From assembly GCF_027620315.1 (NCBI RefSeq), contig NZ_JAPNNL010000004.1, positions 1 to 64,000 on the forward strand: DNA of 64,000 nt. The letters run 5' to 3'. This DNA comes from Nonomuraea corallina (GTDB lineage: Bacteria > Actinomycetota > Actinomycetes > Streptosporangiales > Streptosporangiaceae). Of the stretch, positions 1 to 64,000 are shown piece after piece. How positions within the stretch are numbered: the stretch's first letter is position 1; the number at the start of each line of letters is the position of its first letter. The position numbers and the translations under genes are program-made. Below the pieces are notes generated by a model that was given only the letters and a program-made list of their open reading frames with translations, did not search any database and had not been told where the DNA came from.

Positions 1-1005
1 GCGCGCCCGCAGGGGGTTCTTCGCCCGCTGGTCAGGATCGCCGGGCTGCTCGCCTTCAATGTGCGGGTCGCGGCCCGGGTCCTGCGTGGCGGGCGTTCCG
101 GGGCGGTCGTGGCGGTGCACGACTGGATGGGGTGCCTCGCCGGGATCCTGTGCCGGCTGCTCGGCCGCATGCCGGTGGTGTTCCACGTGCACACCTGCGA
201 GCACAACACCGCGCCCGGCGCGCGCCGTACCGCCGTGACCGCCGGCATCACCGCGCTGGAGGACGCGCAGGCCCGGCTGGCCGACCTGGTCGTGGTGCCC
301 AGCGCGAGCATGCGCGACCAACTCGTGGCGCGCGGCTGGCCGTCCGGCCGGATGCGGGTCGTGCCGCACGGCTTCGAGGACCCGGAGCTGGTGCGGCTGG
401 CCGGGCTCTCCCCCGCCGACCGCGACCGGCTCCGCGCGCGGGTGCGGGCCCGCTACCTGCCGGGCGGCGCCGGGCGGCTGGTCGTCTTCGCCGGGCGGCT
501 GGCGCCGCACAAGGGCGCGCACACCCTGATCAGAGCGGCGCGGTCACTGCTCCGCGACGGTGACGAGCTGCGGGTCGTGCTCATCGGCAGCGGCGACCAC
601 GCCGAGGTGACACGGCTGATCGAACGGGAGGGCGTCACCGGGCACGTGGTCGCCGACTGCCGGTTCCTCGACCCGCCCGAGGTGTTCGCGCACTTCCTGG
701 CCGCCGACGTGTGCGCCTTCCCCTCCACGTACGAGCCGTTCGGGCTGGTCGCGATCGAGGCGATGGCGCTGGGCCGGCCGGTCGTGGTGGGGCCGGGCTA
801 CTCGCCGGAGGTGGCCGGGGACGGGGCGGTGCGCTGCCGTACCGGCTCGCCGGAGGAGCTGGCCGCGGCGCTGTCCCGCTGCCTGGACGACCCCGGGCAC
901 GCCGCCGGGCTGGCCCGGCGCGGCGCCGCGCACGTCCGCGCCCGCTACTCCTGGGCGCGTACGGCCGAGAGCACGCTCGCCGCGTACGCGGAGGTGGCCC
1001 GGTGA
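1..1005 (+). CDS. Glycosyltransferase family 4 (5' truncated by window)
   Basis: Probable retaining GT-B sugar transferase acting at the cytoplasmic face in polysaccharide or glycolipid assembly. The frame is open from base 1, so the true start is outside the window; the GTG at 61 would remove N-terminal fold. The donor-binding half is clear: VVFAGRLAPHKGAHTL near residue 145 (counting from 61) and the GT4 acidic signature FPSTYEPFGLVAIEAMALG near 220-240. The stop overlaps the GTG of the flippase gene (GTGA), so the two are translationally coupled. The third gene (2270-3508) is a paralogue with the same VVFHVHT and EPFGLVA motifs. Donor and acceptor cannot be read from sequence. Confidence 0.9.
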   Translation, partial: ARPQGVLRPLVRIAGLLAFNVRVAARVLRGGRSGAVVAVHDWMGCLAGILCRLLGRMPVVFHVHTCEHNTAPGARRTAVTAGITALEDAQARLADLVVVPSASMRDQLVARGWPSGRMRVVPHGFEDPELVRLAGLSPADRDRLRARVRARYLPGGAGRLVVFAGRLAPHKGAHTLIRAARSLLRDGDELRVVLIGSGDHAEVTRLIEREGVTGHVVADCRFLDPPEVFAHFLAADVCAFPSTYEPFGLVAIEAMALGRPVVVGPGYSPEVAGDGAVRCRTGSPEELAAALSRCLDDPGHAAGLARRGAAHVRARYSWARTAESTLAAYAEVAR

Positions 1006-2273
1006 CGTCCGGCTCGATCCGCGACCGGGCGGCGCGGCTGCTCGGCGGCCGGGGCTGGGCGGTGTGGCCCACCCTGGGAGGCATCGCGGCCAGCGGCACC
1101 GCGGCGGCGACCACGCTCGTCATCGCCTGGGGGATCGGCGCGGCGGCGTTCGGCCGGTTCACCCTGGTGCTGACGATCGCGCTGATCCTGACCGTCGGCA
1201 TGCTGCTGAACCTGAACTACGTCATGTTCCAGGAGCTGCCGAGAGCCGACCCCGCGGACCGGCCGGCGCTGGTGACGACGGCGCTGTTCACCACGCTGGC
1301 GCTGGGCGGCGGCCTGGTCGCGGCCGGTCTGGCGGCCTCCCCGGTGCTCACGCGCCTGATCGGCGTCGACGTCCGCACGCTCTGCTTCGCGCTGGCGCTC
1401 GCCCTGTCGATGACCGTCAACCAGCTGACCGAGAGCTTCCTGCGCGGCCTGAAGAAGTTCGCGTTCGTGGCCGGGCTCAAACTCGCCGTCGCCGCTGTCT
1501 ACCTGGCCGCGGCGGCCTACTGCCTGCTCGTCGCCGGCATCCGGGACGCCGAGGTCTACCTGGCCGCGCTCATCGTCACGAACGTCGTCTTCGCCCTCGT
1601 GGCCGTCGCCGGCTTCGACGTCGTCCCCCGGTCCTGGTCGGCGTCGCTGGCCCGCTCGCTGCTGCGGCACGGCGCGTACATGAGCGTCATCGCCGCCTTC
1701 ACCGCCGTGCTGTTCGGGGTGGACGTGATCTTCCTGAACCACTGGGCGTCCGACAGCGACGTCGGCGTGTACTCCATCTACAACGGCTTCCCGAAGCGGC
1801 TGCTCGGCGTGGTGTTCACCGAGGGGATCGGGCTCGTGCTGCTGCCCGTGCTGGCGACGGCCGACAAGGTGGCGGCGCTGCGGCGGATCGGCCGCCTCGG
1901 GCCGGCGATCGCGGTGGCCACCGCGGTCTTCTCCTTCGCCGCGAGCGCGCTGTTCTTCCTGGTGCTGCGCGCGGAGTACCCGTACGAGCCCGGGCTGATG
2001 GCGCTGTCGGCGGTGGGGATCGGCGTCCACACGGTGTTCAACCTCTACCTCTTCGCCCTGTCGATGGACGGGGTGCGGGGCGCGAAGGTGCTCATCGCCT
2101 GTCTCGCCGTCGGGTCGCCCGCCGCGCTCGCCTGCCAGGCGGCGCTCATCTCCTGGCACGGGCTGACCGGGGGCCTGGTCGCCTTCGCCCTGACCAACCT
2201 CGTCCTCGTCGCCGTCGTGGCCGCAGCCTCGGCCCGGGTGTACCGATCGCAGACTTCGGAGGTCGAACGGTGA
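1002..2273 (+). CDS. Polysaccharide flippase, Wzx/MATE-like membrane protein
   Basis: Integral membrane protein of 423 residues, expected to flip lipid-linked glycans or a related amphipathic substrate. The sequence is an almost unbroken series of hydrophobic helices (about 12 segments) with short charged loops, the length and pattern of the Wzx/RfbX/MVF superfamily. The GTG at 1002 overlaps the preceding stop and places the first hydrophobic helix about 25 residues in; upstream in-frame codons belong to the glycosyltransferase gene. It sits between two GT4 enzymes with 4-bp overlaps on both sides, supporting a single export/assembly operon. No substrate-specific residues are assignable. Confidence 0.85.
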   Translation: MTSGSIRDRAARLLGGRGWAVWPTLGGIAASGTAAATTLVIAWGIGAAAFGRFTLVLTIALILTVGMLLNLNYVMFQELPRADPADRPALVTTALFTTLALGGGLVAAGLAASPVLTRLIGVDVRTLCFALALALSMTVNQLTESFLRGLKKFAFVAGLKLAVAAVYLAAAAYCLLVAGIRDAEVYLAALIVTNVVFALVAVAGFDVVPRSWSASLARSLLRHGAYMSVIAAFTAVLFGVDVIFLNHWASDSDVGVYSIYNGFPKRLLGVVFTEGIGLVLLPVLATADKVAALRRIGRLGPAIAVATAVFSFAASALFFLVLRAEYPYEPGLMALSAVGIGVHTVFNLYLFALSMDGVRGAKVLIACLAVGSPAALACQAALISWHGLTGGLVAFALTNLVLVAVVAAASARVYRSQTSEVER

Positions 2274-3508
2274 GAGTCGCCTGCGTCATCAACCAGTTCC
2301 CGCCCAACATCACCGCCGGCCTCGGCCGCTACGTCGAGGAGATCACGCCGCACCTGGCGGGCGAGCTCCGGCTGGCCGTGTTCACGCTGAACGACGGTCA
2401 CCTGCCGGCGCACGAGCGGCGCGACGGCGTCACCGTCCACCGGCCGCTGGGCCGCGTGCTCGGCGCGATCAGCCGCCGCCGCAGGCTCAACCGCACGCGC
2501 CGGGCCGAGTTCGTGCTGCTGGCGGTGAACGTCGTGGTGAGCAACTGGCGGTACTTCCTGCGGCTGCTGCGGCTGCCGCGCGGTGAACGGCCCGATCTGG
2601 TCGCCGTGCACGACTCGACGAACTTCCTGACCGCGCTGCTGTGCCATTACGCGCTGCGGCTGCCGGTCGTCTTCCACGTCCACACCACCGAGTACGGCGT
2701 CGCCCCGCAGCGCAGCATCACCGACCCGCTCGGCGTGTTCCCCGCCCTCGAGCGGTGGCTGGCGCGGATCTCCCGCCGGGTCGTGGTCGCCACCCCGGAG
2801 GTGCGCGACCAGCTCGCCGCCGCCGGCTGGGGCCGGGAGAAGATCGACGTGGTCTGCCTGGGCGGCACGTTCGAACGGCGGCTCGCCGGATGCGACCGGG
2901 CCGCGCTGCGCTCCGGCGCCGCCGCGCTCCGCACCGGGCTCGGCCTCTCCGACGACGACCAGGTCCTGCTCTTCGTCGGCCGCATCGAACCGCAGAAGGG
3001 CGTCTACCAGCTGCTGGAGGCGATGGAGAAGATCGCCGTCGCGCTCCCCCGGCTCCGGTTGGTGATCGTCGGCGAGGGGGACGAGGCCGGGGTCGCGAGG
3101 ATCGTGGCGAACGCCGGACTCGAAGGGCGCGTCCTGACCTCCGGCGGGTTCGTCGACGGCCAGGAGCTGCTGGAGTACTACGAGATGGCCGACCTCTGCG
3201 TCTTCCCGTCGCTCTTCGAGCCGTTCGGCCTGGTGGCGACCGAGGCGATGGCCCTGGCCAAGCCGACGATCCTGGGCGACGGGTTCTCCCAGATCTTCCT
3301 CGGCGACCCCGCCGAGCCCGCCGTGCGGTACGCGCGGGCCGCCGATCCCGGGTCCATCGCCGACGCCGTGATCGGTCTCATGGAGGACCCGGCGGCCCGC
3401 CGCGCCCTGGCGCGGAACGGGGAGCGGTTCGTCCGGGAGCGGCTGAGCTGGTCCAGGGCGGCGGAGGAGACGATCGCGGTCTACCGGGCCGCGCTCACCC
3501 AGCGGTGA
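2270..3508 (+). CDS. Glycosyltransferase family 4
   Basis: GT-B glycosyltransferase of 412 residues. The N-terminal acceptor domain starts RVACVINQFPPNITAGLGRY, the usual glycine-rich GT4 opening, and contains VVFHVHTTEYG near 140. The donor domain carries LLFVGRIEPQKGVYQLLEAM near 235 and the E-x7-E motif in FPSLFEPFGLVATEAMALAK near 310-330. The GTG at 2270 overlaps the flippase stop (GTGA). It is the last gene of the forward operon; the next gene is convergent, 52 bp away. It is clearly paralogous to the enzyme at 1-1005, so the two probably add consecutive sugars. Confidence 0.92.
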   Translation: MRVACVINQFPPNITAGLGRYVEEITPHLAGELRLAVFTLNDGHLPAHERRDGVTVHRPLGRVLGAISRRRRLNRTRRAEFVLLAVNVVVSNWRYFLRLLRLPRGERPDLVAVHDSTNFLTALLCHYALRLPVVFHVHTTEYGVAPQRSITDPLGVFPALERWLARISRRVVVATPEVRDQLAAAGWGREKIDVVCLGGTFERRLAGCDRAALRSGAAALRTGLGLSDDDQVLLFVGRIEPQKGVYQLLEAMEKIAVALPRLRLVIVGEGDEAGVARIVANAGLEGRVLTSGGFVDGQELLEYYEMADLCVFPSLFEPFGLVATEAMALAKPTILGDGFSQIFLGDPAEPAVRYARAADPGSIADAVIGLMEDPAARRALARNGERFVRERLSWSRAAEETIAVYRAALTQR

Positions 3509-3560
3509 CCCTGCGTCCCGGCCGCGCTCGTCGGGCGGCGGGTGCGGCGTCGGGGGGCTT

Positions 3561-5936
3561 CTACCGGTGTCGCCTTCGCTTCGATCCCGGGTGGCGGGCG
3601 GCGGGCTCGCGGCCGGGCGGCTGGTGGATCTGCCCGTCCGCCGGCGGGTGCGGCGGGTTGGGCCGGGCGATGGCCTCCTGGTCCAGCCGCAGTTCGTCGC
3701 CGTGGTGGGTCAGCGTGATCGGCGGGCCCTGCAGCAGTTCGTAGGTGGTCGCCTCGTCCGTGGCGGTGACGCTCAGCAGGCTGCCGCGGTAGCGCAACCG
3801 GAAGGTGAGCCGGGTGATGTTCGCCGGCAGCCTCGGGGCGAACCCCAGCCGCCCCTGGCCGGCGCGCATCCCGCCGAACCCCGTCACCAGGACGATCCAC
3901 GCCCCCGCCAGCGAGGCCATGTGGACCCCGTCGACGGTGTTCTTCTCCAGGTCCTTCAGGTCCATCAGGGCCGCCTCGCCGAGATAGCGGTAGGCGAGGT
4001 CGAGGTGCCCCACCTCGGCGGCGATCACCGCCTGGGTGCAGGCCGACAGGGACGAGTCCCGGACCGTCAGTGGCTCGTAGTAGGCGAAGTTCCGCGCCTT
4101 GTGCTCCGGGGTGAAGGCGTCGCCGCGCAGGTGCATCGCGAGGACCAGGTCGGCCTGTTTGACGACCTGCCGGCGGTAGAGGTCGAAGTAGGGGAAGTGC
4201 AGGAGCAGCGGGTACTGGTCGGGCTTGGTGGCGGCGAAGTCCCACGGCGCGTGCTGGGTGAACGCCTCGTGCTGCGGATGCACCCCCAGGTCCTCGTCGT
4301 ACGGGACGGACATCGCGGCCGCGGCCTCCCGCCAGGCGGTGATCTCCTCGGCGGTGACGCCGAGCCGCCCGGCGTCGTCGGGATAGCGCGCGGCGGTGTC
4401 GGCCGCCACGCGCAGGTTCTGCTGGGCCATCAGGTTGGTGTAGACGTTGTTGTCGACGACGGCGCTGTACTCGTCGGGGCCGGTGACCCCGTCGATGCGG
4501 AACCCTCCGGCCGGGTCGTGATGGCCGAGTGCCTGCCACAGCCGGGCCGTGCCGACCAGCAGCGGCAGGCCGCTCTCCCGTTCGAACGCCGTGTCGCCGG
4601 TGGCGTCGACGTACTGGGCGACCGCGTGCGCGATGTCGGCGTTGACGTGGAAGGCCGCGGTCCCGGCCGGCCAGTAGCCGGAGCACTCCTCACCGTGGAT
4701 GGTCCGCCACGGGAAGGCGGTGCCGTGCAGCCCGAGCTGGGTGGCGCGGGCCCGCGCCAGCGGGATGATGGACCGGCGCCACGCCAGCGCGTCGGCGACG
4801 GCCCGCGGATAGGCGTGGGTGAGCACCGGCAGGACGAAGATCTCGGTGTCCCAGAACGCGTGCCCGTCGTACCCCGAGCCGGTCAGCCCCTTGGCCGGTA
4901 TGGGGCGTTCCTCCAGCCGCGCGGCCGACTGCAGCAGGTGGAACAGCCCGAACCGGACGGCCTGCTGCACCTCGGGGTCGCCTTCCACCTCGACGTCCGC
5001 GCCGTTCCAGAAGTCGTCGAGGAAGCGTCGCTGGTCCGCGCACAGACCGTCCCACCCGGCCAGCCTGGCGGCGGCGAGCGCCGCGACGACCTGGTCGTGC
5101 GTGGCGGCCCGCGAACGCCGCACCGACCACCCGTAGGAGAAGAACTTGACCAGTTTGAGCGGCCGTCCGGGGACGAGGTTCGTGGCGACGGTGATCCGGC
5201 TGACGTCGCCGCTGCCGTCGGCGTCGACCAGGGTGCCGTCCGGCCCGTCGATCTCGTGGCTCATGCCGGCGGCCACCCGGATCCCGCTGACCCGGGTGCG
5301 GTGCACCATGATGGCCGGGCCGTCCTTGTTCGGGACGTTCTCCTCCAGCACCAGCGGCGACCGCAGCGGCGCGGCCTCCCTCGGGTCGTGGCCCGCGGTC
5401 TCGTCGGTCTCGTTCGCCACCAGCTCCGACTGCACGACGACGCGCAGCGGCTCGTCGACCGCCTCGACCTCGTACCGGATCGCGGCGACCGCGCGGTGGG
5501 TGAAGGACACCAGCCGGGTGGAGGTGACCCGTACCCGGGTGCCGGTCGGCGAGCTCCACAGGACGGTGCGCGTCAGGGTGCCGGCGCGCAGGTCGAGGAC
5601 CCGTTCGTGCTCGTGCACCGTGCCGTAGCGCACGTCGAAGGGCTCGTCGTTGACCAGCAGCCGGATCACCTTGCCGTTGGTCACGTTCACGACCGTCTGC
5701 CCGGACTCGGGGTAGCCGTAGCCGGCCTCCGCGTACGGCAGCGGTCTCTGCTCGTACACCCCGTTGAGGTAGGTGCCGGGCTCACCGTGCGGCTCGCCCT
5801 CGTCCAGGTTGCCGCGCAGGCCGATGTGCCCGTTGGACAGCGCGAACACCGACTCGCTCTGCGCCAGCACCGCCAGGTCCAGCCGGTGCTCCCGCACCGA
5901 CCACGGCTCGACCGCGAACGCGGGATGCCGGATCAT
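3561..5936 (-). CDS. Glycoside hydrolase family 65 disaccharide phosphorylase
   Basis: Predicted inverting phosphorylase that splits an alpha-glucosyl disaccharide (maltose, trehalose, kojibiose or nigerose type) with phosphate to beta-glucose 1-phosphate and glucose. The 791 residues match full GH65 length: N-terminal super-sandwich, an (alpha/alpha)6 barrel and a C-terminal sheet. The catalytic glutamate lies in [19 protein letters not shown] and the phosphate site in [26 protein letters not shown] is also a strong family signature. The last 35 residues are Pro/Arg-rich and probably not conserved. It overlaps the HAD phosphatase-fold gene by 4 bp (ATGA); together they convert disaccharide to glucose 6-phosphate. 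Substrate specificity is not decidable here. Confidence 0.93.
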
Positions 5937-6685
5937 CGCCTGCCTCCCGGTCCCAGCAGGTCGGCCAGGTCGTCGACGACGACGTCGGCGCCGTGCTCGC
6001 GCAGCGCGTCGGCCTGTCCCACCCGGTCGACGCCGACGACGAAGCCGAAGCCTCCGGCCCGCCCGGCCGCCACTCCCGCCAGCGCGTCCTCGAACACCGC
6101 CGCCTGCGACGGCTTCAGCCCCAGCGCCTCGGCGCCCGCCACGTACATGTCCGGGGCGGGTTTGCCCGCCAGGTGCCGATCGCGGGCGACCACGCCGTCG
6201 ATCCGCGCCTCGAAGTGGCCGGCGATCCCGGCGGCGGCCAGGACGTGCGCGGCGTTGGCGCTCGACGACACCACCGCCCTGCGCAGGCCCGCGCCCTCGA
6301 CGGCCTCCACGTAGCGGACGGAGCCGGGGAACACCTCCACGCCGTCCCGGTCGAGTATGGCCTGCACCAGGGCGTTCTTCCGGTTGCTCAGCCCGTACAG
6401 GGTCTGTGCGTCCTGCGGGTCGTCCGGCTTCCCCTCAGGGAGGCTGATCCCGCGCGCCCGCAGGAAGCTCCGGGTCCCGTCCAGCCGTTTCTTGCCGTCG
6501 ACGTAACGGTCGTAGTCGGCGACCGCGTCGAACGGCACGAAGGGAGTGCCGGTGCGCTCGGCCCGGTCGCGCAGGAAGTCGTCGAACATCGACTTCCACG
6601 CGGCGGCGTGCACGGTCGCGGTGCGGGTGAGCACGCCGTCCATGTCGAACAGGCACCCGCGCACCCCGTCAGGCATCCCCAGCAT
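5933..6685 (-). CDS. HAD-superfamily beta-phosphoglucomutase-like protein
   Basis: Cytosolic HAD enzyme of 250 residues. Motif I is [10 protein letters not shown] near residue 14 (nucleophile and acid/base aspartates), motif II is VVSSSANA near 145, and the late motif is [14 protein letters not shown] near 205. The long cap insertion (about 25-100) is typical of beta-phosphoglucomutase relatives. It is first in an operon with the GH65 phosphorylase, whose start overlaps its stop by 4 bp. That pairing is well known and supports conversion of beta-glucose 1-phosphate to glucose 6-phosphate rather than simple phosphatase activity. Confidence 0.87.
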
Positions 6686-6806
6686 CGATCCCCCCGATCA
6701 GCCGGTCCCACCTGCACCTACCCCGTCTGCCGCTCTTGTCACCGGGCGGGCGCCGATGCCGGAACGCGGACGGCGGCGCGATCCGGGGTCGCGCCGCCGT
6801 CGCCGG

Positions 6807-8456
<1,650 letters not shown>

Positions 8457-8499
8457 CTAGACCCGATCTCGCACCGTCACGACGTCGCGCGTCTCGCCG

Positions 8500-8787
8500 T
8501 CAGGGGCGGTTGTCCTTCCCGTCGAGCCACAGGGTGTCCGATTCGTCGCGGTGAGTCCCGGAGCTGCCGACGTGCTTGGCGTCGATCTTCGGGCCCTTCT
8601 TGATCACGTGGACCAGCGCCATCGCGTGACCGCGGCCGAGGCCGTAGTCCTGCTTGAGCCATTCCACGATGGGACCCGCCTTCACGGACGGGTCGTCGAA
8701 CCCGCGCTCCTTGGCGAGGCCGATGAACTGCCGGGGCGTCAGCCCGGTCTTGTCCTCGATGTTGTCCAAGTACGCCTGGAAGGACAT
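8500..8787 (-). CDS. DUF4287 domain protein
   Basis: Small 95-residue soluble protein. The first 70 residues (SFQAYLDNIEDKTGLTPRQF, then GLGRGHAMALVHVI) match the DUF4287 pattern, a helical domain often carried by conserved actinobacterial proteins of unknown function. The ATG at 8787 is chosen because GGAG lies 8 bases upstream and the family begins right here; the open frame continues further upstream without homology. It is divergent from the XRE regulator at 8897 with 109 bp between them. No enzymatic motif is visible. Confidence 0.85.
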   Translation of the reverse strand: MSFQAYLDNIEDKTGLTPRQFIGLAKERGFDDPSVKAGPIVEWLKQDYGLGRGHAMALVHVIKKGPKIDAKHVGSSGTHRDESDTLWLDGKDNRP

Positions 8788-8891
8788 GTGGTTCTCCTTG
8801 CCGATCATGGAACGGGACGCGCGCGTCGTACGCGACGGCCTGCGTTCATCTTGGTGACGGCGCCACCCGGACGCCAGAGCAAACCGAGTTC

Positions 8892-8937
8892 CCGGCATGC
8901 CGTTACCGGCGATACCGTTTCCGGCAACGCCATTGCC
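8892..8937 (+). repeat. Degenerate 15-bp direct repeat near XRE gene start
   Basis: Three units beginning CCGGC and ending CCGTTA, CCGTTT or CCATTG follow each other with a 14-15 bp period across 8892-8935. They cover the putative ATG of the XRE gene and lie in the divergent intergenic region. They could be operator half-sites, or simply encode a Pro-rich leader (PLPAIPFPATPLP) if the ATG is used. Confidence 0.45.
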
Positions 8938-9838
8938 TGTTCGAGACGGCGAGGGGGACGCTCTGAACGAGAGCCGCGAGTTGCTGGGCCGGTTCCTGCG
9001 CGAGCGCCGCGCCAGGATCACCCTCAGCCAGGCGGGGCTCCCCGCCCGGCGGGCGCGCCGGGGGAGAACCCTCACTCAGGAGGACGTCGCCTACCTCACG
9101 GGCTACTCGATCCGTACGATCAGCGCGCTGGAGCAGGGAGCCGAGCACCGGCCCACCCCCGGCCTGCTGGAGGCCATAGCGTCGGCGCTGCGGCTCAGCC
9201 AGGACGAGCGCAGCGTCCTGTGGTATCTCGCGAACGGCACCCCGCCCCCCGAGCCCGACAGCGTGACCGAGCCCGACCCGGCGCTGCACCGTCTGGTGAA
9301 CGCCCTCGAACCGCATCCCGCCTACGTGACCGACGACCTGTGGAACGTCCAGGGCCAGAACTCCGCGTTCGCCCGGTGGATCTGCGACTTCACCGCCATG
9401 CCCGCCGATCAGCGCACGATCCTGCACTGGTTCTTCCTGCACGAGCACTCCAGGCACGTCATGGTCGACTGGGAGTACGAGGCGACGGCGCTGATGTCGC
9501 TGGTCCGCGGCCGGGCGATGCGGTCGCCGCGCGGCCACGAGCTGATGGCCGTGGTGGACGACCTCCGCGAACGCAGCCCGGACGCCGAACGCATCTGGGC
9601 GGGCGGCACCGATCTGCTCGTCCAGGGCCCGTCCAGGCCGATGCTCTTCCGCGAGCCGGGCCGCACCGGCGTTCCCCGGCCGGACGACGAGGACCATCAC
9701 GTCCAGTTGACGATCACCACGCTCGCTCCGGTGCGGGAGGGCGCGGGTCATCGGCTGCTGGCCTTCCTCCTGCCTGACGGCTACCTGGCGCCCGCCGGCT
9801 CCGACGGGGTCTGCGCCGCCTGCCACCCGGCCCGCTGA
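8897..9838 (+). CDS. XRE-family regulator with MmyB-like ligand-binding domain
   Basis: Predicted DNA-binding transcription regulator, up to 313 residues. An XRE helix-turn-helix (about 50-110) includes LTQEDVAYLTGYSIRTISAL. The C-terminal half, from HPAYVTDDLWNVQGQNSAFA onward, is the PAS-like MmyB fold seen in actinobacterial XRE proteins and thought to bind a small ligand. The start is uncertain: the ATG at 8897 lies inside a degenerate repeat and has no good ribosome site; in-frame TTG at 8933 is an alternative. It ends 6 bp from the convergent sigma-factor stop. Confidence 0.85.
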   Translation: MPLPAIPFPATPLPVRDGEGDALNESRELLGRFLRERRARITLSQAGLPARRARRGRTLTQEDVAYLTGYSIRTISALEQGAEHRPTPGLLEAIASALRLSQDERSVLWYLANGTPPPEPDSVTEPDPALHRLVNALEPHPAYVTDDLWNVQGQNSAFARWICDFTAMPADQRTILHWFFLHEHSRHVMVDWEYEATALMSLVRGRAMRSPRGHELMAVVDDLRERSPDAERIWAGGTDLLVQGPSRPMLFREPGRTGVPRPDDEDHHVQLTITTLAPVREGAGHRLLAFLLPDGYLAPAGSDGVCAACHPAR

Positions 9839-9844
9839 CGCGCC

Positions 9845-10336
9845 TCACGGAGTTGCCAGCAGGGCCGACAGTCTGCGCAGGCCGCGGGACGTGCGGGCCT
9901 TGACGGTGCCGAGCGGCACCCGCAGCCGCTCGGCGATCTCGCGCTGGCTCAGGTCGCCGAAGTAGGCCAGCTCGATCGCCTGCCGCTGGGCGTGGGACAG
10001 CTCGGCCAGCGCCCTGTCGAGCCGGTCGCGGTCGGCGAGGTCGTCCACCTGGGAGCGCCCGCGTCCCGGCGGGTCGCCGGCCTCCTCCAGCGGCACCGTG
10101 ACGGGCCGGCGGGCGCGCAGGTGGTCGACGGCGCGGCGATGGGCGATGGCGAAGATCCAGGCGGCCAGGCTCCTGGACGGGTCGTACCTCTCGCGCGAGC
10201 GCCAGACGTCCGCGAAGACGACCTGCACCAGGTCCTCGACGTCCTGGGCGGGCACGAAGCGGCGCAGGTAGGAGCGCACGGCCGGGCCGTGCGCGCGGTA
10301 GCACGCGCTGAGCGATTCCTCGTCACTGATCCGCAT
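9845..10336 (-). CDS. ECF-type RNA polymerase sigma factor
   Basis: Small two-domain sigma-70 factor, 163 residues. Region 2 is at about 20-85 (DVEDLVQVVFADVW, then AAWIFAIAHRRAVDHL) and region 4 at about 105-160 (LSQREIAERLRVPLGTVKAR). The ATG at 10336 follows GAGGGG by 8 bases and is preferred over the GTG at 10351. No anti-sigma gene adjoins it. It lies downstream of the MerR/B12 regulator on the same strand (89-bp gap). In Streptomyces a light-induced ECF factor (LitS) pairs with LitR beside carotenoid genes, so the same role is plausible here but not shown. An A/T-rich stretch at 10354-10380 may hold its promoter. Confidence 0.93.
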   Translation of the reverse strand: MRISDEESLSACYRAHGPAVRSYLRRFVPAQDVEDLVQVVFADVWRSRERYDPSRSLAAWIFAIAHRRAVDHLRARRPVTVPLEEAGDPPGRGRSQVDDLADRDRLDRALAELSHAQRQAIELAYFGDLSQREIAERLRVPLGTVKARTSRGLRRLSALLATP

Positions 10337-10425
10337 GGCCCTGCCCCTCACCCGAAAAACCTATTCAAAACTTATTCATAGCCGGGCATAGGGGGATGCC
10401 ACAAGTCCTCAGGTGAAAGCCGTGC

Positions 10426-11523
10426 TCAGCCGAGCGTGGCCGCGATGCGCGCGATGGCCTCGGGCAGCGTCGACACCCGGACGACGCCCGCAGGCGGCTC
10501 GCCCTGCCAGCCGAGCCCGCCGATGACGATCTCGCACGCCGGGCGGAGCCTCGGCAGGGCCGCGAGCGGGGCGGTGTCGCCGGTGATCGCCTGCTGCGAC
10601 CAGACGAACACCACCACCGGGCCCAGCCGCCGCATCGCGTGGGCCAGCGCCGCGTAGGGGGTGCGCGCGCCGAGCACCCGGGTCTGCACGCCGACCTCGG
10701 CGAGCCCGGCGGCCAGCGCGTGCACCGGCAGGCTGTGCTGCTCGTCCTCGGCGCAGGCCAGCAGCACCGGACGGCCCTCGTGCGGCGGGACGCCGCGGGC
10801 GATGCGGTGCAGCGCCGCCTGGGTCCGGTCCGACAGCAGGTGCTCCACGTCGATGCCGGCGCCGGTGTCGTCCTGGCGGCGGCAGATGGTGTCGAAGACG
10901 GGCAGCAGGAGCCGCTCCCACGTCCACACCACGCCGTGCCCGGCCAGCGTCTCCTCGATCAGGCCGGAGACCTCGTGACTGTCGAGCATGAGCGCGGCAC
11001 GAGCCAGCGCGGCCGTGGCCGGCCGCCCGCCGGCGCCGGTCACGGAAGAGCCGGTCGCGGGGGCGTCGGTCACGGAAGAGCCGGTCGCGGGGGAGCCGGT
11101 CACGGGGGAGCCGGTCACGGAAGAGCCGGTCGCGGGGGAGCCGGTCACGGGGGAGCCGGTCACGGAAGAGCCGGTCGCGGGGGCGCCGGTGGTGCCGGTG
11201 ACGGGCGTGCCCATCGGAGGTGTGCCCGGCTGGGCTTCCTCGCCGGGTTCCGGCGGGCCGGGGGGCGCGGCGGGCAGGGCCAGGGCGAGTCTCGCCGCCT
11301 CCGCCGGCCCCAGGCCCGTGGCGATCAGGCGTTTCATCTCGGCCAGCCGCCGCAGGTCGGTGGCGTCGTACCGGCGGTGGCCGCCCGCGGTGCGGCGGCT
11401 GGGCCCCAGGCCGTAGCGGAGGTTCCAGGTGCGCAGCGTGGGCGCGGGCACACCGAGGCGACGGGAGGCGGCTCCGATGCCGTAGCCCGCGTCCTCCACG
11501 TTGTCCGGTGTCTCCTCGGCCAT
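10426..11523 (-). CDS. MerR-family regulator with cobalamin-binding domain (LitR/CarH type)
   Basis: Predicted light- or B12-dependent repressor of the carotenoid genes. From the ATG at 11523 (GGGAAG six bases upstream) it has 365 residues. The MerR winged helix spans about 14-82 (AASRRLGVPAPTLRTWNLRY, GHRRYDATDLRRL). A low-complexity linker of VTGSP/ATGSS repeats spans about 110-165. A helical bundle plus Rossmann B12-binding domain spans about 175-365. The lower axial ligand motif reads EDEQHSLP, with the histidine kept and the usual glycine replaced by proline; the EH pair in GIDVEHLLS is present but no Trp occupies the place expected from CarH. It is divergent from crtE and upstream of the ECF sigma gene. 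Confidence 0.88.
   Translation of the reverse strand: MAEETPDNVEDAGYGIGAASRRLGVPAPTLRTWNLRYGLGPSRRTAGGHRRYDATDLRRLAEMKRLIATGLGPAEAARLALALPAAPPGPPEPGEEAQPGTPPMGTPVTGTTGAPATGSSVTGSPVTGSPATGSSVTGSPVTGSPATGSSVTDAPATGSSVTGAGGRPATAALARAALMLDSHEVSGLIEETLAGHGVVWTWERLLLPVFDTICRRQDDTGAGIDVEHLLSDRTQAALHRIARGVPPHEGRPVLLACAEDEQHSLPVHALAAGLAEVGVQTRVLGARTPYAALAHAMRRLGPVVVFVWSQQAITGDTAPLAALPRLRPACEIVIGGLGWQGEPPAGVVRVSTLPEAIARIAATLG
11039..11188 (-). repeat. 15-bp minisatellite within MerR/B12 linker
   Basis: Ten consecutive 15-bp units occur without spacers. They alternate GTCACGGAAGAGCCG, GTCGCGGGGGAGCCG and GTCACGGGGGAGCCG. Bases 11069-11113 and 11114-11158 are identical 45-bp blocks. Each unit codes for five residues (such as GSSVT, GSPAT, GSPVT) in the regulator linker, so length changes would keep the frame. 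Confidence 0.95.
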
Positions 11524-11717
11524 GGTCTTCCCGCTGACGTTCGACGTGTCCGACCATCTTTTCGCGGTTACGGACCTGCTTGGACGCATGGAGCAGGCGT
11601 GTCCCCCGTCGAATCCCGGCATCCGCTGGTTACCGTGAAGAGGCGATTCGAGATCGCGTGCAACCGGGTCAGCTCCTCCTGCGAAGACTTCCCATAGCGA
11701 CAGAAGGGGCAGCGTGC

Positions 11718-12761
11718 ATGGACACGGTGATCGCGCGAACGACCCACGTGCGCGAACAGGTCGACCGGCATTTGGCGCGGTTGCTGGACCAGCAGGTGCG
11801 CCGGCTCGGCTTCCTGGATCCGGCGGAGATCGGTCTGGTGCGCGAGTACCTGGCGGCGTTCGTCCTGGGGGGCGGGAAGAGGCTGCGGCCCTCGTTCGTC
11901 TACTGGGGCTACCGGGCGGCCGGCGGCGAACGGCTGGAGCCCGTGCTGCCCGCCGCCTGCGCCGTGGAGCTGGTGCACGCGGCGGCGCTGCTGCTGGACG
12001 ACGTGATGGACGAGGCGGGCTCGCGGCGTGGCCGGCCGGCGGCGCACGTCGCGCTGGCCGAGCTGCACCGGCGGTCCGGCTGGCGGGGCGACGCCGGCCG
12101 GTTCGGCGAGTCGGCGGCGACCCTGCTCGCGCTGCTGGCGCTGAGCTGGGCCGACGCCGCGCTGCTGGACACGGGGCCGCACCTCGGGGCTTCGCTCGAC
12201 CTCCTCACCCAGCTGCGGGTGGAGGCGATCGGCGGCCAGTACCTCGACCTCGCCTGTACGGCCGGCGCCCGGACGGGTGAGGAGCCGTCGCGGGTGATCT
12301 CGCTCTACAAGTCGGGCAAGTACACCGTCGAGCGGCCCCTGCATCTCGGTCACGCCGTGGCGGACGGCTCCCCGGAGACGCGCCGCACGCTGAGCGCGTA
12401 CGCGATCCCCCTGGGCGAGGCTTTCCAGCTCAGGGACGACGTCAACGGCGTGTTCGCCGACCCGGCGCGCACCGGCAAGCCCGCCGGGGCGGACCTGCTC
12501 CAGGGCAAGGCGACCTACCTGCTCGCCTACGCCAGGAGGAAGACGGGCAGCGCGCTCCTGGACGACATCACCGACCAGCGGGGGGTGGCGGCGGCGCGGG
12601 AGCTGATCGTGGAGTGCGGGGCGCTCGACGCGGCCGAGCGGCGCATCGCCGAGCTGGCCGACGAGGCGGTCACGGCGCTGGACCGGCCGCCCGGCATCCC
12701 GCACGAGGCCAGGAGGGCGCTGGCGGACCTGGCCGCCCTGTGCACGGAAAGGGACTTCTGA
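11718..12761 (+). CDS. crtE: Geranylgeranyl diphosphate synthase-type polyprenyl synthetase
   Basis: Trans-isoprenyl diphosphate synthase, 347 residues, supplying GGPP for carotenoids. The first aspartate-rich motif is LLLDDVMDEAG near residue 93; the second is FQLRDDVNGVFAD near 238, of the DDxxG form common in actinobacteria. GGGKRLRPSF near 50 binds isopentenyl diphosphate. The ATG at 11718 follows AGAAGGGG; the upstream extension in frame is not family-like. It is the first gene of crtE-crtI-crtB-plsX, each overlapping the next, and is divergent from the MerR/B12 gene across a 194-bp regulatory gap. Confidence 0.93.
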   Translation: MDTVIARTTHVREQVDRHLARLLDQQVRRLGFLDPAEIGLVREYLAAFVLGGGKRLRPSFVYWGYRAAGGERLEPVLPAACAVELVHAAALLLDDVMDEAGSRRGRPAAHVALAELHRRSGWRGDAGRFGESAATLLALLALSWADAALLDTGPHLGASLDLLTQLRVEAIGGQYLDLACTAGARTGEEPSRVISLYKSGKYTVERPLHLGHAVADGSPETRRTLSAYAIPLGEAFQLRDDVNGVFADPARTGKPAGADLLQGKATYLLAYARRKTGSALLDDITDQRGVAAARELIVECGALDAAERRIAELADEAVTALDRPPGIPHEARRALADLAALCTERDF

Positions 12762-14215
12762 TGAGCTCCGTGGTCGTCGTCGGCGCGGGCCTGGGCGGGC
12801 TGTCGGCCGCCATCCACCTGGCGGCGGCCGGTCGCGAGGTCACCGTGGTGGAGGCCCTCGACGAGCCCGGCGGCTGCTGCGGAACCGCCCGCGCCGGCGC
12901 GTACCGCTTCGACACCGGCCCGTCCGTGCTCACCATGCCGGACGTGCTCGCCGAGGTCTTCGGGGCCGCCGGGCAGGAGCTGCGGGACTGGCTGCCGCTG
13001 CGCCGTCTCGATCCCTCGTACCGGATGGTCTTCGACGACGGGTCGCGGCTGGACGTGCGGGCGGAGCGTGAGGCGATGACGGCGGAGGTCCGCGCGGTGT
13101 GCGGGCCGGCGGAGGCGGCCCGCTACGAGCGCTACCGGAGCCTGCTCGACGAGCTGTTCCGGGTCGAGTGGCCGGCGTTCATCGACACGGACATGACCCG
13201 GCTGCGCGCCCTGGCCCGGCCTGCGGCGCTGCTGCGGCTGGCCCGGCTGGGCGGGTTCCGCCGGCTGGACCGCCTGGCGGCCCGCTATCTGACGGACCCG
13301 CGGCTGATCAAGGCGCACACGTTCCAGTCGCTGTACGTGGGACTGTCGCCGCAGCGCGCGCTGGGCATCTACGCGGTCATCGCGCACATGGACACCGTCG
13401 GCGGCGTGTACTTCCCGCGCCACGGCGGCATGCACGCCATCCCCGCGGCCATGGCGGCGCTGCTGGAGAAGCTGGGCGCGAACCTCCGCTACGGCACACC
13501 CGCCGAACGGGTCGAGACGGACGGCGACGGCGTCACCGGCGTGCTGCTGCGGGACGGGGAACGGCTGGCGGCCCGGCACGTCGTCGTGGCCTGCGACCGG
13601 CTGGCGGCCCGGCGGCTGCTTCCCGCCCGCGCGGGCGACTGGCGGCTGCGGCGTCCTCGTCACTCCCCGTCGTGCCTGGTGATGCACGTCGGCCTGGACC
13701 GCCCGCCGACCGGCCAGGCGCACCACACGCTGCACTTCGGCCGGGACTGGAGCGAGACGTTCACCGCGCTGGAGGCGGGCCGGCCGCAGCCCGACCCGAG
13801 CCTGCTGGTCACCTGCCCGGAGCCGGACGGCGAGGCCGCGCCGGCCGGGCACGCCACGCTCAGCGTCCTGGAACCCGCGCCCAACCTGCGGCACGCCGAC
13901 TGGGACCGGCTGCGCCCCCGGCTGGAGTCGCGGCTGCTCGACCGCATGGCGCGACTCGGCTACGGCGACCTGTCGGGCGCGCCCCGGCTGGTGCTGGACC
14001 CGCCCGCCTGGGCGGCGCGCGGGCACACCGCGGGCACCCCGTTCGCGCTGGACCACCGCTTCACGCAGACGGCGTGGCTGCGCCCCTCCGCCGTGGCCCG
14101 GCGGGTGCCGGGGCTGCACTTCGCCGGCATGTACACCGCGCCCGGAGTGGGGGTGCCGCCCGTGCTCATCTCCGGCCGGCTCGCCGCCGAACGCATCCTG
14201 GAGGAGACCCGTTGA
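12761..14215 (+). CDS. crtI: Phytoene desaturase
   Basis: FAD-dependent CrtI-type desaturase, 484 residues, converting phytoene to lycopene or a related polyene. The N-terminal dinucleotide motif is VVVVGAGLGGLSAAIHLA; the C-terminal FAD signature is LHFAGMYTAPGVGVPPVLIS. RFDTGPSVLTMPDVL near 50 is a strong CrtI motif. The ATG at 12761 shares its A with the crtE stop (TGATG), so translation is coupled. The stop overlaps the crtB TTG start. Number of desaturation steps is not readable. Confidence 0.95.
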   Translation: MSSVVVVGAGLGGLSAAIHLAAAGREVTVVEALDEPGGCCGTARAGAYRFDTGPSVLTMPDVLAEVFGAAGQELRDWLPLRRLDPSYRMVFDDGSRLDVRAEREAMTAEVRAVCGPAEAARYERYRSLLDELFRVEWPAFIDTDMTRLRALARPAALLRLARLGGFRRLDRLAARYLTDPRLIKAHTFQSLYVGLSPQRALGIYAVIAHMDTVGGVYFPRHGGMHAIPAAMAALLEKLGANLRYGTPAERVETDGDGVTGVLLRDGERLAARHVVVACDRLAARRLLPARAGDWRLRRPRHSPSCLVMHVGLDRPPTGQAHHTLHFGRDWSETFTALEAGRPQPDPSLLVTCPEPDGEAAPAGHATLSVLEPAPNLRHADWDRLRPRLESRLLDRMARLGYGDLSGAPRLVLDPPAWAARGHTAGTPFALDHRFTQTAWLRPSAVARRVPGLHFAGMYTAPGVGVPPVLISGRLAAERILEETR

Positions 14216-15111
14216 CGCTCACCGCCAGCTACGAACGCTGCCGGCGGCTCCACGCCCGCTACGGCCGCTCCTACTACCTGGCCACCCGGCTGCTGCCGCA
14301 GTGGAAGCGGCGGCACGTGCACGCGCTGTACGGTTTCGCCCGGTACGCCGATGAGATCGTCGACTCGTTCACGATGACCGCCGACCGGGCCCGCGCGCTG
14401 GACGCCCTGACCGTCAAGGTCGAGGCCGGGCTCGCCGGGGCGAAGCAGGACGATCCGGTGCTGCCGGCCTTCCTGCACACCGTTCACTCCTTCGGCATCG
14501 ACCACGACGACATCGCGATCTTCCTCGCGTCCATGCGCGCGGACCTCACGGTGACCCGGTACGCGACCTACGACGACCTGCTCGGCTACATGGCCGGGTC
14601 GGCCGCCGCCATCGGCACCATGATGCTGCCGGTGCTGGAGCCGGCCCCCGGGTGCGAGGAGGCCGCCCGCGAGCCCGCCCGCCAGCTCGGTCTGGCCTTC
14701 CAGCTCACCAACTTCCTGCGCGACGTGCGCGAGGACCACGCCAGGGGCCGCGTCTACCTGCCGATGGAGGACCTGGACAAGTTCGAGGTGGACCCGCGGG
14801 AGCTGGGCGCCCGCCGTACCGGGCCCGCCCTGCGCGACCTGCTGGCCTTCGAGGCGGGGCGCGCCCGCGACCACTACCGCGCCGCCGCGCGTGGCGTCGG
14901 CCTGCTCGCCCCCTCGTCCCGGCCGTGCATCCGCGCCGCCTTCGACCTGTACGGCGGCATCCTCGACGAGATCGAGCGCCGGGGCTTCGAAGTCCTGGCA
15001 GGCAGGGTACGGGTGCCGCGCCGGCGCAAGGCGGCCGTCTTCGCCCGCCACCTGCTGGCCTCCGCCGAAGCGGGCAGGGCCGAACGCCGCGTCACCGTGG
15101 AGCTCCCGTGA
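14212..15111 (+). CDS. crtB: Phytoene synthase
   Basis: Head-to-head GGPP condensing enzyme of 299 residues. Both aspartate-rich motifs are present: YADEIVDSF near 45 and RDVREDHARGRVYLP near 170. Start: the only suitable codon is TTG at 14212, overlapping the crtI stop (TTGA) and placing the conserved SYERCRRLHARYGRSYYLA at the N terminus. An in-frame upstream start would lie deep inside crtI. The stop overlaps a GTG of the plsX frame by 4 bp. Confidence 0.95.
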   Translation: MTLTASYERCRRLHARYGRSYYLATRLLPQWKRRHVHALYGFARYADEIVDSFTMTADRARALDALTVKVEAGLAGAKQDDPVLPAFLHTVHSFGIDHDDIAIFLASMRADLTVTRYATYDDLLGYMAGSAAAIGTMMLPVLEPAPGCEEAAREPARQLGLAFQLTNFLRDVREDHARGRVYLPMEDLDKFEVDPRELGARRTGPALRDLLAFEAGRARDHYRAAARGVGLLAPSSRPCIRAAFDLYGGILDEIERRGFEVLAGRVRVPRRRKAAVFARHLLASAEAGRAERRVTVELP

Positions 15112-16163
15112 CGGCCCGGCCTGTGACGCCCGTGACGGCCGCGCCTGTGACGACCGCGCCTATTACGACGCCCGCAGCCTCGCGTCCCCTCCCGCCCGTG
15201 GGAGCACCGGTGGTCCTGGACGCGATGGGCGGCGACCACGGGCCGGCCGCCACGGTCGCCGGCGCCGTGTCGGCGTGGCGGACGCACGGGGTGCCGGTGG
15301 TCCTGGTCGGCGATCGGGACCGGGTGGAACGGGAGCTGCGCGGGCACGGCGCCGCCGGGGAGATCCCGGTGGTGCACGCCGAGGACGCCGTGCCGATGGC
15401 CGAGCGCGGCGCCGCCGCCGCGACGCTGACGACGTCGAGCCTCGCCGTGGGCTGCGAGCTGGTCAGCCGGGGCGAGGGCGGGGCGTTCGTCTCCGCCGGG
15501 TCCACCGGCGCGGTGGTCTCGTGCGCGGTGCGCGGCATCGGCCGGGCCGACGGGGTGCTGCGGCCCGCTCTGGCCGTGGCCCTGCCCTCGCTGACGGGCG
15601 GCGCCAGCGTGCTCGTGGACGCGGGCGCGACCGCAGACCCGACCCCGGCCATGGTCGCCCAGTTCGCCCAGTTGGGCGCGGGCTACGCGCGGACCGTGCT
15701 GGGCCGCCCCGACCCGCTGGTGGGGCTGCTGTCGATCGGCTCCGAGCCGGGCAAGGGCAACCGGCTGACCCGCCGCGCCGGGGACCTGCTCGCCGCCCTG
15801 CCGCTGCGCTTCCACGGCAACGTGGAGGGCCACGACGTGCTGGCGGGCACCGTCGACGTGATCGTCACCGACGGCTTCACCGGCAACGTCGTGCTGAAGA
15901 ACGTCGAAGGCTGCGTCCGCACGGCGCTGACCATGGTCGCCCAGGCCGGCATCGCCTCCCCGGAACGGCTCACCGAGGTCGCCCGCCGCTACGACCCGGA
16001 GACCCACGGCGGGGCCGCCCTCCTGGGCCTGCGCGGCACGGTCGTCGTCGCGCACGGCTCCTCCCCCGCGGCCACGATCGCCCGCGCCTGCGTGGTGGCG
16101 CACGCGCTGGCGGCGCAGGACCCGGCGGCCGGCATCGAGGCCGTGGCGGAACCGGTGTCATGA
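15108..16163 (+). CDS. plsX: Phosphate acyltransferase PlsX, embedded in carotenoid operon
   Basis: PlsX makes acyl-phosphate from acyl-ACP and phosphate. Family signatures are intact: VVLDAMGGDHGPAATVAGAV at the core N terminus, SAGSTGAVVSCAV, LSIGSEPGKGNRL, and GNVEGHDVLAGTVDVIVTDG with FTGNVVLK. Length from 15108 is 351 residues, including a repetitive leader of Val/Thr/Ala/Pro (about 30 residues). There are in-frame GTGs at 15108, 15123, 15132, 15147, 15198 and 15210; homology favours 15198 or 15210, coupling to crtB favours 15108. PlsX normally serves phospholipid synthesis next to fatty-acid genes, so its place after crtB is unusual. The stop is 5 bp from the stop of the convergent crtA-like gene. 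Confidence 0.92.
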   Translation: MTARPVTPVTAAPVTTAPITTPAASRPLPPVGAPVVLDAMGGDHGPAATVAGAVSAWRTHGVPVVLVGDRDRVERELRGHGAAGEIPVVHAEDAVPMAERGAAAATLTTSSLAVGCELVSRGEGGAFVSAGSTGAVVSCAVRGIGRADGVLRPALAVALPSLTGGASVLVDAGATADPTPAMVAQFAQLGAGYARTVLGRPDPLVGLLSIGSEPGKGNRLTRRAGDLLAALPLRFHGNVEGHDVLAGTVDVIVTDGFTGNVVLKNVEGCVRTALTMVAQAGIASPERLTEVARRYDPETHGGAALLGLRGTVVVAHGSSPAATIARACVVAHALAAQDPAAGIEAVAEPVS

Positions 16164-16168
16164 CCGGC

Positions 16169-16936
16169 TCAGCGCAGCGGGTCGATCCCGTCCCAGGTGC
16201 CTTCGGCGGCGTACGGGGTGAAGCGGGCGAACAGTTCCTCGGCGTACCAGTCGTCCGCCCGCACCCGCTCGATGACCTGCCGGTGCGCCTCGCCCCGGTA
16301 GGCGAAGGCGCGCACCGCCTCCCGGTCCCGCCACAGGGAGAACGTCGCCTGCCGGGCCAGCGGCCACTCGCCGACGCCGATCGAGGCCAGGCAGCCGTCC
16401 TGCCGCCGCAGCAGCTCGTCGACCGGCGGCACCGACCGGTAGAACGCGACCAGGCGGCGGGGCCGGATCGACGCCCTGGTGAGCACGGCCACCGGCCCCC
16501 CGCGCCCCGCGGACGTCCCCTCACCCCCGGAGCCGAAAGCACGTTCGACCCTCTGGGGTTCCGCGGGAGTGTCGCCGGATGGCGGTGGGAGGGCGAAGGG
16601 GTCGCGGCCCGACCAGGCGCCGCGCGAAGCCGTCGGGGCGAGCCGCACCTGCCAGAACTCGGACGCCTCCGACCGCCAGCGGGCCGCGATCGGCGAGGCG
16701 CGCAGGAAGGCGTCCAGATCGTCCTCGCCGCGCCAGACCGCGAACAGCGCCCACCGGCGCAGGTCGGCGCCCAGGGACATGGCCCGGCCCTGGCCGGTGC
16801 CGAGCAGCCGCCAGAACAGCAGCCCGCCGGCCCGTCGCAGCAGCGGCCGGTCGAAGGCCATGTGCCGCATCGCGCGGGCGCTGTCGTACCGGATGAGGTG
16901 GAAGGACGCGATGGTTGAGGTGCTGGTGTCGGTCAT
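16169..16936 (-). CDS. Spheroidene monooxygenase (CrtA)-like carotenoid oxygenase
   Basis: A 255-residue protein resembling CrtA, which introduces a keto group on acyclic carotenoids. Matching features are the N-terminal strand IASFHLIRYDSARAMRHMAF, DLRRWALFAVW near 80, VAFYRSVPPVDELLRRQDGC near 160, the heme-site-like region with ARQATFSLWRDREAVRAFAY near 195-215, and DDWYAEELFARF near the end. It lies on the opposite strand between plsX and the plsY-like gene. Its start at 16936 is needed to keep the first beta strand, so its first 26 bases overlap the start of the plsY-like gene. Confidence 0.75.
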   Translation of the reverse strand: MTDTSTSTIASFHLIRYDSARAMRHMAFDRPLLRRAGGLLFWRLLGTGQGRAMSLGADLRRWALFAVWRGEDDLDAFLRASPIAARWRSEASEFWQVRLAPTASRGAWSGRDPFALPPPSGDTPAEPQRVERAFGSGGEGTSAGRGGPVAVLTRASIRPRRLVAFYRSVPPVDELLRRQDGCLASIGVGEWPLARQATFSLWRDREAVRAFAYRGEAHRQVIERVRADDWYAEELFARFTPYAAEGTWDGIDPLR

Positions 16937-17507
16937 CGCCGGCTACCTGCTCGGCTCGGTGCCGGTGGCGGTCCTGGTGGCGCGGGCGCACGGCGTCGAC
17001 CCGCGCGACATCGGCGACCGCAACCCCGGGTACTGGAACGTCAAGGAGCAGCTCGGCCGGCGGGCGGCGGTGCCGGTGTTCGCCGGCGACCTCCTCAAGG
17101 GCACGCTGGCCGCCCTCGTGGGCCTCCTGGTCAGCGGCGCCGACACCGCCACGCTGGGGGTCGTCACCGGGGCGAGCGTGCTGCCGGTGTACCTGGCGGT
17201 GGCGGCGGCCATGGTGGGCCACGCGTGGCCGGTGTTCGCCGGCTTCCGCGGCGGGCGGTCGATCCTGACCTTCGCGGGGGGCGTCGCGGTCATCTGTCCT
17301 CCGGCGTTCGTGCTGGCGATCACCGCGCTGGCGGTCACGGCCGTGGCGCTGCGTTCGTTCGCGGTGGGGGCGCGCCTGGCGGTGTTCGGCGTGCCGGTGC
17401 TGCAGCTGCTGTTCGCGCCGGTGGAGCTGGTGGCGGCCACCGGGCTGCTGATGTGCCTCATCGGTCTGCGCTTCGGTCAGGCCGCGCTCGCCGCCCGCCG
17501 CCGCTGA
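16911..17507 (+). CDS. PlsY-like acyl-phosphate acyltransferase with altered signature motifs
   Basis: Multi-pass membrane protein of 198 residues with PlsY architecture. PlsY moves an acyl group from acyl-phosphate to glycerol 3-phosphate. The frame and topology match (VEVLVSVIAGYLLGSVPVAV as first helix), but the three loop signatures are changed. The usual SGNxGATN block reads GDRNPGYWNVKEQLG, and the GHxFPvFxxFKGGKG block reads GHAWPVFAGFRGGRSILT. This suggests a different acceptor. The ATG at 16911 (or 16893) overlaps the start of the divergent crtA-like gene. Its 3' end overlaps the convergent GT2 gene by 50 bp. No other PlsX/PlsY partner is in the window. Confidence 0.8.
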   Translation: MVEVLVSVIAGYLLGSVPVAVLVARAHGVDPRDIGDRNPGYWNVKEQLGRRAAVPVFAGDLLKGTLAALVGLLVSGADTATLGVVTGASVLPVYLAVAAAMVGHAWPVFAGFRGGRSILTFAGGVAVICPPAFVLAITALAVTAVALRSFAVGARLAVFGVPVLQLLFAPVELVAATGLLMCLIGLRFGQAALAARRR

Positions 17508-18624
17508 CGTCCGGGTACGTACGACCGCGCCAGGTCCGTACGGGGCGCAGCGTCGCCTGGGTGAGCCGGAACGCCGCGGCGGGGTCGAGCAGCGGCGAGA
17601 GCAGCAGTCCCGGTCCAGGGTCGCGGTAGCTGCCGCGCAGCGCGCCCGCGAGCAGCAGCCGCACCGCCAGCAGCGCCGCGTCCAGGCGGGTGGCGCGGCC
17701 GGCCGCCAGGCGGAGCACCGGCAGCGCCCCGGTCAGCCAGATGACGGCCAGGTCGGCGGCCTGCCAGCCGGGGGCGGTGACGTCGCGCAGCGGGAGCGAG
17801 CGGCCCCACTCACGCCACAGCTCGCCCACCGAGTCGTGCATGTCGACCTCCAGCAGGCTGCCCGCGTCCAGGAAGCCGACCGTCCAGCCTCGGCCAGCCA
17901 GGCACCGGGCCAGGGCCACGTCGTCGGTCATCCGGTCGCGTACCAGCGCGAACCCATCCACGTCGGTCATCCGGGCCCGGCGGAAGGCCATGCACTGGCC
18001 GTTGGCGACGGTGCGGTGCGGCGGCGGCGGGCTCGCGGGGCCGACGGGCCCGAACCGGTAGACCAGCGTCGCCAGCATGGCGGCGTGCAGGGCCTGTTCC
18101 AGCACGCCGTCGCAGACGAACCGGGGGGCCGCGCTCACCAGGTCGTAGCGCTCCAGCGTGGCCGCGAGCGCGCCGAACAGTCCGGGCCCCGGCCGCGCGT
18201 CGGCGTCCAGCGTGACCACGACCTCGCCGCCGGCCGCCGCCACCCCCTGACGCAGCGCCCACTGCTTGCCCACCCAGCCGCCGGGCAGCGGCTCGGCGGT
18301 GACGACCTTGGCCCCGGCCGCCGCCGCGACCTCGGCCGTACCGTCGGTGGAGCCGTCGTCGACCACGATCACCTCGGTGACGGCCGGGTCGCCGAGCGCG
18401 GCCCGCAGGCACGGCCCGATCCTGGCCGCCTCGTCGCGCGCGGGAATCACCACGGAGATCGTCACGCCCGCGTCGCCGCGCGGCCGGAGCGGCGGCAGCC
18501 GCCGCCGGCCCCGCGCGAGCCTGGCCAGCGCCACGCCGGCGGCGACCCCCTGCACGACCGTCAACGGCCTCACCGCGAACCGTCCCACACGCACCACCGC
18601 CTCACCGCGAGCCGTCCCAGGCAC
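17458..18624 (-). CDS. Family 2 glycosyltransferase, probable carotenoid glycosyltransferase
   Basis: GT-A fold enzyme, 388 residues from GTG 18624. The core shows ISVVIPARDEAARIGPCL near 55, VIVVDDGSTDG near 85, the metal-binding TLDADARPGPG near 140 and VANGQCMAFRRARM near 205. Hydrophobic segments near 305-350 indicate membrane association. The type resembles CrtQ/CruC-like enzymes that glycosylate hydroxylated carotenoids. The start is uncertain because a 30-32 bp spaced repeat covers the region; GTGs further in are possible. It is the third gene in the order cruF, crtD-like, GT2, with a 7-bp gap to the desaturase stop. Confidence 0.8.
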   Translation of the reverse strand: MPGTARGEAVVRVGRFAVRPLTVVQGVAAGVALARLARGRRRLPPLRPRGDAGVTISVVIPARDEAARIGPCLRAALGDPAVTEVIVVDDGSTDGTAEVAAAAGAKVVTAEPLPGGWVGKQWALRQGVAAAGGEVVVTLDADARPGPGLFGALAATLERYDLVSAAPRFVCDGVLEQALHAAMLATLVYRFGPVGPASPPPPHRTVANGQCMAFRRARMTDVDGFALVRDRMTDDVALARCLAGRGWTVGFLDAGSLLEVDMHDSVGELWREWGRSLPLRDVTAPGWQAADLAVIWLTGALPVLRLAAGRATRLDAALLAVRLLLAGALRGSYRDPGPGLLLSPLLDPAAAFRLTQATLRPVRTWRGRTYPDVSGGGRRARPDRSADR

Positions 18625-18649
18625 CGCCGCCTCACCGCGAACCGCCTCG
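18568..18649 (+). repeat. Three imperfect 20-bp direct repeats at GT2/desaturase junction
   Basis: CCTCACCGCGAACCGTCCCA (18568-18587) recurs with one change at 18600-18619 and partly at 18630-18649. The copies are spaced 32 and 30 bp. They span the end of the desaturase gene and the 5' end of the GT2 gene, giving a repeated peptide in the GT2 leader (ARGEAV, VRVGRFAV). They look like slippage products and blur the GT2 start. Confidence 0.7.
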
Positions 18650-20101
18650 CAGGTCGGTGGTCGTGGGCGGTGCTGGGTGGAAGTCCTGGGTCACCAGGTC
18701 GGCCACGATGCGGGCGCCCAGGGTCACCATGGGCAGCCCGCCGCCCGGGTGCGCGGAGCCGCCGACCAGGTACAGGCCGCGCCGGGGGCCGCGGTTGCCG
18801 GGGCGCAGGAAGGCCGACGTCCGGCCCCGGTAGGCGCTGCCGTAGATGGCGCCGCCCCAGGCCCCGTAGCGGTCGCGCAGGTCCGCCGGGGTGAAGACGT
18901 CGGCGAAGCGCATCCGGCCCGCCAGGTCGTGCCCGCGCTCGGCCAGCCGTTCCAGGACCAGGTCCCGGTACGCCTCCACGCCGATCGGCCACCGGCCGGG
19001 GTCGCGGGCGGGCACGTTGACCAGCATCGTCCAGTTCTCCGCGCCAGCCGGGGCCTGCGTCGGGTCGTCCACCGCCGAGCAGCCGACGTAGACCGTCGGG
19101 TCCAGAGGCGGGCGGCCGCGGTCGAAGATGTCGGCGAACTCCCGTTCGTAGTCCGCCGAGAACAGCACCGAGTGGTGCGGCAGCCCGGGCGTGCGCCCCT
19201 CCACTCCGGCCAGCACCAGCAGCGCCGACGACGAGCGACCCAGCCGGGCGATCCGGCGCAGCCGCCCGCGATCGGGCAGCAGGCGGCCGTACAGCGCGGC
19301 GGCGTCGGTGTTGGCGACCACGACGTCCGCCCGGACCCTCTCCCCGCTCGCCAGTCGCACCCCTGTGACGGCGGAGCCGCCGGCCTCGATCGCCTCGACG
19401 GGCTCGGACAGGAACACCTGCACGCCGGCGGCCTTCAGCAGCAGGCCCAGGTCGTCGGCCAGCCGGGGCAGGCCGCCCGGCGCGTACCAGACGCCCTGGC
19501 CGTGCTCCAGCGCGGGGACGCAGCCCAGCGCGGCGGGCGCGCGGTACGGGCTGGACCCGGCGTAGGTGGCGTAGCGGCCGACGTACTGCCGCAGCCGGGC
19601 GTCACGGAAGTGGCGGCGGGCCAGGCCGTCGAGCGTGCGCGCGGGCGCCACGGCCAGCAGGTCGGAGAGCCGGGCCTCGCCGGGGCGCCGGATCAGCGGC
19701 CCGGCGAACACCGTCCGGTTCGCCGCCTCCAGCGCGCCGCGGGCCCAGTCGTGGAAGGCGCGCCACGCCCGCCCCTCGCCCGGGGCCAGCCGGTCCACCG
19801 CTTCGGCCATGCGCTCGGGGTCGCGGTGGGCGTCCAGCACCGTGCCGTCGGCGAACCGGTACCGGCACAGCGGGTCCGGTTCGATCAGCTCGCGTTCCAG
19901 CCCCAGCTCGCGGAAGAGGCCGGGCATGGTCAGCAGCGACGGCCCGAGGGAGAAGGTGAACCCGTCACGGTGGTGCTCGGCCAGCTTGCCGCCCAGCCGG
20001 GGCAGTTGCTCGTACAGCCGCACCTCGTGTCCCCGGCGGGCCAGCAGCAGCGCGCACGCCATACCGCCCACGCCGCCGCCGATCACCGTCACTTCTGCCA
20101 T
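18632..20101 (-). CDS. CrtD/CrtI-family carotenoid desaturase
   Basis: FAD-dependent CrtI-superfamily enzyme, 489 residues. The N-terminal dinucleotide motif is VTVIGGGVGGMACALLLARR; FTFSLGPSLLTMPGLF is near 55; the C-terminal FAD motif is LYLVGGSAHPGGGLPMVTLG. This second CrtI-like gene in the locus resembles CrtD, which adds a 3,4 double bond to 1-hydroxy acyclic carotenoids. Its neighbours CruF (which would make the 1-hydroxy substrate) and GT2 agree with this. ATG 20101 overlaps the cruF 3' end by 13 bp. Exact bond specificity is inferred only. Confidence 0.85.
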   Translation of the reverse strand: MAEVTVIGGGVGGMACALLLARRGHEVRLYEQLPRLGGKLAEHHRDGFTFSLGPSLLTMPGLFRELGLERELIEPDPLCRYRFADGTVLDAHRDPERMAEAVDRLAPGEGRAWRAFHDWARGALEAANRTVFAGPLIRRPGEARLSDLLAVAPARTLDGLARRHFRDARLRQYVGRYATYAGSSPYRAPAALGCVPALEHGQGVWYAPGGLPRLADDLGLLLKAAGVQVFLSEPVEAIEAGGSAVTGVRLASGERVRADVVVANTDAAALYGRLLPDRGRLRRIARLGRSSSALLVLAGVEGRTPGLPHHSVLFSADYEREFADIFDRGRPPLDPTVYVGCSAVDDPTQAPAGAENWTMLVNVPARDPGRWPIGVEAYRDLVLERLAERGHDLAGRMRFADVFTPADLRDRYGAWGGAIYGSAYRGRTSAFLRPGNRGPRRGLYLVGGSAHPGGGLPMVTLGARIVADLVTQDFHPAPPTTTDLRGGSR

Positions 20102-20862
20102 GTCCGCCTCCAGGCCAGCGCGGCGAACGCGCCCATCGTGATCCCGCCGACCACCGCCACCACCGGGTCGGTCGGGTCGAACACCGCGGCGAAGGCGACC
20201 GTCTCCATGACCGCCATGACCGTGTACAGCGCGAGCAGCCCGCGCCCCGGCGGGGCGTCGCCGCCGATGCGCCCGGCGGCCAGCATGACCACGGCCGACA
20301 CCAGCAGCCAGCCGGCGAAGTTGCTGAGCGGGATGCCCCGGTAGAAGCCGTCGTCCGCCGCCCACGTCCACAGGCCGAGGCGGACCATCTGCGGGTCGAG
20401 GAACAGGTCCCACGCCGTCATCGCGGCCGCGCCCACGCAGACCCGGGCCCAGCCGCCGGAGGGGACGATGGCGGCGGCCACCGCGTACGCCGCGAGCCCC
20501 ATGCCGCCCCACGCCACCGCCACCACGAGGGGCACGCCGCCCACCTGGGGCCACAGCACGTCGCTGTAGGCGTACGCGCCGAACGGGAAGCCGGTCAGCA
20601 CCCCGACCACCTCGGCCGCGTACCCGGTCAGCACGGCCGCGCCGAACGCGGCCAGCGCCCTGCGCGTCCCCCACGCGCCGGCGGCGAAGGCGACGGCGGA
20701 CACGGCGAGCACCGCGACGATCAGCCCGGTGAACCGTTCCGGCCGCGCGGCCAGCCCGGACGCCACCTGCAGGCCGACCATGGTCAGCAGGGACAGGACT
20801 CCCAGCGCGCGTGCCGGCCCGAGGGCCACGCGTCCCGCCTGTTCGCTTCTCGTCTGTTCCAC
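20089..20862 (-). CDS. cruF: Carotenoid hydratase CruF-like membrane protein (DUF422)
   Basis: Polytopic membrane protein, 257 residues and about 7 helices, of the CruF/DUF422 carotenoid biosynthesis family, which hydrates the terminal 1,2 double bond of acyclic or monocyclic carotenoids. Characteristic loops are FPFGAYAYSDVLWPQVGGVP near 115, AWDLFLDPQMVRLGLWTWA near 170 and FYRGIPLSNFAGWLL near 195. It is the promoter-proximal gene of cruF, crtD-like, GT2, divergent from the DUF523 protein across a 172-bp gap that should hold both promoters. Confidence 0.85.
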   Translation of the reverse strand: MEQTRSEQAGRVALGPARALGVLSLLTMVGLQVASGLAARPERFTGLIVAVLAVSAVAFAAGAWGTRRALAAFGAAVLTGYAAEVVGVLTGFPFGAYAYSDVLWPQVGGVPLVVAVAWGGMGLAAYAVAAAIVPSGGWARVCVGAAAMTAWDLFLDPQMVRLGLWTWAADDGFYRGIPLSNFAGWLLVSAVVMLAAGRIGGDAPPGRGLLALYTVMAVMETVAFAAVFDPTDPVVAVVGGITMGAFAALAWRRTWQK

Positions 20863-21034
20863 ACACTGTCTTTCGAAGCCGTCGCGATCACGGATGCACG
20901 TGCCCGGTGGCGTCCCAAACGAGCGTCATGGCCGTCCGAGCATCGGGGCAAGATTCTCCCGGCGCCGCCGTGACCTGGCGGGACGCAGGCGCGCGGGGGG
21001 CGTGCGAGCGGCCGTGGTGGGCAGCTTGTGTGGC

Positions 21035-21994
21035 ATGGCTGAGGACCAGCGCCTGGGCAGGCCGCGAGTGGCGGTGTCGAGCTGCCTGCTCGGCGAGCGC
21101 GTACGGCACAACGGCAATCACAGCCGGTCCCGCTACCTCACCGACGACCTGAAGCCGTTCGTCGACTGGGTGCCGATCTGCCCGGAGATGGAGATCGGCC
21201 TCGGGACGCCCCGCGAGTCGATGCGGCTCGAACAGTCCCCCGGCGGCCCCCGGCTCATGACCCGCACCAGCCGCCGCGACCTCACCCCGGCCATGACGGC
21301 GCTGGCCGCCGAGCGGTCCGCCCGGCTGGACGTCGACGGGTACGTGTTCAAGGCCAAGAGCCCGAGCTGCGGCATCCACGGCATCCCGCTCTACGCCGGG
21401 AGCACGGCCCTGTCCCGGCAGCACCGGGGGCTGTTCGCCGACGCGGTGATCGAGGCGCACCCGCTGCTGCCGGTCGAGGACGAGGGCCGGCTCAACGACG
21501 CCGTGCTGCGTGAGGCGTTCACCGAGCGGATCTTCGCCCTCGCGCGGCTGCGTGAGCTGCTGGAGAGCGACTGGCGGCCCCGCGACCTGGTGGCGTTCCA
21601 GTCCCGGCACAAGATGCAGCTGCTCGCGCACTCACCCGTGGGCTACCGCGAGACCGGCCGCGTGGTCGCCGAGGCGGGCACCCGCCCGCGTGAGGAGCTC
21701 GCCGGCGCGTACGGGACGGCGTTCCGCACCGCGATGGCGGTCCGGGTGTCGGTCGGGCGCAACGTCAACGTCCTGCAGCACTGCCTCGGCATGCTCGGCG
21801 ACGAGCTCGACCCGGTGCGCCGCGCCGACCTGGCCGAGGTCATCGGCTCCTACCGGGCGCGCCGGGTGGCGCTCAGCGTGCCGCTCGCGCTGCTGCGCCA
21901 CCACGCCCGCGGCGAGGCCGCGACCTACGTCCAGGAGCAGACCTTCTTCTCCCCGTACCCGGACGAGCTGGGCCTGCGCAACCACGTCGGGTGA
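21035..21994 (+). CDS. DUF523-DUF1722 (YbgA-like) protein
   Basis: Two-domain protein of 319 residues. The N-terminal DUF523 part (1-150) has three conserved cysteines in VSSCLLGERVRHNG, PICPEMEIGLGTPRE and KAKSPSCGIH, as in the TudS thiouracil-desulfurase family, where they hold a [4Fe-4S] cluster. The C-terminal DUF1722 part (160-310, FQSRHKMQLLAHSP) is the YbgA domain. In E. coli ybgA sits next to the photolyase gene. Here it adjoins a carotenoid locus with a photosensor-type regulator, but no photolyase is in the window. The start at 21035 begins right before the conserved RVAVSSCLLG. Confidence 0.87.
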   Translation: MAEDQRLGRPRVAVSSCLLGERVRHNGNHSRSRYLTDDLKPFVDWVPICPEMEIGLGTPRESMRLEQSPGGPRLMTRTSRRDLTPAMTALAAERSARLDVDGYVFKAKSPSCGIHGIPLYAGSTALSRQHRGLFADAVIEAHPLLPVEDEGRLNDAVLREAFTERIFALARLRELLESDWRPRDLVAFQSRHKMQLLAHSPVGYRETGRVVAEAGTRPREELAGAYGTAFRTAMAVRVSVGRNVNVLQHCLGMLGDELDPVRRADLAEVIGSYRARRVALSVPLALLRHHARGEAATYVQEQTFFSPYPDELGLRNHVG

Positions 21995-22030
21995 CGGTTT
22001 GGCGGTCCGGCGTCCGGGCAGGCCACGGCC

Positions 22031-22429
22031 ATGGAGCAGACGCGGTACGACTTCGCCTTCGACCGCCGCTTCGGCCCGTGGCTGGGGATGCTGGGGGTCC
22101 GGCCGGACAACAGCCACGTCCTGGTGACCGAGGAGGCGCTGCGGGTGCGGTTCGGGCCCTGGGAGGTGGCGTCCCCGTTGTCCAATGTGACGGACGTGAG
22201 CGTGACCGGCCCGTACTCGGCGATCAAGGCGATCGGGGTGCGCATGTCGCTGGCCGACCGCGGGCTGACCTTCGGTTCTGACGTGCGCGAGGGCGTGTGC
22301 GTGCGGTTCCGGCAGCCGGTGCGCGGCAGCGAGCCGCTGGGGCTGGTGCGTCACCCCGGGCTCACCGTCACCGTCGCCGACTGCGCCGCTCTGGCCGACC
22401 GGCTGCGGCGGCTCGTCCGTACGGTGTGA
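22031..22429 (+). CDS. Conserved hypothetical protein, 132 aa
   Basis: Soluble beta-rich protein beginning MEQTRYDFAFDRRFGPWLGM. The phrase VTEEALRVRFGPWEVASPL and the alternating hydrophobic pattern suggest a PH-like or split-barrel fold, but I cannot assign a family. It starts 36 bp after the DUF523 gene and may be co-transcribed. Codon usage is typical of the host. Confidence 0.7.
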   Translation: MEQTRYDFAFDRRFGPWLGMLGVRPDNSHVLVTEEALRVRFGPWEVASPLSNVTDVSVTGPYSAIKAIGVRMSLADRGLTFGSDVREGVCVRFRQPVRGSEPLGLVRHPGLTVTVADCAALADRLRRLVRTV

Positions 22430-22505
22430 GGCCCTTGACGCGATGATGGGCATATCCATGACCGCGCCTGGGCGTGCCGGGGCGGACGCGGGTAGGGCGC
22501 CGCTC

Positions 22506-22736
22506 ATGACGAAGAAGCGGAAGGAAGAGCCCTCGGTGGGGGACGAGGTCACCTGGAAGAGCCACGGCTCCACCGCCCACGGCAAGGTCGAGAAGAAGCT
22601 CACCCGCAGGCAGCGCGAGGCCGGGCGCACGGTGGCCGCCTCGCCCGACGATCCGCAGTACGTGGTGCGCAGCGAGAAGAGCGGCAAGAAGGCCGTGCAC
22701 AGGCCGTCGGCGCTGCGCCAGGAGAAGGACTCCTGA
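22506..22736 (+). CDS. DUF2945 Tudor-like small protein
   Basis: Basic 76-residue protein. SVGDEVTWKSHGSTAHGKV followed by YVVRSEKSGKKAVHRPSAL matches the DUF2945 (hypervirulence-associated TUDOR) pattern, a small SH3-like barrel. The ATG at 22506 fits the domain start; ATGs at 22443 and 22446 would add an unlike leader. The stop overlaps the start of the DUF3140 gene (TGATG), indicating coupled synthesis. Confidence 0.82.
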   Translation: MTKKRKEEPSVGDEVTWKSHGSTAHGKVEKKLTRRQREAGRTVAASPDDPQYVVRSEKSGKKAVHRPSALRQEKDS

Positions 22737-23074
22737 TGACCGAGGAGGAGCGGCGGGCCGTCGTCGCCGAGTTCGACCGGGCGGTCAACATGACCGCCCG
22801 CGAGCTGGAAGGCTGGCTGGCCACGGACGAGTCCCAGGCGGTGGGCCAGAAGGACGACGGCGGCGAGTCCACCGGGCACGCGTCCGGCCGCAGGATCGTC
22901 GAGCTCCTGCGCGCCAGGCGGTCGTCCCTCACCGATCAGGACTACGCGCACATGCGCAAGGTGGTCGGCTACGTCCACCGGCACCTGGCGCAGCGGCCCT
23001 CAGGCGACGTCCGGGAGACCCGGTGGCGCTACTCGCTGATGAACTGGGGCCACGACCCGCTCAAGTCCGGATGA
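22736..23074 (+). CDS. DUF3140 protein
   Basis: A 112-residue helical protein matching DUF3140: EEERRAVVAEFDRAVNMTAR at the start, TGHASGRRIVELL in the middle, MRKVVGYVHRHLAQRP near 80 and TRWRYSLMNWGHDPLK at the end. The family is annotated as possibly DNA-binding in actinobacteria, without experimental support that I can name. It is coupled to the Tudor-like gene by a 1-bp overlap, so the two products may act together. Confidence 0.85.
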   Translation: MTEEERRAVVAEFDRAVNMTARELEGWLATDESQAVGQKDDGGESTGHASGRRIVELLRARRSSLTDQDYAHMRKVVGYVHRHLAQRPSGDVRETRWRYSLMNWGHDPLKSG

Positions 23075-23144
23075 GTCGAACCTCTCGGCGCGGGCTGCGT
23101 ATCTCTGAGAGAAGAGAGCTCGGCCCGCGCACCGAAGGGGCACC

Positions 23145-23594
23145 ATGACGATCCATCCCGGCAAGCTGCTCGGCGTCGCCTGCGCCGTGGTCCTGGGCGC
23201 GTCCCTCACCGCCTGCGGGGCGTCGGAGACCGGGGCGCGTCCGCCGGCTCATCACGGCGGCCATGCGGCGCCACCGGCCGCCGGCGGCCCTCCGGCGCCG
23301 GAGGCGACCGAGCAGAGCATCGACCAGCTCGGCGCCGCTCTCGGCTGCCCCCGGCCCGACGTGCAGGTCGACGCCGAGGAGCTGCGGCAGGCCGCCTGTC
23401 AGACCTCCAGCAACCGCGCCACCCTGGTCACCTTCGCGACGGGCAAGGGCCAGCGCGACTGGCTGGACGCCGCCCAGCCGTACGGGGGCAGCTACCTGGT
23501 GGGCGAGCGCTGGGTGGTCGTCTCGGAGCCGCCGGTGCTGGAGAGCCTGCGCACCCGGCTGGGCGGCCGGATCGAGTCGACGCGGCATCACTGA
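23145..23594 (+). CDS. Putative lipoprotein, 149 aa
   Basis: Secreted lipoprotein of unknown function. The signal peptide KLLGVACAVVLGASLTACG ends in a clear lipobox (LTAC). A His/Pro/Ala-rich linker follows (30-55), then a compact domain with cysteines in LGCPRPD and RQAACQTS, probably disulphide-bonded. The start at 23145 follows AAGGGG at the usual spacing. A perfect hairpin begins at the stop codon. Confidence 0.8.
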   Translation: MTIHPGKLLGVACAVVLGASLTACGASETGARPPAHHGGHAAPPAAGGPPAPEATEQSIDQLGAALGCPRPDVQVDAEELRQAACQTSSNRATLVTFATGKGQRDWLDAAQPYGGSYLVGERWVVVSEPPVLESLRTRLGGRIESTRHH

Positions 23595-23610
23595 GCGCCT
23601 GGAGCGCTCA
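23592..23610 (+). terminator. Hairpin at lipoprotein stop codon
   Basis: TGAGCGC pairs perfectly with GCGCTCA around a 5-base loop, and the left arm includes the stop codon. There is no U-run, as is common for terminators in high-GC actinobacteria. Confidence 0.45.
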
Positions 23611-23688
23611 CCGGCTTCGATACTTTCGTCGCCGGGCCCCGACCGAAGACGGATGTGCGCTCCGGTGTCCGGGACCTAGCTTCACCGC

Positions 23689-24705
23689 ATGCACCTCACC
23701 GTGACGCCCGCCCGAGTGCGCCTGCCGCTCGCCGCCGCGCTGTTGCTCCTGGCCCCGGTGAGCGCCGAGTACGTCACCGGTTACGACACCAGCACGGGAG
23801 ACCCGCTCGCCCTCGTCGCCGGGCTCGTGATCTTCGCCCCGCTGTACGGCGCCCCGGCACTGCTGATCCGTGAGGCGGCGCGGCGCCGCGGGGTGGGCTG
23901 GCCGGGCATGCTGGCGCTCGCCGCCGCGTTCGGCATCGTCCAGGCCGGCATGATCGACCAGTCGTTGTTCAGCGACTCCTACCGGGACATCGAGGGCTGG
24001 TCCGGCACGTACCTGTCGACTCTGGTCGGACCGCTCGGGTTCAGCGCCTACTACGCGATGTCGTTCATCGCCGGGCACGTCATCTGGAGCTACTGCGTGC
24101 CGATCGCACTGGTGGAGTCCTTGCGCCCCGAGGCGGCGGGGCGGCCATGGCTGCGCGTGCCGGGCCTGGTGGTGGCGGTGGCGCTCTATGCCGGGGCGGC
24201 GGCGCTGATCCTCTCGGAACACCTGCGCACCGAGCGGGACCACGCCTCGGCCGCCGAACTGGCCGGGTCGGCCGTCGCCGTGGCGCTGCTGGTGGTCTAC
24301 GCCTTCACCCTCGGACGGCGGCGGCCGCGCCCCCGGGACGTCCGCGTACCCCGGCCTCTCGTGGTCCTGGTCGTCAGCCTGGTGGCGGCGCTGGTCTTCA
24401 ACGTCGTGCCGGAGACCTGGGCGGGCTTCGCCTGCGGGCTCGCCGTCCTCGCGGCGGCGGCGGCCCTGGTCAGCATCCTGGCGCGGTCACCCCGCTGGGG
24501 AGACCGGCACGTCGCGGCTCTCGCCGCCGGGGCCCTGCTGGGGCGGTGCGTGGTGGGGTTCCTCGTGGTCCCCCTGGGCGACGTCTCGCTCATGGCCAAG
24601 TACGGGCACAACCTCGTCTTCTTCGCGGGAGCCGCGCTGCTGGCCTACCACGCCGTCGCCAGGCCGCTCGGGGCCGTGGAGCGCGACGCGCCTCTTGACA
24701 GGTGA
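23689..24705 (+). CDS. Polytopic membrane protein, unknown function
   Basis: 338-residue membrane protein with about 9 hydrophobic helices. No family is recognised. Polar loops include EYVTGYDTSTGDP near 25, QSLFSDSYRDIEGWSGTYL near 90 and MAKYGHNLVFFAGAALL near 303. It is monocistronic between a hairpin upstream and the metal-regulon promoter downstream. Confidence 0.75.
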   Translation: MHLTVTPARVRLPLAAALLLLAPVSAEYVTGYDTSTGDPLALVAGLVIFAPLYGAPALLIREAARRRGVGWPGMLALAAAFGIVQAGMIDQSLFSDSYRDIEGWSGTYLSTLVGPLGFSAYYAMSFIAGHVIWSYCVPIALVESLRPEAAGRPWLRVPGLVVAVALYAGAAALILSEHLRTERDHASAAELAGSAVAVALLVVYAFTLGRRRPRPRDVRVPRPLVVLVVSLVAALVFNVVPETWAGFACGLAVLAAAAALVSILARSPRWGDRHVAALAAGALLGRCVVGFLVVPLGDVSLMAKYGHNLVFFAGAALLAYHAVARPLGAVERDAPLDR

Positions 24706-24747
24706 TCCAGGGCATCGCCTAACCTTTGATATGTGAATAGGTCTTCA
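24695..24747 (+). promoter_or_regulatory. Promoter and ArsR-type operator for metal exporter operon
   Basis: TTGACA at 24695-24700 is a perfect -35; TAACCT at 24720-24725 is a weak -10 at 19-bp spacing, which would put the transcript start at or beside the GTG at 24733, a leaderless mRNA. TGAA (24734-24737) and TTCA (24744-24747) flank 6 bases, the core of ArsR/CzrA operators, placed where bound repressor would block initiation. Confidence 0.6.
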
Positions 24748-25146
24748 GATGAGAGTGCGTTGTCCATCGACGGCTGCACCGTCAAGGTGGTCGACCCCGA
24801 CCGGGTCACCGCCGTGCGCGAGCGGATGCCCGACGCCGGAGACCTGATCGACACCGCGGACGTCTTCGGCCTGCTGTCGGACCCCAACCGGCTCCGGCTG
24901 CTGGTCGCGCTGCTCGACGGCGAGCTGTGCGTGTGCGACCTCGCGGCGGTGACCGGCCAGAGCGAGTCCGCCGTCTCCCACGCCCTGCGCCTGCTGCGCG
25001 CCCATCGCATCGTGGCCGCCCGCCGCTCCGGCCGGATGGCCTACTACCGGCTGGAGGACCCGCACGTGCGAATGCTGCTGGACCTCGCCCTGGCCCACAT
25101 CCAGCACACCGAGGCGATCCACCCGGAACGCGACGGGAGCGAGTGA
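24733..25146 (+). CDS. ArsR/SmtB-family metal sensor, CzrA-like
   Basis: Metal-responsive winged-helix repressor, 137 residues. The HTH is near 75-100 (SESAVSHALRLLRAHRIV). The alpha5 metal site is readable: D, then H at +2, H at +13 and H at +16 within DPHVRMLLDLALAHIQH, exactly the D-x-H-x10-H-x2-H set of CzrA-type Zn/Co sensors. A second possible cysteine site is ELCVCDL in alpha3. The start is GTG 24733 (probably leaderless); TTG at 24760 with GAGAG upstream is an alternative that would leave the operator outside the gene. ATGA overlap with the CDF exporter gene. Confidence 0.92.
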   Translation: MNRSSDESALSIDGCTVKVVDPDRVTAVRERMPDAGDLIDTADVFGLLSDPNRLRLLVALLDGELCVCDLAAVTGQSESAVSHALRLLRAHRIVAARRSGRMAYYRLEDPHVRMLLDLALAHIQHTEAIHPERDGSE

Positions 25147-26045
25147 TGGGCCACGGCCACGGGCACGGACACGCGGGCGGCCGCCACCGCTGGCGGCTGG
25201 CGGTCTCCTTCGCCCTGATCGGCGCCTTCTTCCTGGTCGAGCTGGCCTACGGCCTCCTGTCCGGCTCGCTGGCGCTGCTGTCGGACGCCGGTCACATGGC
25301 CGCCGACGTGGTCACCCTCGGTGCGGCGCTGGTCGCCACGCGGATCGCCACCCGCCCCGACACCACCGGCCGGCGCAGCTACGGCTCCTACCGCGCCGAG
25401 GTGTTCGCCTCCCTGCTGGCCGTGATCCTGATGCTCGTCGTCGCCGTCTACGTGGCGGCCGAGGCGATCGGCCGCATCGGCGCCCCCGCCGAGGTCTCCT
25501 CCGGCCCGATGCTGGTCGTCGGCGCCATCGGCCTGGCCGTCAACCTGGTGGCCCTGCTGCTGCTGCGCGCCGGGGCCGCCGAGAGCCTCAACGTCAAGGG
25601 CGCCTACCTGGAGGTCGTGGCCGACACCGCCGGCTCCGTCGGCGTCATCGTCGCCGGCTGGCTGGTGGCCTCCACCGGCCAGTCCTTCTGGGACACCGTC
25701 GTCGCCCTGGCGATCGGCGTCTTCGTCGCCGTCCGGGCCGTGGCGCTCGGGCGACAGGTCTTCGCCGTGCTCGGCCAGCACGTGCCCGAGGGGATCGACG
25801 CCACCGCCGTGGCCGGCGACCTGGCCGCCATCGACGGCGTACGGGACGTGCACGACCTGCACCTGTGGACCCTCACCTCCGGCATGAACGTCGCCACCGC
25901 CCACCTGGTCACCGCCGACCAGAGCGACCACCACGCGGTGCTCGACCAGGCGCGCGACCTGCTGCTCAGGCGACACGGCGTGGCCCACGCCACCCTCCAG
26001 GTCGAGCCCGCCGACCACAGCGGCTGCGACGAGCTGGGCTGGTGA
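25146..26045 (+). CDS. Cation diffusion facilitator (CzcD/ZitB-like)
   Basis: Proton-coupled Zn/Co exporter of the inner membrane, 299 residues and six helices. The His-rich N terminus MGHGHGHGHAGG is typical. TM2 carries LLSDAGHMAADV (HxxxD). TM5 reads YLEVVADTAGSVGV, with Glu in the position usually held by His, giving an ExxxD metal site. The C-terminal cytoplasmic domain (about 210-290) has VHDLHLWTLTSGMNVATAHL. It is expressed with the upstream CzrA-like repressor, forming a self-contained efflux regulon. Confidence 0.93.
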   Translation: MGHGHGHGHAGGRHRWRLAVSFALIGAFFLVELAYGLLSGSLALLSDAGHMAADVVTLGAALVATRIATRPDTTGRRSYGSYRAEVFASLLAVILMLVVAVYVAAEAIGRIGAPAEVSSGPMLVVGAIGLAVNLVALLLLRAGAAESLNVKGAYLEVVADTAGSVGVIVAGWLVASTGQSFWDTVVALAIGVFVAVRAVALGRQVFAVLGQHVPEGIDATAVAGDLAAIDGVRDVHDLHLWTLTSGMNVATAHLVTADQSDHHAVLDQARDLLLRRHGVAHATLQVEPADHSGCDELGW

Positions 26046-26060
26046 CCCCCGTCAGGGGGT
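26045..26060 (+). terminator. Short hairpin after CDF gene
   Basis: ACCCCC and GGGGGT flank a GTCA loop directly after the exporter stop. Stem is only 6 bp and no T-run follows, so termination is possible but weakly supported. Confidence 0.3.
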
Positions 26061-26182
26061 GAGCTCCTCGACGGCCACGGCGAGCGCCTGAGGGTCGGTC
26101 GACAGGGCGATCAGAAGCTGGGCGCGGCCCGCTGAAACCGCCGCGAGGGGGCCGTGAAACCGGCGGCGCCGATGGTGTGGCC

Positions 26183-27190
26183 ATGAACATCACAGAACTC
26201 GGCCGTACCGGGGACGGCGCCGCGCCCCCCGGCGGGACGGAACAGGCTGTGCTGGCCGCGGGGCTGGTCAAGGCGTTCGGCGAGCAGCGCGCCGTGGACG
26301 GGATCGACCTGGAGGTGCGGTCCGGCGAGATCTTCGGCGTCCTCGGGCCGAACGGCGCCGGCAAGACCACGATGCTGCGGATGCTGTCGACCCTGCTGCC
26401 GATCGACGCGGGCCACGCGCGGATCTTCGGGGTCGACGTGGCCGGCGAGCCGCACGTGATCCGGCAGCTCGTGGGCGTCACCGGGCAGTACGCGTCGGTG
26501 GACGAGAACCTGACCGCGCGCGAGAACCTGTGGCTCTTCGCCCGCCTGCAGGGCATCCCGTCCTCGCGGGCCAGGCGGATCGCCGACGGGCTGCTCGGCC
26601 AGTTCGGCCTGGAGGAGGCCGCGGACCAGCCGATCGCGCAGTTCTCCGGCGGGATGCGGCGCCGCCTCGACCTGGCCGCCAGCCTGATCACCAGGCCGCC
26701 GCTGATCTTCCTGGACGAGCCGACCACCGGCCTCGACCCGCGTACCCGCGGCCAGATGTGGGCCACGATCCGCGGCCTGGTCGCCGACGGCTGCACGGTC
26801 CTGCTGACCACGCAGTATCTCGACGAGGCCGACCAGCTCGCCGATCGGATCGCCGTCATCGACCATGGCCGCAAGGTGGCCGAAGGCACGCCCGACGAGC
26901 TGAAGACGGCGGTCGGCAACGCCACCCTGCAGCTGGTGCTCGCCGAGCCCGCCGAGTCGCCGGCCGCCGCCGAGGCGGTCCGTCGGGTCATCGGCGCCGA
27001 TCCGGTGCTCAGCCCCGAGAAGGGCCGGCTCAACGTCCCGCTCGACCAGGCCGACCTGGCCGCCGACGTGCTGATCGCGCTGCGGGCCGCCGGGCTCTCG
27101 ATCTCGTCGGTGAGCGTGGCCAAACCCAGCCTGGACGAAGTGTTCCTAGCCCTGACGGGCCACGGGACGGACGCGGAGGAGAACCGATGA
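26183..27190 (+). CDS. ABC transporter ATPase, DrrA-type
   Basis: ATP-binding subunit of an ABC-2 exporter, 335 residues. Walker A is GPNGAGKTT near 50, the ABC signature FSGGMRRRLDLAAS near 155, Walker B LIFLDEPTTGLDPRTRG near 175 and the H-loop region follows in LLTTQYLDEAD. The C-terminal DUF4162-like segment (about 235-330) is characteristic of DrrA, which exports anthracyclines. The GTG at 26177 is two codons upstream and equally possible. The stop overlaps the permease ATG. Confidence 0.93.
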   Translation: MNITELGRTGDGAAPPGGTEQAVLAAGLVKAFGEQRAVDGIDLEVRSGEIFGVLGPNGAGKTTMLRMLSTLLPIDAGHARIFGVDVAGEPHVIRQLVGVTGQYASVDENLTARENLWLFARLQGIPSSRARRIADGLLGQFGLEEAADQPIAQFSGGMRRRLDLAASLITRPPLIFLDEPTTGLDPRTRGQMWATIRGLVADGCTVLLTTQYLDEADQLADRIAVIDHGRKVAEGTPDELKTAVGNATLQLVLAEPAESPAAAEAVRRVIGADPVLSPEKGRLNVPLDQADLAADVLIALRAAGLSISSVSVAKPSLDEVFLALTGHGTDAEENR

Positions 27191-28023
27191 GCGCCACGAT
27201 CACACCGGACCGGGAGACCGTCCGCCCGGCCGACCGGGTGGCGGCGGCGCGGCGGCGCGTCTCCGTCGGGGAGACGCTCGACCAGACGCTGTCGATGGCC
27301 TGGCGGTCCGTCAAGAAGATGCTCCGCAACCCCGAGCAGTTCTTCGACGTGGCGTTGCAGCCCATCCTGTTCACCGCGATGTTCGCGTACATCTTCGGCG
27401 GCGCGATCGCCGGCGACGTGCAAAGCTACCTGCCGTTGATGATCCCCGGTATCCTCGCCCAGACCGTGCTGACGACCTGCATGGTGACCGGGACGCAGCT
27501 GCGCGAGGACATGGAGAAGGGCGTCTTCGACCGGTTCAAGTCGCTGCCGATCGCCCGGATCGCGCCGCTCGCCGGGCCGATGGTGGCCGACCTGGTCCGG
27601 TACACGATCGCGGCGACCCTCACCTTCGCCGTGGGCGCGCTGATCGGCTACCGCCCCGGGGGCGGGGTCCCCGGGGTGCTCGCCGGGATCGTCCTGGCGG
27701 TCTTCACGGGCTGGTCACTGGCGTGGGTCTTCACCTGGCTCGGCACGATCGCCCGCAGCGTCCAGGCCGTGCACGGCATCTCCCTGATGATCCTGTTCCC
27801 GTTGACCTTCCTGTCGAACGCGTTCGTCCCCGTCGACACGCTGCCCGGCTGGCTCGCCGCGTTCGTCCGCGTCAACCCGGTCTCCCACCTGGTCACGGCC
27901 ACCCGCGACCTCGCCAACGACGCCGTCGTCAGCGGGGAGGTGGCCTGGACGGTCCTGGCGTGCCTGATCGTCATCGGGGTCTTCGCCCCGCTGTCCGTAC
28001 GGGGCTACAAGCGGCACCTGTGA
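27187..28023 (+). CDS. ABC-2 type permease, DrrB-like
   Basis: Membrane subunit of 278 residues with six helices, partner of the upstream ATPase (ATGA overlap). Family features: SMAWRSVKKMLRNPEQFFDV near 36, FAYIFGGAI, DMEKGVFDRFKSLPIAR near 118 and the EExx-like region NAFVPVDTLPGWLAAFVRVN with PVSHLV near 220. Substrate unknown; drug or lipid export is likely. Its last 309 bases are also an open reading frame on the other strand, belonging to the tail of the convergent regulator gene. Confidence 0.92.
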   Translation: MSATITPDRETVRPADRVAAARRRVSVGETLDQTLSMAWRSVKKMLRNPEQFFDVALQPILFTAMFAYIFGGAIAGDVQSYLPLMIPGILAQTVLTTCMVTGTQLREDMEKGVFDRFKSLPIARIAPLAGPMVADLVRYTIAATLTFAVGALIGYRPGGGVPGVLAGIVLAVFTGWSLAWVFTWLGTIARSVQAVHGISLMILFPLTFLSNAFVPVDTLPGWLAAFVRVNPVSHLVTATRDLANDAVVSGEVAWTVLACLIVIGVFAPLSVRGYKRHL

Positions 28024-31000
28024 CCCGCGGCCGGACAGCCGCGCGACGAGCGTCCGCGCCTCGCCGATCAGACCGGCCCCCCGCCGGTCGCCGTACCGGG
28101 CGCGGACGCGGGCCAGGGCCCCGGGGGCGGCCTTCTCGGCGTACGGCTCGATCCGGTCGAAGGCCATGCCGGCCATCATGTCGTGGTAGGAGAACCGTTC
28201 GGCCAGCACCAGCAGCGCGACGGCGTCGTCCGGGGCGAGCGCGGCCCGGAGCAGTCCCCAGGCGCCGATCGCGAAGAGCAGCGAGCCGCAGACCGGATAG
28301 TCGAGCAGCCGGCTTTCCTGGCTCAGCGCATCAGGCCCCCGCCGGGTGAGGCAGGCCAGGAACAGCTCCTCGCCGTACGGGAGATCCGCCGGTTCCGCGT
28401 GGTAGGCGTACGCCGTCAGGGCGAGCGCCTCGGCCACGATCGGCCACGGATCGGACGGCCCCGGCAGCCGCTGGTCGCGCGCCCCTCGGACGGCCAGCCG
28501 GTACTCCGCGAGCGCGGTGGCCCTGTCGCCGCGGGCGAGCGCGATCTCGGCGGCGCACACCGAGGCGATCGCCAGGCTGCCGGGGACCGGCTCACGGGCG
28601 TTGACCAGGTTCATCTCGGCGAGTTCGGTCTCGGCGGTGTCGTGGTCGCCGTCGGCCAGCGCGGCCACCAGCAGCACCGAACGCAGCTGCGTCTCGTCGT
28701 CGGTGGCGCCGACCCGCCTGATGGCCGGCAGGGCGGCCCGCGCATGACCGACCGCCCGCCGCCGGTCGCCGTGCCGCATGAGCAGGTGGGCCATCGTGGA
28801 GTTCAGGATCGCCTGGAGCCACGGGTTCTCGTCGTCGGGGAGCAGGGTCAAGGCATGATCGGTCGCCTCGATCGCCTCGGCCAGGTCACCCGCGTTCTCC
28901 AGCACGTGGGCGCTCATCTGCGCCGCGGCCAGCGCCACGTGGCGGTCAGGGCTGCGGCGCAGCTCGGCCAGCCGTTCGCGCCGGTCGGCGACGCCCGGGC
29001 GGCTGAACGCGAGCGTCACCTCGGCCGTGGCCGCGAGGCGCGGATCCGTCGTGTCGCCGACGGGCAGGCGGCCGAGCAGGTTGTCCAGCGGCTCGCGGTG
29101 GCCGCTCATCATGATCATGGCGTTGACGACGGTGACCACCAGGGCCGCCCGGGTGATCTCGACGAGCTCGGGCGGCGGGAACCAGCCGGTGACGGCCTGC
29201 TTGATCGCCTGCCCGAGCGCGATGATCTTGGCATGGTCGCCGCGGACGGACCACAACGCCCCCAGACCGGACAGCAGCTGGACCGCCGTGGCGGGATCGG
29301 GCTCGGCGAGCGCCCGGCGGAGCAGGTCCGTCAGGTTGATCTCCTCGGCCCGCAGCGCGTCGACCGCAGCGAACTGGCCGGGACCGAACAGGCCGGCGCC
29401 GTGCCCGCAGGCGTAGCCCGTCGCCCACGACCGCAACGCCGCCCACGCCGGCTCCTCCTCGCCAGCCTCCTCCAGCCGCATCCGGCCGAACTCCCTGACG
29501 GTCTCCAGCATCCGGTAACGGACGCCGCCGGCCGTCTCGTCCACGCTCAGCAGCGACTGCTCGGCCAGCGCGTGCACCGCCGGCAGCGCATCCGGACCGA
29601 GCACCCGCTCCGCCGCGTCCGGCGTGCAGCCGTCAGCGAACAGCGACAACCACCGCAGGGCCCGCCGCTCGGGCTCGCCCAGGAGATTCCACGACCAGTC
29701 GATGACCGCGAGCAGCGTCCGGTGCCGGTCGGGAGCGCTGCGGTCACCGCCGCGCAGCAGCGCGAAGCGGTCCGCCAGCCGCCGCGCGATCTCCTCCACC
29801 GCCATCACCCGCACCCTGGCCGCGGCCAGCTCGATCGCCAGCGGCAGCCCGTCGAGCCGGGTCACGATCTCGCGTACCGTGCCCTCGTCCACCCGCGCGG
29901 CCGGGCGGGCGGCCGTGGCACGCCGGCGGAAGAGCTCCACCGCGTCGCCGGCCTCCAGCGCGCCGAGCGGGTAGACACACTCGGACATGATCGACAATGG
30001 GGCCCGCGACGTGGTGAGGACCCGCAGATCGCGCGTGGCCGCGACCAGGAAAGCCGTCAGGTCGGCCACGGCCTCGATCACATGCTCGCAGTTGTCCAGG
30101 ATGAGCAGCGCCGGCGCCTGGTCGAGCCGCCGGGCGATGCGACTCCGGACGTCGGCCCGCTGCTCCGGCGTCAACGTACGGCGTCCGCTGACCGAGTCGC
30201 GCACCCCGAGCGCCGAACCCACCTCGGCCACGACTCCCTCGGGCGAGGAAACGCCGACGAGCCCGACGAAATGGACCACGGGCTGGGCGGCATCCCGGCC
30301 GGCGGCATGGGCCAGCCGCGTCTTCCCCAGCCCGCCGGGCCCGACGACGGAGACCACCCTGTGGGTCCGCAGCAGGGCGTGCACCGCCTGGATGTCGCCG
30401 TCACGCCCGAGCAGCGGCGAGCCGTCGAACTGCACACCCTCCCGTACGGGCCGGTCCGCCGCGAGCAACTCGGCGTGCACGCGCGCCAGACCGGGCCCCG
30501 GATCCGCGCCGAGGCTCTCGGCCAGGTCGGCGCGATGGCGCTCGTACCGCTCCAGAGCGGAGGCGACACCCCGCACCGCGGCCTCGCTGCGCAGCAGGCA
30601 GGCGAGCAGCTCCTCGTCACGGGGACGGCCGGACGCCGCCTCCTCCAGCAGCGGCAGCGCCCCCTCATGATCACCGCAGCGGGACCGCGCGACGGCCACC
30701 AGCCGCCGCGCCTCAGCCAGCCGCACGGCGGCGACGGCCCGCAACTCCCCCAGCGCCCCCGGGCCCTCTTCCAGCCCGGCCGGCCCGCCAGCACCCTCGC
30801 GCAGCCCGGCCCCGCCCGCAGCCGCCTCCACGCCGGGTGCGCCCGCCACCTGGGGCCCGCCGGTCACCAGCGCCATCGCCTCCGCCGCGAGGCGCCGCGC
30901 CCCCGCCACGTCGTCGGCGGCCAGCGCGGTCCGGGCCCGCTCGACCAGCACCGCCAGCAGCAGCGCGTCCACCTGCTCGGCGGGCAGCCCAAGCCGGTAA

Positions 31001-31245
31001 CCGCGTTCGGTGCGCAGCACGACGTCGGCGGCGGTCGCGGCCCTGGTCCGCGAGACGACCACCTGAAGCGCCTTCACGGGGTTCGCCGGAGGCTCGTCCG
31101 GCCATAACTCCTCGACCAGGCGCTCAGGACCGGCGCCCGCCCGCCCGTGCAGCACGAGCACCGCCAGCAAGGTCCGCGCGCGATCCCCGACCACGCGCGC
31201 CCCCCGCCAGCGGACACCATCGAGCAAGGTCAGCACCGGAGCCAC
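27715..31245 (-). CDS. BTAD/STAND transcriptional regulator (AfsR/SARP-like), tail antisense to permease
   Basis: Large regulator, 1176 residues. Order: OmpR-type winged helix (about 1-90, HGRAGAGPERLVEELWPDEP), BTAD domain (about 95-260), NB-ARC NTPase with Walker A VVGPGGLGKTRLA near 302 and Walker B ALLILDNCEHVIE near 380, winged-helix and then a long helical repeat region to about 1070. From base 28023 down the frame runs on through the 3' end of the permease gene; these last ~103 residues are charged, low-complexity and probably not conserved, so the ancestral stop seems to be lost. It may control the facing ABC genes. The upstream 20 bp plus first codons recur at 38488-38576. Confidence 0.88.
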   Translation of the reverse strand: MAPVLTLLDGVRWRGARVVGDRARTLLAVLVLHGRAGAGPERLVEELWPDEPPANPVKALQVVVSRTRAATAADVVLRTERGYRLGLPAEQVDALLLAVLVERARTALAADDVAGARRLAAEAMALVTGGPQVAGAPGVEAAAGGAGLREGAGGPAGLEEGPGALGELRAVAAVRLAEARRLVAVARSRCGDHEGALPLLEEAASGRPRDEELLACLLRSEAAVRGVASALERYERHRADLAESLGADPGPGLARVHAELLAADRPVREGVQFDGSPLLGRDGDIQAVHALLRTHRVVSVVGPGGLGKTRLAHAAGRDAAQPVVHFVGLVGVSSPEGVVAEVGSALGVRDSVSGRRTLTPEQRADVRSRIARRLDQAPALLILDNCEHVIEAVADLTAFLVAATRDLRVLTTSRAPLSIMSECVYPLGALEAGDAVELFRRRATAARPAARVDEGTVREIVTRLDGLPLAIELAAARVRVMAVEEIARRLADRFALLRGGDRSAPDRHRTLLAVIDWSWNLLGEPERRALRWLSLFADGCTPDAAERVLGPDALPAVHALAEQSLLSVDETAGGVRYRMLETVREFGRMRLEEAGEEEPAWAALRSWATGYACGHGAGLFGPGQFAAVDALRAEEINLTDLLRRALAEPDPATAVQLLSGLGALWSVRGDHAKIIALGQAIKQAVTGWFPPPELVEITRAALVVTVVNAMIMMSGHREPLDNLLGRLPVGDTTDPRLAATAEVTLAFSRPGVADRRERLAELRRSPDRHVALAAAQMSAHVLENAGDLAEAIEATDHALTLLPDDENPWLQAILNSTMAHLLMRHGDRRRAVGHARAALPAIRRVGATDDETQLRSVLLVAALADGDHDTAETELAEMNLVNAREPVPGSLAIASVCAAEIALARGDRATALAEYRLAVRGARDQRLPGPSDPWPIVAEALALTAYAYHAEPADLPYGEELFLACLTRRGPDALSQESRLLDYPVCGSLLFAIGAWGLLRAALAPDDAVALLVLAERFSYHDMMAGMAFDRIEPYAEKAAPGALARVRARYGDRRGAGLIGEARTLVARLSGRGSQVPLVAPYGQRGEDPDDDQARQDRPGHLPADDGVVGEVAGGRDQVGDRVDADERGEPAGQRVDGDERVRQEGQREQDHQGDAVHGLDAAGDRAEPGEDPRQ

Positions 31246-31366
31246 GGTCTTAGCTTACGGACGCCCGTGCGGACCGGACATGCCTCACGTCGGCCGTTCG
31301 AGCCGGCCCGCTCGGACCCGATCAGTTCCGGGCGTCGGGCGGGACTTCGTGTGAAGGAGGGCTCGT

Positions 31367-32263
31367 TCAAGCCCGTAGAAGCAGGTTGTGCAGAAGGATG
31401 CTCAGCTCGTTCGGCAGGAGAGGGCGGCGATCTACGAGGAGCCGGCGGTAGAGACCGAGGTAATGGCTCTCGCGACGTGGAACGCTGCCGTCGGTGCCGA
31501 AATTCGTGGTGACTCGCCCGTTCTGCACGAGATATCCGGCCACGGCGTGATGGTCCAATAGCAGCTCGGCCCCGGAGGCGAAGCGCAGGCGGGTGCGGCG
31601 GGCGGCGTCGGTGACGCGCCAGCTCGTCATGATCAGTGCCTCGACGGGATCGCCGTCAGAGGTGCACCGGATGCGAGCTTCATAGGTCAATTCGTCCAGC
31701 CGGCGCAGGGACACCCGATCGACGGGATCACAGAACCTGGCCAGGACACTGAGCGCATTGATCCCTGAGTCGATCCAACTACTGGTGAACCGCTCACGTG
31801 CCGTCTCAAGGTCGGCGGCGTAGGGGTCGGCGAACCAGGCGTGGACCTCCCGTACGGGGCCTAGTTCATGTGTACGGACGATCTGCTCGCCCCACAGCAC
31901 CTCGGGAGCGTACGCCATGTGGAACGCGACCTCGATCCCGTCGACCAGGAGCTTGACGGCTTCGGCCAGGCCGTCGGCGGCCGGCTTCTCCACCAGGATG
32001 GTGGCGCCGGGGAAGAGTTCGCGCGCCTGCCGGCAGAGCGCGCTGTGGGTGGCAGTGGGCGTGGCGATGACGACCAGCGCCGGGGTCTCGGTGACCTCGC
32101 GAAGGGTGGCGGCCACAGGAAGGTCGTGGCCGCGGAAGCTGATCGCCTCCGGTGGCGAGGGGTCGACTCCGGCGATGACATCGACCTGGGGCAGGCCCGC
32201 CAGGACTGCCAGATGGGTACGTGCCACCGCGCCCAGTCCCACCATGAGCACCGAGTCGGTCAT
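31367..32263 (-). CDS. Gfo/Idh/MocA-type NAD(P)-dependent oxidoreductase
   Basis: 298-residue Rossmann oxidoreductase. The nucleotide motif is VLMVGLGAVARTHLAVL at the N terminus; LVEKPAADGLAEAVKLL near 92 is the EKP signature with the catalytic lysine; VREVHAWFADPYAADLE near 138 opens the C-terminal beta-sheet domain. The substrate (usually a sugar) is not assignable. The start overlaps the stop of the STAND NTPase gene by 4 bp (ATGA), so both are made together, an unusual pairing. Confidence 0.85.
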   Translation of the reverse strand: MTDSVLMVGLGAVARTHLAVLAGLPQVDVIAGVDPSPPEAISFRGHDLPVAATLREVTETPALVVIATPTATHSALCRQARELFPGATILVEKPAADGLAEAVKLLVDGIEVAFHMAYAPEVLWGEQIVRTHELGPVREVHAWFADPYAADLETARERFTSSWIDSGINALSVLARFCDPVDRVSLRRLDELTYEARIRCTSDGDPVEALIMTSWRVTDAARRTRLRFASGAELLLDHHAVAGYLVQNGRVTTNFGTDGSVPRRESHYLGLYRRLLVDRRPLLPNELSILLHNLLLRA

Positions 32264-34869
32264 CGCGGCCTGCCTTCTCTAGGGATGATCGCGGTCCAGC
32301 GTCGACGGGTCGCGTCGGTGCCGTCGATCCAGTCGATGTCGCCGAAGGCCGCGCCGTTCCCGGAGGGGTTCCACCAGGCGGCGATCTGCCCCCAGAAGCG
32401 GTTCCCGCCGAGTGTCGCGGTGATCTGGGTGAGGTGGGCGGTCGCGGTGGCGTGCTCGTCCTCACTGGCGCGGACGGCGCTGCTGTAGGCCCGGGCACTC
32501 CAGCACCAGATCTCGCCACCGGGATAGCCGCAGTCGATGGTCAGAGTGAGTCCGCGCGCGATCTCTTGCTCGGCCTCGTCGTAGCGGGCCTGATTGACCA
32601 GTGCGACGGCGGTGGCCGCGTGGAGTTTGACGAGTTCGATCTGGTTGCTGATGGTCTCGTTGATCCGCTGCGCGTCGGGCAGCAGTCGCAGTGCCTCGCG
32701 CGGCCTCTGCCAGGCAAGGGTCTGAATGAGGTCGGTGAGGGCCTTGCCTTCCGCTCCGAAGTTGGCGCTGTCGCGGGCCAGGGCAAGTGCTCGACGGTAG
32801 ACGGACTCGGCGTTCGCGAACAGGGCATTGACCCGGTATACGTGTCCGCGCAGGCGCAGAATCTCTCCCATCAGCTCCTCGTGCTGCTCGCCCAGAGCGT
32901 CGAGAGAGGCGAGGGCGGCGCCGAAGTCGCCGACGAGGAATCTGTAGTCGGCCAGCCAGTATCCGGCCTCCGTCGCGAACCCGTTCGCGCCCGTCGTGGT
33001 CAGCGTCAGGTAGTGCTCGGCGGCATGGGCGTACCGACCGGCGACTCGTAACGCGTGAGCGTGGTGCAGGAGTAGGAAATGCCGGAGCCTGTCTTCCTCC
33101 GGCTGCAGGGCGAGAGCTTGTTCGGTGGCGGCGATGGCCTGTTCCAATTGTCCCGATCGCCGCTCCCGAGCCCCGCGCAGCCCCAGCAGCAGCGCCGACG
33201 CCGCGGTCTGGGGCTGCGGGAAGTCAGGGAAGTGGTTCCACCGGCCGGACAGCAGCAGCCGCTGCGCGGCATCGACCAGCCAGTAGGGGAAACGGTCGGT
33301 GTACGCGCACAGGAGAAGCGCTTGCCTGAACGCCGCCACTTCGGTGTTTCGGTCACCACGCGCCGCTGCCGCCGTACAAACCTGACCCAGATGCGCGGTG
33401 AGCCGGTCGGCGACCTCGGCCCGCTCTCGCGACGACCATGAATCGGCCAGGTCCACGTCCGCCTCGCGCAGCGCCTCCCGCAGCACCTGATGCAGGGAGT
33501 ACGGCCACGGCCATGCTGGATCCACCTCCAGGAACGAGCGGTCCTTGAAGGTGCGTAGCGCCGCATCGGGAGTGGCGGGGCAACCGGCGCCGAGCATGCC
33601 GAGATCAAAGGTGTCCAGCAGCGCCGCGGTCCGTAGTAACTCCCGTTCGTGCTGGCCCAGGTCACGCAGCACCCGTGCGGCGACCGTACGCAGAGGCTGC
33701 CCGAAATCCTCGGCCGTGGGCATCCTTCCGCGCGCCAGCAGATCCAGATACCTGGTGACCGCGAGATCCAGGTACAGCGGAAGTCCGCTCCCGGCCGCGA
33801 CGATGCGCTCACGGATGGCGGCGTCCATCACCGGAGTGTCGTCTCTCACCATGGCACTGCGCAGGTAGTCGTCGGCGTCGTCCGCCGACAGATACCCGAC
33901 CAGGTGCTGGCGAGGCTCCTCGCCGCGGTTGTCGGCGTGCAGGCCGGGCCAGCGTTCGGGGCCGGGGAAGTCGAGCTCGTCGACGTCGGCCCAGTCGATC
34001 CGGTTGCGGCCTGTGATGACGAACAGCACATTCGGCATGAGGAAGACGGAACGCTGAAGAAACCGCTCGAAGTCGCGGTGGTGCCGCCCGCCGGCGTTCT
34101 CGTAGGTGTCCAGGAACACCGCCGCACGAGGGTGCGGTTCGGGCAGGCGATCGAGGTCCCAGGCCAGCAGGTACGGGAAGTACGACAGCGTCTCCACATC
34201 GGCGTCGGCCTCCAACAGCTCGCCCAGCAGCTCACACCTCTTCAGGGTGCGGTGGTTGGCGATGGCCTTGGCGGCTTTGTTGTAGAGCAGGCTCCCCACC
34301 CGATGAGTGACCTCGCCCACTCCGGGCAGCACTCCGATCACCTCGGCGATCGTTCCCGTGATCTGCTCAGGCAATCCGATCGCCTGAGAGGTACGGCTGA
34401 GCATCGAGTCGCCGTTGATGAACTCCTCCAACGGCCGCCCGGGATGCGCCCGTTCCCAGTACGCGCACAACGCCAGATCGAACGCCGGCCACCGCCGCGC
34501 CAGATGTCCGAGGCCGGCACGCAACCGCAGCACGTATGACTCCACATCCGGCACCGCCGACTCGGCGAAGTCGACCCGTACCGCCGCCCGCTCGTCCTGG
34601 CTCATGAACCGGCGCTCGAGCTCGGTCGAGAGCGTCGTCTTGCCGATGCCGCCCACGCCGTAGTAGACGAGCACGTTCCACCTCGGCACCCTCCGGTCGG
34701 TCACCGGCGAGATCTCCGCCGCCTCCAGGCGGGACGCCAGGACCTCGATCGACCTGTCGAATGCGCCTATTTCAGACACGCGATTAGTGAAGATCTGTTG
34801 TGCAGATATTGGGGAAGCAAGCCCCAATGCGAACGCGGCACGCAGGTTCAGCCTCGACACATCATCCAA
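32260..34869 (-). CDS. STAND-type NTPase with helical (TPR-like) repeats
   Basis: Predicted signal-transduction NTPase, 869 residues. Walker A is YYGVGGIGKTTLS at 69-81; Walker B lies in PRAAVFLDTYENAG near 245; a winged-helix-like part (about 390-470) follows; from about 530 to 830 there are repeated helix pairs (LQPEEDRLRHFLLLHHAHAL, RYAHAAEHYLTL, EQEIARGLTL) typical of TPR sensors. No N-terminal effector domain is evident, so any output may lie in the coupled oxidoreductase. STAND proteins with C-terminal repeats serve as regulators or phage sensors; neither role is shown here. Codon usage is host-like though slightly less GC-biased than neighbours. Confidence 0.82.
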   Translation of the reverse strand: MDDVSRLNLRAAFALGLASPISAQQIFTNRVSEIGAFDRSIEVLASRLEAAEISPVTDRRVPRWNVLVYYGVGGIGKTTLSTELERRFMSQDERAAVRVDFAESAVPDVESYVLRLRAGLGHLARRWPAFDLALCAYWERAHPGRPLEEFINGDSMLSRTSQAIGLPEQITGTIAEVIGVLPGVGEVTHRVGSLLYNKAAKAIANHRTLKRCELLGELLEADADVETLSYFPYLLAWDLDRLPEPHPRAAVFLDTYENAGGRHHRDFERFLQRSVFLMPNVLFVITGRNRIDWADVDELDFPGPERWPGLHADNRGEEPRQHLVGYLSADDADDYLRSAMVRDDTPVMDAAIRERIVAAGSGLPLYLDLAVTRYLDLLARGRMPTAEDFGQPLRTVAARVLRDLGQHERELLRTAALLDTFDLGMLGAGCPATPDAALRTFKDRSFLEVDPAWPWPYSLHQVLREALREADVDLADSWSSRERAEVADRLTAHLGQVCTAAAARGDRNTEVAAFRQALLLCAYTDRFPYWLVDAAQRLLLSGRWNHFPDFPQPQTAASALLLGLRGARERRSGQLEQAIAATEQALALQPEEDRLRHFLLLHHAHALRVAGRYAHAAEHYLTLTTTGANGFATEAGYWLADYRFLVGDFGAALASLDALGEQHEELMGEILRLRGHVYRVNALFANAESVYRRALALARDSANFGAEGKALTDLIQTLAWQRPREALRLLPDAQRINETISNQIELVKLHAATAVALVNQARYDEAEQEIARGLTLTIDCGYPGGEIWCWSARAYSSAVRASEDEHATATAHLTQITATLGGNRFWGQIAAWWNPSGNGAAFGDIDWIDGTDATRRRWTAIIPREGRPR

Positions 34870-35193
34870 CGCTACGCAGAAACACTTGACCAGCGAGCCC
34901 TACTGACTAGTAAGACCACCGTTCAAAACCCGATTCTCCACAAGGAAGGATTTTAGCTGTTTCAAGTCTTTTTGTGGCCAACCAGTGCGTGACCCCGAGC
35001 GGGCCAGCCGTCCCATCACCCTCTTGGTGGATCACCAGCCGACAGTTACGGCGTCTACTGGCGGCATCGTCGACCTGCGCGACCTTCCACATGGTTGCTG
35101 CCGCCGGATTCCTGGCCGCACGTCACGCCCGGCACCCGGTTCGGTTCGGCGCGGAGCGTCACCCGGCGTGCAGGGATGAGGGCTTTCCCGTTT
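34870..35193 (+). other. Intergenic region, 324 bp
   Basis: No gene is convincing here. An A/T-rich stretch around 34915-34980 contrasts with the surroundings and probably carries the promoter of the STAND gene on the minus strand. The remainder (35000-35190) is GC-rich with short unconserved frames. Confidence 0.5.
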
Positions 35194-35847
35194 CTAGGAG
35201 TCGATCAGTCCGGCCTCGTACGCGAGGATCGCCGCCTGGACGCGGTTGTTCAGCCTCAGTCTCAGCAGGATCGCGCTGACGTGTGACTTGACCGTGCCCT
35301 CCGAGACGAACAGCTCCCGTGCGATGTCCTGGTTGGATCGCCCCCGGCCGACCAGCGAGAGGACGTCGAGTTCGCGGGGCGTCAGCGCCGCGAGTTCCTT
35401 GCGCGCGGTCTCCTGCCTGGACATGCGTCCGCCGCTGAACTGGACGATCACCTTCTGCGCGATCCGCGGTGACAGGTAGGCCGCGCCGTCGGCGACCGCC
35501 CGGACTCCCATGATCAGCTCACGGGGGTCGGCCGCCTTGAGAAGGAACCCGGCCGCGCCGGTGGCAAGGGCCCGGGCGACGTACTCGTCCTCGTCGAACG
35601 TGGTCAGCATGACGACGGCGATCTCGGGTGCGGTAGCGCGCAACTGCTCGGCCGCGGCCAGGCCGTCGAGGCGCGGCATGCGGATGTCGAGCAGGGCGAT
35701 GTCCGGCCGGTTTGCCAGGACCACGTCGACCGCCTCGCGGCCGTCGGCGGCTTCGGCGACCACCTCGATCTCCGGATCGGTGGTCAGGATCGACCGCACC
35801 CCTGCTCGGATCATGGCCTCGTCATCGGCCAGCACCAACCGGATCAC
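35194..35847 (-). CDS. NarL/LuxR-family response regulator
   Basis: 217 residues. Receiver domain 1-120: acidic pocket DDEAM, phospho-acceptor Asp in IALLDIRMPRLDGLAA near 54, Thr/Lys in VVMLTTFDED and GFLLKAADP. LuxR HTH 150-212: LTPRELDVLSLVGRGRSNQD and SEGTVKSHVSAILLRL. It pairs with the histidine kinase (ATGA overlap) and is last in the operon serine hydrolase, kinase, regulator. Confidence 0.95.
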   Translation of the reverse strand: MIRLVLADDEAMIRAGVRSILTTDPEIEVVAEAADGREAVDVVLANRPDIALLDIRMPRLDGLAAAEQLRATAPEIAVVMLTTFDEDEYVARALATGAAGFLLKAADPRELIMGVRAVADGAAYLSPRIAQKVIVQFSGGRMSRQETARKELAALTPRELDVLSLVGRGRSNQDIARELFVSEGTVKSHVSAILLRLRLNNRVQAAILAYEAGLIDS

Positions 35848-36863
35848 CGGGTGCTCTCCGGGAGCCGTGCGGTCACCGTGAACCCGCCGTCGCCATCCGG
35901 CCCTGCGCGCAGTGAGCCGTCCAGCAGCCGGACCCGCTCGCGCAGGCTGCCCAGCCCACTGCCGCCGCCACTCGACGGATCCGGCGTGCCCGTCGCCGCC
36001 CCGTTGACCACGGTGACCGTGATCCCCTCGTCATCCCGCGCCACCTCGACTCCCACCTCGGCGCCCGGCGCGTGCCGCGCCGCGTTGGTCAGTGACTCCT
36101 GCACCACCCGATGCACGGCCCTGTCCACCAGGGGCGAAAGCGGTCCGGCCGTGCTGTGGAACTCGACGGCCAGCCCGGCGGCCCGCACGCGCTCCACGAG
36201 GCTCTCGACGCTCTCGTCCGGCGACTCGGTCGGCGGCTCGGTCGGCGCCCGGCCGTCTCCCGGCCGGTCCTCGCGCAAGACACCGACGGTACGGCGGAGC
36301 CGGTCGGTCGCGATGACCGCCGAGGCGCGCAGCTCGGCGGCTGCTTCACGATTCCGCTCCGTCATGTCGGATGCCAGCTCCAGCGCTCCGGCTCGCAGCG
36401 CGATCAGCGCCAGCTCATGGCCAAGCGAGTCATGCATGTCAGCGGCGATCCTGGCCCGTTCCCGGAGCAGAGCCCGTTCGGCGATCAACTCCCTCTCCCG
36501 TTCGAGCCGCGCCACCCGCTCCTGCCCGGCCCGCACCAGCGCGGCTTGCTGGCCTCGGAAGCGCCCGGCCAGCCACGGCAGGACCACGAACACACCCAGC
36601 GTCAGCAGCGCGGTGCCACCGTTCCAGAAGTCCGGCACCATGAAGAACCCCGCAGGGGTCGCGGCGACCGTCAGGACCAGCCAGTCGCGCCGGCTGATCA
36701 GATGTCGGCCGTGCAGGTACGCGGCCACGGCCACGACGGCGAACAACAGTTGGCGCCAGGGCGGGACCTGCCCCAGGTACAGCCCGTTGGCGACGCAGAC
36801 CAGCGCGATCATCGCCAGGATTACCCGGTTTCTCCAGATGGTCCAGCTCTTGCCCGTCTTCAT
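35844..36863 (-). CDS. Sensor histidine kinase (HisKA_3 type)
   Basis: 339 residues. Four to five N-terminal membrane helices (10-130), a coiled linker, the HisKA_3 dimerisation helix with phospho-acceptor His in ARIAADMHDSLGHELALIAL near 185, and an HATPase domain (VVQESLTNAARHAPGAEV near 265, GGGSGLGSLRERVRLLDGSL near 305). The start at 36863 is preferred because it precedes the first helix and overlaps the serine hydrolase stop (ATGA). Confidence 0.93.
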   Translation of the reverse strand: MKTGKSWTIWRNRVILAMIALVCVANGLYLGQVPPWRQLLFAVVAVAAYLHGRHLISRRDWLVLTVAATPAGFFMVPDFWNGGTALLTLGVFVVLPWLAGRFRGQQAALVRAGQERVARLERERELIAERALLRERARIAADMHDSLGHELALIALRAGALELASDMTERNREAAAELRASAVIATDRLRRTVGVLREDRPGDGRAPTEPPTESPDESVESLVERVRAAGLAVEFHSTAGPLSPLVDRAVHRVVQESLTNAARHAPGAEVGVEVARDDEGITVTVVNGAATGTPDPSSGGGSGLGSLRERVRLLDGSLRAGPDGDGGFTVTARLPESTR

Positions 36864-38293
36864 CGCGTGGAGCCTACCGACCGCCAACGGCGCAGCCGCG
36901 TCAGTACCGTCACCAGGCCCGCGACGGCCGCCACCACCAGCGTGATCGTCAGTGGCGCGGCATGGTAGGTGAGCTGCTCCCAGGTGACCGTCCTGCCGTT
37001 CATCAGGAACGAGATCGTCGCCGGGTACAGCGCCAGCAGCACGGCCGGCAGCAGCATCGGGATCATCCGCAGGCCCACCCGCCGGCCGGGCCGCCCGGCC
37101 CAGCGCGCCGCCCACCTGCCCGCCCGCCGTACTCCCAGCACGCCGAGCCCCGCCGCGGCCAACGCGACCAGCCCCAGGATCACCTCGACCAGCTGCCGAT
37201 CACCGCCAGGAACCTCCGGCGTCTTGCCCTGACTCATGGCCACCAGCCCGGTGAGCACGTCGTAGGTGTCGTCGTAGAGGCCCGCGCTGTTGGTCATGAC
37301 CGCGAAGCCGTACCCCGTCCTGGGGTCGATCGCCTCCACCGCCGTGTAGGTGAACAGGTTCCCCGCATGCACCAGCAGGTCGGCGCCGTTCACGCTCTGC
37401 CTCCCCCAGCCCATGCCGTAGTCGTGCACCTTCGACGGCGCGTGCATGGCCGCCAGGCTCTCCGCTCCGACCAACTGCTTGCCCTGGCCGGACTGGGTGA
37501 TCAACCACTTCCCCATGTCTCGTGCGTTGGTGACGACACTCCCCGAGCCCCCGCCGTACGAGAAGTCGCGTAGCTCGGAGCGCGGCACCCACACCCCGAA
37601 CAGCGAGTTGAACCCGTCTGCCGGCCTGACCGCCGGATCACCGACGGCGCTTGCGCTCATCCCCAGCGGCTCGAACACCCGCTCCTTGAGGTAATCCCCG
37701 AACCTCCGCCCGCCGGCCACCTCCACCAGCCGCGCAGCCGTCTCGTAGTTGGCGTTGCTGTAGGTCCAGCGCGTTCCGGGATCGGCCGCCAGCTTCCCGT
37801 CGCCCAACGCCGCGACATACCCCGCCAACGACGGGGCGCTCTCCGCCGCCCGGAGATCGACCGTCGAGTCCGAGATCCCCGAGGTCTGGTCGAGCAACTG
37901 CCTGACCGTGATCTCCTTGGCTCGCGGGTCGGCCATCCGGAAGTCCGGCAGCCGTTCGGCCACCGGCTCGTCCAAGGCGAGCTTGCCGTCCTCGACCAGG
38001 GTCATCACGGCCATCGCGGTGAACGACTTGGACAGGGAGGCAACCCGCATCGGCGTGTCCTCCGTGACCGGCTTCCCCGCCGCGTCGCGACCGTATCCCG
38101 CCGCGTGGACGACCTTGCCCTGGTGCGTCACGACCGCCGACAGGCCGGGCAGGGCTGTGGATTCCCATGCTCGGGTGAGGTAGGCGTCAATGGCCGCGGA
38201 TTCGAGCTCCGCGGTGGAGGCAGAGGCGGGTACGGCAGGCGCGAGAACCAGTCCCGCACCCAGGGCCAGGGTCACGAGCCGCATCTTCTTCAT
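36860..38293 (-). CDS. Secreted/membrane-anchored serine hydrolase (beta-lactamase class C/PBP4* fold)
   Basis: 477 residues from ATG 38293 (GTG 38317 possible). A signal peptide (RLVTLALGAGLVLAPAVPAS) is followed by a serine beta-lactamase-like domain. SLSKSF carries the catalytic SxxK near 85, WTYSNANYE the YxN near 180, and LVHAGNLF the HxG-type motif near 305. Three or four C-terminal membrane helices (about 370-470) anchor it. It leads the operon with the two-component system (4-bp overlap), suggesting that the pair senses an envelope or peptide signal. Likely an esterase or D-aminopeptidase rather than a resistance enzyme. Confidence 0.88.
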   Translation of the reverse strand: MKKMRLVTLALGAGLVLAPAVPASASTAELESAAIDAYLTRAWESTALPGLSAVVTHQGKVVHAAGYGRDAAGKPVTEDTPMRVASLSKSFTAMAVMTLVEDGKLALDEPVAERLPDFRMADPRAKEITVRQLLDQTSGISDSTVDLRAAESAPSLAGYVAALGDGKLAADPGTRWTYSNANYETAARLVEVAGGRRFGDYLKERVFEPLGMSASAVGDPAVRPADGFNSLFGVWVPRSELRDFSYGGGSGSVVTNARDMGKWLITQSGQGKQLVGAESLAAMHAPSKVHDYGMGWGRQSVNGADLLVHAGNLFTYTAVEAIDPRTGYGFAVMTNSAGLYDDTYDVLTGLVAMSQGKTPEVPGGDRQLVEVILGLVALAAAGLGVLGVRRAGRWAARWAGRPGRRVGLRMIPMLLPAVLLALYPATISFLMNGRTVTWEQLTYHAAPLTITLVVAAVAGLVTVLTRLRRWRSVGSTR

Positions 38294-38400
38294 GAGCAAG
38301 ACGGTAGAAATCACCACCCTCCCGGCGACTCTGGCGAACGGCCACGATCACCCCTGACGAAAGGAGGAGAGCCGCCTGGCCCACCGGCCCTCGCATGCGT

Positions 38401-38494
38401 CCGTGCTCGCCGACCTCGATGATCTGGGAGCCCGGCAGGCCGGCGAGGATCGGTGAGTGCGTGGCACAGATGATCTGGCCGCCCTCCCGCGCGA
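38401..38494 (-). pseudogene. Fragment of AAA ATPase gene (copy of 58239-58332)
   Basis: 92 of 94 bases match 58239-58332 inside the AAA ATPase gene at 58130-58864, coding for the Walker B-distal part (GGQIICATHSPILAGLPGSQ). No start or remaining domain is present. It joins directly to a fragment of the BTAD regulator gene with a shared CGCGCGA at 38488-38494. Confidence 0.9.
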
Positions 38495-38576
38495 TCCCCG
38501 ACAACCCGCGCCCCCCGCCAGCGGACACCGTCGAGCAAGGTCAGCACCGGCGCCGCGGTCTTAACTTACGGACGCC
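38488..38576 (-). pseudogene. Fragment of BTAD regulator 5' end and upstream DNA (copy of 31177-31265)
   Basis: About 82 of 89 bases match 31177-31265, which covers the first ~23 codons of the regulator (LTLLDGVRWRGARVVGDRA) and 20 bp before its start. The copied start and upstream bases are kept, so a short fused transcript could still be made, but the frame into the ATPase fragment is shifted. Confidence 0.88.
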
Positions 38577-38899
38577 GGACGGCTCCGGACGTGCCGGCGA
38601 CCTTCGACCCGAGGCAGGCCGCCAGGACTTGTGGACTGGGTTACGTGCCGCCGTCGCCCAGCCCGGGTACGAGAACCGAGTCCGCCATCAGCATGGTTGA
38701 CCACGGCACGCCAGAGCGTCTATTGTCGTGAGCACCTACATATATGACTGTGTACTCATATCACAGCACTTCTTGGCGGCTTGACTCTCTGTAGTCGAGT
38801 GCCGCATGCGTAGCCCCAAACAGTGGTCCGTTGATTTTGACATGCCCGCCGTTGGATCGCTCCCAACAGGCAGGATCGATTCGTTCCCCCGGAGGACGC
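38577..38899 (+). other. Intergenic region upstream of HelD-like gene
   Basis: 323 bp without a convincing gene. It contains the inverted repeat at 38742-38761, TTGACT at 38781 without a good -10 partner, and a strong ribosome site (GGAGGA, 38891-38896) for the helicase-like gene. Confidence 0.55.
38742..38761 (+). promoter_or_regulatory. Inverted repeat, possible operator
   Basis: ATATGA and TCATAT flank 8 bases (CTGTGTAC) in a local A/T-rich patch 139 bp upstream of the HelD-like start. Size and symmetry fit a dimeric regulator site; the regulator is unknown. Confidence 0.45.
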
Positions 38900-41449
38900 A
38901 TGAGCACGGTCGAGCGAAATATGGTGATCGCCGGGGAACAACTGGCCGTAGATCACATCTACGACTGTGTGACCCAGGACCGCAAGGCCGTCGAGAGCTT
39001 TCGCCTGAGCAACCTGGGAGACTGCCCCGACGCGGGGCTGGTGTCTCACCCTGACCTCCCGAAAGAGTACGGACGCCGCGAAGACCTCGGCCACCAGCCT
39101 TTGGTGATCGAGCGGATCGATCTGATCGAGGACCCTGACGACAGGCTCACCTGGTACATCGGCCGTGGCACGGTACGCGACCGCCAGGGCGACCTGGCGC
39201 TGGTGAAGTGGACCTCCAAGCTGGCGACCGCCTGGCGGCTGGCCGGCCCGGACAATCCCGGCGACGTACGGCGGCGGCGTCAGCTCCGATGCGAGGGCCC
39301 CAAGGTTCTGGACTACAGCGACACCGAGATCCAGGTGATCACCGACAAGGGTGAGACGGTCCCGGCCCCGATCCTGGACGAGGAGCCCGATCCATTCCTC
39401 CTCGCCGACCTGGACCTCGCCCGCGACGGCGTCATGCGTGACATCGTCGAGACCATCCAGCGCCACCAGCTCAGACTGGTGGCCGACGATCGCAAGGGCC
39501 TGCTCGTCATCCAGGGCGGACCGGGCACCGGCAAGACCGCAGTCGGCCTGCACCGCGTCACCTGGCTGCTGGACAACGAGCATTTCACCGCCGACCAGGT
39601 GCTCGTCATCGGACCGCACAAGGCTTTCCTGCAGTACGTACGGGACGTCCTGCCTCGTCTGGGCAGCCGTGGCGTGGCCACCGTGGACGTCGCGGCCCTC
39701 TGGCCGGGCGACGTCCGCGCGACCGACCCGATCACCGCCCGCCTGGTCAAGTCGGACGAGCGGATGGCCAAGGTGCTCCACAACGCGGTCGAGAACCTCA
39801 TCCGAGAGGATCTCGCCATCGACGAGGGGTTCAACTTCCGCGGCGCGCGGCTGGACATGGACAAGGCGGAACTCGTCCGGCTGATGGAAGCAGCCCGCGA
39901 AGCCAGGGGTTCCTACCTGGTACGGCGCCGCCGCTTCATCGACACCACGATCGACTGGTTGATGACCCAGTACGCGGAGCTGACCCGGGTCAAGAACACC
40001 GACGGCCGGCTCCGTACACAGTTGGAGAAGGTGTCAGCCGTGTCGTCGCTCTTCAACCGGCTGTGGCCGTCGGCCAGCGCCGAACAGGTCTTCCGGCACC
40101 TTCTCGCCGACAGGGACAGCCTCAAGGCCGCGGCTTTCGGCGTGCTCACCCTCGACGAGCAGGATGCGCTTGCCCGCCCCCAGGCCAGACGCCTGTCGGA
40201 CGAACCCTGGTCCGCCGAGGACCTCGTCTGCCTGGAGGAACTCCGCTGGCTTCTGACCGGGGAGAACGAGCGGCGCTACCAGCACCTGATCATCGACGAA
40301 GCCCAGGATTTGACGCCCATGCAGGCCAAGTCGCTGGCTCGCTGGTGCCCGTCCGGTTCGATGACGGTCCTCGGGGATCTGGCGCAGACCACGGGCGTCC
40401 GCCAGTACGACGTATGGGAGCGCCTGGCGGACATCATGACCGGTCCCGAAGGTTGGCACATCGCGGAACTGGGTGTCGGCTACCGAGTGCCCACCGACGT
40501 CATGAAGTTCGCCGCGATGCTCGGTACCAAGATCTCGCCCTCCACATCGATCCCGGCCTCCGTGCGACCGCCATCGGCCGACGCCTTGGAGGTCGCATCG
40601 GTCTCCAAGCAGCGGATCGTCGCCGAGACGGTCAGCCGTGCCCAGCGACTGGCGATGAAGGATGGCGACCAGGCACGTTCCGTCGCGGTGCTGACGCCAC
40701 CGAGCGACGAACTCCATTCCGAGATCGCCGATCGGATCGCCGCCGCCCAGGAGTCCGCCTTGCCGGGGATCGGGCAACAGATCACTGTCATGCCGGCCCA
40801 CACCGCAAAAGGGCTGGAGTTCGACCATGTCGTGGTGGTCGAGCCGCACCTGTTCGCCGAGCAGAACTCCGCGGGCCTTCGGCAGCTCTACGTCGCTCTC
40901 ACCCGGTGCACGCAGTCCTTGACGGTGCTCCACTCGTCCCCGTTGCCCGCCGAACTCGGCGGGCCGGTCAAGGCGCCCCTCGCCGTCGAGAAGGCCCAGG
41001 TCGCTCCTCCGCCCGCGGGCGAGCGGTTCGCCGACGGCGACGAGTTCCGGGTCTCCCTCAAGGAGCGCGCGGGTACCGACCGTAAGCAGGCCGCGCACGC
41101 CCAGCTCAAGCACATGCTCGCCGCCGAGCTGTACGGAAACGAACGCGTGCCCCAGTTGGACACCGACTTCGCCGACATCGTGTGCGAGGGGGCGGATGGG
41201 CTCGGCTTCTACGTGATCTCCACGCAGGATGCCGACACCTACGCCGAGCTGCGCGCCCTGGCCCCTCGGCTCCTGGAAGTCGAATGGGCCAGTGCCCAGG
41301 AGATCGACCGCCTCTTCCTGGTTCTGCCGAAGGAGCCACAGGACCTGTGGGCGGTCGACGTCATCAAGCGGCTCTTCGACGTCCAGATCATCTGGAGGAC
41401 CGAGACGGGCTGGGCCGGCCCTTCAGCGGACGCCGCTCTGGGGCGGTGA
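38900..41449 (+). CDS. HelD/UvrD-like superfamily 1 ATPase with C-terminal extension
   Basis: 849-residue SF1 helicase-like motor. Walker A is IQGGPGTGKTAVGLHRVTWL near 213, Walker B YQHLIIDEAQDLTPMQ near 465, and motifs V-VI AHTAKGLEFDHVVVVEP and LRQLYVALTRC near 635-670. The N-terminal coiled arm (VERNMVIAGEQLAVDHIYD) and absence of a full UvrD 2B region resemble HelD, which frees stalled RNA polymerase; some actinobacterial relatives (HelR) protect against rifamycins. The last ~150 residues (from QAAHAQLKHMLAAELYG) form an extra alpha/beta domain that looks vaguely like a nuclease fold but lacks a clear D-ExK set. ATG follows GGAGGA by 3 bases. No rifamycin-associated element is seen upstream. 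Confidence 0.82.
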   Translation: MSTVERNMVIAGEQLAVDHIYDCVTQDRKAVESFRLSNLGDCPDAGLVSHPDLPKEYGRREDLGHQPLVIERIDLIEDPDDRLTWYIGRGTVRDRQGDLALVKWTSKLATAWRLAGPDNPGDVRRRRQLRCEGPKVLDYSDTEIQVITDKGETVPAPILDEEPDPFLLADLDLARDGVMRDIVETIQRHQLRLVADDRKGLLVIQGGPGTGKTAVGLHRVTWLLDNEHFTADQVLVIGPHKAFLQYVRDVLPRLGSRGVATVDVAALWPGDVRATDPITARLVKSDERMAKVLHNAVENLIREDLAIDEGFNFRGARLDMDKAELVRLMEAAREARGSYLVRRRRFIDTTIDWLMTQYAELTRVKNTDGRLRTQLEKVSAVSSLFNRLWPSASAEQVFRHLLADRDSLKAAAFGVLTLDEQDALARPQARRLSDEPWSAEDLVCLEELRWLLTGENERRYQHLIIDEAQDLTPMQAKSLARWCPSGSMTVLGDLAQTTGVRQYDVWERLADIMTGPEGWHIAELGVGYRVPTDVMKFAAMLGTKISPSTSIPASVRPPSADALEVASVSKQRIVAETVSRAQRLAMKDGDQARSVAVLTPPSDELHSEIADRIAAAQESALPGIGQQITVMPAHTAKGLEFDHVVVVEPHLFAEQNSAGLRQLYVALTRCTQSLTVLHSSPLPAELGGPVKAPLAVEKAQVAPPPAGERFADGDEFRVSLKERAGTDRKQAAHAQLKHMLAAELYGNERVPQLDTDFADIVCEGADGLGFYVISTQDADTYAELRALAPRLLEVEWASAQEIDRLFLVLPKEPQDLWAVDVIKRLFDVQIIWRTETGWAGPSADAALGR

Positions 41450-41462
41450 CCGGCACCCGCCT

Positions 41463-42125
41463 CTACCGCCACGCCTCCACTATGAGCGTCCCGACGTGAT
41501 TCTGAGCCGGGGCCGGATGGATCCGGGCGCGCACGTCGCGGAACCCGACACCGAGCAGCAGTTCGCGCCACGTTTCCGGCTCGTACGCCCATCGATAGAT
41601 CCACACCGCCCGGCCAGTGAAGCCATTGCCGTACATGCCCTGCACGCCGTAGCTTCCCGGCACCGCCGACGCCTGCGAGAAGACCAGTTTGCCGCCCTGC
41701 GCCAACCGCTCGAATACCAGCGGCAGCAGCCGCTCCGGGTCGGTGAACCACACCGCGCCGAAGATGCTGTAGATCGCGTCCCACTGAGCGCCTGGCAGGT
41801 CGGCCAGGTAGTCCAGGACGTCGGCCTGGACGAAGTGGGCGTCGGGCAGATGGCCCCAGGCCGACAACGCGCGCTCGACCTGGACGGGAGAGAGATCGAC
41901 GCCGGTCGCCACGATGCCCTTGGTCGCCAGCGCGGCCACGGCGTGCCCGCGGCACGACCCGAGTTCCAGCGCGGTGGCAGGGTCGCCCAGCAGTTCCTCA
42001 CCCGGACCGTGCCCGCTGTACTGCGTCCACCCGAAGGCGCTCTTCAACGCATCCTCTGGATGGTCCTGCGAGACGCCGGAAGCATAGTGATTCCAATAGT
42101 CGACGCGGTCGGTGATGGTGCGCAT
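41463..42125 (-). CDS. SAM-dependent class I methyltransferase
   Basis: 220 residues. Motif I is ALELGSCRGHAVAAL near 50, followed by GVDLSPVQVERAL and the acidic post-II strand DAIYSIFGAVWFTDPE near 115. The N-terminal DYWNHYASG helps place the start at 42125; upstream in-frame codons lack the fold. Substrate is unknown. It converges with the HelD-like gene, 13 bp between stops. Confidence 0.85.
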   Translation of the reverse strand: MRTITDRVDYWNHYASGVSQDHPEDALKSAFGWTQYSGHGPGEELLGDPATALELGSCRGHAVAALATKGIVATGVDLSPVQVERALSAWGHLPDAHFVQADVLDYLADLPGAQWDAIYSIFGAVWFTDPERLLPLVFERLAQGGKLVFSQASAVPGSYGVQGMYGNGFTGRAVWIYRWAYEPETWRELLLGVGFRDVRARIHPAPAQNHVGTLIVEAWR

Positions 42126-42260
42126 GGACGGTTCCCTGTGGCGCAGCGGACGGAACCCGCGACACCGTACCGGTCGCACCCGCCTGCGCACCGGCGAACA
42201 CGCTGCTTGAGCCCTTTTCGCTCCGCCAACGGCAGATCGAACCGGGCGCCCAGCCTGAAC

Positions 42261-42548
42261 TCAACGAGCTGCGCCCCTGAGCATCGCCGCCCAGACCCGC
42301 TCAGTCTCCGCTGTCGCGGTCCACACCGTCTCGTGGACCACGCCATCCGCGGATCGCCGGACGAACGCTAGCCCGCCCGCGACACAGAACTCGTAGCAGG
42401 GCGCGCAACGGCTGCACGTGTGCTCGCGCACCCGGACCCGGACGCACCGAGCGGCAGGAGGAGCCCAGGCGATCCGTTCATGTCCCTCCTGCACAGGAGC
42501 CACGTGAAGGCCGTGATACTCCTCCAACAGGTCTGACGCCCCCCTCAT
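42261..42548 (-). CDS. Small Cys-rich hypothetical protein
   Basis: 95 residues with a compact CSRCAPCYEFC cluster near 57-67 that could hold a metal or be redox-active, then a beta-rich tail. The ATG at 42548 overlaps the HATPase stop (ATGA), so it is translated with that gene. No family is recognised. Its place between an anti-sigma-like HATPase and a methyltransferase is typical of small accessory proteins beside XRE/DUF397 modules. Confidence 0.65.
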   Translation of the reverse strand: MRGASDLLEEYHGLHVAPVQEGHERIAWAPPAARCVRVRVREHTCSRCAPCYEFCVAGGLAFVRRSADGVVHETVWTATAETERVWAAMLRGAAR

Positions 42549-43063
42549 CGCCGACCCGCCGTACGAGGCAGCGCGAACCAGGTCGCCTTGCCCGCCAGTC
42601 CAGGGCATGTGGCGAACCCCTGCGGAATGCAGCCATAAAGCCCGGCCGACAGCTCCGCAACGATCAGCAGTCCCCGCCCGCGCTCGGCTTGAGCATTCGC
42701 ACCCCGGCGCACCGGGAGAACGGCGCCGGCGTCGACCACCATGCACACCACTTCGGCCGGATCGACCCGTACCACCAGCTCGTACGGCGCGTCACCGTAC
42801 AGAACCGCGTTCGTGACCAGCTCGCTGACCATCAGCACGGCGTCGTCAACCAGCTCCCGCCCCAGACCGACCAGCAGGAGCGCGCGCCGGACGAGGTCGC
42901 GGGCATCACCGACCGCACGGGCGTCATCCCGAAGCCGCCAGACCATGCTCCGGCCAACAGTGCTTGAACGCTCCGCCACCGCAGCGGCCTTCGCCGATTG
43001 AGCGGCTCCCGGCACGATTTCGCCGAACAAGAGCCCGTCCACTACGCCACCTCCCAGATCCAT
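42545..43063 (-). CDS. HATPase_c ATP-binding protein (RsbW/SpoIIAB-like)
   Basis: 172 residues, GHKL ATPase without receiver or dimerisation domain. N box: VLMVSELVTNAVLYG near 88; G1: CMVVDAGAV; G2: ERGRGLLIVAELS near 135. Such proteins act as anti-sigma or kinase-like partners. It is divergent from the XRE/DUF5753 gene across 329 bp with repeated ATGCA elements, a layout common in actinomycete whiJ-like clusters (XRE, DUF397, HATPase). Confidence 0.88.
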   Translation of the reverse strand: MDLGGGVVDGLLFGEIVPGAAQSAKAAAVAERSSTVGRSMVWRLRDDARAVGDARDLVRRALLLVGLGRELVDDAVLMVSELVTNAVLYGDAPYELVVRVDPAEVVCMVVDAGAVLPVRRGANAQAERGRGLLIVAELSAGLYGCIPQGFATCPGLAGKATWFALPRTAGRR

Positions 43064-43392
43064 GTAGTCGCTCCCGTGTCACCAGGCATAAGCCGGCCAG
43101 AAATGCACTAAGTCCTGGGTCGAATGCAGTAAAGGATAAACTGCTCCTATTCGCGGCTTAAATACTGCATGTCCAGAATCTTCAGCCCTGCCCGATCAGA
43201 CTGGAAGCAGCGACAGCTTGTGTGACCCACGCCGCTTCACCTGTTATTACTTGCGCTTCCCGCTACACAGAGTGCCTGTGGTGAGCTACATTACGGAATG
43301 GAATGGATGACACACCGTTCGGACAGTTCTGTAGTACCGGCCGTCTGATTGGCGTAGGACTCTCGTGCTAATTGCCGGAACAGGAGTCACGG
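43064..43392 (+). promoter_or_regulatory. Divergent regulatory region with ATGCAxTA repeats
   Basis: 329 bp between the HATPase and XRE genes, more A/T-rich than its surroundings. ATGCACTA (43103-43110) and ATGCAGTA (43124-43131) are direct repeats 21 bp apart, two helical turns; the inverted copy TACTGCAT is at 43163-43170. These are likely binding sites of the adjacent XRE regulator. AGGAG at 43382-43386 serves the XRE gene. Confidence 0.6.
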
Positions 43393-44214
43393 ATGCCCGC
43401 ACCCCTTGAGCTTGACCCCACGGCCAGCCCATTGGCTTTCTTCGGTGCCGAGCTGCGCAAGTTCCGGAAGAGTGCAGGATTGTCCCAGGAACAATTGGCG
43501 GAAATAATCAGGTTCAGCCCCAGCCTGGTCGGCCTCATCGAGAGAGCTCAGCGGACGCCGAGCAAGGACCTCGTCCAACGCTGCGACGAAGCCGTGGGAG
43601 CCGAGGGGGAGTTGCTCCGCCTCTGGCCTCTCATAAGCCGTGAGGCGAGCCCTCGATGGTTTCGCGAGTGGCTGGACATTGAGCAGGAAGCTCAGAGCCT
43701 CCGAACATGGCAGCCTCTCCTCATCCCAGGACTGCTGCAGACGGAGGATTACGCCCGCGCCATGCTGCGTGGCGAACCCGGCGTAACGGAAGAGCAGGTC
43801 GAGAAATCCGTACAAGCACGCCTGGAGCGCCAGATCATTTGGTCTCGCCCCAACCCCCCGATGTTCTGGGTACTGCTCGATGAAGGCGTACTCCAACGTC
43901 CCATCGGAGGTCGGGTGACTATCCGCCACCAGCTCGAACACCTGGTCCAGATGGCAGCACGGCCACACATCGCTATCCAAGTGGTCCCCATGGCCTTTTG
44001 CGCCACCACAGGACTCCTCGGCGGCTTCGTGATCGCCCAACTAGCCGGAAGTCCAGATATCGTGTACTACGAGTCCACGGGGCACGGGCAGATGACTGAC
44101 CGACCGGAGGACGTCGCTGCGATCCAGATGAAATACGACGCCATCCGAGCTGAGGCACACCCCCAGCATGTGTCTATCGAACTACTCAGAGAGGCAGCCA
44201 AGACATGGACGTGA
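43393..44214 (+). CDS. XRE regulator with DUF5753 domain (WhiJ/Scr1-like)
   Basis: 273 residues from ATG 43393, preceded by AGGAG. HTH at about 14-65 (LRKFRKSAGLSQEQLAEIIR, SLVGLIERAQRTPS). DUF5753 from about 95 to 265: LIPGLLQTEDYARAML, WVLLDEGVLQRPIGG, QVVPMAFCATTGLLGGF and DIVYYEST. This type regulates development and secondary metabolism in streptomycetes and has been described as toxin-antitoxin-like with DUF397. Its stop overlaps the start of the DUF397 gene by 10 bp. Confidence 0.93.
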   Translation: MPAPLELDPTASPLAFFGAELRKFRKSAGLSQEQLAEIIRFSPSLVGLIERAQRTPSKDLVQRCDEAVGAEGELLRLWPLISREASPRWFREWLDIEQEAQSLRTWQPLLIPGLLQTEDYARAMLRGEPGVTEEQVEKSVQARLERQIIWSRPNPPMFWVLLDEGVLQRPIGGRVTIRHQLEHLVQMAARPHIAIQVVPMAFCATTGLLGGFVIAQLAGSPDIVYYESTGHGQMTDRPEDVAAIQMKYDAIRAEAHPQHVSIELLREAAKTWT

Positions 44215-44417
44215 ACGACGAACTGAGCACCGCCGCCTGGCGGAAGGCCACCAAGAGCGGATCGAATGGCGGAGACTGCATCGAGGTCGCCCCCTTGTCC
44301 GGCGGACGAGTGGCCATCCGTGACACCGACAGCCCAGGGCAGGCTCCATTCGTGGTGACCGCCAGCGTTTGGGACGCTTTCGTGGACGGGGCCAAGCGAG
44401 GAGAATTCGACTTCTAG
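44205..44417 (+). CDS. DUF397 protein
   Basis: 70 residues. AAWRKATKSGSNGGDCIEVA, then VAIRDTDSPGQAPFVVTAS and WDAFVDGAKRGEF match DUF397 over the full length. It is the obligate partner of the upstream XRE/DUF5753 regulator (10-bp overlap); together they behave as a regulatory or toxin-antitoxin-like pair in actinomycetes. A strong hairpin follows. Confidence 0.95.
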   Translation: MDVNDELSTAAWRKATKSGSNGGDCIEVAPLSGGRVAIRDTDSPGQAPFVVTASVWDAFVDGAKRGEFDF

Positions 44418-44432
44418 ACGGCTGCCAAGATC

Positions 44433-44463
44433 GGGCTCAACGGGACGGCGCCGTCCCTAGCCC
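44433..44463 (+). terminator. Terminator hairpin after DUF397 gene
   Basis: A perfect 16-bp palindrome GGGACGGCGCCGTCCC (44442-44457) is extended by GGGCT and AGCCC arms with a small bulge. It begins 16 bases after the DUF397 stop. No T-run. Confidence 0.65.
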
Positions 44464-44717
44464 GCCTTCCGAAGCGGCTGAAGACGAACACTGAGACGCA
44501 TGTCGAGGGCCCCGGTGAGACGTTTCCAGCATGAGGATGGTGGGCATCCGTGCCGCCGGCCTCGAACCGCGCCACAGCCGGATGCTTGCGCTCACCCATG
44601 TCGATCACTCCTCGTCCACCGTGTGCGAGCCGGCAACACATCGCTGCATGGCCCGCACAGCTCATTCGATCTCGGCGGTCTCCCGCATCCGCTCTTACGG
44701 AAGACCGTGAGCAGGAA
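44464..44717 (+). other. Spacer without recognised gene
   Basis: Between the terminator and the 3' end of the coiled-coil gene I see no convincing gene. An open frame on the minus strand (about 44414-44665) has no ribosome site and unlike codon usage. Confidence 0.5.
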
Positions 44718-45677
44718 TCAACGAGTATCCGCCATTCCTATGAGCAGATACTTAGTCCGCGTGATGCCAGTCGTGAATGAGTGGGAAACAGTTACTTCGA
44801 GAGTGGCGATGATCTGACGCTCGTACCAGTTACGAAGCTGAGGGACAAGGTCCTCTCTTACTTTACCAGCTATCACTTCGCCCTCTGGAGTCACAAGCTC
44901 GAACGCATTTCGAAGGCTGCTTACCCCGCGGAGAGCTCCCACCCTTTCCTGGGTTTCCTCTCCGATTCTCGCACGCTTCAGAACCTCATGAATTCTGCGA
45001 GCTTGGGTGGCGCTCAAATTCGCCCTTTGCTCGCCATCGACCGGTGAAAACAGGCTGAGTTCAGCGTCGATACCGGAATCTGCCATTATCCGGAGCAGGC
45101 TGTTGAGGTGTTTATGCGTTCGTGGGCCGAGTGGGTACACGTCATCAACTAGGGCGTCCTCGTTGAGATCCTCGGGTTGTGCATCGCGAGCCACGAGGAT
45201 GAGTCGCTCAACTGCCGCCACCGCGAGTGGCGCGGGGCGGTCTGTCGTCTCCGGGAAGGGAAGTTCTTCTCCAGTTCGAGGGTCAGCAGGAGCTCGCAAG
45301 TGGAGGACGATCGAGCCAGGCGCTGTGGCTTCTAGAGAAAGCGAGGTCTGATCTCGAATGTCTGAAGGTATAGAACTGAAGGCAGTCGCGCTCCCACGCA
45401 GTGCTTGTCCGATCGACGATACCGTTTCCTGCAGCTCATCCAGAAATGGTCCGAGCGCATCCAGCTTTATCTCAGTGCCGGCGACGGCCGACCCCGTGAG
45501 GTCGATACGCACCTTGGGGCGTTTACAATCGTCGAGGCGCGCGAGAATCTGTTCCAATCTGCGCCGCAGGCTTGCCAGGGACAAGCGAACACTCGGAGAT
45601 GTGTCGTTCGCTCGCTCGGCAATCATGTGTTCGAGTGCTTGGCGCTCCTCTTCGAGGCTGGCGATCCAAGTCATCAC
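44718..45677 (-). CDS. Coiled-coil hypothetical protein, partner of nucleotidyltransferase-fold gene
   Basis: 319 residues, no recognised family. The first 50 residues form a coiled coil (LEEERQALEHMIAERA, LRRRLEQILARLDD). The remainder is alpha/beta with a well-conserved-looking end (YERQIIATLEVTVSHSFTTG). Codon use is visibly less GC-rich at third positions than host genes, suggesting transfer. The ATG overlaps the stop of the upstream gene by 4 bp, so the two form one translational unit. Confidence 0.8.
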   Translation of the reverse strand: MMTWIASLEEERQALEHMIAERANDTSPSVRLSLASLRRRLEQILARLDDCKRPKVRIDLTGSAVAGTEIKLDALGPFLDELQETVSSIGQALRGSATAFSSIPSDIRDQTSLSLEATAPGSIVLHLRAPADPRTGEELPFPETTDRPAPLAVAAVERLILVARDAQPEDLNEDALVDDVYPLGPRTHKHLNSLLRIMADSGIDAELSLFSPVDGEQRANLSATQARRIHEVLKRARIGEETQERVGALRGVSSLRNAFELVTPEGEVIAGKVREDLVPQLRNWYERQIIATLEVTVSHSFTTGITRTKYLLIGMADTR

Positions 45678-46192
45678 CGTACCTCCAAATAGCCCTTGGC
45701 CACTCCTGGACGGAATCGGGACCAGGCGTCATGCCAGTAGTCCCGTTCGTTTCGATAGAGACTCGCGCGGTGATCACTTTCGGGGAACACAGAGACTATG
45801 TAGCTGTCGACATGCGAATAGGAGAGCTGGCCGCGACTGTTACACAACTCTGTGAGCACGTCACGACGCCACCTCGGAAGGCGATCATAAGCGGGGCCAT
45901 CCACAAATGTGACGACGTCAATATCACCAGGGCTCAATTTACTAGTGACAAAACTGCCATCTATCCACTGATAGAGCACGGGAGCGAGCTGCTTCATGGC
46001 TGCTCTGTGCGACCGCCACTCGCCATAGATTGCCGTCCGGTTGCTTGCGTATGAGAACGCTTCAACAAATCGGTGTTTCACATCCCCGGGCGAACACTGG
46101 TATCGCCCCGGAGGGAGAACCCCCTCTTCGGTGAAGGAGGGAAGCGTAATCTGTCGGACGACCGTCAAGGCCCCTCCCGTCGGCAACAGCAT
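45674..46192 (-). CDS. Nucleotidyltransferase-fold protein (DUF6932-like)
   Basis: 172 residues. GVLPPGRYQCSPGDVKHRFV, then QWIDGSFVTSKLSPGDIDVV near 78-97: a GS motif followed by DxD is the polymerase-beta nucleotidyltransferase signature, and the LPPG leader fits DUF6932. Such folds occur in toxin-antitoxin and abortive-infection systems (MNT, AbiEii). The start is uncertain: ATG 46192 or a later TTG/GTG. Lower GC than host genes; coupled to the coiled-coil gene. Confidence 0.72.
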   Translation of the reverse strand: MLLPTGGALTVVRQITLPSFTEEGVLPPGRYQCSPGDVKHRFVEAFSYASNRTAIYGEWRSHRAAMKQLAPVLYQWIDGSFVTSKLSPGDIDVVTFVDGPAYDRLPRWRRDVLTELCNSRGQLSYSHVDSYIVSVFPESDHRASLYRNERDYWHDAWSRFRPGVAKGYLEVR

Positions 46193-46340
46193 AGCTAGAC
46201 CACAATAGCTGACCTGGTGATAGTTCAGCGGGGACAGTCACAACGACTCTGGGTGTCACCGGGTCGCTCGTGGCCGGATTGTCGCGTCCTACCCGTAATT
46301 CACCGGTTCCGACTGCCGTCGAGATGATTCCTCCGGTCAC
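46062..46340 (-). CDS. Possible small coupled ORF (doubtful)
   Basis: A 92-residue frame starts with GTG at 46340 overlapping the NYN gene stop by 4 bp (GTGA) and fills the 144-bp gap before the nucleotidyltransferase gene. It then overlaps that gene's first 131 bp in another frame. The coupling is suggestive, but composition and the long overlap argue against a conserved protein. Confidence 0.3.
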   Translation of the reverse strand: MTGGIISTAVGTGELRVGRDNPATSDPVTPRVVVTVPAELSPGQLLWSSYAVADGRGLDGRPTDYASLLHRRGGSPSGAIPVFARGCETPIC

Positions 46341-46798
46341 GCTGCCAGAGCCGTATCCAGGTAAGTGATGTCGCCGGTCGCCACGTACAGGCGCCAGCTC
46401 AGCAGGCCGTGGCGCGTCACGATGGTGACGCGGACGCCGGCGGTGGCGAGCCAGACGACGAGGTCGGCGAAGTAGCCGTCTCCCGAGCCGATGAAGACCC
46501 GTTCGAAGCGCAGGTCGATGCGGTCGCCGATGGCAACCTCCGTCAGCACGCTGTCGGCGCCGTCCGGGCCTGAGCGGGTCAGGATCTGGGCTCCGCAGAT
46601 CCCGCGGCCGACCTCGACCAGTGAGCGGGGATTTACTCCGACGACGAACTGGTCCAGGGGGCCGACCGGCACTCGCTGCCCGTACTCGCTCATGGTCTGC
46701 TCGACCTCCGCCGTGGTCGGCAGAGGTGACGCCGTCAGGTTCTCGATGTCCAGTAAGTGAATCGCACGCCCGTCACGCAGGGATCGCATCGCCCTCAC
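46337..46798 (-). CDS. NYN (PIN-like) domain protein
   Basis: 153 residues with NYN/PIN-like ribonuclease features. The first strand carries HLLDIENLTAS (catalytic Asp near 16). VGRGICGAQILTRSGPDGAD follows near 65, and the third acidic cluster is FIGSGDGYFADLVVWLATAG near 105. GVRVTIVTRHGLLSWRLYVA completes the fold. NYN proteins cleave RNA in turnover or defence. It is upstream of the nucleotidyltransferase/coiled-coil pair and divergent from hsdM, with 205 bp between. Confidence 0.85.
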   Translation of the reverse strand: MRAMRSLRDGRAIHLLDIENLTASPLPTTAEVEQTMSEYGQRVPVGPLDQFVVGVNPRSLVEVGRGICGAQILTRSGPDGADSVLTEVAIGDRIDLRFERVFIGSGDGYFADLVVWLATAGVRVTIVTRHGLLSWRLYVATGDITYLDTALAA

Positions 46799-47003
46799 CC
46801 TCCTCGGCTATATGACCGGGAAGGCTAGTTGACTGTGAACTCAGTATGCAAGCGACTTCTAGGGTGTGTACACATCAGCTTGGCAGTGCTAGCGTGCTGT
46901 CAACGGTTGTGCGGTCGGAACGCTGGAGAAGCGCGTGTCCGTTGATGAGACGCCTGCAAGACTGAGCCGGATGTCCCACTGACTGAAGGAGATGGGCCAC
47001 CTC

Positions 47004-49442
47004 GTGGCGAAGCTGACGTTGCCGCAGCTTGAGCGGCACCTGTTCGGAGCGGCCGACATCCTCCGCGGCAAGATGGACGCCTCGGAGTTCAAGGAATACA
47101 TCTTCGGGATGCTGTTCCTGAAGCGCGCTTCCGACCAGTTCGACGTGGTGCGCGACGAGCTCATCAAGAAGTGGCTCGCCCAGGGCAAGAGCCAGGAGGA
47201 AGCCGAGCGGATGGCGGGCTCCCCCGCCTTCTACCGGGGTGAGAGCTTCTTCGTGCCTCAGGAGTCCCGCTGGTCGCACATCCGGGACCACTCCCGGGAG
47301 AAGAACGTCGGCAACCTGCTCAACAAGGCGCTGGAAGGGCTGGCCAACTACAACTCCACCGCCCTCGAAGGCGTGCTGGAACACATCGACTTCATGCGCA
47401 AGGTCGGCCAGTCGACCATCTCCGACAAGCGACTGCAGCAGCTCATCGACCATTTCCAACGGGTGCGGCTGCGCAACGAGGACTTCGAGTTCCCCGACTT
47501 GCTGGGCGCGGCGTACGAGTACCTGATCGGGCAGTTCGCCGACTCGGCCGGCAAGAAGGGCGGCGAGTTCTACACGCCGCGTGGTGTGGTGCGGATGATG
47601 GTTCGCCTGGTCAACCCGAGGCCCGGCATGCGCGTCTACGACCCGTGCGCCGGCTCGGGCGGCATGCTCATCCACGCCAAGGAGTACATCGACGAGCACG
47701 GCCTGGACTCTCGGGACCTGACCCTGGCAGGGCAGGAGGCGGCGGGCACGACCTGGGCCGTCTCCAAGATGAACATGATTCTCCACGGGGTGCTCAACGC
47801 CGACCTGGAGAACGAGGACACCCTCGCCGATCCCAGACACCTCGAAGGCGGAGAGCTCGCCCGCTTCGATCGGGTCCTCACGAATCCGCCCTTCTCGCTC
47901 AACTACTCGGCCGCCGACATGAAGCACAAGGAGCGCTTCAAGTACGGGTACGCGCCCGAGACCGGCAAGAAGGCGGACCTCATGTTCGCGCAGCACGTGC
48001 TCGCCGTTCTCACTCATGACGGCATCGGCGCGACGGTCATGCCGCACGGCGTGCTCTTCCGCGGCGGCAAGGAGAAGGAGATCCGGGAAGGCATCATCAA
48101 GGACGACCGCCTGGTGGCGGTGATCGGTCTGGCACCCAACCTCTTCTACGGCACCGGCATCCCGGCCTGCATCCTCGTCCTGCGCGGCACCGACCCCCGG
48201 CCTGCCGAGCAACGCCGCAAAGTGTTGTTCATCAACGCCGACCGCGAGTTCACCGCCGGGCGGGCGCAGAACTACCTCGACCCGCAGCACGCCGAGAAGA
48301 TCGTCGCGGCGTACGAGGAGTACCAGGACATCCCCGGCTTCGCCCGCGTCGTGGACATCAAGGAGTTGCGGAAGAACGACTTCAACCTCAACATCCGGCG
48401 GTACGTCGACAACACCCCGCCGCCCGAGCCCCAGGACGTCCGCGCCCACCTGCACGGCGGCGTCCCCAAGGCGGAGGTGGCAGCCAAGGCGGGACTCTTC
48501 GAGGCGTTCGGCATCGACCCGGCCGAGTTGTTCGTCGAGCGCGATGCTGACTACTACGACTTCCTGCCCGAGGGGTGGAAGGCGACCGCCGAGCGCCTTC
48601 CCTCGTTGGCCGAGCCCACTGAGGCCCGGTTGCGCAAGGCGTTCTCCGAGTGGTGGGTACGGCACAGCAAGCGGCTGGTCGAACTACCCGACACGCACAA
48701 GGTCATGGAGACCCGGGCCGAGCTGCTCGACTCCTTCGTCACCGAGTTGTTGCCCCTGAAGGTGCTCGACCGGTTCGAGCTGGCCGGCATCGTGGCCGCG
48801 TGGTGGGGCGAGGCGCAGTACGACATCAAGACACTTGGACTCAATGGGTTCGAAGGCGTGGTCGAGGGCTGGCTGACCACGATCGAGTCGGCGTTCGAGC
48901 TGGACGAAGAAGAAGTCGAGTACTGGGACAAACAGAAGATCGCTGCGGAGAAGCGCAAGGCACGTGACCATCGGGTCGTGCCCGCTCTGATCCCGGACTA
49001 CCTCATGGAGTTGGAGGAGGCAGAGGCGGAGTACGCCGAGTTGAACGCTCAGCTCAAGGCGGCCACGGCCAAACCGTCCGAGGACGACGAGGACGAACCT
49101 GCCGAGGAGCAGCTTTCCGGGACCGAACTCAAAAATCTCAAGGCGCGTACGGCCGCCGCCCGCAAGAAGGTCGGCAAGCTGGAGGACCACTTCCTGCCCC
49201 GGCTCCGCATGGCTGTTGGCGCACTCGACAACGACTCCCGCCGCGACCTTGTGATCGATGTCCTCCGAACGCAACTCTCAGCCCGCCTAGAATCTTGTAC
49301 GGCTGCCGCCCGCCGACTGGCCGAGTCGGCATTCCAAACCTGGGCCGAGAAGTATGCGGTCACGTTGCGCGACTTGGAAGCGCAACGCGAAGCGGTTGCG
49401 GCCCGCTTGGAGAACTACCTCAAGGAGTTGGGCTATGCGTGA
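47004..49442 (+). CDS. hsdM: Type I restriction-modification system methylase, M subunit
   Basis: N6-adenine DNA methylase, 812 residues from GTG 47004 (AAGGAG 12 bases upstream; the ATG at 46992 touches the ribosome site and is less likely). Hsd[22 protein letters not shown]. Motif [18 protein letters not shown] near 212; motif [12 protein letters not shown] near 290. It is much longer than usual HsdM (about 500): from about 510 to 812 there is a helical, charged extension with coiled-coil ([18 protein letters not shown]). The hsdS start overlaps its stop by 8 bp. Confidence 0.95.
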
Positions 49443-50679
49443 GCATTCGATAGGTATCCCAACGGAGGCTGACTGGCCAGAAAGCATACTTAGAGACCTC
49501 TGCCATTTGGTCTCGCGAGGGACAGCTCCAACATACGTCGAGAACAGCCCGGTCCTGGCAATCGGTCAACGCTGTATTCAGAATTCTGGTTTTGACGCCA
49601 GCAATGCTCGCCCACACGATCGACGCCACAAGCGCATTCTGTGGGCTGCTCCTGGAGACGTACTTCTCAACTCCACCGGCACTGGAACGATTGGCCGTAG
49701 CTGCATCTTCGACAAGTCGAATATGTTCATGGTGGACAGTCATGTGACAGTGATCCGCGTTGACCGAACAAAAGCAGAGCCGCGCTGGATCAATGCACTA
49801 CTCCGTACAAGTTGGGGCCAGCGACACCTAGAGTCACATTGCTACACAGGATCCACCAACCAGATCGAACTTTCGCGCAGCGAGTTGACATGGATGTCAG
49901 TTCCAGTACCACCATCCAGGGAGCAGCGGCGGATCGCGGAGATCCTCGACACTCTCGACGCTCAGATCGAAAACCAGCAAGATGTTCTCGAAAAAATCAA
50001 GGCCGTCACAACTGCAGTCATCACTGATGAGCTCACGCGAATCGTCGACTTGGCCGATGCGGTCCTTCCGCTCGTAACACTTGCGAGCATCACGAGCGGC
50101 GTGACCCTAGGAACAGAGACTGGCGGTTCAGTCGAGCTTCCTTACTTGCGTGTGGCAAATGTCCAGGACGGATTTATCGACACATCCGAGATGAAGAACG
50201 TGCGAGTCAGTCGTGCGGACGCGAAGCGCTACCTGCTCGAAGCAGGAGATGTTCTTCTGACTGAGGGCGGGGACCTCGACAAGCTCGGGCGCGGTGCGGT
50301 GTGGGACGCCAGGATTGACCCTTGTATCTGCCAAAACCACGTCTTCCGCGTTCGTTGCGACAAGACTCGCCTGCTACCAGAGTATCTTGCAGCGTATTCC
50401 TCATCACACCAGGGAAAGCGCTACTTTCTCAGCATCGCTAAGCAAACGACAAATCTGGCCAGCATCAACTCGACTCAGCTAAAAAACATGCCTATCCCGC
50501 TTCCCGCCATCGAACTCCAGAAACGACTTATCGATGTGGCAAGCACTGGAGCAGGGCGAATCGCCAGCGAGTCCGATCGACTGCAGCGCCTGAAGGTATT
50601 CAGGCAGGGTTTGATGGAAGACCTGCTGACCGGACGGGTTCGGGTTCCGGAGAGGGAAGCCGTACACGAAAGTCTTTAG
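49435..50679 (+). CDS. hsdS: Type I restriction-modification specificity subunit
   Basis: 414 residues with two target recognition domains (about 10-180 and 205-385) and conserved helical spacers: [20 protein letters not shown] near 160 and the C-terminal [22 protein letters not shown] content and codon use are clearly unlike hsdM and hsdR, as expected for horizontally exchanged recognition domains. ATG at 49435 overlaps hsdM by 8 bp. The recognised DNA sequence cannot be read from the protein. Confidence 0.95.
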
Positions 50680-50769
50680 CCCCGACTTGGGCAGGCTCCT
50701 ACTTGTCCCGGTAACGCGGCTATTTGTTCGGGGGAACAATGTTAGACGGTTTACGGAGGGAGTCGGACG

Positions 50770-53700
50770 GTGGCCGACTACGAATACACGTTGGTGGAAC
50801 GTCCCCTGATCGAGCAGCTCAAAAGCATGGGCTGGAAACACGCAGCCGGCGCCGAGAAAGGCGCCGTCCTGCCCCTCATCGCCAAGGCGTCCCTGCGCAC
50901 CACCTTCGACGAAGTGATCCTTGAAGACCACGTACGGGACGCGCTCGCCCGCATCAACCTCGACGACCAAGGCCACCCCTGGCTCGACGACACCAGGATC
51001 AGCCAGGCCCACAACGCCCTGACCCGAGTCCCCGCCGCCAGCCTCCTGGAAGCCAACAAGCACGTCACCGACAAACTGATCAACGGCGTCGCCGTCGATG
51101 GCCCGGACGGCGGCCGGGACCGGACGGTGCACTTCATCGACTGGAAGACCCCGGGCAACAACGACTTCACCGTCGTCAACCAATTCCGCGTGGACGTCCC
51201 CGGCACCGGCGGCAGCAAGCCGATCGTCCCCGACCTCGTCCTGTTCGTGAACGGCATCCCCCTCGTAGTCATCGAGTGCAAGACCCCCACCGAGAGCGAC
51301 CTCGGCAAAGCAATGGGCCAAATCCGCCGCTACGCCACCGACACCCCGAAACTCTTCCACTCCGTACAGCTGACGGTCGCGACCAGCGGCGAGGACGCCA
51401 GGCTCGGCACCATCACCGCCGCCCACGAGCACTACGTCCCCTGGCGCGACCCGTACCCGCTGACCATGACCGAGCTGGCCACCCGGCGGAACAAGACCGA
51501 GAAGCAGCTCAGCAAGCAGGAGATCCTCGCCGCGGGCGTGCTCGACCCGGTCAACCTGCTCAACATCGTCCACAACTTCGTCACCTTCATGACCATCGAC
51601 ACCGGCACGACGGTCAAGGTGGCACCCCGCTACCAGCAGTTCCGGGCGGTCGAGCGGACCGTCCACAGGCTGCTGACGGGCAAGCCGGGTCAGCGCGGCG
51701 GGATCATCTGGCACACCCAGGGCTCGGGCAAGAGCCTCACCATGACGTTCCTGGTCCGTCGGCTGCGGTCGATCGTGGAGCTCGCGCACTACAAGGTGGT
51801 GGCCGTCACCGACCGCACCCAGCTCCAGGACCAGCTCCAGGAGACCATGCAGCTGAGCGGCGAGAAGGTGGACATCGCCAAGAGCAGCGCCCGCGCCAAG
51901 ACGTACCTCGGCCGGAGCGGCCCCGGCGTCGTCTTCGTGATGATCCAGAAGAACCAGGACGGCTCCCCCAAGGACCGTATGGACCTGGGCGAGGTCAACG
52001 CCGACGACTCGATCGTGGTGCTGATCGACGAGGTGCATCGCTCGCACACCGCCTCCCTCGGCTCGAACCTCCGCGAGGCGCTGCCCAACGCCGCCCGGAT
52101 CGGCTTCACCGGCACACCGATCATGACGAAGAAGGGCCGGCGCAAGACCAGCGTGCAGCTCTTCGGCTCGTTCATCGACACCTACCGCCTCCGTGAAGCC
52201 GAAGAGGACGGCGTGATCGTGCCGATCCTGTACGAGGGCTACAGGGTCAAGAGCGCGCTCCGTGACGGCCAGGACCTGGACGAGCTCTTCGAGGAGGCGT
52301 TCGAGGACCTCACAGACGAGGAGCGGCAGCAGCTCCAGCAGCGCTGGGCCACCAAGGGGACGGTCTCGACGGCGCAGAAGCTCGTGGACGTGAAGGCCAA
52401 CCACATGCTGCGCCACTACGTGGACAAGGTGCTGCCCGAGGGCTTCAAGGCCCAGGTGGTCGCGCACGACCGGGAGACCACGCTGCGCTACCGGGAGGCG
52501 CTGCTCGACGCCCGCGACGAGCTGGTCAGGGACGTCATGAACCTGCCGCCGAAGCTGCTGGACCGCGACCCTGACGACCTGAGGCCGCGCCAGGCCCAGC
52601 TCGTCCGGGCCTACCGGCAGCTCGACCTGCTCAAGCGGATCGACTTCGTGCCGGTCATCTCCAAGGGGGACGCGGAGGGCGAGAGCCGGTTCGACGAGTG
52701 GACCGACGAGAACAAGCAGAAGGCGCGTGTCGACGGCTTCACCCGGCCCTTCGGGGAGAACGACATCGCCTTCGTGATCGTCAAGTCGATGCTGCTGACC
52801 GGCTTCGACGCGCCGATCGAGCAGGTGATGTACCTGGACCGCAAGATGGAGATGCACGACCTGCTCCAGGCGGTGGCCCGGGTCAACCGTACGGCCGACC
52901 GCAAACCGTACGGCTACGTGGTCGACTACCGCGGCGTGGCGCAGAACCTGGTGGACGCGCTGCGCGTCTACGCCGACGACAGCTTCGACTCCGGGGAAGG
53001 CGGGGACGTCGCGGACGCGCTACGCGAGATGCGGGTCGAGATCGCCAAGCTGGAACCGCAGGTGCAGCGGCTCCGGATGATGTTCCGCGATCACACCGAC
53101 GTGGACGGCTGCGTCCTGGACCTGGCCGATCCGCAGCTGCGCGACAGGTTCAGCGCCGAGCTGGCCATCTTCGCCCGTACGGTCAACACGGTCCTGCCCG
53201 ATCCGGCCGCGAAGCCGTACCTGCCGGACCTCAAGCGGTTCATGGTCATCAAGCTGACCGCGAACCGGCGCTACTACGTGGACGGCGGAGAGTTCGATCC
53301 CGGCGCGTACGGCAAGAAGATCAAAGTGCTGATCGACGAGCACGTGATGTCGCTCGGCATCGAGCAGCAGCTTCCGCCCATCGCGCTGACCGCGGCCAAC
53401 TTCGCGGCCAAGGTCGAGGAGATGACCGGCGGCTCGCGGTCCAAGGCGTCGGTGATGGAGAACGCCATCAGGCACCACATCGAGGTGCACCGCGGCCAGG
53501 ACCCGGCCCGCTACCAGCTCCTCAGCGAGCGTTTGGAGCAGATCATCACCGAGCTCAAGGACGAATGGGACCAGCAGCTGCTCGCGTTCAAGGATCTGAT
53601 GGAGGACATCGTGGCGGATCGGCGGGACAACCCGCACAACCTCAGTTCCGTCGAGAACGCCCTGTTCGGCCTGCTGCTGACCGAGCTGGCCACCTCCGCC

Positions 53701-53937
53701 GAGGACGTCGACGACCCGCGGTACGTCGAGGCCAGCCGGGAGATCTACCAGAAGGCGGCGCGGACCGTCCACCGCCTGGACTTCTGGAAGAAGAGGCAGG
53801 ACGTGGAGGACTTCCGCAAGGAGATCCTGGAGATCCTGGTCACCCACGATCTGGGCGATTTCCATCGGCTGGGTCCGGTCGCCGACATGGCGCGTGACGT
53901 GGTTCAGCAGAACCGGGCGGATATCCCGAGGGCATGA
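50770..53937 (+). CDS. hsdR: Type I restriction endonuclease, R subunit
   Basis: 1055 residues, GTG 50770 with GGAGGGAG upstream. The nuclease domain has PDLVLFVNGIPLVVIECKTP near 155-172 (PD-ExK). The SF2 translocase has Walker A IIWHTQGSGKSLTMTFLVRR near 312, DEVHRSH near 420 and RIGFTGTPIM near 445, then a helical C-terminal domain that binds the M/S complex. High GC and host codon use. It is followed after 7 bp by the metallopeptidase gene. Confidence 0.96.
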   Translation: MADYEYTLVERPLIEQLKSMGWKHAAGAEKGAVLPLIAKASLRTTFDEVILEDHVRDALARINLDDQGHPWLDDTRISQAHNALTRVPAASLLEANKHVTDKLINGVAVDGPDGGRDRTVHFIDWKTPGNNDFTVVNQFRVDVPGTGGSKPIVPDLVLFVNGIPLVVIECKTPTESDLGKAMGQIRRYATDTPKLFHSVQLTVATSGEDARLGTITAAHEHYVPWRDPYPLTMTELATRRNKTEKQLSKQEILAAGVLDPVNLLNIVHNFVTFMTIDTGTTVKVAPRYQQFRAVERTVHRLLTGKPGQRGGIIWHTQGSGKSLTMTFLVRRLRSIVELAHYKVVAVTDRTQLQDQLQETMQLSGEKVDIAKSSARAKTYLGRSGPGVVFVMIQKNQDGSPKDRMDLGEVNADDSIVVLIDEVHRSHTASLGSNLREALPNAARIGFTGTPIMTKKGRRKTSVQLFGSFIDTYRLREAEEDGVIVPILYEGYRVKSALRDGQDLDELFEEAFEDLTDEERQQLQQRWATKGTVSTAQKLVDVKANHMLRHYVDKVLPEGFKAQVVAHDRETTLRYREALLDARDELVRDVMNLPPKLLDRDPDDLRPRQAQLVRAYRQLDLLKRIDFVPVISKGDAEGESRFDEWTDENKQKARVDGFTRPFGENDIAFVIVKSMLLTGFDAPIEQVMYLDRKMEMHDLLQAVARVNRTADRKPYGYVVDYRGVAQNLVDALRVYADDSFDSGEGGDVADALREMRVEIAKLEPQVQRLRMMFRDHTDVDGCVLDLADPQLRDRFSAELAIFARTVNTVLPDPAAKPYLPDLKRFMVIKLTANRRYYVDGGEFDPGAYGKKIKVLIDEHVMSLGIEQQLPPIALTAANFAAKVEEMTGGSRSKASVMENAIRHHIEVHRGQDPARYQLLSERLEQIITELKDEWDQQLLAFKDLMEDIVADRRDNPHNLSSVENALFGLLLTELATSAEDVDDPRYVEASREIYQKAARTVHRLDFWKKRQDVEDFRKEILEILVTHDLGDFHRLGPVADMARDVVQQNRADIPRA

Positions 53938-53944
53938 GCCTGGC

Positions 53945-54661
53945 ATGCTGGTGACCGTGAGTGATTTTCCTGGAGTCCTGCGGGTCGGCGACCTTGAGGT
54001 CGCCGTCTCGGTCAGTGAGCGCCGCAAGAGCGTGCGGCTCACGGTGGAACGGGACGCCTCCATCACCGCGGTCGTCCCCTCGCAGGTTTCCCGTACCGAG
54101 CTGACCAAGGTGGTCGAGGCCAAACGTTCGTGGCTCTACGGCAAGGTCGCCGAGAAGCGGGATCTCGGCGAGGCGCCGCCGGACAAGGAGTTCGTCTCCG
54201 GTGAAGGGTTCCTGTATCTCGGTCGTTCGTACCGGCTGCGCGTCGTCGACTCCGGTGACGTACGCCTGATCCGCGGGAGGCTGGAGCTGGCCCGAGGCGG
54301 TGGCGCGAAGGAGCTGGTCGACTGGTACCGCCGGGTCGGCGCGCCCTGGCTGACCAGGAGGGTGCAGCCGTGGGTGACGCGGATCGGGGTCGAGCCGAGC
54401 GGGCTGCGCGTGCGCCCGCTCGGCTATCGCTGGGGCTCGTGCTCCCGTGACGGCCAGGTCAACATCCACTGGGCGACGATGCAGCTACCGCCGACGTTGA
54501 TCGACTACGTGCTGGTGCACGAGCTGGCGCATCTCCACCGGGCCGATCACGGCGCCGAGTTCTGGCGGATCGTGGAGCGGGCGCTTCCCGGTCATGAGGA
54601 CTACCGCGAGCGGCTCCGCCGTACGGGACATGATCTCTGGCTGCCGGAAGAGGGCCGATAG
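53945..54661 (+). CDS. M48-type (YgjP/DUF45) zinc metallopeptidase-like protein
   Basis: 238 residues from ATG 53945 (GTG 53951 or 53957 possible). The N-terminal part is a beta sandwich (RRKSVRLTVERDASITAVVP), and the catalytic part has RWGSCSRDGQVNIHWATM near 165 and the zinc site YVLVHELAHLHRADHGAEFW near 190 (HExxH plus a third ligand). These proteins are frequently linked to type I restriction genes but have no settled function. It is 7 bp after hsdR and its stop abuts the next ATG. Confidence 0.9.
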   Translation: MLVTVSDFPGVLRVGDLEVAVSVSERRKSVRLTVERDASITAVVPSQVSRTELTKVVEAKRSWLYGKVAEKRDLGEAPPDKEFVSGEGFLYLGRSYRLRVVDSGDVRLIRGRLELARGGGAKELVDWYRRVGAPWLTRRVQPWVTRIGVEPSGLRVRPLGYRWGSCSRDGQVNIHWATMQLPPTLIDYVLVHELAHLHRADHGAEFWRIVERALPGHEDYRERLRRTGHDLWLPEEGR

Positions 54662-56545
54662 ATGCGCGACGACGTCACGGTCAACGCGGCGGACATCGCC
54701 CGGCTTGCCGACGTCGGCCGGGCCGCGGTCAGCAACTGGCGCAAGCGGTTCGACGATTTTCCCCAGCCTGTGGGCGGAACCGCGACCAGCCCGGCCTTCT
54801 CCCTGGTCGAGGTCGAAGGCTGGCTTCGCCGGCACAACCGCTACGTGGAGGTGGCGCCGGTCGAGCGGCTCTGGCAGAGACTCCGCTCGGCCACCGACGA
54901 CCTGCGGCTCGGCGAGGCCGTGGGATTCGCCGGGACCGTGCTCCTCCGCCTCCAGCGGGAACCCGGCCTCGATGAGAAAACCCTGTTCGTCGAGATGCGG
55001 GAAACGGCTCCGTACGGCCTGGACGTCGATGCGGGGCTCGTCGCGGCTATCGTCGAGGTGGGCCGGGCCGAAGGGCCGGCCGAGGCGTTCGACGGCATCT
55101 GTGATCGCTATGTGGATCTGCACTCCCGCCGACTGCTCGCCACCCCTCGAGACGTGGCCAGGCTCATGGCACGCATCGGCGACACCTCCGGCCGTACGGT
55201 GCTCGACCCGGCATGCGGAATAGGGACGCTTCTCCTCGAATCCTCCGGATCGCTCACCCTCGGCCAGGACGTGAGCGAGAGCGCGGCCCGCCTGGCCGCC
55301 CTCCGCCTGCGGTTCCACGGCTACGAGTCGCGCGTCGAGACGGGTGACTCGCTGCGCGCCGACGCCTTCGCCGGGGAGCAGGCCGAGGTCGTGATCTGCA
55401 ACCCTCCCTTCAGCGAGCGCGGCTGGGGCTACGAGGAGCTGACCAGCGATCCCCGCTGGGAGTACGGCCTGCCGCCCCGTGGCGAGTCCGAACTGGCCTG
55501 GGTGCAGCACTGCCTGGCACACGTCCGGCCCGGTGGCACGGTGGTCATCATGATGCCGGGCGTCGCCGCGAGCCGCCGGCCCGGTCGACGGGTCCGCGGA
55601 AATCTGCTGCGTGCCGGAGCACTCCGGGCGATCATCACGCTCTCGGCGGGCGCCGCTCCCGCTTCCAGCGGAGCTCCCGACCTGTGGGTCCTGCGCCGTC
55701 CCGAGGCCGGCGTCGCACCACCGTCCGAGGTGCTGATGGTGGACGCCGGAGAGGATCTCGCGCTCGCCGAAACCGCCTGGCAGGCGTTCTGCTCGTCCAA
55801 GGGCCTTCCCCAAGGCAGCGACGCCGTGAGGATCATCGACCTCCTGGACGAAGAGGTCGACCTGACGACCAGCCGTCGGATCACGGTCCTCAGGCAACCG
55901 GACGCGTCGAGCTTCTCCGCCCTGCGTGAGAAGGCGGCGGCACTGGCCAAGTCACTGGCCGCCACCCTGCCTCGCCTCTCGGCCACCCAAAGGCACGAAC
56001 GAGCGATGTCCAGCATCGGAGAACTCGCCCGTGCCGGGGTCGTGACCATCCTGCAAGGCCCGCTCAAACTCCCCGGCGAAGGGGAGCTTCCCGTCCTCAC
56101 CACGAAGGACCTCCTGCTGGGACGAGCGCCCACGGGTCGCAGCGCCGACGCGCCCGGCCTGGCGCGGGTGGAACGCGACGACATCGTCTCTCCGATCGTC
56201 ACGGACAGCGGCTGGTTCCCCCGTGTCATGACGGAATCAGGGGCGGTCCTCGGCCCTCAACTCCTGCTCATCCGCACCGACCCCGACCGGCTCGACCCTC
56301 ACTTCCTGGCCGGATGCCTGCGCGCGGCCAGCAGCTCACGAGTTCGGCACGGTACCTCTGTCCGGCTCGATCCCCGTCGTGCGCAGGTGCCCAGACTGGC
56401 CATCGACGAGCAGCGCCGGTACGGGGAAGCCTTCCGCCACCTGCTGGCCTACGAGGACGCCACCCGCGCGCTGCGCGAGATCAGCGATAATCTCGTGGCG
56501 GCCGGCATCGACGGCCTCTTCAACGGAAGCCTGCATCCCGAGTGA
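54662..56545 (+). CDS. N6-adenine DNA methylase with N-terminal HTH and C-terminal recognition-like domain
   Basis: 627 residues, single-chain M plus S design. The N-terminal 50 residues form an HTH (AADIARLADVGRAAVSNWRK). The methylase has VLDPACGIGTLLLESSG near 180 and AEVVICNPPFSERG near 245. The region from about 430 to 620 resembles an HsdS recognition domain, ending EDATRALREISDNLVAAGID. It begins directly after the metallopeptidase stop. It lacks its own endonuclease, so it may modify a second target or act as an effector or regulator with the kinase downstream, as PglX does in Pgl systems; PglZ and PglY are absent. Confidence 0.9.
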   Translation: MRDDVTVNAADIARLADVGRAAVSNWRKRFDDFPQPVGGTATSPAFSLVEVEGWLRRHNRYVEVAPVERLWQRLRSATDDLRLGEAVGFAGTVLLRLQREPGLDEKTLFVEMRETAPYGLDVDAGLVAAIVEVGRAEGPAEAFDGICDRYVDLHSRRLLATPRDVARLMARIGDTSGRTVLDPACGIGTLLLESSGSLTLGQDVSESAARLAALRLRFHGYESRVETGDSLRADAFAGEQAEVVICNPPFSERGWGYEELTSDPRWEYGLPPRGESELAWVQHCLAHVRPGGTVVIMMPGVAASRRPGRRVRGNLLRAGALRAIITLSAGAAPASSGAPDLWVLRRPEAGVAPPSEVLMVDAGEDLALAETAWQAFCSSKGLPQGSDAVRIIDLLDEEVDLTTSRRITVLRQPDASSFSALREKAAALAKSLAATLPRLSATQRHERAMSSIGELARAGVVTILQGPLKLPGEGELPVLTTKDLLLGRAPTGRSADAPGLARVERDDIVSPIVTDSGWFPRVMTESGAVLGPQLLLIRTDPDRLDPHFLAGCLRAASSSRVRHGTSVRLDPRRAQVPRLAIDEQRRYGEAFRHLLAYEDATRALREISDNLVAAGIDGLFNGSLHPE

Positions 56546-56567
56546 TCCGCCCTTTGTGGAGGCATGG

Positions 56568-58094
56568 GTGACCCTCGTCCTCGATCGCTACCGGCTTGAC
56601 CCCGTCCACCTGGGCAGGGGCGGTATGGGCGTGGTGTGGGGCGCCCAGGATGAGAAGCTCGGCCGCCGGGTGGCGATCAAGTTCATCCGGTTCCCGGATG
56701 GGATGCCTGATCCGGAACTTGAGGCCCGGTTCACCCACGAGGCGAAGATCATGTCGAGGCTCGCCCACCCCGGTGCGCCCGTGTTGCATGATTTCGGCAG
56801 CTATCAGGACCCGGCGCGGGGAAGCCGCCTGCTCATGGTGATGCAGTTCGTCGAGGGCACCGGGGTCGACGACGTCGTCGCCGAACACGGGCCTCTCCCG
56901 CTGGGATGGGTCGCGTCCATCGGCGCCCAGGTAGCGGCCGTGCTGGCGGCGGCGCACGAGCTCGGCATCCTGCACCGCGACCTGAAGCCGCCCAATCTCA
57001 TGCTGCGCCGGGACGGTTCCATCCAGGTGGTGGACTTCGGCCTGGCGCTGATGGACGATCCCGCGCTGACCAGGCTGACCAGAACCGGCCAGCAGCTCGG
57101 CACCGCCGCCTACATGTCCCCTGAGCAGGTCAGTGCCGGCCAGCCCACGGAGAGAAGCGACATCTACTCGCTGGGCGCCGTGCTGCACGAGCTCCTCACC
57201 GGGCGGCATCTGTTCACCGGACCGTCCGAGTACAGCGTGATGGACCAGCACATCAACGCGCGTCCCGTCGCGGTCGGGCAGCTCCGGCCGGACGTCCCGA
57301 GGGCGCTGGACGAGCTGATCCTCGCGATGCTGGAAAAGCAGCCGGAGGATCGCCCGGCGACGGCGGCCGAGGTGCATGATCGGCTCATGCCGTATCTGGC
57401 GGGGACGGGTCCGCTCGGCGACATGGCCACCCCCGGATCCAGCCCCACCAGGATGTACGCGCACGCGATCAGCCGCACGCTCACCGACGGAGTCCGATCA
57501 TCGGTCCCCGCCACGATGAACGCTCCCGCAGATGACCAGTTCAGCCGCAGCGACATCAGGCTCGCTCGCAGGCGGGCGATGTCTCTCGTCAAGGAGTCGC
57601 GATACGGAGACGCGGCGGACGTGCTCGCCCGGACCGCCGCGCCGGCGAGCGACAACCTGGGTGCGGTGGACCCGGATGTGATCGGCCTGCGCTGGCAGCT
57701 CGCGAATGTCCTGTTCGACTGCCAGGACCACCGGCGGGCCGCACGCGAGTTCCAGCGGATCGCGGACGACCTGCTCCGGCAGGCGGCGCCCGACCACGAG
57801 CAGATATCCCAGTGCAGGCTGCAGGAAGCCACCTGTCACCTCCACGCGGGCGATCCCGAGCTCGCGCTCCACATCATGCGCGAGCTGCTGGCGGACGAGA
57901 CGAGCCGTTTCCCCGAGGACGACGCGCGGCTCCTGGAACTGCGGCGCCAGGTAGGCGAGCTGGAAGTCGGCATCGGTGCCGTTGACCAGGCCCGATCAAC
58001 GCTCAGCAACCTGCGCGATGACCTCACCCGGCTCTACGGTTCAGACCACGGTGCCACCATCCGCGTGTCCGAACTGCTCGCAAGCCTGGCCTGA
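56568..58094 (+). CDS. Soluble Ser/Thr protein kinase with helical repeat tail
   Basis: 508 residues from GTG 56568 (GGAGG five bases upstream). The kinase domain (10-285) has the glycine loop LGRGGMGVVWGAQDEK, the lysine in RVAIKFIRF, HRDLKPPNLML near 136, DFGLAL near 156 and SPEQ. There is no membrane helix or PASTA domain, unlike housekeeping PknB. Residues about 340-508 form TPR-like repeats (YGDAADVLARTA, RRAAREFQRIADDLL, LQEATCHLHAGDPELAL) that may sense a partner. It is 22 bp after the methylase on the same strand and last in the defence-like block. Confidence 0.93.
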   Translation: MTLVLDRYRLDPVHLGRGGMGVVWGAQDEKLGRRVAIKFIRFPDGMPDPELEARFTHEAKIMSRLAHPGAPVLHDFGSYQDPARGSRLLMVMQFVEGTGVDDVVAEHGPLPLGWVASIGAQVAAVLAAAHELGILHRDLKPPNLMLRRDGSIQVVDFGLALMDDPALTRLTRTGQQLGTAAYMSPEQVSAGQPTERSDIYSLGAVLHELLTGRHLFTGPSEYSVMDQHINARPVAVGQLRPDVPRALDELILAMLEKQPEDRPATAAEVHDRLMPYLAGTGPLGDMATPGSSPTRMYAHAISRTLTDGVRSSVPATMNAPADDQFSRSDIRLARRRAMSLVKESRYGDAADVLARTAAPASDNLGAVDPDVIGLRWQLANVLFDCQDHRRAAREFQRIADDLLRQAAPDHEQISQCRLQEATCHLHAGDPELALHIMRELLADETSRFPEDDARLLELRRQVGELEVGIGAVDQARSTLSNLRDDLTRLYGSDHGATIRVSELLASLA

Positions 58095-58129
58095 CCTTCT
58101 CCTCGTCCGGAGAGCTGTGGATGCGTTCG

Positions 58130-58864
58130 TCAGCCGGGGTCCGTGTCCAGGACGTAGCGCAGGTAGAAATCCGGTTTGGCCAGGAAGCGCCGCCAGTCGT
58201 CGACCAGTTGCAGGTTCTGCCATTCCGTCGTGCGGAGGCCGTGTTCGCCGACCTCGATGATCTGGGAGCCCGGCAGGCCGGCGAGGATCGGTGAGTGCGT
58301 GGCGCAGATGATCTGGCCGCCCTCCCGCGCGACCCGGTGCATCAGGCCGACCAGGCGCAGGCATGAATGGAACGACAGCGCCGCTTCCGGCTCGTCCATC
58401 AGGTACAGCCCCGGCCCCGACACCATGCGGTCGAGTACGGTGAAGAATCCTTCGCCGTGGGACTGCTGGGCGAGGTCGTCGTCCCAGTACCCCGGCAGGC
58501 CCGACACGTTCCGGCCGAGGTTGAACAGCGTCTCGGCGCGGAAGAAGAACGCCCGCCGCTTGCGGCGAGGGCCGTGCAGCAGCCGGAGTCCGGTGGTGGT
58601 GAGTTCGGCGTCGAGGACCGCGCCCAACGCGGTGGGCTCGCCGGTCGAGGAGTACCTCGTCCCCGCCTTGCCGCCCTCGGAGTTGATGCCGCACACGTCG
58701 GCGATGGCCTCGACCAGCGTCGACTTCCCTGACCCGTTCGCACCGACCAGGAAGGTGACCGGCTGGGTGAAGGTCAGCCCGTGCTCGACGAGATCGCGTA
58801 CCAGGGGCAGGTCACCTGACCAGCCGCCCGGTGAGCGGGGAGCCGCGAGGCGCGTCAGCAGCAT
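58130..58864 (-). CDS. AAA (SMC-like) ATPase, single domain
   Basis: 244 residues. Walker A: TFLVGANGSGKSTLVEAI near 40; signature/Walker B: GLYLMDEPEAALSF near 155; switch: GGQIICATHSPILAGLPGS near 185. This is the OLD/RecF-like small ATPase type without a TOPRIM nuclease. A 94-bp piece (58239-58332) recurs at 38401-38494. It converges with the kinase gene (35 bp). Confidence 0.88.
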   Translation of the reverse strand: MLLTRLAAPRSPGGWSGDLPLVRDLVEHGLTFTQPVTFLVGANGSGKSTLVEAIADVCGINSEGGKAGTRYSSTGEPTALGAVLDAELTTTGLRLLHGPRRKRRAFFFRAETLFNLGRNVSGLPGYWDDDLAQQSHGEGFFTVLDRMVSGPGLYLMDEPEAALSFHSCLRLVGLMHRVAREGGQIICATHSPILAGLPGSQIIEVGEHGLRTTEWQNLQLVDDWRRFLAKPDFYLRYVLDTDPG

Positions 58865-58903
58865 CGTCGGGCCCCCTCTGGTGCGGTGTGGCCGGGCGGC
58901 ACG

Positions 58904-59482
58904 CTAGTGGTCCTCCGGGGTGCGGTCGAGGATCAGGTCGGCGGCGCGGGCGAGGACCTGGGCCCGGGTGCGGTCGCCGTGGTCGGCGACGAGGAAGTGC
59001 TCACCGATGGCCACGCAGAAGGCGAGCATGCTTCGCGCCTCGACCTCGTCCGGGTCGGAGCAGAAGGTGCCGATCATCTCGCGCAGCAGCCCCATGCGCC
59101 GGTTGTCGACCCGCCGCAGGCGCTCGGCCACCGCCTCGTCACGCCGGGCCCAGTCGCGGACGGCGAGGTCGATGGGGAGCAGGCGGCCGCTGGAGAAGGT
59201 GAGCATGCCCGCGCGCTGGATGCGGGCCTTCGGGTCGCCGCCTTCGCGCTCGACGCGGTCGAGGACCTCGTCCACGCTCTCCCGCTCCCAAGTGTCGAGC
59301 ATCGCCGTCAGGAGCGCGTCGCGGTCGGCGAAGTAGCCGTAGAAGCCGCCTTTCGTGACGCCGAGCCGCTTGGCCAGCGCCTCGATCCGCACGGCGTCGG
59401 GACCTCCGGCGGCCAGGGTCCGCAGCCCTTCCTCGATCCACTTCTCACGCGGCGTCCGGGTCGCGCCCACGATGTGTGCCAC
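58904..59482 (-). CDS. TetR-family repressor
   Basis: 192 residues from GTG 59482 (GTG 59470 also possible). HTH at about 25-50: IEALAKRLGVTKGGFYGYFA. The C-terminal ligand domain follows from about 60. It faces the DUF2867-like gene; between them are two matching palindromes that are very likely its operators, so it represses both genes and itself. Confidence 0.93.
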   Translation of the reverse strand: MAHIVGATRTPREKWIEEGLRTLAAGGPDAVRIEALAKRLGVTKGGFYGYFADRDALLTAMLDTWERESVDEVLDRVEREGGDPKARIQRAGMLTFSSGRLLPIDLAVRDWARRDEAVAERLRRVDNRRMGLLREMIGTFCSDPDEVEARSMLAFCVAIGEHFLVADHGDRTRAQVLARAADLILDRTPEDH

Positions 59483-59499
59483 CTCACCTCTCAACGATA

Positions 59500-59515
59500 T
59501 ATACGCCGCCGTATA
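59500..59515 (+). promoter_or_regulatory. TetR operator O1
   Basis: TATACG-N4-CGTATA palindrome (TATACGCCGCCGTATA) just upstream of the TetR start. With O2 it forms a larger mirrored arrangement, centre spacing 34 bp. Confidence 0.8.
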
Positions 59516-59533
59516 GTACGCGCTAACCTCCAT

Positions 59534-59549
59534 TATACGGCTGCGTATA
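59534..59549 (+). promoter_or_regulatory. TetR operator O2
   Basis: TATACG-N4-CGTATA palindrome (TATACGGCTGCGTATA), 20 bases before the ATG of the DUF2867-like gene and just upstream of its AAGGAGG ribosome site. Confidence 0.8.
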
Positions 59550-59568
59550 TATCGAAGGAGGCGGGCGG

Positions 59569-60045
59569 ATGACCGGCTCGTCAGTGGAAAGCGCGGTGGG
59601 GAGGCGGGTGCCCGAGTCCGTCCGCGCCCTCAGTTCCTTGTCCCGGATCGACTACGCCGACCTCTTCACGCTCTCCACCGGGCAGAAGGCCGCCCCCGAG
59701 CAGTGGGCCCGCGCGATGTTCGGCGACGTTCCCGACGCCGGGGAGCGGTTCATCTGGGGCGTCCTCCTCGGGCTGCGTCTGAGCCGGGAACGATCGCCGG
59801 ACACGGTGGCCGGGTGGCGGATCAACGGACGCGGCGGCGACTGGATCCGGCTCGAAGCCGCGTCCTGGTTCCTGTCCTGCGAGCTTCTCGTACGGACGAG
59901 CGGCGGGCAGGTGTCACTCGGGACCTTCCTGCGCTATGACCGGCCCCCGGGCCGCGGCGTGTGGCGCGCGCTGTCGGCGGTCCATCGCCTGCTGGTGCCG
60001 GGCGTGCTCCGTGACGCCGAGAGGCGGCTCCGCGGCGTTCGTTAG
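59569..60045 (+). CDS. DUF2867-like protein
   Basis: 158 residues with the DUF2867-like pattern (IDYADLFTLSTGQKAAPEQW, FIWGVLLGLRL, LSAVHRLLVPGVLRDAER). ATG 59569 follows AAGGAGG. Cytosolic or peripheral, function unknown. It is the predicted target of the divergent TetR repressor. Confidence 0.72.
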   Translation: MTGSSVESAVGRRVPESVRALSSLSRIDYADLFTLSTGQKAAPEQWARAMFGDVPDAGERFIWGVLLGLRLSRERSPDTVAGWRINGRGGDWIRLEAASWFLSCELLVRTSGGQVSLGTFLRYDRPPGRGVWRALSAVHRLLVPGVLRDAERRLRGVR

Positions 60046-60133
60046 CCGGCCGGCGTCCATGACGCCGCCGTGAGCCTGTGCGGCCGGGCCGGTTCCCTCC
60101 GCCTGCCGGGGGAGGAGGCATCCGCTGATCGGC

Positions 60134-60162
60134 GCAGGCGGGGGCGGCCCAGCCCCGCCTGC
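60134..60162 (+). terminator. Terminator hairpin before response regulator gene
   Basis: GCAGGCGGGG pairs perfectly with CCCCGCCTGC around a 9-base loop, 88 bases after the DUF2867-like stop. It separates that gene from the two-component operon. Confidence 0.6.
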
Positions 60163-60217
60163 CGGATATGGCATGTTTTATCCAGTCTCAATACGATCTA
60201 GCCATGCCGGATGAGAC

Positions 60218-60871
60218 ATGACGATCAGAGTGGTCATCGCCGACGACCACGCCATGATCAGAGCGGGCCTGCGGCTGGTGGCGGAGAACGCCCCCGGCGT
60301 GGACGTGGTCGGCGAGGCGGCCGACGGCGTGGCGGCCGTCGCGGTGACGCGGCGCGAACGGCCGGACGTGCTGCTGCTCGACATCGCCATGCCGCGCCTG
60401 GACGGCCTGGCCGCCGCCACGACGTTGCTCGCCAACCCCGCACCGCCGCGGATCGTGATGCTGACGACCTTCGGCAGCGACGAGAACCTGCACGCCGCCC
60501 TGCGTACCGGGGTCAGCGGCTTCCTGCTGAAGAGCTCGCCCCCCGAGCACCTCGTGGAGGCGGTGCGGGTCGCGGCGGCGGGCGACGGGATGATCGATCC
60601 GGCGGTCACCCTGCGGGTCATCGCGTCCTTCGCCGCGCAGCCGCTCTCGCCGCCTCCGGAGCTGGACACCCTCACCCCGCGCGAGCTGGACGTGCTGCGG
60701 CTGCTGACCCGTGGCCTGTCCAACCGGGAGATCGCGACGGAGGCGGGGATCAGCGAGGCGACGATCCGCGGCCATGTCGCCCAGGTCCTGCGCAAGCTGG
60801 GCGTGCGTGACCGTCTCCAGGCGGTGGTGTTCGCCTACGAGTCCGGTTTCGTCCGCCCAGGCCGGCCATGA
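60218..60871 (+). CDS. NarL/LuxR-family response regulator
   Basis: 217 residues. Receiver: DDHAMIR, LLLDIAMPRLDGLAAA near 54, VMLTTFGSDE and GFLLKSSPPEH. LuxR HTH: LTPRELDVLRLLTRGLSNRE and SEATIRGHVAQVLRKL. It shares an ATGA overlap with the histidine kinase and precedes it, opposite to the order at 35194-36863. Confidence 0.95.
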   Translation: MTIRVVIADDHAMIRAGLRLVAENAPGVDVVGEAADGVAAVAVTRRERPDVLLLDIAMPRLDGLAAATTLLANPAPPRIVMLTTFGSDENLHAALRTGVSGFLLKSSPPEHLVEAVRVAAAGDGMIDPAVTLRVIASFAAQPLSPPPELDTLTPRELDVLRLLTRGLSNREIATEAGISEATIRGHVAQVLRKLGVRDRLQAVVFAYESGFVRPGRP

Positions 60872-62028
60872 CGCGCGGCGGAGGCTGGCGGCCGAGCCGG
60901 CTGGACGTGCTGCTGGCGCTCGCCGTGGTCGTCGCCGGGCAGGTCGAGTCGTTCGGGCGGCAGGGGTTCGAGCCTGGCCAGATCAGCCGGCCGGTGCCGC
61001 TGGCCGTCGGCGCGGCCGCGGCCGGGGTGCTGCTGCTGTTCAGGCAGCGGTTCCCGATGAGCATGCTGCTCGCGCTGGTGGCCGTGGGCTTCGGCGTGCG
61101 GGAGGTCACGGACGCGGGCTACTACGCCGCCTGGCACTTCTACTCGACGCTCATCCTGGTGCACACCGTGGCCAGCGCGGCGGAGCTGCGTTCCCGGCGG
61201 GGGCTGGCGGGGTTGGGGAGCGTGCTGCTCGCGTACGCCTACTTGCAGACATTTCAGCACAACGACCTAGCGGAAGTGCTGATCAGCGCCATCTTCGTCG
61301 GCGTCGCGTACGCCAGCGGCATCCTGTTGCGCCGCCAGATCGACCAGACGCTGCGCGTCACCCGGCAGGCCACCCGGCTGGAGGTCGAGCGCGAGGAGCG
61401 CGCCCGGCAGGCGCTCGCCGGCGAGCGGGCGCGGATCGCCCGCGAGCTGCACGACATCGTCTCCCACAACGTCAGCCTCATGACCCTGCACACGGGCGGC
61501 GTACGGATGATGCTCCGCGACGACCCGGACCGCGAGCGCGAACGCGCGCTGCTGACCGGCGTCGAACGGGCGGGCCGCGAGGCCATCGAGGAACTGCGGC
61601 TCATGCTGGGCATGCTGCGCAGCCCTGCCGCCGCCGGCGCCGAACCGCACGCCGCCGGGCTGGACCGGCTCGACGCCCTCGCCGCCCAGGTCGAGGAGGC
61701 CGGTCCGGCCGTGGACCTGCGGGTCGAGGGCGATCCCAGGCCGTTGCCCCCGGGCCTGGACCTGTCGGCGTACCGGGTGGCCCAGGAGGCGCTGACCAAC
61801 GCGCTGAAACACGCGCGGGCGACCCGGATCGCCGTCACCGTCGCCTACGCCCCCTCCTCCGTCACCGTGGAGGTCACCGACGACGGCCCGGGCGGCGGAG
61901 AGGGCGGCGGCAGCGGGCACGGCCTGATCGGGATGCGTGAACGCGTCGCCATGCACGGCGGCGACCTGTCGGCCGGGCCCCTGCCGGGCCGCGGCTACCG
62001 CGTGCGCGCCAGGTTCCCGACCGGCTGA
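60868..62028 (+). CDS. Sensor histidine kinase (HisKA_3 type)
   Basis: 386 residues. Several N-terminal membrane helices (15-165), then RARIARELHDIVSHNVSLM with the phospho-acceptor His near 197, and the HATPase domain (VAQEALTNALKHARATRI near 310, GHGLIGMRERVAMHGGDL near 350). It overlaps the regulator by 4 bp and its 3' end overlaps the convergent membrane protein by 34 bp. Confidence 0.95.
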   Translation: MTRGGGWRPSRLDVLLALAVVVAGQVESFGRQGFEPGQISRPVPLAVGAAAAGVLLLFRQRFPMSMLLALVAVGFGVREVTDAGYYAAWHFYSTLILVHTVASAAELRSRRGLAGLGSVLLAYAYLQTFQHNDLAEVLISAIFVGVAYASGILLRRQIDQTLRVTRQATRLEVEREERARQALAGERARIARELHDIVSHNVSLMTLHTGGVRMMLRDDPDRERERALLTGVERAGREAIEELRLMLGMLRSPAAAGAEPHAAGLDRLDALAAQVEEAGPAVDLRVEGDPRPLPPGLDLSAYRVAQEALTNALKHARATRIAVTVAYAPSSVTVEVTDDGPGGGEGGGSGHGLIGMRERVAMHGGDLSAGPLPGRGYRVRARFPTG

Positions 62029-62675
62029 TCCTGCTCGCCGGCCCACTCGGCGTCGCTCATCCGTACGATGCGCAGACCGATGATCCCGGCCCCCGCCACG
62101 TACAGCAGCCCGCCCACGACCGTGCCGATCGGGAAGATCGGCGCCGTGAAGATGCCCGCGAGGATCGCGAACGGCGCCCACCAGGGCGCGCGCCGGCAGT
62201 ACGCCAGCACGAGCCCGAGCCCGAACAGCCCGAAGATCCCGGCGAAGCCCGGGATCTGGAACCCGAACACCACCCCCGGATCGCCGAACGCCTGGTCGCC
62301 GAGCGCGGCCCCCTCGGCGGGCGGCAGCGAGCGCTCCAGCCGCGCGTAGAAGTAGTCGCCCAGCATCAGCGCGGAGAAGTTCACCACGCCGAGCAGGGCC
62401 AGCCCGCCCGTGATGTGGCCGAGGAGCACGGCGCGGCGGCGCACCAGGTGGATCATGCCGACGATGCCCGGGACCAGCAGCACCCAGCTCCAGTGCAGGA
62501 TCGCCGCGCTGACCGACACCTGCTCCAGGTAGCGCCCGTAGACGCCGACCGTGTCCCCGCCGCCCTGCCGCAGGGCGGGGTCCGCGACCACGGCTATGAG
62601 ATACAGGACAGGCGCGACGATGAGGCTCGTTCCGGCGGCGAGCCTGCGAAATCTGATCGGATCCGACAACGACAT
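61995..62675 (-). CDS. DUF4386-like membrane protein
   Basis: 226 residues with about 6 helices; ATG 62675 follows AAGGGGA. No motif for enzymatic function. The arrangement of helices and the LHWSWVLLVPGIVGMIHLVR loop resemble multi-pass proteins of unknown role near two-component systems; the family label is tentative. It converges on the kinase gene. Confidence 0.65.
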   Translation of the reverse strand: MSLSDPIRFRRLAAGTSLIVAPVLYLIAVVADPALRQGGGDTVGVYGRYLEQVSVSAAILHWSWVLLVPGIVGMIHLVRRRAVLLGHITGGLALLGVVNFSALMLGDYFYARLERSLPPAEGAALGDQAFGDPGVVFGFQIPGFAGIFGLFGLGLVLAYCRRAPWWAPFAILAGIFTAPIFPIGTVVGGLLYVAGAGIIGLRIVRMSDAEWAGEQDQPVGNLARTR

Positions 62676-62772
62676 GGTGGTCCCCTTACTGGCCTTCGAT
62701 GGCAACGAAGGCTAGGAACGCCGGACCGTCCCCGTCATCCGCCGCCGGACCGACCCGCACCCCGCCGATCTA

Positions 62773-62837
62773 CCGGGTCGCGGCGCATCAGGCCGCCGGG
62801 TCGCGGCGCATCAGGCCGCCGGGTCGCGGCGCATCAG
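62773..62837 (+). repeat. 23-bp tandem repeat at methyltransferase 3' end
   Basis: Unit CCGGGTCGCGGCGCATCAGG plus CCG is present 2.8 times (62773-62795, 62796-62818, 62819-62837) without spacers. The stop codon of the minus-strand methyltransferase lies in the second copy. Since 23 is not a multiple of 3, copy changes would alter the protein end. Confidence 0.95.
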
Positions 62838-63458
62838 CAGGTGGCCCCGGCGGAACCGTTCGTCCTCCAGAGGCTCCCGCAGCATCCGCGCCACCTCGAC
62901 GAACCCCTCCTCGCGCGCCAGCCCGGCCAGCTCGTCGATCGGCCACCGGTAGGCCGGGGTGACCCGGTGGTCGAACTCCACCACTGGGTCGCCCTCGGAC
63001 TCGAAGAACCCGACCAGGAGATGTCCCCCTGGCGCCAGCACCCGGCGGAACTCGGCGAAATACGGCGGCAGCTCCGGCGGCGGGATGTGGATCATGGAGT
63101 ACCAGGAGAGCAGCCCGCCCAGCTCCCCGTCGGCCACGTCGATCGCCCCCATCGAACCGACCTCGAACCGCAGGTCAGGGTAGTCCGCTCGGGCGATCTC
63201 GATCAGCGCCGGAGACAGATCGACCCCGAAGGGGTCCAGCCCCAGATCCCGCAGATGCGCCGTCATGTAGCCGGGCCCGCACCCGGCCTCGACGACCCGC
63301 CGCACCCCACCGGCCCGGACCAGGTCGGCGAACGCGCCGACCACCGACCGATCCAGCGGCAACCGGTCGAGCGAGCCCCGCACGAAGTCGGCGTACAGGT
63401 CGGCGAGCGCGTCGTAGGCACCCGCGATCACGTTCAGATAGGGGGAGGATTCAGCCAC
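62811..63458 (-). CDS. SAM-dependent methyltransferase
   Basis: 215 residues from GTG 63458. Motif I: VVEAGCGPGYMTAHL near 50; GVDLSPALIEIAR near 75; post-motif SWYSMIHIPPPELP near 115. Small-molecule methyltransferase type; substrate unknown. The end of the gene is made of the 23-bp tandem repeat. Confidence 0.87.
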   Translation of the reverse strand: MAESSPYLNVIAGAYDALADLYADFVRGSLDRLPLDRSVVGAFADLVRAGGVRRVVEAGCGPGYMTAHLRDLGLDPFGVDLSPALIEIARADYPDLRFEVGSMGAIDVADGELGGLLSWYSMIHIPPPELPPYFAEFRRVLAPGGHLLVGFFESEGDPVVEFDHRVTPAYRWPIDELAGLAREEGFVEVARMLREPLEDERFRRGHLLMRRDPAA

Positions 63459-63520
63459 GGCGGACGACTGTAGCCCATCGGCCCGCCGTCTTCCCGGGCT
63501 CGGGGTCAGGTGGCGGATCC

Positions 63521-63739
63521 GGCGCCCGCTACCGCATCGGGGCCTACCGGTTCTGGCACCGGCACGTGGCAATCCTCCTCAACGGCACCCCCGACCCCGA
63601 CTACACCGCCCACGCCGTCCTGGCCGCCCTGTCGGCCGAACACGTATCCGCCCTCCTGCCGGAACTGGGAGACAAACGCATACGCGCCGGCCTCCACCAC
63701 CTCACACACGCGGCCCACTCGAACGCCCAACGCCCGTAG
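63521..63739 (+). pseudogene. TetR C-terminal domain remnant
   Basis: The frame reads YRIGAYRFWHRHVAILLNGT, then AVLAALSAEHVSALLPELG and RIRAGLHHLTHAAHS to a TAG at 63737. This is the end of a TetR ligand-binding domain, but no HTH or start exists upstream in frame. Truncated remnant. Confidence 0.6.
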
Positions 63740-64000
63740 CGGCCCTCAGAAGGCACCCCGGCTAGCACGACCCACGGTGCGTGGCGCGGATCTCCGACCG
63801 GCGCGAGCGACGCAGGTGACTCCGGTCCCGCGCGCTCACGTAGCCTGCCGGGGATTGTCCACCAGGCTGAGCAGGAAGGCCAGATCGGCCGTCAAGAGCC
63901 GAGGCCTCCAGGACGGCCCGGTTCAGCGGCCGTAGCGGCTCTTCAGGGGTCGTCGCTTCCATCGGCGGCCTGACGAGCGCACGACGGTCCGGGCAAGCGC
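63740..64000 (-). other. Possible frameshifted gene end at window edge
   Basis: On the minus strand one frame has PEEPLRPLNRAVLEASAL and, one frame over, LLTADLAFLLSLVDNPRQAT ending at a TGA (63836-63838). Both look protein-like but are broken by a frame change, so a decayed gene may enter from the right. Family not recognised. Confidence 0.25.

Follow-up and report, generated by a model that had tools for sequence, protein, structure and literature searches.

PlsY (YgiH; PF02660, TIGR00023; structures 5xj5-5xj9), the acyl-phosphate:glycerol-3-phosphate acyltransferase, is a membrane enzyme that starts bacterial membrane-lipid synthesis. The PlsY structure paper, in the part available, describes the acceptor pocket as highly invariable and PlsY as an attractive drug target. 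Acylation of carotenoid glycosides has been assigned to other proteins, namely the acyltransferase CruD of Salinibacter, Rhodothermus, and Chloroflexus, and an acyltransferase domain on the CruF of Thermomicrobium, which was proposed for this step (available text of PMC2615216, PMC5822342, and PMC4155588). In Nonlabens, CruF, CrtD, and CrtA-OH together give a 1,2-diol psi end (PMC11855829, in part). Among the open-licence papers listed by our searches, we found no description of an acyl-phosphate-dependent carotenoid acyltransferase.

Here we describe a carotenoid locus of Nonomuraea corallina that contains a PlsY-like gene and a second plsX gene. We consider it reasonably probable that the PlsY-like protein belongs to an undescribed PlsY-fold subfamily, spread over several actinobacterial families, in which acyl-phosphate from a dedicated or shared PlsX acylates the sugar of a carotenoid glycoside. 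The gene content of the locus, the conserved position of plsY, the replacement of its pocket residues, and the genome-level association are observed directly. If the proposal is true, this PlsY would be the first, within the literature searched, described as acylating anything besides glycerol phosphate, and also the first carotenoid acyltransferase to combine a PlsY fold with an acyl-phosphate donor. With its pocket rebuilt by nature, such a subfamily would reveal how the enzyme selects its acceptor and would extend acyl-phosphate chemistry past phospholipids. For one class of actinobacterial carotenoid glycosides, the acylating enzyme would then be identified, and the production of acylated pigments would gain a new tool. 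The block occurs in strains of Nonomuraea, Streptosporangium, Microbispora, and Planobispora that have culture-collection numbers, so the proposal is directly testable; the open-licence papers listed by our searches gave no carotenoid structure for these genera, which we counted against the proposal.

Organization of the carotenoid locus

The window, i.e. the whole stretch of 64,000 nucleotides analysed, contains the gene order crtE-crtI-crtB-plsX2-crtA-plsY-cruG-crtD-cruF. On the forward strand lie a crtE-like polyprenyl diphosphate synthase gene (11625..12761, start codon predicted; PF00348, 138.9 bits), crtI of the phytoene desaturase family (12758..14215; TIGR02734, 417.5 bits, above the cut-off), crtB of the squalene/phytoene synthase family (14212..15111; PF00494, 249 bits), and plsX2, encoding a predicted acyl-ACP:phosphate acyltransferase (15108..16163). 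As the initial annotation had stated, plsX2 follows crtB with a 4-bp overlap, its GTG start at 15108 running into the crtB stop at 15111 (GTGA); this overlap is not general, being present in 22 of the 69 loci having both genes. A crtA-like gene of the spheroidene monooxygenase/carotenoid 2-hydroxylase family follows on the reverse strand (16169..16936; NF045923, 169.1 bits, cut-off 300). The gene for the PlsY-like membrane protein, a predicted carotenoid-glycoside acyltransferase referred to below as crt-type PlsY, is on the forward strand (16911..17507). It runs from an ATG at 16911 to its own stop at 17507 and begins 747 bp beyond the plsX2 stop at 16163, in agreement with the roughly 750 bp given before.

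The remaining three genes are on the reverse strand: a cruG-like GT2 glycosyltransferase gene (17458..18624; best match NF045692), whose 3' end overlaps plsY by 50 bp; a crtD-like gene of the 1-hydroxycarotenoid 3,4-desaturase family (18632..20089; TIGR02734, 334.7 bits; NF045637, 314.4 bits, cut-off 580); and a cruF-like gene of the carotenoid 1,2-hydratase family (20089..20862; PF04240, 131.8 bits, above the cut-off; TIGR03460, 99.9 bits, cut-off 154.7). Pfam and NCBIfam matches thereby bear out the CrtA-like, GT2, CrtD-like, and CruF neighbours named in the initial annotation. The window proteins score below the cut-offs of all three NCBIfam models for CruG, CrtA, and CruF, and the GT2 is called CruG-like only, because its 257 bits with NF045692 fall below the cut-off of 600.

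Compared with four Nonomuraea, the pN/pS of plsY (0.26-0.37) and plsX2 (0.29-0.41) lies inside the range of the crt genes (0.22-0.58), which we counted in favor of a role in the carotenoid locus.

Distribution and gene order

We surveyed 150 genomes of the GTDB family Streptosporangiaceae. plsX was found in 145 of them, any PF02660 match in 33, and crt-type PlsY in 30, always in a crt locus and always with CruF. All 30 are among the 35 genomes with CruF (Fisher p 1e-26, not corrected for kinship). Three PF02660 genomes do not enter the crt-type count: G114, with canonical PlsY motifs on a short contig (1.4 kb fetched), G079, with two neighbouring divergent copies, and G117; crt queries run with tblastn revealed no crt gene in these three stretches. 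The five CruF genomes without crt-type PlsY all stay in the count of 35. Real crt clusters are present in two of them, G012 and G066. The other three, G001, G064, and G148, have CruF-like matches of 28-36% identity in stretches that contain no further crt gene, which says little for the short contigs of G001 (3.5 kb) and G148 (5.2 kb). A second CruF-like match in G129 (38%) is of the same kind.

The initial annotation had suggested searching actinobacterial genomes for plsX/plsY-like pairs beside crt/cruF clusters. All 29 of the further family loci of crt-type PlsY have the order crtA-plsY-cruG, as do 80/80 kept loci of a named-genome scan (130 found; two are Acidimicrobiia) and 8/8 further loci of other actinobacterial families, with gaps of 0.8 kb in L196 and 0.6 kb in L216. 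This conserved order is more than chance. The PlsY proteins of G593 and G629, identical to those of L155 and L154, were not counted twice. G549, a ninth genome with a PlsY match of 78 bits, carries the motifs of an ordinary PlsY, and its stretch contains no crt gene.

The predicted starts of plsY and crtA overlap in 68 of the 80 scan loci, and the 3' ends of plsY and cruG overlap in 78 (median 50 bp). As far as predicted starts allow, these overlaps raise the idea of a non-contiguous operon.

The nesting of CruF, CruG, and PlsY depends on two informative genomes. L072, the one complete crt cluster observed to lack cruG, is also without plsY and plsX2, which we counted in favor of sugar acylation. 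G012 (L071) has cruG in the block, yet no plsY or plsX2, and was counted against this explanation. These data also bear on whether the PlsY-like protein might acylate a carotenoid hydroxyl directly rather than the sugar. The adjoining CruF-, CrtD-, and CrtA-like genes would yield 1-OH and 2-OH groups, but cruG is next in order at every crt-type locus examined, and plsY is missing from L072, the cluster without cruG; we therefore regard direct acylation as quite improbable.

Could the pair instead be ordinary PlsX and PlsY for phospholipid synthesis that lie in a crt locus by chance? Both proteins score above their Pfam cut-offs, and the genome has no other PF02660 match at E ≤ 0.001. The initial annotation had asked for a second, housekeeping pair elsewhere in the genome, and only the plsX half of it was found (C318, 308 bits; PlsX1). 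Being the sole PF02660 protein does not show a housekeeping role, however, because 120 of the 150 family genomes lack crt-type PlsY (117 are without any PF02660 match), and because in four of the five non-family genomes from a phylum draw an ordinary PlsY coexists with the crt type. Five PF01553 acyltransferases, none on C304, the contig of this locus, are also available in the genome.

The PlsY-like protein has a predicted PlsY fold

The PlsY-like protein scores 109.6 bits with PF02660, above the gathering cut-off of 24.1, and 84.1 bits with the equivalog model TIGR00023, below its cut-off of 137.2. Its AlphaFold model (pLDDT 88.7, pTM 0.87) predicts a PlsY fold, aligning with 5xj6 over 186 residues at 26% identity (Z 21.2) and reaching a TM of 0.75 to 5xj5 in Foldseek. 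The best non-PlsY row of the fold search had a Z of 6.3, and the rows under the PlsY entries (Z ≤ 6.3) were dismissed as helical look-alikes.

In a tree of 69 rows, crt-type PlsY forms one clade with a support of 100/100, on a long branch that drew a long-branch warning. Crt-type PlsY is thus like PlsY in its predicted fold, in His92, and in its PlsX companion, but differs in its TIGR00023 score, its glycerol 3-phosphate contacts, the residue at Thr41, and its separate clade; among the loci examined, it was seen only in carotenoid loci. None of the nine block proteins belongs to the LPLAT-type family PF01553, of which we take CruD to be a member. The step predicted here, acylation of the carotenoid-glycoside sugar, would be the same as that described for CruD and the Thermomicrobium CruF domain, but the candidate has the PlsY fold instead.

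Substrate-pocket residues

We compared 110 aligned rows of crt-type PlsY. In the window protein, all six glycerol 3-phosphate contacts (Ser35, Arg45, Lys104, Asn180, Ser142, and His177) are replaced. Ser35 is Asp, Lys104 is Arg, and His177 is Phe in 110/110 rows, and Asn180 is Ala in 109, the remaining row being a gap. Arg45 is replaced in 107 rows (Glu 94, Gln 7, Asp 4, Gly 2) and kept in 3; Ser142 is replaced in 109 (Ala 91, Thr 17, Val 1) and kept in 1. In Aquifex aeolicus PlsY, H177F alone leaves 0.32% and N180A 4.6% of the activity (PMC5700162, Table 2). K104R leaves 25% and S142A 32%, which we counted against the proposal, and the measured set in the available part of that paper is without S35D, R45E, and T41W.

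The alignment supports a loss of the known glycerol 3-phosphate contacts in crt-type PlsY, whose rebuilt positions plausibly accommodate a neutral sugar. With the usual substrate pocket lost, crt-type PlsY probably attaches fatty acids to the carotenoid sugar. The replacement of all six contacts in at least 107 of the 110 rows, including the changes H177F and N180A with the low activities measured in the A. aeolicus enzyme, also argues against a phospholipid enzyme. Together with the distribution and the coexistence with ordinary PlsY, these residues led us to reject a housekeeping role, which we consider extremely unlikely; the earlier assignment of the pair to the carotenoid locus is supported by distribution, gene order, and pocket.

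The acyl-phosphate side of the pocket gave a mixed picture. His92, an acyl-phosphate-holding residue, is invariant in 110/110 rows, and all of these also retain the phosphate-hole loop GG-[R/K], suggesting that this hole is partly kept. Trp replaces Thr41, and Phe or Tyr replaces Ala40, in all 110 rows. In PlsY, Thr41 contacts the carbonyl of acyl-phosphate through both its hydroxyl and its backbone, and T41A has 4.75% activity left in the A. aeolicus enzyme (PMC5700162, in part). Trp at this position counts against unchanged PlsY chemistry, and the use of acyl-phosphate is not secured by the residues because both Thr41 and Ala40 are altered.

The loss of Thr41, His177, and Asn180 could also indicate a catalytically inactive protein that acts as a membrane scaffold, or as a lipid or pigment carrier, for the carotenoid enzymes. 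This we find very improbable: the replacements are uniform (Asp35, Trp41, and Phe177 in every row) and hence unlike decay, His92 is retained, and plsX2 lies alongside in 71 of the 80 scan loci.

PlsX2 and the acyl donor

PlsX2 is above both cut-offs, with 252.6 bits for PF02504 and 247.8 bits against 243.4 for TIGR00182. It is 50% identical to PlsX1, and the consensus of 70 PlsX2 rows keeps 90 of the 116 positions common to E. coli PlsX and PlsX1; PlsX2 is approximately 13 residues shorter than the E. coli protein in one alignment stretch. It thus resembles PlsX in a largely conserved core and differs as a second copy inside a crt block, and it is predicted to make acyl-phosphate.

At least two PlsX matches were present in 26 of the 30 family genomes with crt-type PlsY, compared with 2 of the 120 others. 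plsX2 was absent from the block in 9/80 scan loci and in 4/29 family loci, one of these on a truncated contig; none was detected in the 8 loci of other families. Such loci must use another PlsX, or not use acyl-phosphate; the family genomes concerned (G009, G016, G017, and G108) each still have one PlsX.

Crt-type PlsY might accordingly be a carotenoid or carotenoid-glycoside acyltransferase that takes acyl-CoA or acyl-ACP as donor, with plsX2 serving fatty-acid balance or acyl-phosphate needed elsewhere. The altered carbonyl site and the loci lacking plsX2 speak for this, as does a report, consulted in part, that E. coli PlsX and PlsY act beyond lipid precursor supply (PMC11633183). We nevertheless consider it unlikely, given the retained His92 and phosphate-hole loop, the excess of genomes with at least two PlsX, and the PlsX remaining in the four genomes above.

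Proposed pathway

Taken as a whole, the locus likely makes a psi-end carotenoid glycoside and then its fatty-acyl ester through PlsX2-derived acyl-phosphate and crt-type PlsY. CrtE, CrtI, and CrtB would build the C40 backbone, and a 1,2-dihydroxy-3,4-didehydro psi (open) end would come from CruF, CrtD, and the CrtA-like enzyme; CruG would then add a sugar to this end. PlsX2 would convert acyl-ACP and phosphate to acyl-phosphate, and crt-type PlsY, in the membrane beside the carotenoid, would esterify a hydroxyl of the sugar with the acyl chain. We infer the acyl-phosphate donor, the sugar acceptor, and the ester product. The initial annotation had also proposed an acyl-phosphate route in which the pair acylates the sugar. 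This is partly supported: the place of the pair in the carotenoid locus and the lost glycerol 3-phosphate contacts agree with it, but with Trp at Thr41 acyl-phosphate is a putative donor.

The families for hydration, desaturation, and 2-hydroxylation are the same as in the Nonlabens route to myxol-type ends (PMC11855829, in part), and the family for 2'-O-glycosylation is that of CruG (NF045692); the window locus would add a predicted acylation afterwards. CruF had been thought to make the hydroxyl and the GT2 to add the sugar. The GT2 is indeed CruG-like, but the glycosylated hydroxyl is more likely the 2-OH from the CrtA-like enzyme than the 1-OH from CruF, because CruG is named a 2'-O-glycosyltransferase and the Nonlabens enzymes make the 1,2-diol.

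A search of the N. corallina genome for lycopene cyclase with PF05834 gave five matches, all above the cut-off (best 47 bits), which may be other FAD enzymes or, possibly, a lycopene cyclase.

Gene organization of the carotenoid block

The window lies on contig C304 of a 7.56-Mb, 99.9% complete genome. Inspection of the sequence bore out the coordinates of the initial annotation and the 4-bp crtB/plsX overlap that it had described. The upstream part of the block comprises crtE, crtI, crtB, and plsX2 (15108–16163), arranged in tandem with short overlaps on the forward strand. These are followed by a crtA-like gene (reverse), the PlsY-like gene (16911–17507, forward), and cruG-, crtD-, and cruF-like genes (reverse). 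The names CruG, CrtA, and CruF denote family likeness only, because the NCBIfam cut-offs were not reached. Within 16169–18624, plsY runs opposite to crtA and cruG, overlapping the former by 26 bp at its 5' end and the latter by 50 bp at its 3' end, which leaves little space for a plsY promoter. A profile search of the block proteins revealed no PF01553 acyltransferase; the whole genome encodes five. The genome may also encode a lycopene cyclase.

Beside crtE, a sigma-70-family gene (probably ECF) and a MerR-type regulator occupy the reverse strand (9845–11622). The pair is reminiscent of LitS/LitR, which place carotenoid genes under light control in Streptomyces.

PlsX and PlsY in the family

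The initial annotation had raised the possibility of a second, housekeeping pair. A second plsX was indeed found on contig C318 (L070:8680–9687; 308 bits versus 252 bits for the window copy), but a profile search of the whole genome returned no second PF02660 protein. Of 150 genomes drawn evenly from the GTDB family, 145 had plsX and only 33 had PF02660, leaving PlsX mostly an orphan and indicating that lipid synthesis in the family does not generally depend on the window-type PlsY. Thirty of the 33, including the window's own genome, carry the window-type protein, and three (G114, G079, and G117) carry other kinds. No crt genes lie near the divergent PlsY-like proteins of G079 (two adjacent copies, L068:9389–11336) and G117 (one copy, L069, about 9573–10139).

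CruF (PF04240) was detected in 35 of the 150 genomes, among them all 30 with window-type PlsY (Fisher p = 1e-26, a value that ignores kinship). Owing to shared descent, the genome counts are not independent of one another. At least two PlsX matches were found in 26 of these 30 genomes versus 2 of the other 120. PlsX2 retains 90 of the 116 positions common to E. coli PlsX and PlsX1, the copy on C318. Compared with four Nonomuraea genomes, pN/pS was 0.26–0.37 for plsY, 0.29–0.41 for plsX2, and 0.22–0.58 for six crt genes.

Conservation of the neighborhood

Searches of actinobacterial genomes, prompted by the initial annotation's suggestion to look for plsX/plsY-like pairs beside crt/cruF clusters, showed that the arrangement recurs. 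The order crtA-plsY-cruG was found in all 29 other window-type loci of the family draw, 25 of which contain plsX2; it is absent from L041, L052, and L056, and the contig of L058 is short. Among named genomes, a scan recovered 130 loci, of which the best 80 were kept; all of these show the same order, with plsX2 in 71 and plsY overlapping crtA in 68 and cruG in 78. These 80 represent Nonomuraea, Actinomadura, Streptosporangium, Microbispora, Planobispora, Planomonospora, Planotetraspora, Sphaerisporangium, Actinocorallia, Thermoactinospora, and Thermomonospora, together with one unclassified actinobacterial MAG and two Acidimicrobiia.

In a draw of 396 genomes from the phylum, window-type PlsY (at least 126 bits; next match, 88 bits) occurred in five genomes of other families, flanked by crtA and cruG in each (plsY-cruG gap of 0.8 kb in L196). 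A draw of 198 genomes covering the order to which one of these belongs yielded three further loci (G577, with crtA 0.6 kb from plsY, G600, and G658). No plsX2 was detected in the stretches of the eight loci outside the family. G305, G180, G262, and G227 encode a separate PlsY elsewhere, with Ser35, Arg45, Lys104, His177, and Asn180, and with Ser (three) or Ala (one) at position 41; G270 had no second PlsY among the matches listed. In G180 and G262 (L204 and L206), divergent PlsY-like proteins away from crt genes form a separate clade.

Altered substrate pocket

In a tree of 69 PlsY rows, some labeled window-type by the motif NPG.WN, the window-type proteins formed one clade on a long branch (support 100/100). 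The AlphaFold model (pLDDT 88.7, 47 rows) matched Aquifex aeolicus PlsY, with Z = 21.2 over 186 residues for 5xj6 and a Foldseek TM of 0.75 to 5xj5.

As described for PlsY, glycerol 3-phosphate is held by its phosphate in a clamp of Ser35, Arg45, Lys104, and Asn180, and its 2-OH is contacted by Ser142 and His177; His92 and Thr41 are the sole side chains touching acyl-phosphate (PMC5700162). The alignment covered 110 window-type rows, made up of the window protein, those of the 29 other family loci, and those of the 80 scan loci, with some strains represented twice. Every row has Ser35 replaced by Asp, Thr41 by Trp, Lys104 by Arg, and His177 by Phe, and keeps His92. Asn180 is Ala in 109 (one gap). 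At position 45, Arg is replaced by Glu in 94 rows, Gln in 7, Asp in 4, and Gly in 2, and is kept in 3; at position 142, Ser is replaced by Ala in 91, Thr in 17, and Val in 1, and is kept in 1. In seven ordinary PlsY rows, only position 142 departs from the usual residues; the A. aeolicus row is a fragment that lacks positions 177–180. In the more distant copies of G270 and G227, Lys104 is retained alongside Asp35, Trp41, Glu45, and Phe177.

Residual activities reported for A. aeolicus PlsY are 0.32% (H177F), 4.6% (N180A), 25% (K104R), and 32% (S142A); at the positions of S35D, R45E, and T41W the figures refer to alanine changes instead (S35A, 4.8%; R45A, 1.1%; T41A, 4.75%) (PMC5700162). Judging from sequence, replacement of the phosphate clamp by Asp35, Glu45, and Trp41 would be in keeping with a neutral sugar as acceptor, and Trp41 may reflect altered acyl-phosphate handling or another donor.

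Proposed pathway

In Nonlabens, CruF, CrtD, and CrtA-OH are described as converting the psi end to a 1-OH, 3,4-desaturated, 2-OH end (PMC11855829), and the CruG model NF045692 bears the name 2'-O-glycosyltransferase. By analogy, the CruF-, CrtD-, CrtA-, and CruG-family enzymes of the block would yield a carotenoid glycoside. Thermomicrobium and Rhodothermus are reported to contain acylated forms of such glycosides, with acylation assigned to a CruF-fused domain or CruD (PMC2615216, PMC5822342, PMC4155588). In the window, the PlsY-like protein is the candidate for this otherwise empty step, with PlsX2 as the putative donor maker; in our working scheme, the two probably acylate the carotenoid glycoside. 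Two 19.9-kb stretches, each from a single genome, agree with an order of hydroxyl, sugar, and acyl: the crt cluster in L072 lacks cruG, plsY, and plsX2, and that in L071 has cruG, yet neither plsY nor plsX2.

A 2-thiouracil desulfurase-like/DUF1722 protein (20729–21994) adjoins the block, with a relative near the block in many related loci. The type I restriction-modification genes hsdM and hsdR (within 46983–53937) lie in a stretch of about 62–68% G+C, versus about 73% elsewhere, that was perhaps acquired.
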